Translations under genes and position numbers: made by a program | Shown: piece by piece, positions 1-39,204 of the stretch | How the letters are laid out: each line of letters starts with the position of its first letter | Position numbering within the stretch: position 1 is the stretch's first letter | Origin: Desulfobulbaceae bacterium | Lineage (GTDB): Bacteria > Desulfobacterota > Desulfobulbia > Desulfobulbales > Desulfobulbaceae | Reading direction: 5' to 3' | Assembly: GCA_015489765.1 (NCBI GenBank) | Contig: WFZC01000247.1 | Coordinates: 1 to 39,204 of the forward strand | DNA length: 39,204 bases | The notes under the pieces: model-generated | Database searches by the model: none | What the model saw: only the letters and a program-made list of their open reading frames with translations | What the model was told of the DNA's origin: nothing

Positions 1-88
1 CAATTCAGAGCGTCATCCCCGCAGTCTGTTGGGCGGGGATCCAGACTTATATCACCACTTATTGAGAAATTACTGTTTTTTAGCGTAA
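1..88 (-). repeat. Repeat A, copy 1 (cut by window edge)
   Basis: This stretch matches the reverse complement of 14627-14714 with about 2 differences in 88 bases. It holds a perfect 8-bp hairpin (ATCCCCGC / GCGGGGAT, 15-22 and 33-40) of the GTCATCCCCGC type, common among bacterial REP-like repeats. The match begins at base 1, so the element probably continues to the left of the window. Its inner end shows a degenerate form of the terminal motif that is perfect in the other copy. Confidence 0.85.
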
Positions 89-93
89 CCTTT

Positions 94-235
94 TGATTTT
101 CATGGTTTGTTGTGCCGCCAAGGCATGCTGGTTTATCCGAAAATCACCCACGGAGAACATGGCTGCCCATGCCGGAGTCGGAGATTTTCATTGTTCGTTG
201 TGGCCGGCCAATCTGGTCCAGCCATGCCGGTTTAT
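94..235 (+). repeat. Repeat B, copy 1 (about 1.5 units)
   Basis: The core at 132-233 matches 5628-5723 and the reverse complement of the 14820-14932 region. It contains a near-perfect inverted pair (GAAAATCACC and GGAGATTTTC) and a second dyad near the AATCTGGTCCAGCC segment, so it can fold as hairpins. Bases 94-131 look like a shortened copy of the second half of the unit, giving about one and a half units in tandem. It ends about 30 bases before the start of the exporter gene and may form its 5' leader. Confidence 0.8.
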
Positions 236-261
236 CAAAATATATTTAAGGACACAGTGCC

Positions 262-1866
262 ATGGAAGTGATTGGTTCTTTTTTGAATACTCAACCTTTT
301 ATCGCCCTTTTTCTGGTAATCGGCATCGGTTATTTTGCCGGTAAAGTACAGGTATCGGGTTTCTCCCTGGGCATAGGCGCCATACTTTTTGTGGGGCTGG
401 CCGTGGGGGCGGTTGCTCCCAAGGCGGCACCGCCTTCCCTGGTGGGTCTTGTCGGCCTGATTCTTTTTCTCTACGGAATAGGCATCCAATATGGGAAACA
501 TTTTTTTGCCGGCCTTGTCAGTTCCCTGGGGATTAAAGCCAATATCCTGGCCGCGACCGCCGTACTGGTCGGTTTCGGGATAAGCCTGGTCCTTGCCCGC
601 TATCTGGGATTCAGCAACGATTTTGCATCCGGTATGTTTGCCGGCACCCTGACCAGCACCCCAACGTTGCAGGCAGCCCTGGAAGCGGCCGGAAATAAGG
701 ATCCCGCAGTGGGCTATGCTGCGGCGTATCCCTTTGGTGTTTTCGGACCGATTCTCTTTTTTTATCTCACTTACAGGCTGTTACGACCAAAGGTTGAGAT
801 CAAGCCCCCGGCCCGGTTGATCACTGCCGAGCTCGCCGTGGAAGATTATGATTTAATTGGACAGGATGTGGCCCAGATTCTGAAAAAAGCGCCTGAAGGG
901 ATTGAACTGGTTATGATCAGACGACAGGGAATGAATATTCTGCCCGAGCCTGATCTTGTTTTGCAACCAGCCGATGTTTTGCTGCTTGCAGGTCTGCCCG
1001 AACATCTCAATCAGTTCAAGTTACAGCCATCCCGGGAAATTCTCAGTGACCGCCGGCATATGGATTATGTCCGGGTATTTGTTTCCAAGGCACAGTTCAT
1101 CGGTCAACCGCTTTCCAACATAGCGCTGCCGGAAAATTTTTCAGCCAGAATTGTCCAGATTCGCCGGGGTGATATTGATCTCATCCCCAGGCCCGACCTG
1201 GTCATCGAATACGGCGACCAGCTCGGAGTCATAGTGGATCCGGCCAACCGTGCAGCCATCAGCACTTTTTTCGGTGATTCCATCCATGCCGAATCATCGT
1301 TTTGCTTTATCTCCCTAAGCCTGGGCATGGTGGCCGGCGCCTTGATCGGATTAATCCCTCTTCCTGTCCCTGGTGTGGGCAGCGTAAAACTTGGGGTTCC
1401 CGGTGGTGTTCTTGTCGTGTCCCTGATCCTCGGGTATTTTGGCCGTCTTGGTCCTTTTAACTGGAACATGCCGGTTGTGGCAAATACCATTCTTCGCAAC
1501 TTCGGGCTTACCCTGTTTCTGGCCGGGGTCGGGATGTCGTCAGGCGACCCCTTTATAAAGAATATCGGTGGAGTAGGCCTGAGCCTCTTACTCGGCGGCA
1601 TGGTTGTTCTCAGTATTGTGGTGCTGTTTGTGATTCTGGTCGGATATTATGTTCTCCGTATGAATTTTGATGATCTGCTGGGAATCGCGGCCGGGGCCAC
1701 GGGAAATCCGGCGATTTTATCCTATGCCAATGAATTGACCCCGACCGGAAAACCCGATATCGGCTATGCCATGATCTTTCCGGGGGTGGGCACGATTGTA
1801 AAGATTATCCTGGTGCAGATCATGGTGGCGCTTGCCGGCAACGGCGGAATTCCGCCCGTGGGATGA
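262..1866 (+). CDS. AspT/YidE-type (AAE family) transporter with two TrkA-C domains
   Basis: This is a 534-residue inner-membrane protein of the aspartate:alanine exchanger family, which includes AspT, YidE/YbjL and the Corynebacterium succinate exporter SucE. Hydrophobic helices fill residues 1-180 and 350-530. Between them lie two soluble TrkA-C-like domains at about residues 195-255 and 275-342, the usual family layout and length. A Shine-Dalgarno-like AAGGA lies 9 bases before the ATG. The substrate cannot be read from sequence. Because the gene converges on pta-ackA, efflux of a fermentation product such as succinate is possible, but that is inference. Confidence 0.88.
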   Translation: MEVIGSFLNTQPFIALFLVIGIGYFAGKVQVSGFSLGIGAILFVGLAVGAVAPKAAPPSLVGLVGLILFLYGIGIQYGKHFFAGLVSSLGIKANILAATAVLVGFGISLVLARYLGFSNDFASGMFAGTLTSTPTLQAALEAAGNKDPAVGYAAAYPFGVFGPILFFYLTYRLLRPKVEIKPPARLITAELAVEDYDLIGQDVAQILKKAPEGIELVMIRRQGMNILPEPDLVLQPADVLLLAGLPEHLNQFKLQPSREILSDRRHMDYVRVFVSKAQFIGQPLSNIALPENFSARIVQIRRGDIDLIPRPDLVIEYGDQLGVIVDPANRAAISTFFGDSIHAESSFCFISLSLGMVAGALIGLIPLPVPGVGSVKLGVPGGVLVVSLILGYFGRLGPFNWNMPVVANTILRNFGLTLFLAGVGMSSGDPFIKNIGGVGLSLLLGGMVVLSIVVLFVILVGYYVLRMNFDDLLGIAAGATGNPAILSYANELTPTGKPDIGYAMIFPGVGTIVKIILVQIMVALAGNGGIPPVG

Positions 1867-1961
1867 TACGGAAAAGGTGTTGTAACACGTATGGGGGGAG
1901 GGTACGTTTTTCTGGTTGCGGTTGCATCTTGTCGGCGCGCGTAAATCCCATGCCTCGTTGT

Positions 1962-3191
1962 TCACGAATTATGGTTCCCGGCTGCCGGTATTTTTGAAAC
2001 TATGCGGGCCGTTTCCGTGGCAATCGCATGTTCCTCGTCAGTGGGGACCACCAGAATTTTTACCGGGCTGTTGCTTGCCTGAATTTCCATAATTCCCTGT
2101 TGTTCCCCTTTATTTTTCTCTGCATCAAGGACAATGCCCATCTGTTTAAGCCCCCGGCAGGACCGTTCACGCACAACAGAAGAATTTTCCCCGATGCCGC
2201 CGGTAAAAACAATGCAGTCGGCGCCGCCGAGCACGGCCATGTATGAGCCGATATATTTTTTCAACCGGTAGCAGAACATGGTCAGGGCAAGATCGGCCTG
2301 TTTGTCTCCCTGATCTGCGCGCCTTGTAATGGTCCGCATGTCATTTTCATCACAGATACCCTTAAGGCCGCTTTTTTTGTTCAACAGATCATCCATTTCC
2401 TGGATGTCCATTTTGGTCTCCCGCGCAAGATAGAAGAGAATCGCCGGGTCAATATCGCCGCTGCGGGTCCCCATAATCAAGCCTTCAAGCGGGGTCATGC
2501 CCATGGAGGTTTCCACGCATTTTCCGCCTTGAACGGCTGCGGCGCTGGCCCCGTTGCCAAGATGCAGGCTGATGATGTTCAGGTCAGAGGCGGCTTTGCC
2601 TAAAAACTCCGCCGCCTGCCCGCAGACATAGCCATGCGATGTGCCGTGAAAGCCATAGCGGCGAATATGGCGCTCTCTGTACAGGTCATGGGGCAGGGCA
2701 TATAAATAGGCGTATTCAGGGATGGTTTGGTGAAAGGCGGTGTCGAAAACCGCCACCTGCGGTGTCTTCGGGGCATGTTCCATGGCAACCCTGATCCCGG
2801 TCAGGTTGGCGGGATTATGAAGTGGGGCCAGGAGGATGAGCTTTTCAATGGCGGCAAGGACGCTTTTGTCAATGGGGACCGGTTTGTGAAAATATTCACC
2901 GCCATGGACAACCCGATGGCCGATTCCCGACAAATCGTGAAGATCGGTCAACACGCCGCTTGCGCGCAGCAGCCTTGCCATGGCCATGATCGCCTGCCGG
3001 TGGTCCGGGATGGAATCCGTTTGCGTAAATGTCTGTTTGCCGCCGGCGGCATCAAATGTGTCCAACCGGACAGGGCTTTTTGCGGCGCCGATCTCCTCGA
3101 TGATCCCAAGGGCTGAAACCGTTAAATCAGCGCCGGCAAAGAGCTGAAATTTAAGCGACGAAGAGCCGGAGTTTATGACCAGTATCTTCAC
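1962..3191 (-). CDS. ackA: Acetate kinase
   Basis: This 409-residue cytoplasmic enzyme interconverts acetyl phosphate plus ADP with acetate plus ATP. The N-terminus MKILVINSGSSSLKFQ is the ASKHA phosphate-binding motif. HRVVHGGEYF, HNPANLTGI, FHGTSHGYV, HLGNGAS and FTGGIGENS follow in the usual order, and the length is typical. The start is GTG at 3191, overlapping the pta stop as GTGA, so translation is probably coupled to pta. Together they form the acetate/ATP module used for acetate excretion and substrate-level phosphorylation, or for acetate activation in reverse. Confidence 0.97.
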   Translation of the reverse strand: MKILVINSGSSSLKFQLFAGADLTVSALGIIEEIGAAKSPVRLDTFDAAGGKQTFTQTDSIPDHRQAIMAMARLLRASGVLTDLHDLSGIGHRVVHGGEYFHKPVPIDKSVLAAIEKLILLAPLHNPANLTGIRVAMEHAPKTPQVAVFDTAFHQTIPEYAYLYALPHDLYRERHIRRYGFHGTSHGYVCGQAAEFLGKAASDLNIISLHLGNGASAAAVQGGKCVETSMGMTPLEGLIMGTRSGDIDPAILFYLARETKMDIQEMDDLLNKKSGLKGICDENDMRTITRRADQGDKQADLALTMFCYRLKKYIGSYMAVLGGADCIVFTGGIGENSSVVRERSCRGLKQMGIVLDAEKNKGEQQGIMEIQASNSPVKILVVPTDEEHAIATETARIVSKIPAAGNHNS

Positions 3192-5281
3192 GGGTTGTTG
3201 TTTTGTGCCTGTATCGCCGTGATGGCAACGGTATTGATGATATCAGCCACCCGGCAGCCGCGGGACAGGTCATTGACCGGTTTCTTCAGTCCCTGCAGCA
3301 CCGGCCCGATAGCAACGGCATTGGATGAACGCTGCACCGCCTTGTAGGTGTTGTTGCCGGTGTTGAGATCGGGAAAAATAAATACCGTGGCCCGACCCGC
3401 CACCTCGCTGTCGGGCATCTTTTTCCCAGCCACGGTGGCATCGATGGCGGCGTCGTATTGAATCGGTCCGTCAATTTTAAGATCCGGCCGCCGCTGCCTT
3501 GCTTTTTCCACGGCTTTTCGGACCCGATCCACATCAGCTCCGCTGCCGGAGGCGCCGCTGGAGTACGAGAGCATGGCCACTACCGGTTCAATGCCGAACA
3601 GTTGAGCCGTTTTTGCCGAGCTGATCGCAATTTCCGCAAGTTGTTCCGCGTTCGGATTGGGATTAACCGCGCAGTCGCCATAGACCAGGACCCTGGTCTC
3701 CATGCACATTAAAAACACCGAGGAGACCAGGAGGACATCCTTGGGGGTGCCGATAATTTGAAAGGCCGGACGAATGGTATGAGCCGTGGTATGAGCGGCG
3801 CCGGAGACCATGCCGTCGGCCATGTCCCTGTAGACCATCATGGTGCCGAAGTAACTGACATCACATATTGTATCAGCGGCCATATCCCGGGTCATGCCTT
3901 TATGCCTGCGTAAGCTGTATAACGTCTCGGCAAATTCATCGAGGAGCTGCGAGGTCTGCGGATGAATAAATCGCACTCCTTTCAGCTTCAGGCCAAGGGC
4001 CGCGGCCCGGGCACGGACTGTATTTTCCTCGCCGAGGATGGTCAGGTCAACCACGTCACGCAGGCTCAATATTTCCGCTGCCTGCAGGATGCGGTCATCA
4101 TCGCCTTCCGGCAGGACAATGTGTTTGCGCTGGTGTCGTGCCCTTTGGAAGATGGAATATTCAAACATCAGGGGTGACATGATGGCTGATGGAGTGACCC
4201 GGATTTTTTTTTCGAGCGCCGGGATATCCGCGTGGGCCTCAAACATGCCAAGGGCCAGGGCGATTTTTCGTTCGTTGGTCGGATGAAGCCTGCCCCGCAC
4301 GGCTGAGGCCTTCATGGCCGTGCGGTAGGTATCATCGGCAACGAGATAGATGGGGATTGCCGGTTTGTCAAGCCCTTCAAGAAGGCGCACGATCGAGGGT
4401 TCGGGAACGAGACCTCCGGAGAGCAGGATGCCCACCGGCGAGGGATAATTTTTCGAGGCAATGGCGCCTAAGGTCGTGAGAATGATATCAGGCCGGTCAC
4501 CTGGAGTGATAATCAGATCATCCTTTTCAAGGTAGCCTAAAAAGTTGGCCGGTCCCATGGCCGCCACCTTGAGACCGGCCACGTCACGTAGAAGTCCGGA
4601 TTCGGGCCCGCTGAACCAGTCTGCCTGCAAGGCCTCGACTATCTCTTCCATGGTCGGATTGCTCAGGGCTTTTTCTTCCGGCAGCAGGTCAATAAGGATG
4701 TCGGTTTCACATTGGCCGCGCAATTCCTTCTCAGCCCGCTCAAGAATCTCTTTATCGACCCGGTTGACCAGGATGGCGAGCAATGGACAGTTAAGCTGAC
4801 GGAAGGATTTTTCCGCAACCCGGATATTTTCCAGCAACTCCGGCACCGCCATCTGGTAACCGGATGCCACGTACAGGGCCGGAGCGCCTAATTCCCTGGC
4901 AATACGGATGGTGATATCGTAGTCAAAAGCATCGGATGACCGGCTGATATCCAGCCCTTCACAGAGCAGAAAGTCGCATTTTTCCTGGGCCTGTTTGAAT
5001 CCGGCGACAATTTCCCGGAAGAGACGCTGCTCCTCCCCGGCCGCAATCCATTCCCTGGCCTGCTCGTGGGTGACGCCGACCATTTCCTCCGGCAGCAGGC
5101 CTGTGTTAAAACGGCTGGATATTACGCCGATATGATTATCTTCCCGGGCAGGAACCGGGGAGATGACCCGGAAAAAACCAAGACGATCAATTCGGCGGGA
5201 GAGCATCTCCATCACGCCAAGGGTAACAATCAACTTGCCGCTGTCCGGTTCCAGGCTTGCGATGTAAAGACTATTGGTCAT
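3188..5281 (-). CDS. pta: Phosphate acetyltransferase, long DRTGG type
   Basis: This 697-residue enzyme interconverts acetyl-CoA and acetyl phosphate. Residues 1-210 form the dethiobiotin-synthase-like P-loop domain (N-terminus SLYIASLEPDSGK). A DRTGG-type domain follows at about 215-340, and residues 370-690 are the catalytic PTA_PTB domain (SAIMSPLMFEY, VLPEGDD, GMVSGAAHTTAHTIRPA, SYSSGASGSG). This is the long E. coli-type architecture and length. The first 20 bases of the gene are duplicated immediately upstream, and I see no convincing Shine-Dalgarno sequence before either copy. ackA follows with overlapping codons. Confidence 0.97.
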   Translation of the reverse strand: MTNSLYIASLEPDSGKLIVTLGVMEMLSRRIDRLGFFRVISPVPAREDNHIGVISSRFNTGLLPEEMVGVTHEQAREWIAAGEEQRLFREIVAGFKQAQEKCDFLLCEGLDISRSSDAFDYDITIRIARELGAPALYVASGYQMAVPELLENIRVAEKSFRQLNCPLLAILVNRVDKEILERAEKELRGQCETDILIDLLPEEKALSNPTMEEIVEALQADWFSGPESGLLRDVAGLKVAAMGPANFLGYLEKDDLIITPGDRPDIILTTLGAIASKNYPSPVGILLSGGLVPEPSIVRLLEGLDKPAIPIYLVADDTYRTAMKASAVRGRLHPTNERKIALALGMFEAHADIPALEKKIRVTPSAIMSPLMFEYSIFQRARHQRKHIVLPEGDDDRILQAAEILSLRDVVDLTILGEENTVRARAAALGLKLKGVRFIHPQTSQLLDEFAETLYSLRRHKGMTRDMAADTICDVSYFGTMMVYRDMADGMVSGAAHTTAHTIRPAFQIIGTPKDVLLVSSVFLMCMETRVLVYGDCAVNPNPNAEQLAEIAISSAKTAQLFGIEPVVAMLSYSSGASGSGADVDRVRKAVEKARQRRPDLKIDGPIQYDAAIDATVAGKKMPDSEVAGRATVFIFPDLNTGNNTYKAVQRSSNAVAIGPVLQGLKKPVNDLSRGCRVADIINTVAITAIQAQNNNP

Positions 5282-5301
5282 ATGTAAAGACTATTGGTCA
5301 T
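5262..5301 (-). repeat. 20-bp tandem duplication at the pta start codon
   Basis: Two perfect head-to-tail copies of a 20-base unit lie at 5262-5281 and 5282-5301. On the minus strand each begins ATGACCAATAGTC. Because 20 is not a multiple of three, the upstream copy encodes a separate mini-ORF (MTNSLYI, then TGA) whose stop overlaps the real pta ATG as ATGA. Confidence 0.9.
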
Positions 5302-5320
5302 ATTTGTCGTATGGTATTAT

Positions 5321-5522
5321 TTAGCGCCTTATTCTTGAATTTCTGTCATAAAAAACAAGAAAAATTTTATGTACAATGTAGGAGCCCGCCCCTGCGGGCG
5401 ATAGGCGTTCATTACTTATGGCAGATTATGGTCGCCCGTAGGAGCAGGCTCCTACGGGCTTTGGGTTGCGGGTAAAACCCGCCTTAGCGCCTTACACCTG
5501 AATTCCTGTCATAAAAACAGGT
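5321..5522. repeat. Intergenic repeat block: direct repeats flanking GTAGGAGC-type REP hairpins
   Basis: This part of the gap upstream of pta holds direct repeats at 5321-5358 and 5484-5521. Both start TTAGCGCCTTA and share CTGTCATAAAAA. Between them (5379-5460) lie GC-rich palindromes, including GTAGGAGC/GCTCCTAC and GCCCGC/GCGGGC, which resemble widespread REP sequences. Some hairpins could also act as terminators or mRNA-stabilising structures. The pta promoter should lie in or near this block, but I could not identify it with confidence. Confidence 0.7.
5451..5483 (+). repeat. 33-bp inverted repeat, left arm
   Basis: This segment matches the reverse complement of 6474-6506 at 29 of 33 positions. 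It overlaps the REP-like block. With its partner it brackets about 1.05 kb that contains repeat B copy 2 and the hypothetical gene at 5733-6347. Confidence 0.75.
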
Positions 5523-5627
5523 AAGCGCAGGCTCCGAGAAAATTATAAGATGAAGAAGTAATTATTTTAATAGATTACCTCGTTATTTTTCTCGTGCAAC
5601 ATAATTATTACATCTGCTGGAGCGGAT

Positions 5628-5723
5628 TTATCCGAAAATCACCCATGGAGAACATGGCTGCCCCGGAGTCGGAGATTTTCATTGTTCGTTGTGGCTGGCC
5701 AATCTGGTCCAGCCATGCGGTTT
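5628..5723 (+). repeat. Repeat B, copy 2
   Basis: It is nearly identical to 132-233, with a 4-base deletion (CATG) in the loop and a few substitutions. The dyad GAAAATCACC / GGAGATTTTC is kept. It lies just beyond the 3' end of the minus-strand hypothetical gene. Confidence 0.85.
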
Positions 5724-5732
5724 TTTGTTGTT

Positions 5733-6347
5733 TCATTCCTGTTCATCCCAGTCCCGCCGCATCTCCGGCAGCTTCTCCTTCCAGGCCCGGGCATCCCCAT
5801 AATCAAAGAATTTTTCGACATGTCGATGCGGATCGGGCGTTCGCCTGGCATGCTTGATCGGGCACCAGTATTTTTCGGTACGGCCGATCACCTCGCGGGC
5901 ATATTCGATCAGACCGTTGCCATAGCCGCAGTAGATGCAGTTGATCTTTTCGATCAGGTTCAGATAGGGCAGGTATTGGCGATCAATGGTGAGATAGTCA
6001 CTCCGCTTGACCAGGGGAATTTTGTAGATTCGGAAACAGATTTGCTGGTACAGGGTGATGGTCAGGTCAAGGAAGACCAGCGGAATGATCATGCCGTAGA
6101 TTATTGGGGCGGAGGCAATGGTTGCAATGGGCGCGTTGCGGATATATTGCCAGAGGCCTGTCCGCTGCCGTTTGTGCAGACGACGTACCTGACGTTCAAA
6201 AATAATGCGCCCGCGCCTGATCTGATACTGGAATTTGCTGCGCTTCTCTTTGAGCAGTCGGTCAAGCTCCTGTTCCAGCTCCTGTTGGGCCTTTTTGACC
6301 CTGGCTATCAGTTCTTCCAGTGTTGTCCCATCCTTCATCTTGTACAT
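5733..6347 (-). CDS. Conserved hypothetical protein with Cys motif (CxxC ... WCPIKH)
   Basis: This 204-residue protein has no function I can name. Residues 8-65 are strongly charged and helical, probably a coiled coil. One or two hydrophobic segments lie at about 70-105. The C-terminal part has the pattern NCIYCGYGNG followed by YWCPIKHARR. I recall similar proteins in other proteobacteria with the same Cys motif, so the gene is probably real and conserved. The cysteines could bind a metal (inference). The start is ATG at 6347 with a weak GGGA-type ribosome site; an ATG three codons in is possible. No operon partner is apparent, and repeats flank it on both sides. Confidence 0.75.
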   Translation of the reverse strand: MYKMKDGTTLEELIARVKKAQQELEQELDRLLKEKRSKFQYQIRRGRIIFERQVRRLHKRQRTGLWQYIRNAPIATIASAPIIYGMIIPLVFLDLTITLYQQICFRIYKIPLVKRSDYLTIDRQYLPYLNLIEKINCIYCGYGNGLIEYAREVIGRTEKYWCPIKHARRTPDPHRHVEKFFDYGDARAWKEKLPEMRRDWDEQE

Positions 6348-6409
6348 TCCCGGAGTGTTTGATTGGTGGATACGAGGGAAATAGTCTTTCTCGATGGATA
6401 AGGTTCGTG

Positions 6410-6437
6410 CCCGCGTCTGTCAAGACGGGATTTTTCA
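6410..6437 (+). terminator. Possible hairpin with T-run
   Basis: An imperfect hairpin (CCCGCGTCT, loop GTCA, AGACGGG) is followed by ATTTTT on the plus strand. No plus-strand gene precedes it closely, so it may be incidental or belong to an unseen transcript. Confidence 0.25.
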
Positions 6438-6473
6438 AGTTGCCGGCACAACGGTTGCTCGAAAAAATTCCAA

Positions 6474-6506
6474 GGCGGTTTTTACCCGCAACCAAAGGCC
6501 TGTAGG
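6474..6506 (-). repeat. 33-bp inverted repeat, right arm
   Basis: This is the partner of 5451-5483 (29 of 33 positions match in inverted orientation). It lies in the 344-base gap between the hypothetical gene and the DUF4153-like gene. Apart from this arm, the possible hairpin at 6410-6437 and a doubtful small ORF, I see nothing definite in that gap. Confidence 0.75.
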
Positions 6507-6515
6507 TAAGGAAAA

Positions 6516-6674
6516 ATGAGAAGGCTGCTTCTTGCAGGCTGTGATATAATCATCCTGCACCAAGGAATTTACCGAGCAGCGACACAAATCGGGCAGCCGG
6601 AAAAATTAGCAGCAGATAGAGGATGGGAACAGCATGGAAACGAGGCTCTATCTGACCGGCAGCCTCCCTGTTAA
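6516..6674 (+). CDS. Possible small ORF, 52 residues (doubtful)
   Basis: An ATG with an upstream AAGGAAAA opens a 52-codon frame beginning MRRLLLAGC and ending 17 bases before the DUF4153-like gene. The start resembles a lipobox, but the hydrophobic stretch is too short for a normal lipoprotein signal. The remainder has no recognisable feature. It may be a leader peptide or chance. Confidence 0.2.
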   Translation: MRRLLLAGCDIIILHQGIYRAATQIGQPEKLAADRGWEQHGNEALSDRQPPC

Positions 6675-6691
6675 CTGTTGGAGAGAATGTT

Positions 6692-8476
6692 ATGTATGAT
6701 ACTACAACAGATCAGCCGGTAAGATCAAATGTGACCGTTTTTATCCTGTCCGGATTTATTCAGGGGCTGGCCTGCCGGCTGGCTCTAGAGTACTGGCCCC
6801 GGTCCAATCAGTTGCAAACAGCCCTTCTTCCGGCCGCAATAATCGGTATAGTCATATTCTGCTTTATCCTGCAGATGAGTGTAAGTGAACAGAGAAGGCA
6901 CGGAAGTCTCCCGGCCGCTCTTGGTATCGGCGGCCTGTTTGCCCTGCTCGCGTTATGGTATATTCTGCAGCTTCCCGACACCACAACCCACCCCAACAGC
7001 TGGAAGGGTGTGGTCACGGTCAGTTCCATGCTGAGCGGGACATTGTTGCTCTATTTTATGCTTCCCTTTGTTCAGTCGTGGCCGGACAGAGAACATGGCC
7101 ACTTTCGCTACCCCGATCTTTTCCGTCACAGTTGGGACAATTTTTTTGTGCTGCTGGTGGCTGTCCTGCTGACCGGCGCCTACTGGCTCCTTATTGTCCT
7201 CTGGGTCATGCTCTTCAACATGATCGGTATCAGACTGTTCAGGGATATTTTCTTTAACGCAACTTTTGCCTGGCTCAGCCTGCCGGTCGTCTTTGCGCTT
7301 GGAATACACATCGGTCTAACCCATGACCGGATAATCACTGCCCTGCGCCGGATTGTTCTCTCCCTGTGTGGCTGGCTCATGCCGCTCTTGGCCCTGATTA
7401 CCCTGCTTTTCGGCGCCAGCCTGCCCTTTACCGGTCTTGCGCCGGTCTGGAACACAGGCTATTCCACCCCAATACTGCTCTGCCTGATTGGCGCAAACAT
7501 TGTCCTGTTAAACGGCATTTTCCAGGACGGCGCCAATCCGGTCCGTTATCCGGCCCCGCTCCTGCGACTCATCGAAGTGGCCATGCTCCTGATGCCTGTT
7601 TTCGCACTTCTTGGCGCTTACTCCACCTGGCTCCGTATCAACCAGCATGGCCTGTCGCCCAAACGGATTTATCTTGTCATCCTGCTGGTTATTGCCGGCT
7701 GTTACAGTTTTGCCTACGCTTTTGCCGTCTTCCGCAGGAACAAACCCTGGATGGGAACAATCAGGCCGGCAAACACCGCAATCGCCCTACTCGTCTGCCT
7801 CTTTATTATCCTGGTCCACAGCCCGTTGATCAACCCGCCGGCCATAAGCGCCCGCAATCAGCTGCACCGTCTTTTCTCCGGCAGGACTACACCTGAGAAG
7901 TTTGATTTCGGGGCCCTGAAATTTCAATTCGGCATTCCAGGAGAAAAAGCCCTGCAGAAACTTTCAAACCTGCCCCCGGACTCACCCTTATTGAAAAAAA
8001 TCGCCGGCCAACTGGCAGCGGTCAACAGGGCGGACAGCTATTACCGCTGGAAAGAGAACCAGAGGAAAAATCAACATTCCGCGCCGCCGAAATTCACCCT
8101 GCTTGGAGACGAACACATCTCACTGCAGGGGCTTGCCGGGGCCATTGAAGAGGACCAGTGTCAGGCACAGCCATGTGTCCTCTATCCCGTTGATCTTGAC
8201 CAGGACAACCGAAAAGAGCTGATTCTCATAGACACAACCTATTTCCTGCACCAGATGGTCCTCTTTGCTAGAGATAACAATGGGAACTGGCAAAAACAGG
8301 GTGTTCTTGGCAACGCTACAGACTCCAAAACACAGAATAAGCTGGTGCAGCAGCTCAAAACAGGGAGCGCCCGTCCTGTTCCTGCCCAATATCAATCCCT
8401 GCAAATCGGCACGACCGTGTATCATTTTGTTCCGGACAGGCTTACCGAAACCGTCACAGACAGCAGGGAAAAATAA
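6692..8476 (+). CDS. DUF4153-like polytopic membrane protein
   Basis: This 594-residue protein has about a dozen hydrophobic helices in residues 15-385. A soluble C-terminal region of about 200 residues follows, probably periplasmic, and includes an acidic DLDQDNRKELILID segment resembling a beta-strand/loop repeat. The pattern WVMLFNMIGIRLFRDIFF followed by PVVFALGIHIG fits the DUF4153 family, whose function is not established. A GGAGAG ribosome site precedes the ATG. It stands alone, convergent with the lysE-type gene 19 bases away. Confidence 0.75.
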   Translation: MYDTTTDQPVRSNVTVFILSGFIQGLACRLALEYWPRSNQLQTALLPAAIIGIVIFCFILQMSVSEQRRHGSLPAALGIGGLFALLALWYILQLPDTTTHPNSWKGVVTVSSMLSGTLLLYFMLPFVQSWPDREHGHFRYPDLFRHSWDNFFVLLVAVLLTGAYWLLIVLWVMLFNMIGIRLFRDIFFNATFAWLSLPVVFALGIHIGLTHDRIITALRRIVLSLCGWLMPLLALITLLFGASLPFTGLAPVWNTGYSTPILLCLIGANIVLLNGIFQDGANPVRYPAPLLRLIEVAMLLMPVFALLGAYSTWLRINQHGLSPKRIYLVILLVIAGCYSFAYAFAVFRRNKPWMGTIRPANTAIALLVCLFIILVHSPLINPPAISARNQLHRLFSGRTTPEKFDFGALKFQFGIPGEKALQKLSNLPPDSPLLKKIAGQLAAVNRADSYYRWKENQRKNQHSAPPKFTLLGDEHISLQGLAGAIEEDQCQAQPCVLYPVDLDQDNRKELILIDTTYFLHQMVLFARDNNGNWQKQGVLGNATDSKTQNKLVQQLKTGSARPVPAQYQSLQIGTTVYHFVPDRLTETVTDSREK

Positions 8477-8495
8477 TTTCCAGGCCAGGACCGGC

Positions 8496-9104
8496 TCAGT
8501 TGAAAAAAAGAGCCGCTCCAAAAAAACCCAGGGCCAGACCAGCAAATTTTTCCAGCGGAAAGATCCATCCTGCCGGCAGAGATTGTATGGAGTGTTTGTT
8601 GATAACTGCAGCGATCATCATGTCCCAGCCAAGTACCATGGCGGCCATCCAGAGACCATAGAGGGAACGTTGCAGAAGCGGTGTTGCCGGAGAGACCATG
8701 GCCGTGAACAGGGAGAGATAAAAGATGGAATTTTTCGGGTTAAGAATACCGGAGGTGAAACCGACCAGAAACTGGCCTGTAAGCTTTGGCGCAAGCAGGA
8801 TGTTATCCGTATGCTGACCTGAAAGCGAAGTTTTTGGCGCTTTTAATAGAAGGAAGCCGAGATAGAGGAGATAGGCCCCGCCCGCGTAATGGAGGACCTG
8901 CATGAGATGCGGCAGCTTGCTGATATATTCAAAACCGATGATGGCAAGGGAGATATAAACGAAATTGGCTGCGGCAATACCAGCGCAGACCGCCCAGGCA
9001 AATTTCAGGCGCATGCGCAGCGCTGTCTGCATGATGAGAAAGAAATCCGGTCCCGGGCTGAGCAGGGCCATAAAATGGGCAGATGCGATTAAAAGAAATT
9101 CCAT
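8496..9104 (-). CDS. LysE/RhtB-family amino-acid exporter
   Basis: This 202-residue inner-membrane protein has six predicted hydrophobic helices. The family signature LLSPGPDFFLIMQTALR lies near residues 15-31 and GFTSGILNPKNSIFYLS near 115. RhtB/LysE proteins export amino acids such as lysine, homoserine, threonine or leucine; the substrate here is unknown. AGGA lies 8 bases before the ATG. It is the last gene of a same-strand group behind an AraC regulator and a MocR-LysR fusion, so these regulators probably control it. Confidence 0.92.
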   Translation of the reverse strand: MEFLLIASAHFMALLSPGPDFFLIMQTALRMRLKFAWAVCAGIAAANFVYISLAIIGFEYISKLPHLMQVLHYAGGAYLLYLGFLLLKAPKTSLSGQHTDNILLAPKLTGQFLVGFTSGILNPKNSIFYLSLFTAMVSPATPLLQRSLYGLWMAAMVLGWDMMIAAVINKHSIQSLPAGWIFPLEKFAGLALGFFGAALFFN

Positions 9105-9206
9105 GGCTGTCTTCCTGGATTGATGGCTGTTATTTTCAGGAATCCATCATAGATCAGAAAGAAACCCAGGTATTGTACAAAATTGAGTGATAAAAAATGG
9201 GATTGT

Positions 9207-10007
9207 TCAGGAGAAATTGCGCTGATATTCGCCCGGTGTCACCGTTGTCATGGCCTTGAAATGCCGATGGAGGTGGCTTTGATCAAAAAAACCGCATTCA
9301 AGCGCGACCTCTGCCGGTTCCATGCCGGTGGAGAGCAGATGTTTTGCCCGGCTGATGCGGCAGTTCATGCGGAAGGCGTGGGGTGTTATTCCGGTCTCTG
9401 TTCTGAACTGCCTGAGCATGGTATAGGGGTTGAGTCCATGGTTGCGGGCAAGCTGTTCCAGCGGCAGGGACTTGTCAAGATTTTTCGCAAGTTCTCTTTT
9501 TATTTCCTCGATATAGGGCAAGGGTTCAGGTTCGGCAACACCAGGGGCGCAGGCCCGCAGGAAAACCGCTTGCGCAAATTCGGCAAGTCTTTTCTTATCC
9601 ACGGCCCCAGTGGTGGACAGGTCACGGGCAAGGGCAATAAATTGGTGGTAGAGCCGGTCATGGATCAGTGATATCTCGCTGACCGGAATAAACTGATGAT
9701 TCTGCCACAACTCAGTCTGCACCCTCGTACACCAGGCCGGGTCCAGGTAGAGGACAAGATAGGTTCGTTTCCCGTGACCGACAGGATTGCAGCAATGGAG
9801 AGTGTCCGGGTTGATCAGGGCTAGGCTGCCCGGCCCAAGAGGGGCCTTGGCCCCGGCCACCTGGTAGATGACCTCGCCGGAATCTATGGCGCCGATTGAA
9901 AACCGGTGATGCAGGTGCGGCTTGAAATGCCGACCGCTGTTGGTGGATTTACGCAGCTCCAGAAAGGGAAAATCGGGAAAGGTGTAAAAATGTTCTTTTC
10001 CTTTCAT
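9207..10007 (-). CDS. AraC-family transcriptional regulator with cupin domain
   Basis: This is a 266-residue DNA-binding regulator. Residues 20-150 form a cupin-type AraC ligand domain (HLHHRFSIGAIDSGEVIY, then PGSLALINPDTLHCCNP). Residues 165-262 carry the two helix-turn-helix motifs (LEQLARNHGLNPYTMLRQFR, then EVALECGFFDQSHLHRHFK). AraC regulators with this layout often sit next to LysE-type exporters, as here, so sensing of an exported amino acid is a reasonable inference. The ribosome site is weak. Confidence 0.92.
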   Translation of the reverse strand: MKGKEHFYTFPDFPFLELRKSTNSGRHFKPHLHHRFSIGAIDSGEVIYQVAGAKAPLGPGSLALINPDTLHCCNPVGHGKRTYLVLYLDPAWCTRVQTELWQNHQFIPVSEISLIHDRLYHQFIALARDLSTTGAVDKKRLAEFAQAVFLRACAPGVAEPEPLPYIEEIKRELAKNLDKSLPLEQLARNHGLNPYTMLRQFRTETGITPHAFRMNCRISRAKHLLSTGMEPAEVALECGFFDQSHLHRHFKAMTTVTPGEYQRNFS

Positions 10008-10081
10008 CAGCTCATACGCCTTTCATTGTTTTTCCACTGTTAAGCAATCCCCATGCCATCTTCCACACAATCCAACGCCCG

Positions 10082-12145
10082 CTATTTCCAAATTTTCTGC
10101 ACTGCTTCAAGAAGTATCTTCACCCGAATATCTTCCCGGCGGGAGTGCAGAGTAACAAAGGATAGGGGAAGAGGATAACTTTCCCTGTCCCAGATAACAA
10201 GTTTTCCTTCCCGTTCAGCCGCTCTTGCATCTTCTTCAAGCATAAAATTAAGGCCCACCCCGGCCCTGATCATGGCGCTTATGGCGTTGTCCTGGTCGGC
10301 CCGTAAAATTATATTGGGGAAAAGCCCCAGGTCATGAAACTGTTCTTTCATAACCTGGCAATACGGACATTCCAAAGGATTTCCAATCCAAGGCAGGTCC
10401 GCGATCTCTTCCTTGCTGCCTGTTTGTATCTTCTCTTTCAATGTGACCGGTCCGACTACGCACAACCTTCTGGTGGTCAGGTGGATCTTTGCAAATCCGG
10501 ATTCAGGACAATCACCGTGGATAAACCCTCCTTCCAGTTCCCGGCTGGCAAGTAGTTTTAACACGTTCCCGGAAATGGTCTGGTTGATGCTGATGGAGTA
10601 GCCTGGTGCCATCTGGTAAATGCAGGTGCAGAGCTGTTCGGCCTGGAGTCCCTCGGGATCGGAATTCAGGCCGATACGGATTTCCCTTGTCTGGTGTGCG
10701 GGGAGGGGCCCGGCAAGGCTTGGTCTATCCATCTCCCCAACCAGCCGACCAAGTTCTGCGATCCCCTGTTCCAATTTTTCCGTAAATGGATGGCCGCAGC
10801 TAAGCCGGATGTAATGACTGTATTGATTTGACCCTGAACAGAGGGCTCCCGGAAAAATGGAGATGTTACGTTTTGCAGCCCGGCTCCAAAGCTTGAGACT
10901 GTCAATGGTCTGGCCAAGCTCCACCCACAGGGTATAGCCTCCCTCGGGCACGGAAATCTTTGTTCCTTGCGGAAAATATCGACTGACGGCAAGGGCGGTG
11001 TCCGTGGTCTGTTTTTTCAGACTGTTACGCATTTTTCTCAAATGCCGATCAAAGGTGCCGCCAGCCAGAAATTCGGCAACAACCAGTTGATTGAACTGGG
11101 ATGAGGCAATGGAAATATTGAATTTGAGACGTTTTACCTTTTCCCGGAAGATTCCCGGAATGGTCCAACCCACCCGCAGGTCTGGTATCAGCGTTTTGGA
11201 AAAGGATGAGCAGTAAAGCACCATGCCCCTCTGGTCATAGGCCTTCAGCGGTGTTGGCCGCACATCTCCAAAATAGAGATCACCATAGATATCATCCTCG
11301 ATAATGGGTACGCCCTGGTCGTTCATGACCTGGACCAGCCTTTTTTTGGCCTCGTTGTCCATGGCATATCCCAATGGATTGTGAAAATTGGGATTGAACA
11401 GGGCCGCACGCACGTCATGTTCCTCAAGAATTTTTCCGATCCGTTCCGGGTCGATACCGTGCCTGGAATCCACCGGCACTTCCAGCACCCGCATATTCAG
11501 GTCTTCTATCAACTGGAGATAACAGAGAAATGTTGGTGATTCCACCAGAATAATATCACCAGGCCGGGCAACGGTGCGCAGGCAGAGGTCAATGGCCTGC
11601 ATGCAGCCGCTGGTAATGATGATCTCTTCATTTGATGGCGAGTTGACAAGGCCGGGAATGCGGCGGGCTATCCGGCGCTGCAGTTCCGGCTCTCCTGTGG
11701 GATGACCATAACCGAGTTTCCGGCCCTTCTGATAATGGGAAGTGACTGTGCGCATGCAGGAGGCCAGTTGTTTATGCGGCAAAAGGGCTGGAGAGGGAAC
11801 CGCGGCGCCAAAGGGCAGCATCTCCCTGGAGATGGCCAGTTGGATCATGTCGGCCAGGGTATTGATGGCCACCTTGTGCGGTTTGATCGGGCCGGAGCCC
11901 AATGTCGGCGCCTGAACAAGGCCCCGTAACTGTGGACGGGCATAGAAACCCGATTTTTCCCGCACTTCTACCATGCCGCGATGTTCAAGCTCCATGTATG
12001 CCTGATTTATGGTCGAAATGGACCGCCCGGTTTCCGCATGCAGCTTGCGTAAGGACGGCAGCTTTTCTCCGGCCCGATACCTGCCCGAGAGAATATCTCT
12101 TTCCAATTTGTTCGCCAGTTGAATGTACTGATACTGTCGTCCCAT
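10082..12145 (-). CDS. MocR/GntR-type regulator fused to a LysR effector-binding domain
   Basis: This 687-residue protein starts with a GntR winged helix (residues 1-75: YQYIQLANKLERDILSGRY, KLPSLRKLHAETGRS). A fold-type I aminotransferase domain follows at about 110-460, with the PLP lysine in SSFSKTLIP (about K317). Ordinary MocR proteins end there at 450-500 residues. This one continues for about 200 residues (about 480-687) that read as a periplasmic-binding-protein-like LysR effector domain: REIRIGLNSDPEG, then LADQDN-like strands (RADQDNAISAMIRAGVGLNF). I prefer ATG 12145, with GGGGGA about 10 bases upstream, over the GTG at 12163. It probably senses an amino acid or PLP adduct and controls the downstream exporter. 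Confidence 0.9.
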   Translation of the reverse strand: MGRQYQYIQLANKLERDILSGRYRAGEKLPSLRKLHAETGRSISTINQAYMELEHRGMVEVREKSGFYARPQLRGLVQAPTLGSGPIKPHKVAINTLADMIQLAISREMLPFGAAVPSPALLPHKQLASCMRTVTSHYQKGRKLGYGHPTGEPELQRRIARRIPGLVNSPSNEEIIITSGCMQAIDLCLRTVARPGDIILVESPTFLCYLQLIEDLNMRVLEVPVDSRHGIDPERIGKILEEHDVRAALFNPNFHNPLGYAMDNEAKKRLVQVMNDQGVPIIEDDIYGDLYFGDVRPTPLKAYDQRGMVLYCSSFSKTLIPDLRVGWTIPGIFREKVKRLKFNISIASSQFNQLVVAEFLAGGTFDRHLRKMRNSLKKQTTDTALAVSRYFPQGTKISVPEGGYTLWVELGQTIDSLKLWSRAAKRNISIFPGALCSGSNQYSHYIRLSCGHPFTEKLEQGIAELGRLVGEMDRPSLAGPLPAHQTREIRIGLNSDPEGLQAEQLCTCIYQMAPGYSISINQTISGNVLKLLASRELEGGFIHGDCPESGFAKIHLTTRRLCVVGPVTLKEKIQTGSKEEIADLPWIGNPLECPYCQVMKEQFHDLGLFPNIILRADQDNAISAMIRAGVGLNFMLEEDARAAEREGKLVIWDRESYPLPLSFVTLHSRREDIRVKILLEAVQKIWK

Positions 12146-12264
12146 GCGCTTTCTGTCCCCCACTAACTGTTATGGAATTTTTTCACGCCATCTGCATCTG
12201 TTGCATTGTTACCAGCTTTGGTAGCCTGGGGCAAAGAAAAAAAGATCATCACGGGAGGGGACCT

Positions 12265-12471
12265 GTGAAGGAGAGAATATCAGTTATCGCATTAAGGGAC
12301 AGCTTGTGGATGCTGCTGAAGCCGGTCGACAGCAGCGGCAACGACAGTCATAATGACGAGGGGGCCAACGAATCATCATACCGGAATTCGCGTCTGTCGT
12401 CCATCGGTCCAGGACTGTTCTGGTGGCTGATGTCAGTGCTTCTGGGGTTACTTATCAGCAGACTGCATTGA
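12265..12471 (+). CDS. Small hypothetical membrane protein, 68 residues
   Basis: A GTG start at 12265 is preceded by GGGAGGGG at 4 bases. The frame encodes a polar N-terminal part and a C-terminal hydrophobic segment (IGPGLFWWLMSVLLGLLISRL) that should span the membrane. It lies divergent from the MocR-LysR gene and 48 bases upstream of the methyltransferase-like gene, so the two may be co-transcribed. I recognise no family. Confidence 0.45.
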   Translation: MKERISVIALRDSLWMLLKPVDSSGNDSHNDEGANESSYRNSRLSSIGPGLFWWLMSVLLGLLISRLH

Positions 12472-12519
12472 TCTGTTATGGTTTTTCAAACAACTACAGA
12501 TGCAGCATGGGAGGGAAAA

Positions 12520-13053
12520 ATGGAACCGGATACCATAAAAAATGTTGGAGCCCTGACCGGTGGTCCGGCCATGGCTGCGCGGAGACGACAGAGGAATCAA
12601 CATCTTTTTACCTCTGTTGACAGAAGCATGGAAGTAACAGAAAAGTTGCAAATACTCTGTCCAGGAACCGACCCTCTTGATGCGGAAATCAAGATCGTGC
12701 CTTTACAGGAACTTACCAGCTTCAGAGAACAGCCCAGGTATGAGATAATTTATTGTACCTTTGCCGAGGATGCAGGGTTGGACAGAACATTGATTCCCTG
12801 TTTTCAATACTGCCGCCTGCTGCTGCGTCCCGGCGGCTGGTTGGCGCTTTTGCTGCCGGGAGAAGGCCCTGAAGGCCTACGGGCAGTAATGTCCACCTGC
12901 CTGCCCATGAGCCGGCATGTTGCCCGGAAAAGTTATCCCGCTGATCTGCTCAGGGTTGCAGGTTTTACCGATGTCAGGGCATTGATGCGCCCGGGACAAG
13001 GCAAAATAGTTTTGGGACGTCGACCATCCCCTTTCTGGCGTCGTGGTCGCTGA
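12520..13053 (+). CDS. Methyltransferase-like protein, truncated Rossmann core
   Basis: This 177-residue protein starts at the ATG at 12520, where GGGAGGG precedes by 4 bases; a longer frame from 12478 lacks a good site. The segment CFQYCRLLLRPGGWLALLLPGEG (residues about 97-120) resembles motif post-II/III of class I SAM-dependent methyltransferases, and PADLLRVAGFTDV resembles their C-terminal strand. The glycine-rich SAM-binding motif I is missing, and the N-terminal half is atypical. It may be a degenerate or non-catalytic member. Substrate and function are unknown. Confidence 0.55.
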   Translation: MEPDTIKNVGALTGGPAMAARRRQRNQHLFTSVDRSMEVTEKLQILCPGTDPLDAEIKIVPLQELTSFREQPRYEIIYCTFAEDAGLDRTLIPCFQYCRLLLRPGGWLALLLPGEGPEGLRAVMSTCLPMSRHVARKSYPADLLRVAGFTDVRALMRPGQGKIVLGRRPSPFWRRGR

Positions 13054-13091
13054 TATGACAAGCGCTTGCAGACAATAAATACACCACTGGC

Positions 13092-13115
13092 TCTCACGGC
13101 CATGCCATCGTGAGA
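13092..13115. terminator. Hairpin between convergent genes
   Basis: A perfect 7-bp stem (TCTCACG / CGTGAGA) with a 10-base loop lies between the converging methyltransferase-like and NtrC-type genes. No T-run follows, so terminator function is uncertain. Confidence 0.35.
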
Positions 13116-13124
13116 CCGGACTCG

Positions 13125-14597
13125 TTATCGAAAACTGCTGGATTTGATACCATACCGGCGCATCAAACGTTGCAGGGCCTGACGCTCCATGCCACAGCTT
13201 CTTGCAGCGGCGGAAACATTGCCCTTTGAGTCCGTTAATACATGGGACAGGTAAGAACGGGTGAAGTTTTCAACCACCTGCTGCTTGGCCTCCTTGTAGG
13301 TCATGGTCAACAAACAGGACGAATGGTTGATCCCCTCAAAGGGGGCAAGGCTTTCTCCTGCCTCGGGATCAATCAGATCGGCCGGAGTGACATAATTATC
13401 ACGACAGAGCAACACCGCCCGGTTGATGGTATTCTGCAGTTCACGGATATTACCCTTCCATGGCCTCCTGAGCAGACATTGCAGGGCCTCGGGTTGAAAC
13501 TCCACATCCGGACGATCATACTCCCTGGCATACAGTTCCAGAAAATGCTGGGCCAACAGGGGGATATCGCTTGATATGGCGGCAAGAGATGGCATGGTAA
13601 CCGTCATAACGTTAAGCCGGTAAAAGAGATCTTCCCTGAACTCACCCCGTTCAATCTTTTCCTCAAGATTTTGATTGGTAGAGGCCAATACCCGGACATC
13701 AACCTTGATGGTGGCTGTCTGACCAAGGGGCTGGATCTCTTTTTCCTGCAAGACCCGCAGCAGTTTTGTCTGGATGGAAACCGGGATATCGGCAATTTCA
13801 TCAAGAAGAATCGTTGAGCCGTTGGCCTCGAGAAACAGACCGTCCTTGTCCTGGTCCGCGCCGGTAAAGGCGCCTTTTTTATAGCCGAACAACTCACTTT
13901 CCAGGATATGTTCAGGCAGGGCCGGACAGTTGACGATCACCATTTTTCGATCTGCCCGGTCACTCATTGCGTGCAATGCCCTGGCTGCCAGTTCCTTGCC
14001 TGTGCCCGATTCACCCCGGATAAGCACGGTTGCCGGGCTCCTTGCAATCCGGGACAACAGCTCAATTGTTGCCGTCAGCTTTTTTGAACGGCCGACAAAT
14101 TCCATTCCCGGCTGCCGGCTGGTAAGTTTCTGCTGTAATTGCCTGTTTTCACGCAACAGACGGGTCCGTTCAATGGCCCGTTCCACGGCATGGACGATAC
14201 GGTCATTGTCAAAGGGCTTTTCAAAAAAATCATACGCCCCTTCCTTGAGGGCACGCACTGCCATTTCAATGGTCCCGTACCCGGTCATAATAAGCGTGGT
14301 AATGGTTGGATCAAGTTCTTTCAGGCGGCGTAAAAATTCCAGCCCGTCCATACCCGGCATCTTGATATCGGTAAGCACCACATCGGGCATCCGGTTTGCC
14401 GCCAGCTCAAGTCCTTCGGCGCCCGAATCGGCAATATGCACCTCGCATCCACATTTTTTAGAAATAACCTTTCGCAGCAGTTGCAACAGATCCCGCTCGT
14501 CATCAACAACCAGAACCCGTTCCAACCGATTTCTGTGTATATCTTTTGCCTTATTATTTTTAATGTTATTCATCGTCCATAGACCAGCATGACTCAT
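13125..14597 (-). CDS. NtrC-family sigma-54-dependent response regulator
   Basis: This protein of up to 490 residues activates transcription from sigma-54 promoters. The N-terminal receiver domain (VLVVDDERDLLQLL; phospho-acceptor Asp in VVLTDIKMPG, about residue 77) is followed by an AAA+ domain. That domain carries the Walker A motif GESGTGKE, the sigma-54-contacting GAFTGA loop (YKKGAFTGADQ) and Walker B (GSTILLDEIAD). A Fis-type helix-turn-helix closes the protein (VSAAARSCGMERQALQRLMRRYGI). The start is either ATG 14597 or ATG 14573, and neither has a strong ribosome site. No histidine kinase is adjacent, so its partner is unknown. Confidence 0.95.
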   Translation of the reverse strand: MSHAGLWTMNNIKNNKAKDIHRNRLERVLVVDDERDLLQLLRKVISKKCGCEVHIADSGAEGLELAANRMPDVVLTDIKMPGMDGLEFLRRLKELDPTITTLIMTGYGTIEMAVRALKEGAYDFFEKPFDNDRIVHAVERAIERTRLLRENRQLQQKLTSRQPGMEFVGRSKKLTATIELLSRIARSPATVLIRGESGTGKELAARALHAMSDRADRKMVIVNCPALPEHILESELFGYKKGAFTGADQDKDGLFLEANGSTILLDEIADIPVSIQTKLLRVLQEKEIQPLGQTATIKVDVRVLASTNQNLEEKIERGEFREDLFYRLNVMTVTMPSLAAISSDIPLLAQHFLELYAREYDRPDVEFQPEALQCLLRRPWKGNIRELQNTINRAVLLCRDNYVTPADLIDPEAGESLAPFEGINHSSCLLTMTYKEAKQQVVENFTRSYLSHVLTDSKGNVSAAARSCGMERQALQRLMRRYGIKSSSFR

Positions 14598-14626
14598 TGA
14601 CAGAATAAAGCATTAAAATCAACTCA

Positions 14627-14714
14627 TTACGCTAAAAAACTGTAACTTCTCAATAAGTGGTGATATAAGTCTGGATCCCCGCCCAACAGACTGCGGGGAT
14701 GACGCTCTGAATTG
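14627..14714 (+). repeat. Repeat A, copy 2
   Basis: This matches the reverse complement of 1-88 with about 2 differences. The hairpin arms ATCCCCGC (14675-14682) and GCGGGGAT (14693-14700) are perfect. The shared sequence includes 14 bases (14627-14640) outside the terminal inverted repeat described for 14641-14798. Confidence 0.88.
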
Positions 14715-14798
14715 CCTGCAACTGGGTCATTCCGGCAGGTTGTTGGCCGGAACCCATATAATTAGCAGCAAGTTACCATCAGTTATTGAGAAGTTACA
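14641..14798. mobile_element. MITE-like element with 16-bp perfect terminal inverted repeats
   Basis: The segment begins TGTAACTTCTCAATAA and ends with its perfect reverse complement. With two mismatches the similarity extends to about 22 bases. AAAAAC flanks both ends directly (14635-14640 and 14799-14804), like a 6-bp target duplication. Two REP-type hairpins lie inside (14675-14700 and 14730-14752). There is no coding capacity, so any movement would need a transposase elsewhere. Because copy 1 shares sequence beyond the left end, the true boundary is open. Confidence 0.6.
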
Positions 14799-14819
14799 AA
14801 AAACATGAGTGTTCCTGTT

Positions 14820-14932
14820 TTCGGAAAAACCTGCATGGCTGGACCATAATAGCCAGCCACAACAAACAATGAAAATCACCGACTTCGGCATGGGTAGCCA
14901 TGTCCTACGCGGGTGATTTTCGGAAAAACTGT
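14820..14932 (-). repeat. Repeat B, copy 3 (inverted)
   Basis: The reverse complement aligns with copies 1 and 2 over their full length at roughly 80-85 per cent identity. The hairpin arms GAAAATCACC (14871-14880) and GGTGATTTTC (14912-14921) are perfect here. It follows the MITE-like element and lies just past the 3' end of the transglutaminase-type gene. Together with repeat A it accounts for almost all of the gap 14598-14950. Confidence 0.8.
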
Positions 14933-14950
14933 CAAAAGCCATGGATTTTC

Positions 14951-15916
14951 CTAAACAGGCAGCATCAGGACATCCGGGAGATTATTGTATAACTCATCAG
15001 TGGTTCGATACGTCTGCAGGGCCTGGACAATAACCGGCAGCGGTTCACTCCAAATCTCTGGTAGATCCCTTTCCTCAGGTTCATTAACAGGAAATGCCAA
15101 CTGCTCAACTGGTGGGGTAAAGCGGGAATTGACCCCTTCTTTATTGCCGCGGGCATCCGCCCTGTACCAGTTGTATTTTTCAATAAATACAGCATTCAAA
15201 CCGTGCAGGCAGTAGGGAGGTCCATTGTCATCCAGGCTGAGACGCTGGTAGCAAAAACCGACCGGTATGTTTTGCGCCCTAAGCAATGCCGCCAGCAGAT
15301 GACTTTTTGCGTAACAGGAACCTGACCCATGTTCAAGTACCTCTGATGCGGAGCAGGTGACGACCTGGATTTGAAAATCACGGCTGTGCCGAATCTCGTC
15401 CCGCACATATGCAAAAACATTTTTCATATACTCATGGGTGCCATTGCTCCTGGCAAGGATTCTTTGCGAGCACTCACTTATGGATGGATGGCGCCAGTCT
15501 ATAATAGAGGAATTTTCCGTATATTTTTTTTGTTCACATGCCGAAAGCCGGGTGCAGGAAACCTGTCGCGAACTTTTATTTTTTCTTGTCTGCAGAGGAA
15601 AAAAGGCAAGTGTTCCAGCATCAATATCATCAAGGACAGTGCCAAACTCCTCTTTCACCTGTTTGATACCCCAAACAACCTCTGCCGGTGCCTTTGACCG
15701 GACGGCAATATTGTGAATCAGAACTATGACATCTCCCATGTGCTTGAGATTATTGACCGATTCCCAGCTCATGGCCTCATCTATGTGGAATAGCAGTCGA
15801 CCGGAGTTTTCAAAGGGGTGATTATTGACCACTTCCTCCCTGAGATTTAACCAGGCGCCCTGCAGGTCTGACAGTGCGGTTTTGCTGTAGCTATGTTCTT
15901 CCTGGTAAAAAGTCAT
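14951..15916 (-). CDS. Transglutaminase-like (papain-fold) protein with novel N-terminal region
   Basis: This 321-residue protein has the transglutaminase-core triad: Cys in GSGSCYAKSHLLAALLRA (C201), His in YCLHGLNAVF (H238) and Asp in WYRADARGN (D254). Bacterial members are usually cysteine proteases or amidases rather than crosslinkers. No signal peptide is seen, so it is probably cytoplasmic. Residues 1-130 form a separate region that I do not recognise, partly helical, containing MGDVIVLIHNIAVRSKAPAEVVWGIK. It is the last gene of the long minus-strand cluster, directly after the phosphatase fusion. The substrate is unknown; a cluster protein is possible (inference). Confidence 0.8.
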   Translation of the reverse strand: MTFYQEEHSYSKTALSDLQGAWLNLREEVVNNHPFENSGRLLFHIDEAMSWESVNNLKHMGDVIVLIHNIAVRSKAPAEVVWGIKQVKEEFGTVLDDIDAGTLAFFPLQTRKNKSSRQVSCTRLSACEQKKYTENSSIIDWRHPSISECSQRILARSNGTHEYMKNVFAYVRDEIRHSRDFQIQVVTCSASEVLEHGSGSCYAKSHLLAALLRAQNIPVGFCYQRLSLDDNGPPYCLHGLNAVFIEKYNWYRADARGNKEGVNSRFTPPVEQLAFPVNEPEERDLPEIWSEPLPVIVQALQTYRTTDELYNNLPDVLMLPV

Positions 15917-15988
15917 TGCCCTGTCCTGTTTTGCCTCATTTTTCCACCATGAGACATATATTTATCAAAGGTTCGGCATGAGATCCGA

Positions 15989-17062
15989 TTATTTGCTGTT
16001 CTCTGCCTGCCGGTGCGCCGACAACATGGTGGTAAAACATTCCTGGACAAACCGGCCGGAAACCGTTTCAGCCATGGAAAAATTCAGACCCTTATCCGGG
16101 GGAAATGCGCCCGTCAGGGCAAGGAACACGTCTCTGGATAGATTTTCCAGCATTGCCGAAAAGTTGTCCCGCAGCTCGACAGACAGTTCGGTCCCCTGCC
16201 AGCGGCATCGAAACGGCCTGTAGCCGGGCGCCATACATCGACCACCTTCCAGTAACGGACAGGGAGATTCAGCCGCATCATAAATTTCGCTAAACTCCTT
16301 GTCCGCAAGAGGAGGATAATTGCTATGAAGTGTGCGAATTGTTCGAATGACCGAAGCACATTCCAGGGCATGCTCAAGCACATGTTCACGGTCATCATGA
16401 CTGAAGGTACGATTGATATACTGGTGAATGCGGATACTTTCGGCAAGCCCAAGTTCAAAATAGTGATAGCAGCAGCGGTCATCTTCAATACCGCAGGTGG
16501 AGGCGCCATGGAGCGTGGCAAGTTCCCGTTCGAGTTCAGAGGCAATGGCATCATACTCATCGATAAATGAAGAGAGATCAACACAACTCTTTTTATTTTC
16601 AATCCTTGGATCAACGGCACACAGCACCCCCTGCTGCTTATGGTACTTACGCAACAATTTCCACTGACTGAAATTGGTTGGGTTGGCGCGGGTATTTTTC
16701 AGTAGTTTTTCCGCCTTTTTCAGGCTCAGTCCCCGTCGCAGCAAATAGGCGGAAATAAAGGTGCCGGTCCTGCCATGGCCATGCCGGCAATGGACCAGGA
16801 CTTTTTTGCCGAGATAAATAGCCTCGTCAAGCCATTCCAGCGCCTTTTCCATATCCTGCAGGGCTGGGACCTGTTCATCGGGCGTGGGCAGGTAATAGAC
16901 CTCAAAACCAGCCTCTTCCTCTATCTTGTGGAGATCGGTAAACTCCCCACACAGGTTGACAATGGCATCGATTCCCTGCTCTTTTATGGAGGCAAGCTCG
17001 TCATAGGACATGGGCGCCCTGCCGCCTGCGAGTTGATTTGTTATCCAGGTTAGTTCATACAT
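15989..17062 (-). CDS. Dual-specificity phosphatase fused to a YkgJ-like Cys-cluster domain
   Basis: This 357-residue protein joins two modules. Residues 1-150 are a cysteine-dependent protein phosphatase with the P-loop HCRHGHGRTGT (catalytic C92) and a plausible general-acid loop near PTPDEQ. Residues 180-300 carry cysteines in the order C190, C197, C198, then CPLLEGGRC (C268, C276) and RPFRCRW (C286). This matches the YkgJ-type zinc/iron-binding pattern (CxxC-type, CC ... CPxL..G.C...RP..CR). The fusion suggests metal- or redox-responsive dephosphorylation (inference). It lies between the PPDK-like and transglutaminase-like genes, and the ribosome site is weak. Confidence 0.82.
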   Translation of the reverse strand: MYELTWITNQLAGGRAPMSYDELASIKEQGIDAIVNLCGEFTDLHKIEEEAGFEVYYLPTPDEQVPALQDMEKALEWLDEAIYLGKKVLVHCRHGHGRTGTFISAYLLRRGLSLKKAEKLLKNTRANPTNFSQWKLLRKYHKQQGVLCAVDPRIENKKSCVDLSSFIDEYDAIASELERELATLHGASTCGIEDDRCCYHYFELGLAESIRIHQYINRTFSHDDREHVLEHALECASVIRTIRTLHSNYPPLADKEFSEIYDAAESPCPLLEGGRCMAPGYRPFRCRWQGTELSVELRDNFSAMLENLSRDVFLALTGAFPPDKGLNFSMAETVSGRFVQECFTTMLSAHRQAENSK

Positions 17063-17151
17063 TCTGTTTATTCACTGTCGGGCATCACTTGAACGGATCA
17101 GGGGACGAAAACGTGTCAGCAAAGAATATGGCAGGGAAGATACATTTTTCC

Positions 17152-19707
17152 TCACCCCGGGACCATGGATTTGGTAAAAGTGTATTGACCATTAAAAAAC
17201 TGATCAACACATCGCTGGACGTCCTCTTCTTCCCGCAGGACCATGTCCATCAGTTTTGTTGCTCCAAGCAGTCTGCCAAGCATATCCAACACTGCTGTCA
17301 GTTCCTTTTCTTCAACTTCCACCATTTTGGCATCAAGAAGATCGGCCTTGACGGTCACTTCAAACCCAAGGCGGGAGAGTACCTGTTCCAGGAATTCAAG
17401 GCGAAGGAAGCGTCCGGTCCAGGCGCCGCCGCCACCGGCAAATCGAATCAGGCAGAAATTTGTCCGGGCATCCTCACCGCAAATCGTGTCAACCAGGGTG
17501 AAATGATAGCCGAATCGAATATTGAAGTTGAGATAGTCCTCACTCATAATGGCATAGGAGGCAAACTCGCTGGAGTCAGTGCCAAATAAAAAGCCACCGG
17601 ACATAACAATTTCATCCGACCGTTTCCAGTCAAAATGGCTGTGCGACTGCCAGTCTATACCTGGATGGGAAAGCCCCTTCCACAAGGCGCAAAAGGGCTG
17701 ACAACAGATTTCCTCTATGGTTACGCTGTCTTTTTCCTGGGCACCCGGACAGATTCCTTTACCAACATCCAACAGGTTAATGGCAAGGGGAATATCGGTT
17801 ATCAGATTTTTTTTACTCCGGCCGCTGCCCTTTTCACCGAGTGAAAACATGGTCTGCATTGCCCTTTCATGGGTATAGCGGATAATATCATGCAGGGACC
17901 GGCAGAGTTCCGGCAGGAAATCCTTGCTTTCAGGATCAACCATGCGCAGCGGTGTAATAAACTCCATGATCGCCTTCAACCGGCGGGTATAGGGAAGATT
18001 TTCTTCCGCACTTTCTCCCCTGGGGGTGGCCGCCAATTCAATTAAGCCCTCATAGACCTTTAAATTGTCGGCATCAACGGTTACCGGTTGACCGGGTTTA
18101 AGAACTTTAAGGGCATTGGCAACATCAATCAAAAGCGGGATATTAAACTCCCGACAGACCGTTGAGAAATGGCCGGCAATGGTACCCTTTTCAGCCACCA
18201 CTCCGGCAATTTTTCCAAGCAGTCGAACCAGAGAGGGCGGTGTTGAGCCGGCAACAAGTATGGAGCCAGGCTGGATATCTTCCAAGGATTCTGCACCGGC
18301 CACAACCACGGGACCTGAACCAATACCTCCGGCTGATTTCTGGCCGCCGGCAAGCAGGACCTTCATTTTTTCCAGTTCCGCTCTCCTGTTGGTGTCCAGA
18401 ACAGAGGCTTTCTTCCTTTTTTCCCGGTGCAGGGGGCGGGATTGGAGAATAAACAAGGAGCCATCTTCGGTATATGCCCACTCAATATCCTGGGGCTGAC
18501 CGTAGAGTTTTTCAATGCGGCTCGCCCACTGGCCGAGTTCAAGCAGTTGATCCTGCCCCAGGCAAAACCGCTTCTTTTCAGTGGCAGACAACGGTATTTC
18601 CTCAAGTCGTCCCGAGGCCAGCAACAATTTTTTTTCCTGGGTGCCCTTTATCTGTTCGATGATCCGGCCACCGTCACGGGTAAGCAGGGCCCGGTCGCCA
18701 ACCGCCCGGCCGGCAACCAGCACCTCGCCCAGGCCGTAAATTGCGTGGATGGCCATCTGCTCTGATTCATTTTCTTCCCCTCCACCATTGGTATAAACAA
18801 TGCCGCTGACCGCGGCATCCACCATGGACAGAACCAGCACCCCCATGGACGCCTCTTCATCGGCAAGCCCGAGGGTGATCCTGTAAAAAAGGGCCTCTGG
18901 GGAATATTTCGAGGCCAGCACCTGTCGATAGGCATCAAGAACGGTTTCCCTGGTAACGCCAAGCTCGGTATGATACTGACCGGCAAAAGAATGATCGCTG
19001 TCTTCACTGACAGCCGAGGACCTGACCGCGGTCAACACCGCAGCGCCCCGCTGTTGTTCCATCTTGTCATAACCGTTTTCAATGGCCGTTACAACTTCGG
19101 GCGGAATGGTTGCGGAAAGTATCAGGGCCCTGAGTTGACGGGAATACTCGTCAAGTCCGGTTGTATTTTCAAGATCTATCCGGGCTAAAATGGCATCCAG
19201 GGACGGACGCAGGTTATTAAACTCCAGCACCCGATGAAAGGAAGAGGTACTGATAACAAACCCGTCCGGTACCGGCGCTTGTAACTGCCGATGAAGCTTT
19301 GCCAGGTTAAATGCCTTGTTTCCGCTCAGCCGATCATCGTTTATGTTGGAAAAATCAATAACATATGGCTCAGTCATAGGTTGTTCCGGCGGGGCAAGCA
19401 GAAAACGGACATAAAAATCAAGTTTTCTGTGGTACTGCATGAGCGTTGTTGCGTCTGACGGCTGGAGAATGGCAAGACTTGAAATCATGGAGCGGACAGC
19501 ATTGGAAAAATCGGTAAATACGGCACGAACACCGGCCATGTCAAGACGTTTGCCCTCATGGTAGAGTACTTCAAGCTCGGCCATTAGATCATGGGCACGG
19601 GCATCATGTTTGAGCAGGTCCTTAAAGGCCTCATAGGTTTGCCGGTGGATGGTATCCGGGGAAAAAATCTGGTACGACCAACGCTTAAACAGTGTATTTA
19701 GGAACAT
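17152..19707 (-). CDS. PEP synthase/PPDK-like protein lacking the PEP-binding barrel
   Basis: This 851-residue protein starts with a helical region (1-110). An ATP-grasp PPDK_N domain follows at about 115-440 (RLSGNKAFNLAKL; AVRSSAVSEDSDHSFAGQYHTELG; DIEWAYTEDGSLFILQSRPL). A phosphohistidine swivel domain lies at about 470-555, with its His in GTIAGHFSTVCREFNIP (H513) in the position of the usual TSHxAIVARE. The C-terminal 290 residues do not show the PEP/pyruvate TIM-barrel motifs and are unrecognised. It may therefore phosphorylate itself with ATP but not make PEP. It starts 3 bases after the thiL stop codon and shares the operon with enzyme I and HPr. Confidence 0.85.
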   Translation of the reverse strand: MFLNTLFKRWSYQIFSPDTIHRQTYEAFKDLLKHDARAHDLMAELEVLYHEGKRLDMAGVRAVFTDFSNAVRSMISSLAILQPSDATTLMQYHRKLDFYVRFLLAPPEQPMTEPYVIDFSNINDDRLSGNKAFNLAKLHRQLQAPVPDGFVISTSSFHRVLEFNNLRPSLDAILARIDLENTTGLDEYSRQLRALILSATIPPEVVTAIENGYDKMEQQRGAAVLTAVRSSAVSEDSDHSFAGQYHTELGVTRETVLDAYRQVLASKYSPEALFYRITLGLADEEASMGVLVLSMVDAAVSGIVYTNGGGEENESEQMAIHAIYGLGEVLVAGRAVGDRALLTRDGGRIIEQIKGTQEKKLLLASGRLEEIPLSATEKKRFCLGQDQLLELGQWASRIEKLYGQPQDIEWAYTEDGSLFILQSRPLHREKRKKASVLDTNRRAELEKMKVLLAGGQKSAGGIGSGPVVVAGAESLEDIQPGSILVAGSTPPSLVRLLGKIAGVVAEKGTIAGHFSTVCREFNIPLLIDVANALKVLKPGQPVTVDADNLKVYEGLIELAATPRGESAEENLPYTRRLKAIMEFITPLRMVDPESKDFLPELCRSLHDIIRYTHERAMQTMFSLGEKGSGRSKKNLITDIPLAINLLDVGKGICPGAQEKDSVTIEEICCQPFCALWKGLSHPGIDWQSHSHFDWKRSDEIVMSGGFLFGTDSSEFASYAIMSEDYLNFNIRFGYHFTLVDTICGEDARTNFCLIRFAGGGGAWTGRFLRLEFLEQVLSRLGFEVTVKADLLDAKMVEVEEKELTAVLDMLGRLLGATKLMDMVLREEEDVQRCVDQFFNGQYTFTKSMVPG

Positions 19708-19710
19708 GCC

Positions 19711-20715
19711 TCACCCCTTGTTGAAATGATCGAATCCATGAAACGACACCGGAACTTCCCTGTCCTGCAGAGACGGATCATCCCGAACAAGGGTGACCTC
19801 CTTCCCTGTTGTCATCGTGCCGACAGGATACAAGATATCGCCGCTCTCTGCCACCAGTTCCTGCAATTTTTTTGTTGCATGTGATGGTACTGTAAACAGC
19901 AACTCATAATCCTCGCCACCGCTGATCTTCCAGGGCAGGCTTTCCTGCTTCAACAACTTGGCGGCTTGCTCAAGAAGAGGATCCTCGGGCAATTTATCCT
20001 GGTAAACAACAGCGCCAAGACCGCTCCGGCCGCAAAGATGGGCAAGGTCGGTTGCCAGACCGTCGGAAAGGTCCATCATTGCGTGGACAACTCCGCTTGC
20101 GGCGAGTTTTTTGCCAAGCCCCACCCTGGCCCTGGGATCAAGATGGGCCTGATACAGTTCAGCGAACCTGTCAACGTGGCCCATATCCCTTTTAAGCAGC
20201 TCAAGACCGGCTGCCGCCCTGCCAAGGAGGCCACTGACATAGATCATATCACCTGCCCTGGCACCATGACGGTAAAGCACCTGCTCTGCCGCCATTTCCC
20301 CGATCACGCACAGGCTCATGGTGACTCCCCCCGGACTAGCAACCGTATCGCCGCCGATAAGTGTGCATCCGTAGTGGCTGCACGCCTTGGCAACACCATC
20401 ACTTAACAAAAGGACCCATTTTTCATCAAAACCGACCGGCAGGCCAAGGGAAAATAACAAGAATCGCGGCTCTCCTCCCATGGCGGCTATATCGCTTACA
20501 TTCACGGAAACAGCCTTTTTCCCCAACAGTTCAGGTGGATGAAAACTCCGATCAAAGTGGACCGATTCAACCAGGGTATCGATGGAATACAACAGCACCT
20601 CGTTGTCATCTTTGCGCGTTACAGCGCAATCATCGCCTATGCCGCACAGTAGGGAGGGACTTTCGGTAACTGAGGCGCGGGCCTGGATGGCGGCAATAAG
20701 ATCTCTTTCTTTCAT
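19711..20715 (-). CDS. thiL: Thiamine-monophosphate kinase
   Basis: This cytoplasmic enzyme of 334 residues makes thiamine diphosphate from thiamine monophosphate and ATP, the last step of the pathway. Typical PurM-like ATPase motifs are present: CGIGDDCAV, YSIDTLVESVHF, AVSVNVSDIAAMGGEPRF, GGDTVASPG, MMDLSDGLATDLAHLC and SGGEDYELLF. I take ATG 20715, whose codon overlaps the enzyme I stop as ATGA, rather than an in-frame TTG at 20724. No other thiamine gene is near, so it is probably a passenger in this operon or is linked through the energy and pyruvate theme. Confidence 0.96.
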   Translation of the reverse strand: MKERDLIAAIQARASVTESPSLLCGIGDDCAVTRKDDNEVLLYSIDTLVESVHFDRSFHPPELLGKKAVSVNVSDIAAMGGEPRFLLFSLGLPVGFDEKWVLLLSDGVAKACSHYGCTLIGGDTVASPGGVTMSLCVIGEMAAEQVLYRHGARAGDMIYVSGLLGRAAAGLELLKRDMGHVDRFAELYQAHLDPRARVGLGKKLAASGVVHAMMDLSDGLATDLAHLCGRSGLGAVVYQDKLPEDPLLEQAAKLLKQESLPWKISGGEDYELLFTVPSHATKKLQELVAESGDILYPVGTMTTGKEVTLVRDDPSLQDREVPVSFHGFDHFNKG

Positions 20716-22538
20716 GGATGACAAAACTCCTCGGGATAATGACGGGGAAGATACCGGCCGAGATATCGGTGAATTTCATCCACGTCCCGACAACCGAGTA
20801 TCCTGTTGCCAAGGGCCGCCAGTTCCTGATAGCGTGATCCTCGCAACAGGCGCCTGACATGGGGGATAGCAGAAGGGCGCATGGAGAGTTCATCAAGGCC
20901 AAGTCCGAGCAGAACCGCCGCGCACATCGGATCACCCGCCATCTCGCCACACATGGCAACTTCTATGCCCTGCTGATGGCCGGCATCAACGGTCTGTTTT
21001 ATCATCCGCAGCACCGCCGGATGAAGGGGTTCATACATATGGGCCACGTATTGATTGCCCCGGTCAATGGCCAGGGAATACTGGATCAGATCATTGGTGC
21101 CGATACTGAAAAAATCCACCTCAGTGGCAAGGGAGTCCGCAAGAATGACGGCGCTGGGCACCTCGATCATGATCCCGACCTCAACCCGGTCATCATATGG
21201 GATTTTTTTCCGCTCAAGTTCACGAGCCGCCTGGGCGCAGATGGCTTTGACAGCCAACACCTCCGAAGGTGAAGAAATCATGGGCAGCAGTATACGCAGC
21301 CGGCCATGGACAGAGGCCCTGAGCAGGGCACGTAGCTGGCGGATGAACAGGGCCGGTTCCCGCAGGGAATAGCGGATGGAACGGAGGCCAAGGGCGGGAT
21401 TACGCTCGAGATCAAGCCGGGGGCCGGTATGGGGAAGACGGTTGCTGAATTTATCACCTCCCACATCAAGGGTGCGGATGGTTACCGGCAATGGCGCCAG
21501 GGCCGCAACCATTTTGCCGTAGATGCGGGCAAGCATCTCCTCGTCGGGCAGGGAGGAGTGGGAAAAAAAGTCAAATTCGCTTCTGAAAAGACCGATCCCT
21601 TCGCCGCCATTATGCTGGATGGCCGCTATTTCAGCGGGCATTTCAATGTTACCGGCAAGACGGACCCGATGCCCATCCAGGGTCTCGGAACTCAAATCGG
21701 CATAATGGGCAAGGTCTCGGCTGGAACACCGGTGTTGCCGGTCATATTCCCGGTACTGGTTGAGCTGGTCGGGTGTCGGATGCAGGCAGACGCGGCCGGA
21801 AAATCCGTCCAGGATTACCCGGTCACCGGAACCGCATATACAGGTAATGTCCTTGGCGCCGACAACGGCGGGGATGCCAAGAGACCTGGCCACAATGGCT
21901 GTATGGGAGGTTATCCCGCCTTCCTCTGCGATAAAGCCGAGAACGGTATCAGCCCGCATGTGCAGAATATCTTCAGGAGAAAAATCGTGGCCGATGACAA
22001 TAACCTTTGCCCTGTCATCACTGAGGATCTCATCCGCTTTGCCGGAGAGCACACCGAATATACGGTCGGCAACATGCTTGACATCCATATACCGCTGCTT
22101 GATATAGGGGTCATCAATGGCATCAAATTTCTTTTTAACCAGTCCCAGCGCCGTTGCCAGGGCCCACTGGGCGTTGATATGGTGACTGCGAATAATTTCT
22201 ACAGTCCGATCAAGGATCATCCGGTCCTTGAGCATGAGCAGATGGGAATCAATAATGGAGAGGGCATCGGAGAGATCATCGGCCAGGCTGGCACGCAGTT
22301 GCCGTAGTTCCTGTTCCGCCGTGGTGACCGCCTCCCGGAACCTCCGGATTTCACGATCGATCCGGTCCGGCGTCAGCCTGCGCCAGGCAGCGCTGCCTGT
22401 CCTGCGTCTGAATACCCGGGCCGGCGCAATAACAATACCGGGAGAGGCGCCGATACCAAAGATGATCTGCGGCTCTTCGCAGGAGAGCTTTGCCTCGAGA
22501 TCGGAATCAACCTTCCTGTTGCTTTCCTGGTCAACCAT
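20712..22538 (-). CDS. ptsI: PTS enzyme I (phosphoenolpyruvate-protein phosphotransferase)
   Basis: This 608-residue cytoplasmic enzyme takes phosphate from PEP and passes it to HPr. The N-terminal HPr-binding and swivel domain has the active histidine in GGITSHTAIVARSLGIPAVVG (H212). The C-terminal PEP-binding barrel is intact (GIGLFRSEFDF; RTLDVGGDK; GIMIEVPSAV; DFFSIGTNDLIQY; CGEMAGDP). Its start overlaps the HPr gene by 8 bases. About 30 residues precede the usual IFGIGASPGI start and are variable. With no enzyme II in the window it may serve a regulatory phosphorelay. Confidence 0.96.
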   Translation of the reverse strand: MVDQESNRKVDSDLEAKLSCEEPQIIFGIGASPGIVIAPARVFRRRTGSAAWRRLTPDRIDREIRRFREAVTTAEQELRQLRASLADDLSDALSIIDSHLLMLKDRMILDRTVEIIRSHHINAQWALATALGLVKKKFDAIDDPYIKQRYMDVKHVADRIFGVLSGKADEILSDDRAKVIVIGHDFSPEDILHMRADTVLGFIAEEGGITSHTAIVARSLGIPAVVGAKDITCICGSGDRVILDGFSGRVCLHPTPDQLNQYREYDRQHRCSSRDLAHYADLSSETLDGHRVRLAGNIEMPAEIAAIQHNGGEGIGLFRSEFDFFSHSSLPDEEMLARIYGKMVAALAPLPVTIRTLDVGGDKFSNRLPHTGPRLDLERNPALGLRSIRYSLREPALFIRQLRALLRASVHGRLRILLPMISSPSEVLAVKAICAQAARELERKKIPYDDRVEVGIMIEVPSAVILADSLATEVDFFSIGTNDLIQYSLAIDRGNQYVAHMYEPLHPAVLRMIKQTVDAGHQQGIEVAMCGEMAGDPMCAAVLLGLGLDELSMRPSAIPHVRRLLRGSRYQELAALGNRILGCRDVDEIHRYLGRYLPRHYPEEFCHP

Positions 22539-22800
22539 TGTTTTTCGTCCCGGTCAACAGCTCACGAACAGCGGTCAGGGCCCTTGTCGCCTCCAGTCCC
22601 CTGACCAGCACTTCCACCTGGCTGCCCCTGACCAGAGACAGGGACAGAACATCGAGAATATTGCGGCAATCGGCAGTCCTTCCCCCAAAAACAATTTCTA
22701 TTTCCACGTTGTCCGCCTCTGCAATTGCCGCCAGGCCAGTGGCCACCCTGGCATGAACACCGCAATGGTTGCGGACCACCATTTGCTCCCGCACGACCAT
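22531..22800 (-). CDS. ptsH: HPr-family phosphocarrier protein
   Basis: This 89-residue partner of enzyme I keeps the phosphorylatable histidine in NHCGVHARVA (H16, equivalent to His15), although the usual proline after HAR is valine. The second regulatory site of Gram-positive-type HPr, Ser46, is asparagine here (ADCRNILDVLSLSL, N47), so HPr kinase control is unlikely. Its ATG shares one base with the stop codon of the upstream 128-residue gene, and it overlaps ptsI by 8 bases, so translation is tightly coupled. Confidence 0.93.
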   Translation of the reverse strand: MVVREQMVVRNHCGVHARVATGLAAIAEADNVEIEIVFGGRTADCRNILDVLSLSLVRGSQVEVLVRGLEATRALTAVRELLTGTKNNG

Positions 22801-23186
22801 TACTTGACGACCCGCAGGCCCGGACCTTTTTTCCCAGGGGCGGCGCCTCTGTTTGACGCCGGAGAAGCGGAAGCGGTTTTCTTCTTGCCTCCCTCCATAA
22901 TGCGGACCGGGGCCATGAATCGTTTATCCCCGCCCATGGTAAAAATTTCCCGACCGCACATCTGTTCGGTCCGTAATGTCCAGGTAACCGATTGCAGCGG
23001 CACTGTCAGCATGCGCATACTGACATGCCACCAGGGATCTTTTCTGGTTGGATCGCGAACAATGTCGGTAATGACAGCAAAGGCCAGCATCTGCGGATTT
23101 TCAGCGGCGATCAGGACAATATCACCCGTATCGATGTCCTTTTTAAACTCGACCAGCTTTTTCAGCTCAGCAACCAATTTTTCCAT
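22800..23186 (-). CDS. Conserved hypothetical protein upstream of HPr
   Basis: This small 128-residue soluble protein has a compact N-terminal domain (residues 1-85; VLIAAENPQMLAFAVITDIVRDPTRKDPWWHVSMRMLTVP) that looks like a small beta-barrel. A basic, low-complexity tail follows (GGKKKTASAS...). I know no function. GGAG lies 6 bases before the ATG, and the stop overlaps the HPr start by one base. It may help regulate the phosphorelay, but that is inference from position only. Confidence 0.75.
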   Translation of the reverse strand: MEKLVAELKKLVEFKKDIDTGDIVLIAAENPQMLAFAVITDIVRDPTRKDPWWHVSMRMLTVPLQSVTWTLRTEQMCGREIFTMGGDKRFMAPVRIMEGGKKKTASASPASNRGAAPGKKGPGLRVVK

Positions 23187-23253
23187 TTCAGCTCCATAAT
23201 ACCCTGCATTTTTCAGCTAATTCTACAAGATCAGATTATGCTGTCTGCCCTTA

Positions 23254-24975
23254 CTAATCACGGACAAGCAGCCTTGCTGTCAGATCCAGTTCTTTCGATT
23301 TGGTCCGGCCAATGACAAAAGCGGCTTTGAACATGGTCAGGTCATCAAAAAACGGAAGGGCCAGGTGATCAAGCAGCATTTTACCTCTTTCGCCACCAAT
23401 GCCACCAATGCCATCCCGGACAGCAATAAAGGCGCCAAGCCAACGGGCCGCTTCCTTAAGACTCCTCGCCATCGGCGCCATCCTGGAAAAACAAAGCAGA
23501 TTTGCCGGTTTCTCACTGTCAAAAGCGACCCGGATGAAATCAGGGTCTTTGACCAGCAAAGCCCTGGGCGTAAGCAGGTCAGCCACCAGGTCATGACCGT
23601 CAATGAAGAAAAGATCATGATCAGACAGTCCCAAAGTGGGCTGCATCAAACCTCCGGCGGCAAGGATAGACACAACATCCACACCACCAATTCTCTCACG
23701 TCGATGCGGCAGTTGGCCAACAAATTTTTCCAGCAATTCCCGAACAACGATTTTATCCGCCAATGCTATCCGCAGGCACAGCCTGGGAATGGGGAAAAAA
23801 CCAGATGTTTTAAACTCTTTAACAATAACAGTGAAACGGTGCCCGAAAAGAGCAAGGAATCTTTCCATATCCATGCCTGTGTACCTGCGGACGGTTCTGT
23901 CGAGACGCCCGGCCCTTCTCAGTTCCCTGTCAACGCGGTCATGGACCCTCGTCCGCCCCCAGGCGGGTAAATCAAGCCAGTTTGATCGCAGATAAAGCTG
24001 CAGATGAGCAGTCGTCCGCGCCAGTTCCCGGTTAACCGCAGGATGACGGCCAGCAAGCCGTTTCAGCAAAGGTGGCAGTGATTTTTGGTCAAAATGAAGA
24101 AGCAGTCCCAACTGATGGACCTTTTTTTCCCGGCGATGATACCAGGCAAGACGGCGCAGGCCATTGGCCGCAAGACGTTGCAAGACACTGTGCAATGTCT
24201 GGATTATTTTTTCATGTCCTGACGATTGGTGTACAATTTTGGCAGCAAGTAACTCCGGGGCAAGATAACAGAAAAAATCCGCTGCTCCTTTTACCTGCCG
24301 CCTGAACCGCATAAAATCCGGATTTTCCCTGGTTGTCCCGCTGTCACCCACCAGCCCGGTCATCAGCAGGTCCAGGCTCCGACGGATCGGCGCCGGATCA
24401 ACTGCGGCCAGGAAAACGCCTTGGGCACAACTTATATATAGGGGACCGATGTTCTGTATGGTAACACCATAAATGGTATAGCCCTGGTAGCGCAGGGTGG
24501 GCAGGGGCGTCACAATTTTGAGGCTCTGGAGCAAGGAATGCAACTTGACAGCTGTATGTCCTTCTGTGACAGCGGCAAGAAACAGTGGTTGCATGACAGG
24601 AATGGATGGGGATTGCGCTGATTCCCTGGCTGGAACAAGGGCAAAGACAATGTTTTTCCTGAAAACATCTCGAATGAACCGCTTTCCCTTCAGGACATGC
24701 CACAGTTTACCGCAGGTTGAAATTGCCGCAATATCGGCATTATCCAGGCCAAGGGCCGCCAGAATAGGCTCCTGGAACATGCCGGCGATACTTTCCCCTG
24801 ATTTGCTCCGGGCAAACCGTTGATACGCCCGTGCCGGATGGTCCCAGGTAATAACAGCGCCGCATTGCCGGGGAACCAGGGTTAAAAGATCAACCTCCTG
24901 CCATTCGGTTGTCAGTAGATAAATGATGCCGGCAAGGACAAACAGGCCCAACAGCAGGGGAAAAAACCGCTTCAT
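23254..24975 (-). CDS. Membrane-anchored periplasmic protein, DUF3352-like
   Basis: This 573-residue protein has one N-terminal hydrophobic segment (RFFPLLLGLFVLAGIIYLL, residues 3-21) that works as a signal anchor, with the rest outside the inner membrane. The pattern of repeated GYTIYGV, LSDHDLFFIDGHDLVADLL and TGMDMERFLALFGHRFTVIVK resembles DUF3352-type proteins of unknown function. It begins directly after the hybrid kinase stop codon, so the two are probably co-transcribed. It could be an accessory to the kinase's periplasmic sensor (inference). Confidence 0.7.
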   Translation of the reverse strand: MKRFFPLLLGLFVLAGIIYLLTTEWQEVDLLTLVPRQCGAVITWDHPARAYQRFARSKSGESIAGMFQEPILAALGLDNADIAAISTCGKLWHVLKGKRFIRDVFRKNIVFALVPARESAQSPSIPVMQPLFLAAVTEGHTAVKLHSLLQSLKIVTPLPTLRYQGYTIYGVTIQNIGPLYISCAQGVFLAAVDPAPIRRSLDLLMTGLVGDSGTTRENPDFMRFRRQVKGAADFFCYLAPELLAAKIVHQSSGHEKIIQTLHSVLQRLAANGLRRLAWYHRREKKVHQLGLLLHFDQKSLPPLLKRLAGRHPAVNRELARTTAHLQLYLRSNWLDLPAWGRTRVHDRVDRELRRAGRLDRTVRRYTGMDMERFLALFGHRFTVIVKEFKTSGFFPIPRLCLRIALADKIVVRELLEKFVGQLPHRRERIGGVDVVSILAAGGLMQPTLGLSDHDLFFIDGHDLVADLLTPRALLVKDPDFIRVAFDSEKPANLLCFSRMAPMARSLKEAARWLGAFIAVRDGIGGIGGERGKMLLDHLALPFFDDLTMFKAAFVIGRTKSKELDLTARLLVRD

Positions 24976-24977
24976 GA

Positions 24978-27662
24978 TCAGGCGGCCCCATGTGCGTAAT
25001 GTTTGGTGTTGTGCTCACCTGGACAAAGATACTTCTTCAGGAGGGCGGTCAGGGTATCAGGATCTATGGGTTTTGCAATAAAATCATCCATACCCGCTAA
25101 AAGACATCTCTTCCTGTCTTCGTCAAGGGCATGGGCGGTCATGGCTATTATCGGCACATGGCTACCAGCCTTCTCCTCGGATCGGATCCTTGCCACCGCC
25201 TCAAAACCGTCCATTTCCGGCATTTGAATATCCATAAAAATACAGTCAATGTCCTGTCTTTTCTTCCATTCTTCCACGGCCTCTCGGCCGTTTGTAACCG
25301 AATGCACAGTCAAGCCGATATTGGTCAACAGGGCTTCGGCCAGGGTAATATTGATAAACTCATCATCGACCAGCAGAATAGACTTGCCCTCAAAACAGGT
25401 GCCCGACCGATCTGCGGCGCCTATTGTATCAATGTGGCCGGATTGAGATGGTGATGGTAGAGTTCTCTCCCGCACAACGGCAAAAGGCAGTGAAAAATAA
25501 AATCCTGTTCCCCTGCCCTCTTCACTCTCCAGATGGATATCGCCGCCCATCAGCCTGATTATTTTCCTGGAGATGGCAAGTCCAAGACCGGTGCCCCCAT
25601 ATTGCCTTGAAAGGGTGGTATCTACCTGGGTAAAGGCCTCAAAAATGGTCTTCTGCATTGCCGGTTCAATACCTATTCCAGTGTCACAGATCTCAAACAG
25701 AATACGGATAAGGGATTTTTCCACCTGATTTACAAGCAGGGAAACTTGGATGGTAATGCCCCCCTCATGGGTAAATTTTACGGCATTGCCGACAAGGTTT
25801 AACAACACCTGGGCCAGCTTGTCGTCATCGCCGATCAACTCATCGGGAACATCGGCGTCAATTTGAGCATCCAGGCTCAGACCCTTTTTCCTGGCCAACA
25901 CTTCAAGATGAAGGATTATTTCCTCAACAAGGTCACGCAAGCAAAATGGCACTTTCTGCAGTTCCATCCGTCCCGCCTCAACCTTGGTAAAATCAAGCAT
26001 ATCATTGATGAGACTGAGCAGTCGCAGGCCTGAGCGATGGATAAGTGTGAGGTATTTATATTGGCAGGGTTCCATTTTTTCCTGTAAAAGCAGGTGGGTC
26101 AGACCAATAATACCGTTCATGGGGGTACGGATCTCATGGCTCATATTGGCAAGAAAATTTGTTTTTGCCAGGGAGGCCGCTTCCGCATTTTTTCTGGCCT
26201 CCTGCAACTCCTGCTCAACAGCCTTCTGCCGGGAAATATCCTGGACAACCCACACCACGCCGGATGCAAGATCATTCTGGTTGATCGCCTTGCCGGACAG
26301 AGTACATGGAACCAGGGTGCCATCCTTTTTTTTAAGATTATATTCAACCTGATCAAGATCGCTGACAGCAAGCCGCCGGGCATAGGTATGGAGAAAATGG
26401 AGATAGGATCGTGTATCGGCAAAAAACATCCGGGGTTTCTTGCCAAGAATTTCCCATTTTGAATAACCAAACACCTCCCCTACCCGCTCATTGACATTGA
26501 TGATTCTGCCGTTGCGAATCAGCAAAATACCGACAAGACTGGCGCTGAAAATTGTCTCCAGTTCGCGCCTGGTCTCACGGCGGGCGGTTTCGGCAAGAAC
26601 ACTCCGCCTGCGGCCCCGCTGTATCTCTTCGGTCAATTGCCGTTCTGTTTGCGAATGCAGGGCCATCCGTATAAACACCGCCCCGGAAACGACTGCCAGC
26701 AAACCGAGTACCACCATAACCAACCAGGGAGGAGAAACAGGCTGTAGGGTTACCAGTTGCCACCCCTTCTGCAAAACAGCTTCACGGATGACAAGCATTC
26801 TTTTATTGTCCAGATGCACAATGTCGTCCAGGAGGACAAAGGGCAGGGGCGTGAGGGAAAAAGTGCTGAATTGTCTGCTCGCCCGTATTTTTTTTCGCCT
26901 GGAATCTGAGAGTGGATAGGCGGTGTGATAGAGAAATTCCTCCCTGTTGCTGGCAAAAACAACGCCATCAGGAGAGAGGAGTAATATGGTGTACCGGCCT
27001 GCCGGGTCACGGAGAAGTGAATCAACGGCCTTGAGATCGATTTTAATGGCAACGACCCCGATCACCTTGCGTCCTTGCGGTTCCGTGACCGGGGCGCTGA
27101 TATAAATCCCGCGTTTTTTGGTGGTTACCCCGACAGCGGCATACTGCACCTGTTCACCCTGCATGGCCCGCCTGAAATAAGGACGAAATCCATAATTATT
27201 TCCGGTAAGGGTGGCATTGTCCGGTCCAAACGGAGAACATCCGATCACCGTGCCCTGATGGTCGAGAAGATACACAATGGAGGCGGATAAAACATCCCTG
27301 GCCGTGACCAGAACCTGCAGTAACCGGTCGTTGTCAGGGTTGGTATGGCCAAGACAGGCCTCAATAACCAGCTGTTTTTTAGCCAGAGTTTCGGCGCCAT
27401 TGCCAAAGCGCTGAACAATAAGATTGTTGATTTGAAAGGCAAGGTGATCGGTAATGATCTTTTGACGGCCCCGGGCTGCCTGTTGCACAATACGATCACT
27501 GCCAATACAGATAATGACTATGGCAGCCAGGGTCAGCAGGAAAATCAGCAGGATATTCGACTTGACATGTTGGTCATGGAGATCATTCCCCTGCTTTTGG
27601 TCAAGATTCTGTCGGGTCAAATCAGCCATAGGGTATAAATCCGGAGAGAACAAACACACCAT
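24978..27662 (-). CDS. Hybrid histidine kinase: dCACHE sensor, PAS, HisKA, HATPase, receiver
   Basis: This 894-residue inner-membrane sensor has helices at about residues 36-57 and 315-337. They enclose a periplasmic double-CACHE domain with NNYGFRPYFRRAMQG, as in DctB-type dicarboxylate sensors. A PAS domain follows (about 370-490). The HisKA box has its phosphorylated His in NMSHEIRTPMNG (H509), and the ATPase motifs include [11 protein letters not shown]. The C-terminal receiver has Asp in CIFMDIQMPEMDG (D811). The start may be ATG 27662 or ATG 27629. No separate response regulator is adjacent, so output goes through a phosphotransfer protein elsewhere. It heads the long minus-strand gene run. 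Confidence 0.93.
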   Translation of the reverse strand: MVCLFSPDLYPMADLTRQNLDQKQGNDLHDQHVKSNILLIFLLTLAAIVIICIGSDRIVQQAARGRQKIITDHLAFQINNLIVQRFGNGAETLAKKQLVIEACLGHTNPDNDRLLQVLVTARDVLSASIVYLLDHQGTVIGCSPFGPDNATLTGNNYGFRPYFRRAMQGEQVQYAAVGVTTKKRGIYISAPVTEPQGRKVIGVVAIKIDLKAVDSLLRDPAGRYTILLLSPDGVVFASNREEFLYHTAYPLSDSRRKKIRASRQFSTFSLTPLPFVLLDDIVHLDNKRMLVIREAVLQKGWQLVTLQPVSPPWLVMVVLGLLAVVSGAVFIRMALHSQTERQLTEEIQRGRRRSVLAETARRETRRELETIFSASLVGILLIRNGRIINVNERVGEVFGYSKWEILGKKPRMFFADTRSYLHFLHTYARRLAVSDLDQVEYNLKKKDGTLVPCTLSGKAINQNDLASGVVWVVQDISRQKAVEQELQEARKNAEAASLAKTNFLANMSHEIRTPMNGIIGLTHLLLQEKMEPCQYKYLTLIHRSGLRLLSLINDMLDFTKVEAGRMELQKVPFCLRDLVEEIILHLEVLARKKGLSLDAQIDADVPDELIGDDDKLAQVLLNLVGNAVKFTHEGGITIQVSLLVNQVEKSLIRILFEICDTGIGIEPAMQKTIFEAFTQVDTTLSRQYGGTGLGLAISRKIIRLMGGDIHLESEEGRGTGFYFSLPFAVVRERTLPSPSQSGHIDTIGAADRSGTCFEGKSILLVDDEFINITLAEALLTNIGLTVHSVTNGREAVEEWKKRQDIDCIFMDIQMPEMDGFEAVARIRSEEKAGSHVPIIAMTAHALDEDRKRCLLAGMDDFIAKPIDPDTLTALLKKYLCPGEHNTKHYAHGAA

Positions 27663-27770
27663 GCACGATCACCTGGCAGAAAATTTGCGCACCTGGTCGT
27701 CTTTTCACATAAGATGCCACTCTTCCAGGCCTGATACCAAGTGTATTTTATACTACCTCAAAAAAACACA

Positions 27771-27799
27771 AAAAAAAAGCCGCGTCCAGGGGACACGGC
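27771..27799 (-). terminator. Rho-independent terminator of the superoxide reductase gene
   Basis: On the minus strand a 9-bp stem (GCCGTGTCC, loop CCT, GGACGCGGC, with one G-T pair) is followed by eight Ts. It lies about 45 bases after the stop codon of the superoxide reductase gene and separates that unit from the downstream histidine-kinase cluster. Confidence 0.8.
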
Positions 27800-27841
27800 A
27801 TCTTATACAACTGCAATGGATTATCTGTTAGCCCAGACCCA

Positions 27842-28249
27842 TTATATGGTTGTTCTGGTCAACCAGAAATCATGACGATTACAGAAGCTGGTCGCATACA
27901 CCTCACCGGTATACCCTTTGGGCAAGGTATATGTGGAGACGGGTTTGTCCCTGGGGGTGAAGGTTTTATCACCTACAACAGTGCCATCGGCAAGAACCAG
28001 GGTATGACGAACAATAAAATGGGCGTCGGACATGGGATGTTTGGTTTCCACCTGAACCTTATCGCCATTGACCGTTACAACCGGGGCATGACTGCCGACT
28101 TTTTTGGCCCACCTGCCGGGGTTATCCTTGCTGTAAATAACACCTGGAAATGCGCATCCTTTTGAGGCAAATGAAGAACGGGCACTGGTCAGAGCCAGCG
28201 CGGAAACGGCAACTGCCGATGTTTTTAAAAATAGGCGTCTATCGGTCAT
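27842..28249 (-). CDS. Tat-exported class II-like superoxide reductase (desulfoferrodoxin family)
   Basis: This 135-residue protein has a Tat signal (DRRLFLK plus hydrophobic residues, 1-28). Superoxide reductases reduce superoxide to hydrogen peroxide at a His4Cys iron site. All ligands are recognisable: H54 in SHAPVV, H71 and H77 in HPMSDAH, and C123 and H126 in CNRHDFW. The rubredoxin-like centre I domain is absent. The Glu-Lys pair usually found just before the first His (EKH) is replaced by Gly-Ser. AGGAGG lies 7 bases before ATG 28249. It follows the RND pump gene by 43 bases and is probably a periplasmic oxidative-stress defence. Confidence 0.88.
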   Translation of the reverse strand: MTDRRLFLKTSAVAVSALALTSARSSFASKGCAFPGVIYSKDNPGRWAKKVGSHAPVVTVNGDKVQVETKHPMSDAHFIVRHTLVLADGTVVGDKTFTPRDKPVSTYTLPKGYTGEVYATSFCNRHDFWLTRTTI

Positions 28250-28261
28250 GGTCACTCCTCC

Positions 28262-28287
28262 TATAGAGTTAATAATAATTCTCTATA
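28262..28287. promoter_or_regulatory. Palindromic operator-like site before the superoxide reductase gene
   Basis: TATAGAG and CTCTATA are perfect 7-base arms around an AT-rich centre, 13 bases before the start codon. A weak promoter-like pair on the minus strand (TTGATT, 16 bases, TATTAA) overlaps the palindrome. This resembles repressor-controlled promoters of the Fur/PerR type, but the regulator is unknown. Confidence 0.4.
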
Positions 28288-28292
28288 ACAAA

Positions 28293-31200
28293 TCAATCCC
28301 GATGAGGCAACACCTTTTTCTCACCTCTCGCCGCCGGGGATGTATCTTTCCTGTTTTTCCCATGATCACGGGCCACCAGCATGTAAATCGTCGGCACGAC
28401 AAAAAGGGTGAACAGGGTGCCGATGGTCATGCCGCCCACCAGGACAAGACCGATGGAATTTCTGGCGGCGGCCCCGGCTCCGGTCACCAGGGTAAGGGGA
28501 AAATGTCCGGCAACGGTTGCCGTGCTGGTCATGAGAATCGGACGCAAGCGGATCATGGCCGCCTCATGGATCGCCGCTCTTTTTTCTCTCCCCTGCTCCT
28601 GCAGCTTATTGGCAAACTCAACAATCAAAATGCCGTTTTTCGCCACCAGCCCGACCAGGGTAACAAGACCGACCTGGGAATAAATATTCAACGTTGTCGT
28701 CCATCCATGGGTCCAGAACGGGACATTTGGGTCCGGCATTTTGAGAAAGGTAAAAACAAGGGCGCCAAACAGGGCAAGCGGCACCGAACCGCCAAGAATC
28801 ACAAAAGGATCCCGAAAGGAGTTAAACTGGGCGGCAAGGACCAGGAAAATAAGGACAACGGCAAGGGCGAATGTGGGCAGAAACTGATTACCTTCTTTAC
28901 GTAACTGTCGTGATTCGCCGGTATAATCTATCACATATCCCTTGGGCAGGATTCGTGCCGCCTCATCTTCCAAAAGAGTCAGGGCCTCATCCAGAGGACG
29001 GACCGCCACCCCGCTGATCGACACCGCATTCAACTGCTGGAACCGATTGAGCGAGCGCGGCACAACACGACTTTTAAGATCGGCCACCGTGCTTAAAGGG
29101 ATGAGCCCACCATCCGGGCCGGTCACATGGATATTTTTCAACTGCGACGGATTGAGCCGGTCACGGCGCTGGATCTGGGGGATGACCTTGTAGCTGCGGC
29201 CGTCAATATCAAAACGATTGACAAAGTTTCCACCAAGCATGGAGCTGATATCGCTTCCCACCTGTCGCAGGTCAAGACCGAGATCGGCAACCAGGTCACG
29301 GTTAATGACAAACCTGGACCGGGGCTGGTCTATTTTCAGGTCGATGATCGGGGGAAAGGCAAACATACCGCTGCGCATGGCCTTTTGCTGGATCTGGCGG
29401 GCAAACTGGAGCAACTGTTCCTCACTTGCCGTTGAGGCAAGGATGAATTCAACCGGAAAACGGCCGCCGCCGGGCAAGGCAGGGGGAAGGACCGGAAACA
29501 TCCGTATGCCTGGAATAGCGGACAATTTCTGCTGGACCCTGGGCAGCAGTTCATAGATGGTCCGGCTTCGCTGATTCCAGGGTTTGGTGACCATGCCGCC
29601 GAATCCGAAGGTCGGACGGGTGATCTGAAAGGTGAAATCCGTTTCCGGAAAAGACATGAACACCCTGTTGGCGGCAGCAGCATAGCGACTGGTCTGGTCA
29701 ATGGTTGAATTGGCGGCAGCATCAAAAATACCAAAGATTACCCCCTGGTCTTCCTTGGGCGCCAGTTCCCTCGGAGACATCTGAAACATGGGAATTATCA
29801 GCAGGCCAAGCACAATCCAGACCACATAAACCGGTGTTCTGGTGGTGAGGACACCATCAAGCGCCCGTCCGTAGCCCTTTTTGAGACGGGTAAAACCGCC
29901 GGCTATCCGGCGCGCCAGTCCATGGTCTTCCATTCCCGGCTGCAGAAGATATGCGGACATCATGGGAGAAAGGGTCAAGGCCACAATTCCGGAAATGGCC
30001 ACGGCTCCGGCCAGGGTCAGGGCAAATTCGCGAAACAGGGCGCCGGTCAGACCGCCCTGCAGGCCAATGGGCGCATAGACGGCAGCCAGGGTAATGGTCA
30101 TGGCGATAATTGGTCCGACCAGCTCGCGAGCGCCGAGCAGGGCGGCATGCATGGGTGTTTCCCCGAGACTGATATGGCGCTCGATGTTTTCAACCACGAC
30201 AATGGCATCATCAACCACCAGCCCGACCGACAGAACAATGGCCAGCAGGGTCAACAGGTTGATGGTAAAGCCGAACAACTGCATCAGGAAAACCGCCCCG
30301 ATAAGCGACAGGGGAATGGCAACCACGGGCACCAGCACCGAACGCATGGAACCAAGAAATAAAAAAATGACCACAACCACGATAATCAGGGTATCGCCAA
30401 GGGTTTTGAGTACTTCGTGAATGGCGGTATTGATATAATCGGTGGCGTCATAGGCCACCTGCGCCTGCATGCCGGTGGGCAGCCCTTTTTTGATGCTCGC
30501 CATTTCCCGGCGCACCCGTTTGATCACATCTATGGAGTTGGCGTTGTGCAATGGCCAGATTCCCATAAAAACGGCGGTTTTACCGGAAAATCGCACTTCG
30601 GCATCATAATTTTGGGCCCCAAGCGCCACCTGGGCAATGTCTTCAAGCCGGATGAGGGTCTCCCCTTCCCTGCGCACCACAAGACGCTTAAACTCGGCCA
30701 CGCTGTGCAGGTTGGTGTCGGCCGTCAGGTTGACCTGGATAAGGGCGCCCTTTGTCCGCCCCGGCGCTGAGAGAAAATTGTTGGCGGCCAGGGCCCGGCG
30801 CACCTGGACCGGGCTGACGTTGAGGGCGGCCATTTTCGCCGGATCAAGCCAGATGCGCATGGCAAAGGTGCGGCCTCCGAGGATATCGGCACGTTGCACC
30901 CCTTCCAGGGCGGAAAGACGCGGCTGAACGACCCGGACCAGGTAATCGGTAATCTCGTTCTGCTTGAGGACATCCGAGGTAAAACTGAGGTAGGCGGAGG
31001 CGAATTTGGAATCAGCCGATTCAATGTTTATGATCGGTATCTCGGATTCCGGCGGCAGGTCATTGCGCACCTGATCAACCTTGGAACTGATTTCCGCCAG
31101 CGCTTTGGTGGCATCGTAGTTGAGCTTCAGACGCACCTCAATGGTCGACAGACCAAGTTTACTCTGCGACTGGATATAGTCAATGCCGTCGGCCGCGGCA

Positions 31201-31433
31201 ATGGCGCGTTCAAGGGGAGTGGTCACAAAACCACGCACCAGGTCGGCGCTTGCCCCGACATAGACCGTGGAGACCGTGATGGTGGCATTTTCGCTGCGGG
31301 GATACTGACGGATATTCAACGACCTGATTGCCTGCAGTCCGGCAATGATGATGACGAAGCTGACCACGAGGGCCAGCACGGGCCGATGAATAAAAAGGTC
31401 GGTGATTGCCCTGCCCGCCGGGAGCCTATTCAT
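28293..31433 (-). CDS. RND efflux pump inner-membrane transporter (HAE1/AcrB type)
   Basis: This 1046-residue proton-driven pump exports drugs, dyes or other hydrophobic compounds. The sequence shows an N-terminal helix (PVLALVVSFVIIIAGLQAI), two large periplasmic loops and about 12 helices, with the proton-relay aspartates in VGLVVDDAIVVVENIERH. A C-terminal segment includes PLALFGALVF and VGLVAKNGILIVEFAN. Length and order are those of AcrB/MexB. The start overlaps the adaptor gene stop by 8 bases. No outer-membrane TolC-like gene is in the window, so the pump must recruit one from elsewhere. Confidence 0.96.
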   Translation of the reverse strand: MNRLPAGRAITDLFIHRPVLALVVSFVIIIAGLQAIRSLNIRQYPRSENATITVSTVYVGASADLVRGFVTTPLERAIAAADGIDYIQSQSKLGLSTIEVRLKLNYDATKALAEISSKVDQVRNDLPPESEIPIINIESADSKFASAYLSFTSDVLKQNEITDYLVRVVQPRLSALEGVQRADILGGRTFAMRIWLDPAKMAALNVSPVQVRRALAANNFLSAPGRTKGALIQVNLTADTNLHSVAEFKRLVVRREGETLIRLEDIAQVALGAQNYDAEVRFSGKTAVFMGIWPLHNANSIDVIKRVRREMASIKKGLPTGMQAQVAYDATDYINTAIHEVLKTLGDTLIIVVVVIFLFLGSMRSVLVPVVAIPLSLIGAVFLMQLFGFTINLLTLLAIVLSVGLVVDDAIVVVENIERHISLGETPMHAALLGARELVGPIIAMTITLAAVYAPIGLQGGLTGALFREFALTLAGAVAISGIVALTLSPMMSAYLLQPGMEDHGLARRIAGGFTRLKKGYGRALDGVLTTRTPVYVVWIVLGLLIIPMFQMSPRELAPKEDQGVIFGIFDAAANSTIDQTSRYAAAANRVFMSFPETDFTFQITRPTFGFGGMVTKPWNQRSRTIYELLPRVQQKLSAIPGIRMFPVLPPALPGGGRFPVEFILASTASEEQLLQFARQIQQKAMRSGMFAFPPIIDLKIDQPRSRFVINRDLVADLGLDLRQVGSDISSMLGGNFVNRFDIDGRSYKVIPQIQRRDRLNPSQLKNIHVTGPDGGLIPLSTVADLKSRVVPRSLNRFQQLNAVSISGVAVRPLDEALTLLEDEAARILPKGYVIDYTGESRQLRKEGNQFLPTFALAVVLIFLVLAAQFNSFRDPFVILGGSVPLALFGALVFTFLKMPDPNVPFWTHGWTTTLNIYSQVGLVTLVGLVAKNGILIVEFANKLQEQGREKRAAIHEAAMIRLRPILMTSTATVAGHFPLTLVTGAGAAARNSIGLVLVGGMTIGTLFTLFVVPTIYMLVARDHGKNRKDTSPAARGEKKVLPHRD

Positions 31434-32577
31434 TGGTCACGTCGGGGTGCAGAGAAAATTCAGGGGCCAGACTGTTGTCAATGATAACCGACTGACCGTT
31501 ACGGTACTTGAACACACCGGTGGTGACAACGGTTTGTCCTTCGCTGAGACCGGAAGTAATGGTGATAAAATCACCCCGCTTTATACCGGTTCTCACGACC
31601 TGCTGCCGCAGGACCAGTGATGATTTTTTCCTCTTGCCCCCCTTTTTTTCGGCCATGGCCTGCTTTTCAACAACATAGACCGAATCACCATAGGGCGCGT
31701 AGAGAATTGCCGTTGCCGGAATGACCAGCACATCTTTTTTCTCTGCCGGCAGCACCGCTACCTGGACAAACATTCCCGGCCGGAGTGTCTTTTCAGGGTT
31801 TGCCAGGGTGGCCCGGACCTTGATATTGCGGGTCTTTGGATCAACGCCGGGATTGACGGCGGTAATTTTTCCCTTGAACACCTTCCCCGGCAGGGCATTG
31901 GTGGTCACCTGCACGACAACACCGGGGGTCAGCCGGGAAACATCCTGCTGGGGCATGGAAAAATCAACATATACGGGATCAAGTTTCTGCAGCACAACAA
32001 CAGGGTCGCCCTGGGCGAGCACCTGGCCAAGGTTGACCCGTCGTATCCCCAATCGTCCTGAAAACGGCGCCTTGATGTTTTTCTTATCAATGATTGCCCG
32101 TATTTCATCAACCTTTGCCACAGCCTCCCTGTAGGCGGCATCGGCTGCGTCAAGCTCGGCCTTTGACATGCTCTTTCTATGGACAAGCTCCTTTGCCCGC
32201 CTGCGATTGATCCCGGCAAGGGTTACCGCCGTTTCTGCGGCCTTAAGACGGGCCTGTTCCGTGGAGGTGTCAAGACGCAACAGAAGATCTCCCCTGTGGA
32301 CGGATTGGCCGGAGGAAAAATCAATTTCCACCACCTTGCCTCCAAGGTCCGGGGCAAGGGTCACCCCTTGAACAGCGGCAAGAGAGCCGACCGCGGGCAG
32401 CTCCAGCTGCCAGATATCCCTTTGGACCCTGGTTGCGGTTACGACTGCCGGCGGTTGACGGACCTGTTTACCGGCGCTGATCATTTTTCGTATCTGCAGG
32501 GCCTTGATGCCTCCAATGATGCCGACAATCAGGACAAGGCCAAGAAAAATAGCAATAATACGTTTTGCTTTTGTCAT
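31426..32577 (-). CDS. RND efflux periplasmic adaptor (membrane fusion protein)
   Basis: This protein of about 383 residues links the RND pump to an outer-membrane channel. An N-terminal anchor (IIAIFLGLVLIVGIIGGI) is followed by a split biotinyl-lipoyl domain (VKAPFSGRLGIRRVNLGQVL pattern; GKVVEIDFSSGQSVHRGD), an alpha-hairpin at about 95-150, and beta-barrel and membrane-proximal domains (PGMFVQVAVLP). I chose ATG 32577 over the in-frame TTG at 32595; neither has a strong ribosome site. It is co-transcribed with the pump. Confidence 0.93.
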   Translation of the reverse strand: MTKAKRIIAIFLGLVLIVGIIGGIKALQIRKMISAGKQVRQPPAVVTATRVQRDIWQLELPAVGSLAAVQGVTLAPDLGGKVVEIDFSSGQSVHRGDLLLRLDTSTEQARLKAAETAVTLAGINRRRAKELVHRKSMSKAELDAADAAYREAVAKVDEIRAIIDKKNIKAPFSGRLGIRRVNLGQVLAQGDPVVVLQKLDPVYVDFSMPQQDVSRLTPGVVVQVTTNALPGKVFKGKITAVNPGVDPKTRNIKVRATLANPEKTLRPGMFVQVAVLPAEKKDVLVIPATAILYAPYGDSVYVVEKQAMAEKKGGKRKKSSLVLRQQVVRTGIKRGDFITITSGLSEGQTVVTTGVFKYRNGQSVIIDNSLAPEFSLHPDVTNE

Positions 32578-32766
32578 TGACCGATTTTCCGACAACAGAG
32601 GGTTTCAGGTTCAGGGTTCCTGCCTGGATGGTATCTGCCTGCAATGAATGTATTCATGGCGCTGTTTTCAGTATCTGTTGAGGGTTTGATGCACCAGAAA
32701 ATAAGATGTATCAGGGAACAGAGGGCCGGGAACAGACAATAGAGATGACGTGCGCCGGAGCTTGAA

Positions 32767-32795
32767 GAGATACCGGCCTGATGAGCAAAAGTCAA
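32767..32795 (-). promoter_or_regulatory. Candidate sigma-70 promoter for the RND operon
   Basis: On the minus strand TTGACT (32790-32795) is followed after 17 bases by TATCTC (32767-32772), about 190 bases before the adaptor start. The -35 match is good and the -10 match weak. The rest of the leader 32578-32766 shows no feature I can name. Confidence 0.3.
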
Positions 32796-33030
32796 CGCCT
32801 TTCCAGGCAGAAACCGGAACCCTTATGTGCAGGTTGCTCTCACTATAACAATTATGAATAGTACAAAGTTCTTTTTTTGATTTCCACTTCAAAGACCGCT
32901 ATGATACAAAAGACGGTTCCGGGTTGCGGCGTTGCAGATACAACTTCAGATTTTGCTACCCGCCGCCCTGCGGGTAAACAAAGACCGGGGCGATATTGAT
33001 GAACTCGTAACAATTCGAAATCTTTTGAAA

Positions 33031-33186
33031 GATGGCTAAGAAAAAAAATAGAGATACAGGTAAGCGGAACGTGGCTGAAACTCCGAGGTATAATGTTCCG
33101 GGACGGGTCTCAAATATACAGGTAGTATGCCCACGAATCGTCCCGGGACACACAACACAGTAGATCGAAGTTTTTACTTAGCCATC
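33031..33186. mobile_element. MITE-like element with 16-bp terminal inverted repeats
   Basis: The left end GATGGCTAAGAAAAAA and the reverse complement of the right end GATGGCTAAGTAAAAA differ at one of 16 bases. Inside, TTCCGGGACG (33096-33105) and CGTCCCGGGA (33139-33148) form a second inverted pair, so most of the 156 bases could fold into one long hairpin. There is no coding capacity and no clear target duplication. The right part resembles 38616-38654. It occupies the gap between the divergent RND operon and the heme-sensor kinase operon. Confidence 0.6.
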
Positions 33187-33304
33187 AATATTTTATTTTC
33201 ATAACAGCATAATGGTTTTGTTGGTACATGGTCATCCCGGGCTGAAGTGATCAATAGACTGCTATTTTCACCATCATGTAATCATGCGAAAAGGAACCGC
33301 TCAG

Positions 33305-35632
33305 ATGCAACAGCCCGCCGATGCTGCCGACCGCACCCTTGGCAAGGACTTTCGATTGCCCAGCATTACAAAAATGTCCGCATTCCTTCTGGTGGGCTGG
33401 ACTCTGCTGCTTGGCCTTCTCCTCTTCTGGAACCTGCGTACCCAAAAGGAAACAGCAATCCTGCTTGCTGAAAACAATGCCCGGGTGTCCTGGGAAAAAG
33501 ATGTACTTTTTCGTTTATGGGCGGCAAAACATGGCGGTGTTTACGTCCCGGTAAGTCAAAGCACCCCGCCCAATCCCTATCTTGATGTGCCCAATCGTGA
33601 TATCACCATCAATGGCCGCCCCTATACCCTGGTCAACCCCGCCTACATGACCAGACAACTCTACGAGATGGCACAAAAAAAACTAGCCATCCAGGGCCAT
33701 ATCACCAGCCTTAAACCCATCCGGCCGCAAAATCAGGCCGACCCATGGGAGCACAAGGCGCTCGTCAGTTTTGAACATGGAAACAAGGAATACAAGGAAG
33801 TTGTCCGTATCAACGGAAAACCGTACATGCGCCTGATGCGTCCGTTTATTACCAAAAAAGCCTGCCTCAGGTGCCATGCCAAACAGGGATACAAGGTCGG
33901 TGATATCCGGGGTGGCATCAGCATATCCGTCCCAATGGCAAATTACCTGGCACAGTACGCGATCAACGCCAAAAGACTCTGGATCGCATTTGCAAGCATC
34001 TGGCTTGCCGGCTGCGTTATCATCACGCTTATGGACCGACTCATTCAAGTCCAGATCAACAGGCTGCAACAGAGTAAACGACATGCGAGCTCTATCCTCA
34101 ACAACCTTGACAGCGCCGGGCTGGCCCTCTATATCGTGGACAACAATTATGTGATTCGGCATGCAAACAGCAGCATGCGAAAATGGTTCGGTCTTTCCAC
34201 CGGTCAAATATGTTACCAGGCCTTACATGGAAAAAAAGAACCATGTAACGACTGTTCCCTGGAACAGGTCGCCGTTCATGGACAAACCGTCCGTTATGAT
34301 CTCCAGTACGGGGAAAAAACATTTAACATCATCGCCACTCCAATAACCCTGCAGGACGGTACGGTTGCCAAGATGGAAATTCGTACCGATATTACGAGAC
34401 AGAAACAATCCGAGGCCGACCTTCTTGCAGCCAAGGAAGAGGCTGAGGCCGCGACAAGGGCCAAATCCTCTTTTCTTGCCAATATGAGCCATGATATCAG
34501 GACCCCGCTCAATGGTATCATCGGTATGCTGCGTCTGACACTGGAAACAGACCTCTCCGAAAAGCAACGACAAAACCTAACCGCGGCAAAGACATCTGCT
34601 GATTTCCTTCTCGGTTTGCTCAACGATGTGCTCGATATTTCAAAAATTGATGCCAACCAGCTCGTACTCGAAGAACATCCCTTTCATTTTGCTGAATTAA
34701 TTCATGATGTCGGCCTGATATTTTCCACTGCAATTAAAGAAAAAAAGATCGATTTTCACCTGTGGGTTGCGGAAAATATTCCCAATGTTGTCATCGGTGA
34801 TTCCCTCAGGATTCGCCAGATTCTCATCAATCTTCTGGGAAATGCCATCAAATTTACCGAACATGGAAGCATCAGTCTGCAGGCGAGGCAGGTTACCGAG
34901 GACAAGGGTACTGTCACAATAGAGGTAAAGGTTGAAGATACCGGTATCGGTATTGCCACCGACAAGCTGGAGACCATCTTTGATTCCTTTTCCCAGGCAG
35001 ACACCTCAACAACCAGGCAATATGGAGGAACAGGCCTTGGTCTTGCCATCTGCAAACGATTGGTCGAAATCATGAACGGAAAGATACAGGTCACCAGTAC
35101 GGAAGGGCTGGGGAGCTGTTTTTCCTTCACTGTTCAACTAAAGACCGGAGCCCCGAACCAGTTACAGAAAGAACCGGAAGCAATCGATCAGGTTCACGAG
35201 TCACAGCGGCCTCTTTCTATTTTGCTGGTCGAAGATAACAGATTAAACCGGGATGTTGCCAGGATGACTCTGGAAAACAACGGCCATCGGGTTCTGACTG
35301 CTGAAAACGGTATTGAAGCCCTGGAGGTTCTTGCCAAAAGCAAGGTGGACATTATTTTTCTTGATATCCAGATGCCGAAAATGGACGGCCTGACCGCAGC
35401 CCGGTATATACGTGATTGCGAGCAGGGTATTCTGCCGAAAGACTTGAACATTCAGGGCCTGCTTCAACAATTACACGACAGGCTGCATGGCTCCAGAACA
35501 CCGATCATCGCCCTGACCGCCCATGCCATGCATGAAGACCGGCAACGTTGTCTTGCCGCAGGCATGGACGAATACCTCACCAAACCGTTTCAACCCGACC
35601 AGGTTGAGGCCGTACTGGCACGATACCAATGA
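33305..35632 (+). CDS. Hybrid histidine kinase with Tll0287-like (DUF3365) CxxCH sensor
   Basis: This is a 775-residue membrane sensor. A helix near residues 20-38 is followed by a periplasmic Tll0287-like domain ending with [11 protein letters not shown] (CxxCH, 187-191), which probably binds c-type heme, and then GGISISVPM and a second helix at about 222-243. A PAS domain with its own CNDC motif follows. The HisKA box has His in [12 protein letters not shown] (H396), and the ATPase motifs include [11 protein letters not shown]. The C-terminal receiver has Asp in [13 protein letters not shown] (D687). I chose ATG 33305, with AAGGAA 8 bases upstream, over ATG 33284. Its stop overlaps the next start as ATGA. 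Confidence 0.92.
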
Positions 35633-37185
35633 CAGATATTTCCTCAACAGGGCAATCAAACCTGAAGCGGTACCTGTTTGCCACCATTCTTCCCATCATT
35701 TTTCTGTCGCTGTCACTGTCCGTGCTGCTCTATGATCAGGTCAAGCTGTATACCTTCACAAAAACGGAAATTGAAGGTGTCCAGATGATAAGATCACTCT
35801 ACCACGCCCTGATGGACCTGCAGAAAATACGGGGATACAGTCAAATATCACAATACGGCCACCATAAAGAGATCAACAGGCAACTTGTTCTTCTCAAAAA
35901 ACGGTTTCTCGACAGGTTTCAACAGAAAACATGGCGTTTGGAGACACAGGCCTTTCATCTCCAGCCCGAGGCCGAACATCTGGCAACAAAGGCCGGGCAA
36001 CTCTTCAAACTCACACCTGCCGAGGCAAAAGAACAGCATTTGTTCCGTCGTTACAGTGAACTTATCACTGAAATTATCCAGTTCATGCAACTGGCGGCCG
36101 ATCATTCCAACCTTATCCTTGATCCCGAGCTTGATACCTATTACCTGATTGATGTCCTGGATGTACAGATCCCCTATCTGGCCGAGTCCATCGGTCGGGT
36201 GCGCGGTATCGGCAGCGGACTGTTGGCAAAACAATCAATTTCCGACCGGGAAAGGGAGCTGCTGCATAATTATCAGGCCGCGATCAAGGCCAGGATAGAG
36301 AGCATCGAGAACGCCCAGAGTGTCATCCTCAAGACCTCCAGTGATCTGAAACATTCACTGCACCTGCTGCCGGAAACACTTGATTCCGTTATCACCCCCC
36401 TTTTCAATGAATGTCTCTTAATCGAGGACAAAAACAGTTGCCCGCAAATGAGTCCGGAGCAGTTCTTTCAACTGGCGACAACCGCCATTGATCTTCTTGC
36501 AACACCTTATCAGACCGGCATAGTGCTGCTGGCCTCCAAACTGAAAACGCGGCAGGCCATGCACCTGTGGCAAGGCGCCTTGATGTTTATCGGCATGACC
36601 ATCGCCATAGCGCTGTTACTCTATTTTAACCGTTCCTTTTACCTCTATGACCAAAAACTGCATAAGGCGATGGAGCAGTTATCATTGACCGACCAACTCA
36701 CCGGACTGTACAACCGCCGACATTTTTATGCCATATTTCCCAGGGAATTACGCAAGAGTATCAGGCACGGCGAACCACTCTATCTCGGCCTGCTGGATGT
36801 GGATAACTTCAAACGCTATAATGACTCATACGGTCATCCGGAGGGTGACCTGGCATTACAAAAAATGGCCATGGCCATGCAGGAGGTCCTGCAGCGGGCC
36901 GGAGATTACTGCTTCCGCATCGGTGGTGAAGAATTCTGTTTTCTGTTCAATGCCAAAGATAACGACAAGGCGCAACAGGCCGCTGATCGGCTTCGAAGCG
37001 CAGTGGAGGAACTGGCCATTCCCCACCAGGGAAATTCTCCCCATGGGGTGTTGACCATTTCCATCGGCTTGATTCAAGTCCCGCCTGATCCGCACTGTAT
37101 CCTGGAACAGGTCATGTCAAAGGTTGATCAGGCCTTGTATATGGCCAAAAAAAGAGGACGAAACCAATGTGTCTTTCTGGACTGA
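35629..37185 (+). CDS. Membrane diguanylate cyclase (GGDEF) with intact I-site
   Basis: This 518-residue enzyme makes cyclic di-GMP from two GTP. Helices at about residues 12-34 and 315-335 flank a mostly helical periplasmic sensor region ([17 protein letters not shown]) like those of some chemoreceptors. The cytoplasmic GGDEF domain at about 350-518 has [13 protein letters not shown] and the active-site GGEEF (about 432-436). RAGD lies five residues before it, the product-inhibition I-site. The start overlaps the kinase stop (ATGA) and the last 19 bases overlap the beta-helix gene. The kinase, cyclase and secreted protein therefore form one translationally coupled operon. Confidence 0.95.
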
Positions 37186-38480
37186 ATTTCTTTTCGAATA
37201 GGGACACGAAAACAGGTCGGCTAAACACCAGCCTGCTGCTTTTTTTACAGGTACTGCTCCTTGCCATGGTGCTGCGGCCTGCCGCCGTGGTCATGGCTGC
37301 CGTGACGGTCCATACCGTTACCGAACTTGTTGATGCGGTCAATGGTACTGCCCATGGCGGTGACAGGACCATTGTTGTTGCCGACGGCACATATATGCTC
37401 AATGGGGAGTATCTGCGTATTGCCGCAAACGGGGTCACGGTTCGCTCCCAAAGCGGCAACCGGGAACAGGTCGTCCTGGACGGTAATTACCAGACCACGG
37501 AAATCTTTCAGATAGTGGCCTCCAATGTTACCATCAAAGACATGCGACTGCAACGGGCCCTTGATCATCCCATCCATGTGATGGCAACCGCGGGCAGCGA
37601 TGTAACAGGCACAATAATTCGCAATCTCCATATCGTTGATCCAGGCCAGCAGGCCATAAAGATCAATCCCGATTCAGCCAGGAGTCATTTTGTTGATAAC
37701 GGCCGTATTACAAACTGTTTGATCGAACTGACAGACAGCGGCCGGGCCAAGGTTTGGGACCGTAACGGCTCCTGTTATACCGGCGGTGTTGATGCCCACC
37801 AGGCCGACAACTGGATTATTGAAGATAACAGGATCCAGGGGTTCTGGTGCAGCGGCGGCCTGGCCGAGCACGGCATTCATTTCTGGTCGAACTCCACGGA
37901 TACCCTGGTGCAGCGCAACCTGATTATCGACTGTGACCGGGGCATAGGATTTGGTCTTGGCGATAGCGGCCACAGCGGCGGCATCATACGCAACAACATG
38001 ATCTACCACGGGCCCGACCATGGCCATAGTGACGTGGGCATCGGCCTGGAGTCGGCTTCCGGCGCCCAGGTCTACAACAACACTGTTTTTCAGGAACATG
38101 GCTATCCCAACAGTATTGAATATCGCTTCACGGCAAGCAACAACCTGACCATTGTCAACAACCTGTGTAACCGTCGTATCACCTCAAGAAACAACGGCAC
38201 AACAACCCTGCTTTCCCATAATATCACCAATGCCACCGCCGACTGGTTTGTCAATGCAAAAAACGGCGACCTGCACCTGCGCGCGCAAAGGACCGGAGTT
38301 ACCGGCTCCGCCCTCCCCCTTGCCGGACTGACGGATGATTATGACATGCAGACAAGACCGCTCGGCGCCGGTCCGGACATAGGCGCCGATGAATATTCAA
38401 GCACTGTCCCGACCAAACCGCCCGGCTCGACAAATGTTCCATTGAGCTGGCTGTTTCTGCTGACAGGGTCCAGGCCATGA
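37167..38480 (+). CDS. Secreted right-handed beta-helix protein (polysaccharide lyase-like)
   Basis: This 437-residue exported protein has an N-terminal signal at about residues 20-45 (LLLFLQVLLLAMVL, cleavage near VMAA). Repeated beta-helix coils follow: GVTVRSQSGNREQVVLDG, NVTIKDMRLQRA, NWIIEDNRIQGFW, DTLVQRNLIIDC, GGIIRNNMIYHG and GAQVYNNTVFQEHG, with the end motif GPDIGADEY. Such folds occur in pectate, alginate and chondroitin lyases and in carbohydrate epimerases. I cannot name the substrate or catalytic residues. GAGGA precedes the start by 8 bases, inside the cyclase gene. It may act on exopolysaccharide under c-di-GMP-linked control (inference). Confidence 0.85.
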   Translation: MCLSGLNFFSNRDTKTGRLNTSLLLFLQVLLLAMVLRPAAVVMAAVTVHTVTELVDAVNGTAHGGDRTIVVADGTYMLNGEYLRIAANGVTVRSQSGNREQVVLDGNYQTTEIFQIVASNVTIKDMRLQRALDHPIHVMATAGSDVTGTIIRNLHIVDPGQQAIKINPDSARSHFVDNGRITNCLIELTDSGRAKVWDRNGSCYTGGVDAHQADNWIIEDNRIQGFWCSGGLAEHGIHFWSNSTDTLVQRNLIIDCDRGIGFGLGDSGHSGGIIRNNMIYHGPDHGHSDVGIGLESASGAQVYNNTVFQEHGYPNSIEYRFTASNNLTIVNNLCNRRITSRNNGTTTLLSHNITNATADWFVNAKNGDLHLRAQRTGVTGSALPLAGLTDDYDMQTRPLGAGPDIGADEYSSTVPTKPPGSTNVPLSWLFLLTGSRP

Positions 38481-38607
38481 AATATTTCATGAAATATTTT
38501 TTCTTCATTTTTCTTCTTTTGCTTCCGGCACCCTCCAAGGGATGGGCGACGATGCAGGCCCTATCCTGAAATGGAGATACGGCGGCTGTTATGGTAGCAT
38601 GTTGTGA
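38477..38607 (+). pseudogene. Remnant of a secreted-protein gene (frameshifted, truncated)
   Basis: An ATG overlapping the beta-helix stop (ATGA) begins a clear signal peptide, MKYFMKYFFFIFLLLLPAPS, but the frame stops after 30 codons. The sequence continues in another frame as GDDAGPILKWRYGGCYGS and stops at 38607. That second piece resembles the mature start I recall from secreted FG-GAP/VCBS-type beta-propeller proteins. One frameshift plus loss of the rest would explain it. Sequence similar to repeat 33031-33186 begins 9 bases later. Confidence 0.5.
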
Positions 38608-38615
38608 ATCACCCT

Positions 38616-38654
38616 GGAACATACGACAGTTGATCGAAGTTTTACGACGCCATC
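38616..38654. repeat. Partial copy of the right end of the 33031-33186 element
   Basis: The segment aligns with 33145-33186 at about 80 per cent, including the shared GATCGAAGTTTT and a final GCCATC. No left end is seen nearby. The remaining bases to 38711 show nothing I can assign. Confidence 0.45.
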
Positions 38655-38711
38655 TTTCTTTGAGGATTATTCATGGACCGCTGATGGTGATTCTGCTTCC
38701 GTTTTTCATAA

Positions 38712-39204
38712 TCAGGGACGATGCACAAGACATAAAGTCCATTCTAATTCACCAGTTGCCGTAGATGTCATGACGTTGTCACAACCACCATCAATGAGAT
38801 TCATGTTCTTGAAATAAATTGGATTGTTCCGCCAGTCAATGGGCATAGTGACCGGCATACCCGGGACCAAGGACCAGCTGCTGCCGTTCCAATACCATTG
38901 CCAGATAGTTTCACTGCCATTTCCTGTGGGATAAACCGTGCAGCTGTGCTGACTCCTGCTACAGGTACCTATTGGTGAAAATACAATTGAGCCGCTTCTT
39001 CGTATGCGTGTTGCTCCATCATCCTCGGTCGCATCATAACGCAGGTTAGCGGTGGAACAGATTAGTTGGCCGTTGTCACTGACAACCGGCATCAAAATGT
39101 AGCAAAATGATTCTGCCATTTCAAAAAAATGGGGCAATGTCTTGTTGGTCAGATCAATATCCAAGGAACCAAGAAACAATCGATGTGTGGACGTATCCCC
39201 TGAC
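38712..39204 (-). CDS. Unknown protein, C-terminal part only (runs off window)
   Basis: The minus-strand frame is open from the window edge (39204) to a stop at 38712, giving at least 163 residues. A TTG at 39179 could be read as a start, but the frame continues upstream (SGDTSTHRLF), so the gene is probably cut by the window. The visible part has several cysteines (LICST, IGTCS, HSCTVY, GGCDN, TLCLV) and Trp/Tyr-rich strands (IWQWYWNGSSW), suggesting a secreted, disulfide-bonded beta-rich protein. I do not recognise the family. Confidence 0.55.
   Translation of the reverse strand, partial: SGDTSTHRLFLGSLDIDLTNKTLPHFFEMAESFCYILMPVVSDNGQLICSTANLRYDATEDDGATRIRRSGSIVFSPIGTCSRSQHSCTVYPTGNGSETIWQWYWNGSSWSLVPGMPVTMPIDWRNNPIYFKNMNLIDGGCDNVMTSTATGELEWTLCLVHRP

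Follow-up and report, generated by a model that had tools for sequence, protein, structure and literature searches.

The locus analyzed here, in a 39,204-nucleotide stretch of DNA from a Desulfobulbaceae bacterium (the window; contig WFZC01000247.1), raises the question of whether three adjacent genes with kinase-like, phosphatase and protease features form a single functional system. The three open reading frames are found on the minus strand as the preliminary description reported them (Table 1), separated by gaps of 89 and 72 bp, and Pfam searches uphold its family assignments, namely a PPDK-like protein without the PEP/pyruvate-binding barrel (hereinafter PPDKL), an HCX5R phosphatase with a C-terminal Cys domain (hereinafter DSP), and a transglutaminase-like protein. 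These three genes make up the distal end of a longer series on the same strand, which begins with PTS enzyme I and thiL, and a sigma54-type response regulator is encoded about 350 bp downstream of the transglutaminase-like gene.

Table 1. Features of the locus; nucleotide positions are those of the window, residue numbers those of PPDKL
Feature	Position	Strand	Basis and remarks
PTS enzyme I	20712..22538	-	NCBIfam TIGR01417 5.6e-158; gene order
thiL, thiamine-phosphate kinase	19711..20724	-	NCBIfam TIGR01379 2.6e-94; gene order
PPDKL (PPDK-like protein), 851 aa	17152..19707	-	Pfam and AlphaFold2 model
PPDKL, helical N-terminus	residues 1-110		
PPDKL, PPDK_N ATP-grasp (PF01326)	residues 128-439		Pfam 4.6e-76
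PPDKL, PEP-utilizers mobile/His domain (PF00391), swivelling, with H513	residues 478-547		Pfam 6.4e-16
PPDKL, novel CTD (C-terminal domain), ~290 residues	17155..18000; residues about 572-851	-	Alignments, including the 125-sequence set
DSP-type phosphatase, 357 aa	15989..17062	-	Pfam, alignment, structural model
Transglutaminase-like protein, 321 aa	14951..15916	-	Pfam Transglut_core; lineage-specific neighbor, outside the conserved unit
Sigma54-type response regulator (NtrC family)	13125..14597	-	Pfam; directly after DSP in most relatives

Analysis of gene neighborhoods supports one part of the proposed kinase-phosphatase-protease unit: adjacency, fusions and confinement to a single clade tie PPDKL to DSP, whereas the protease gene falls outside. 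In the set of 80 named relatives, the next gene on the same strand after PPDKL is DSP, usually at a distance of 0-100 bp, in 73 of the 77 loci with room to see the neighboring gene (in at least three loci, L178, L251 and L260, DSP is overlapped by antisense ORFs and was located by tblastn). Across the family, the two genes are adjacent in 37 of the 43 DSP-bearing genomes, the remaining 6 being mostly contig-edge cases; in two genomes beyond these, G114 and G149, they are neighbors in convergent orientation. Two natural fusions, at positions 7013-10789 of L160 (1259 aa) and 1483-5238 of L161 (1252 aa), combine the PPDK_N, His, CTD and DSP domains in a single ORF. Phylogenetic analysis of 125 PPDKLs places the 91 members that are linked or fused to DSP in a single clade (local support 98), with none outside it, and the DSP-link label changes 6 times in the tree compared to about 29 in shuffles. 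The CTD is present in all 42 genomes with a full-length DSP and altogether in 146 of 395 genomes; many of these cases are PPDKL paralogs that work without DSP, so that the basic reaction does not require the phosphatase. Thus, PPDKL and DSP are a real, conserved two-gene unit across the Desulfobacterota, represented also in cultured strains (Desulfogranum mediterraneum DSM 13871, D. marinum DSM 2058, Desulfobulbus rhabdoformis DSM 8777 and Desulforhopalus singaporensis DSM 12130), and this pair may constitute a regulatory or modification system of the kind originally suggested for the three genes. A search of the accessible literature found no description of the pair, and the PPDKL protein is not mentioned in the study of the D. 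vulgaris sigma54 regulome, which includes TSUP/PSE transporter operons whose substrate is not known (PMC4641369).

The ATP-grasp and His domains of PPDKL follow one another in the same order as in PEP synthase and PPDK (PF01326, PF00391, PF02896), with 24-29% identity to PEP synthases of the 2ols/8a8e type over residues 111-572; the His domain is central and is followed by the CTD. The histidine H513 is found without exception in an alignment of 48 relatives and in every member of the 125-sequence alignment, where K131, R229, E409, Q422 and R424 are each at least 97% conserved; K131 and R229 align with K22 and R117 of RPH, which are needed for activity or resistance (PMC4844700). In the AlphaFold2 model (mean pLDDT 85), residues 113-561 match RPH, PEPS and PPDK structures with Z up to 39, the best match being 5hv3 (Z 39.2, rmsd 3.4, 419 residues aligned); the listed matches from the whole-protein fold searches cover the ATP-grasp and His parts only and barely probe the CTD. 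Unlike PEP synthase and PPDK, PPDKL lacks the PEP/pyruvate barrel, carries a 110-residue helical N-terminal extension, is paired with DSP and, in most DSP-linked members, contains Ala in place of the regulatory Thr. Given that the genome of the window encodes two barrel-bearing PEP synthases (L004 and L108), PPDKL is not the housekeeping enzyme.

The preliminary description had named a PEP barrel in the C-terminal region as a finding that would speak against it; this fold is ruled out by the concordant results of Pfam, profile comparison and the AlphaFold2 model. There is no Pfam match to the PEP-utilizers_C barrel (PF02896) in PPDKL; hhalign compares the CTD to the enzyme I (EI) barrel with a probability of 1.8% and to the PEPS/EI profile with 0.1%, the positive control, PEPS barrel against EI, reaching 99%; and the adjacent strands of the model run through residues 717-758 without the alternation of a barrel. 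The CTD has no match to any Pfam family or PDB sequence, no plasmid-borne counterpart was matched, and a comparison with the middle domain of L109, an RPH-like protein, of limited sensitivity with its one template sequence, gives a probability of 0.1%. The domain contains the invariant motif H606-D607-x2-R610-x2-H613-E614, which looks like an acceptor pocket, and the alignments reveal further invariant residues, Y725, H735 and R769.

The phosphatase is recognized by DSPc (PF00782; 5.8e-16) and Tc-R-P (9e-18), and its catalytic domain (residues 1-145) includes D62 as the general acid and the H91-C92-x5-R98 loop; D62, H91, C92, R98 and T99 are present in 35 of 35 DSPs, and the structural model (pLDDT 83.5) matches the PTP fold with Z 21. 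This domain shares the fold and the catalytic motif with archaeal and bacterial DSP-type PTPs, such as Tk-PTP, SsoPTP and ShufPTP (Z 20-21, 22-32% identity). Unlike these proteins, DSP possesses a Cys-rich C-terminal extension of about 210 residues and a conserved genetic link to PPDKL. The extension resembles the CxxCxxCC/YkgJ domain, with cysteines C190, C197, C198, C268, C276 and C286 at positions conserved in 31-35 of the 35 proteins; PF03692 is matched by 17 of 35 DSPs at E<=1 (best 7e-4), the protein encoded in the window having no match.

The domain content, the conserved catalytic residues, the absence of the barrel, and the conserved pairing and fusion form the basis for the hypothesis that PPDKL and DSP are the two opposing arms of a single reversible phosphorylation cycle, for and against which we see the scales evenly poised. 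We infer that the ATP-grasp domain would transfer phosphate from ATP to H513, yielding AMP and Pi, whereupon the His domain would swing toward the CTD, which would replace the PEP/pyruvate barrel as the acceptor domain, and the phosphate would pass to an acceptor held at H606-D607/R610/H613-E614, a small molecule, a polymer or a protein being the candidates. DSP would then strip that phosphate from the PPDKL product, the presumed common substrate of the two enzymes, and might be gated by its predicted Cys-rich metal domain. RPH (PMC4844700) and HpeHI (PMC12167813) are established examples of dikinases in which the acceptor domain has been exchanged, and the ATP-grasp/His chemistry of RPH and of the HpeHI/phenylphosphate-synthase-type dikinases is the one predicted for PPDKL. 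In RPH, however, the His domain is C-terminal, behind the acceptor domain, whereas in PPDKL it is central and precedes a different, unmatched domain; a paired phosphatase is not mentioned in the accessible portions of either report.

A phosphatase encoded beside a kinase can also have the kinase itself as its target. By analogy with the control of PEP synthase and PPDK by a bifunctional regulatory protein, DSP might regulate PPDKL, removing an inhibitory or activating phosphate or the phosphohistidine, rather than act on the product; the strict pairing and fusion fit this explanation equally well, and so does the confinement of DSP to one PPDKL clade. However, in the PEP synthase motif GGXTS/CHAA, the regulated Thr is located two residues ahead of the catalytic His (PMC12167813), and this position is occupied by Ala511 here. 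Ala is found there in 82% of the sequences in the DSP-linked clade, whereas the paralogs without DSP most commonly have Thr (54%). The target residue thus appears to have been lost where the phosphatase was gained, so that regulation of the PEP synthase type through this Thr can be rejected; with no dedicated protein kinase conserved beside the pair either, we regard control of PPDKL by DSP as unlikely.

Genomic context points to two-component systems: of 56 loci, 33 have an ntrC gene on the same strand no more than 2.5 kb downstream, and 49 have a two-component gene no more than 5 kb downstream. PPDKL paralogs, too, are located between response regulators and HK or NtrC genes. Accordingly, PPDKL could belong to a histidine phosphorelay that feeds or drains the adjoining HK, CheY-like and NtrC-type systems, with DSP as a phosphatase of the same chain. 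This is less probable still: the two-component genes differ in type and orientation and are absent at some loci, so that they perhaps contribute expression control only; DSPs hydrolyze phosphoesters, not usually phospho-Asp or phospho-His; and the CTD motif has the appearance of an acceptor pocket. In many lineages, the pair is likely to be expressed jointly with two-component/sigma54 genes. In the window, there is no convincing sigma54 promoter site upstream of PPDKL; -24/-12-like sites in several loci precede a downstream membrane-protein/HK operon, not PPDKL.

The upstream thiL and PTS enzyme I genes, the latter being the only PF05524 match in the genome of the window, are an arrangement of the Desulfobulbaceae only, as judged by gene order. 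Enzyme I is near-universal (368 of 395 genomes), and an obligate PTS link is rejected by four DSP-bearing genomes without a PF05524 match (G030, G424, G443 and G225). An anti-phage defense function was also rejected, with none of the three proteins matching PADLOC defense models.

In plants, glucan, water dikinase is opposed by DSP-type glucan phosphatases (SEX4; laforin in animals), that is, a dikinase "writer" faces a DSP "eraser", as PPDKL would face DSP. A bacterial analog of this cycle, in which PPDKL would phosphorylate glycogen or another polysaccharide and DSP would remove the phosphate, is suggested by the pairing of the same two enzyme classes and by glycogen phosphorylase, which is found in 28 of 42 DSP-bearing genomes compared to 97 of 353 others (odds ratio 5.3), an enrichment that keeps its direction within the four families that are informative (Mantel-Haenszel p about 5e-4) and that derives from few independent lineages. 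We consider this analogy quite improbable, the glucan substrate being hypothetical: 14 of 42 DSP-bearing genomes, the majority with a completeness well above 90%, have no phosphorylase, which rejects an obligate glycogen link; unlike glucan, water dikinase, PPDKL has a different domain order and no carbohydrate-binding Pfam domain, either in itself or in the CTD set; and no glycogen gene is recognized among the typed neighbors of the pair.

Hardly any credence is left to the original proposal that the kinase, the phosphatase and the transglutaminase-like protease are one three-part system: the shared strand, the short gaps and the retention of the arrangement in several genomes of the window's genus speak for it, but a co-occurrence check finds the transglutaminase-like gene (Transglut_core, 5.4e-12) beside the pair only in this genus (G000, G010, G013 and G009) and, among the 80 named loci, in 2 (L188 and L189), nearly all genomes having the pair without it. 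In 16 further genomes of the family, homologs are encoded at a distance from the pair, and outside the genus the homolog is an unlinked gene of about 200 aa. The gene lies between DSP and ntrC, where the relatives have nothing; given that in those ntrC directly follows DSP, it looks inserted. The three-gene system is thus largely refuted, and the transglutaminase-like gene is a local bystander of the pair, although a genus-specific accessory role is conceivable.

Dikinases of this superfamily alter their chemistry by swapping the acceptor domain, e.g., for pyruvate, rifampin or phenols. The PPDKL branch, widespread and present in multiple copies, has an acceptor domain unrecognized by any library, and one clade of it is tied to a phosphatase; many genes of sulfate reducers annotated as "PEP synthase/PPDK" are probably not PEP producers. 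Somewhat more tentatively than the reversible cycle as such, we propose that the pair is a previously undescribed writer/eraser system of the Desulfobacterota, in which a dikinase family whose acceptor fold is new and a metal-domain phosphatase dedicated to it would between them reversibly phosphorylate one cellular target in connection with two-component regulation. If the two proteins share a substrate, they would constitute a bacterial dikinase/phosphatase cycle testable in cultured strains.

The three minus-strand genes reported in the preliminary description are found where it placed them (table), and Pfam confirms the families: a PPDK-like protein (PPDKL) with PPDK_N and the PEP-utilizers mobile domain but without PEP-utilizers_C, a dual-specificity phosphatase (DSP) and a Transglut_core protein. 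The 39.2 kb contig belongs to a 3.9 Mb assembly in 387 contigs, whose nearest named relatives are Desulfobulbaceae MAGs; two ordinary barrel-bearing PEP synthases and one rifampin phosphotransferase (RPH)-like dikinase are encoded elsewhere in the genome. The interpretation of the three genes as one system is partly supported: co-occurrence across genomes shows that the kinase-type/phosphatase pair is real and that the protease is no member of it.

Features of the window and of related loci
Locus	Feature	Position	Strand
Window	GntR/MocR-type regulator, 693 aa	10082-12163	-
Window	NtrC-type sigma54 response regulator	13125-14597	-
Window	Inverted-repeat-like element (CATCCCCGC...GCGGGGAT)	14640-14760	
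Window	Transglut_core protein, 321 aa	14951-15916	-
Window	DSP, 357 aa	15989-17062	-
Window	PPDKL, 851 aa	17152-19707	-
L091	PPDKL paralogue behind c18	2464-5028	
L101	PPDKL paralogue behind c18	3794-6355	
L102	PPDKL paralogue behind c18	4412-6973	
L102	c18, DUF202 + receiver	6986-8158	
L234	PhsA-like fusion	16327-19173	+

The DSP is present in 43 of the 74 genomes of the GTDB family and directly adjoins a close PPDKL homologue in 37 of these 43; in the other six (G004, G005, G008, G011, G013, G044), one gene mostly lies at a contig end. A scan of genomes, one per species, with the profile of the PPDKL C-terminal domain (CTD) identifies 119 relatives, the best 80 of which are by name mostly Desulfobulbaceae, Desulfocapsa, Desulforhopalus, Desulfogranum, Desulfobulbus and other Deltaproteobacteria. 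The next same-strand gene after PPDKL encodes the DSP in 73 of 77 loci (71 by gene order; L251 and L260 added by tblastn), the true exceptions being L206, L208, L209 and L241. In another family, the two proteins form single polypeptides of 1259 and 1252 aa (G344 and G457), and in G114 and G149 the genes adjoin in convergent orientation. Across the phylum, all 42 genomes (of 395) with a full-length DSP also carry the CTD, which occurs in 146 of 395 overall. Because the loci are kin and not independent samples, pairing is reported as counts, without probabilities. What lies upstream depends on the lineage, with PTS enzyme I-thiL in some and Lon-MltG or TauE/SafE transporter genes in others, so that PPDKL-DSP is the conserved core.

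A FastTree phylogeny built from 125 PPDKLs groups every DSP-linked or fused protein into a single clade (local support 98), and no DSP is found outside it; eight PPDKLs inside this clade have no DSP, at least three of them ORF-calling artefacts. This topology supports a single origin of the partnership, passed on mainly by vertical descent and lost from time to time.

The transglutaminase is present in 20 of 74 family genomes and lies beside the pair only in the window's genus (G000, G010, G013 and, truncated, G009); the homologue elsewhere is a protein of ~200 aa that matches only the C-terminal two thirds. Since an NtrC-type gene immediately follows the DSP in relatives without it, the transglutaminase gene looks inserted between DSP and ntrC. 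The inverted-repeat-like element between the transglutaminase gene and ntrC may be a small mobile repeat that stayed behind close to this apparent insertion.

Residues 1-145 of the DSP match archaeal DSP-type PTPs (Z 21), and the catalytic D62, H91, C92 and R98 are invariant in 35 homologues. The C-terminal region contains six conserved cysteines (CPLxxGxC...RPxRCR) and in 17 of the 35 weakly matches PF03692, a putative zinc- or iron-chelating domain; L256 and L264 (Olavius worm symbionts) apparently retain the phosphatase part alone. By eye, the same kind of domain, with a CxxCxxCC/YkgJ-like pattern, forms a small stand-alone protein (c15; L111, L113, L117, L127), whose gene in some Desulfobulbaceae adjoins the NtrC gene that comes after the DSP.

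An AlphaFold2 model of PPDKL (48 sequences, pLDDT 85) comprises long helices (residues 1-104), ATP-grasp, His domain and a C-terminal alpha/beta domain. The ATP-grasp and His domains superpose on RPH 5hv3 (Z 39.2, rmsd 3.4, 419 residues), PEP synthase 2ols (Z 38.5, rmsd 4.3, 380 residues) and also PPDK. The preliminary description's absence of a PEP barrel holds: the CTD shows no profile similarity to the barrel (positive control 99%, 1e-18) or to the middle domain of the RPH-like protein from the same genome, no meaningful Pfam match among 29 members, and nothing better than E 0.08 among PDB sequences. At least 97% conserved in 125 PPDKLs are the ATP-site residues K131, R229, E409, Q422 and R424, the catalytic H513, and, in the CTD, H606, D607, R610, H613, E614, Y725, H735 and R769. 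Two residues before the catalytic histidine, 82% of the DSP-linked clade have Ala, whereas PEP synthases have a regulatory Thr there (PMC12167813).

By analogy with the chemistry of RPH and the phenylphosphate-synthase-type dikinase HpeHI, as described in PMC4844700 and PMC12167813, PPDKL should be an ATP-dependent dikinase that takes phosphate from ATP onto H513, releasing AMP and Pi, and passes it to whatever acceptor the CTD holds. We infer that the dedicated DSP, fused in some species, would most simply strip that same phosphate; that it acts instead on PPDKL itself is rather unlikely.

Of 56 loci, 49 have a two-component gene at most 5 kb downstream of the pair, and 33 have a same-strand NtrC gene at most 2.5 kb downstream. 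Such genes reach a density of about 0.3-0.4 per gene within 6 kb downstream, compared with about 0.02-0.14 within 7.5 kb upstream. A histidine phosphorelay linking PPDKL with two-component systems is nevertheless improbable. Glucan phosphorylation by PPDKL, reversed by the DSP, is very unlikely: glycogen phosphorylase is unexpectedly commoner in DSP genomes (28/42 versus 97/353 others, odds ratio about 5), in the same direction within four families, but this test is confounded by descent and a third of DSP genomes have no such enzyme. A link to the PTS is not obligatory.

Among other neighbours, L234 encodes, 3' of the PPDKL-DSP-NtrC genes, a PhsA-like molybdopterin oxidoreductase with an N-terminal TorD/DmsD-like chaperone domain (PF02613), i.e., chaperone and client in one chain, with 949-aa homologues in L165, L168 and L170. 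The GntR/MocR-type regulator of the window carries about 200 additional C-terminal residues that, by eye, resemble a LysR-type substrate-binding domain; if real, such a fusion would be unusual.

PPDKL paralogues without DSP accompany an Alph_Pro_TM (PF09608) protein and a TauE/SafE-type transporter in L092, L098, L099, L101, L102, L103 and L105, often with NtrC and HK genes, which suggests a connection between the wider PPDKL family and TauE/SafE (TSUP) transporters (cf. PMC4641369). Another paralogue lies directly behind c18, a membrane protein with DUF202 and receiver domains (Pfam-confirmed in L102); in L091, from the window's own genome, it sits ahead of HK and NtrC genes.

The PPDKL-DSP pair appears undescribed in the literature searched; chemically, PPDKL is a new branch of the PEP-utilising dikinase superfamily.
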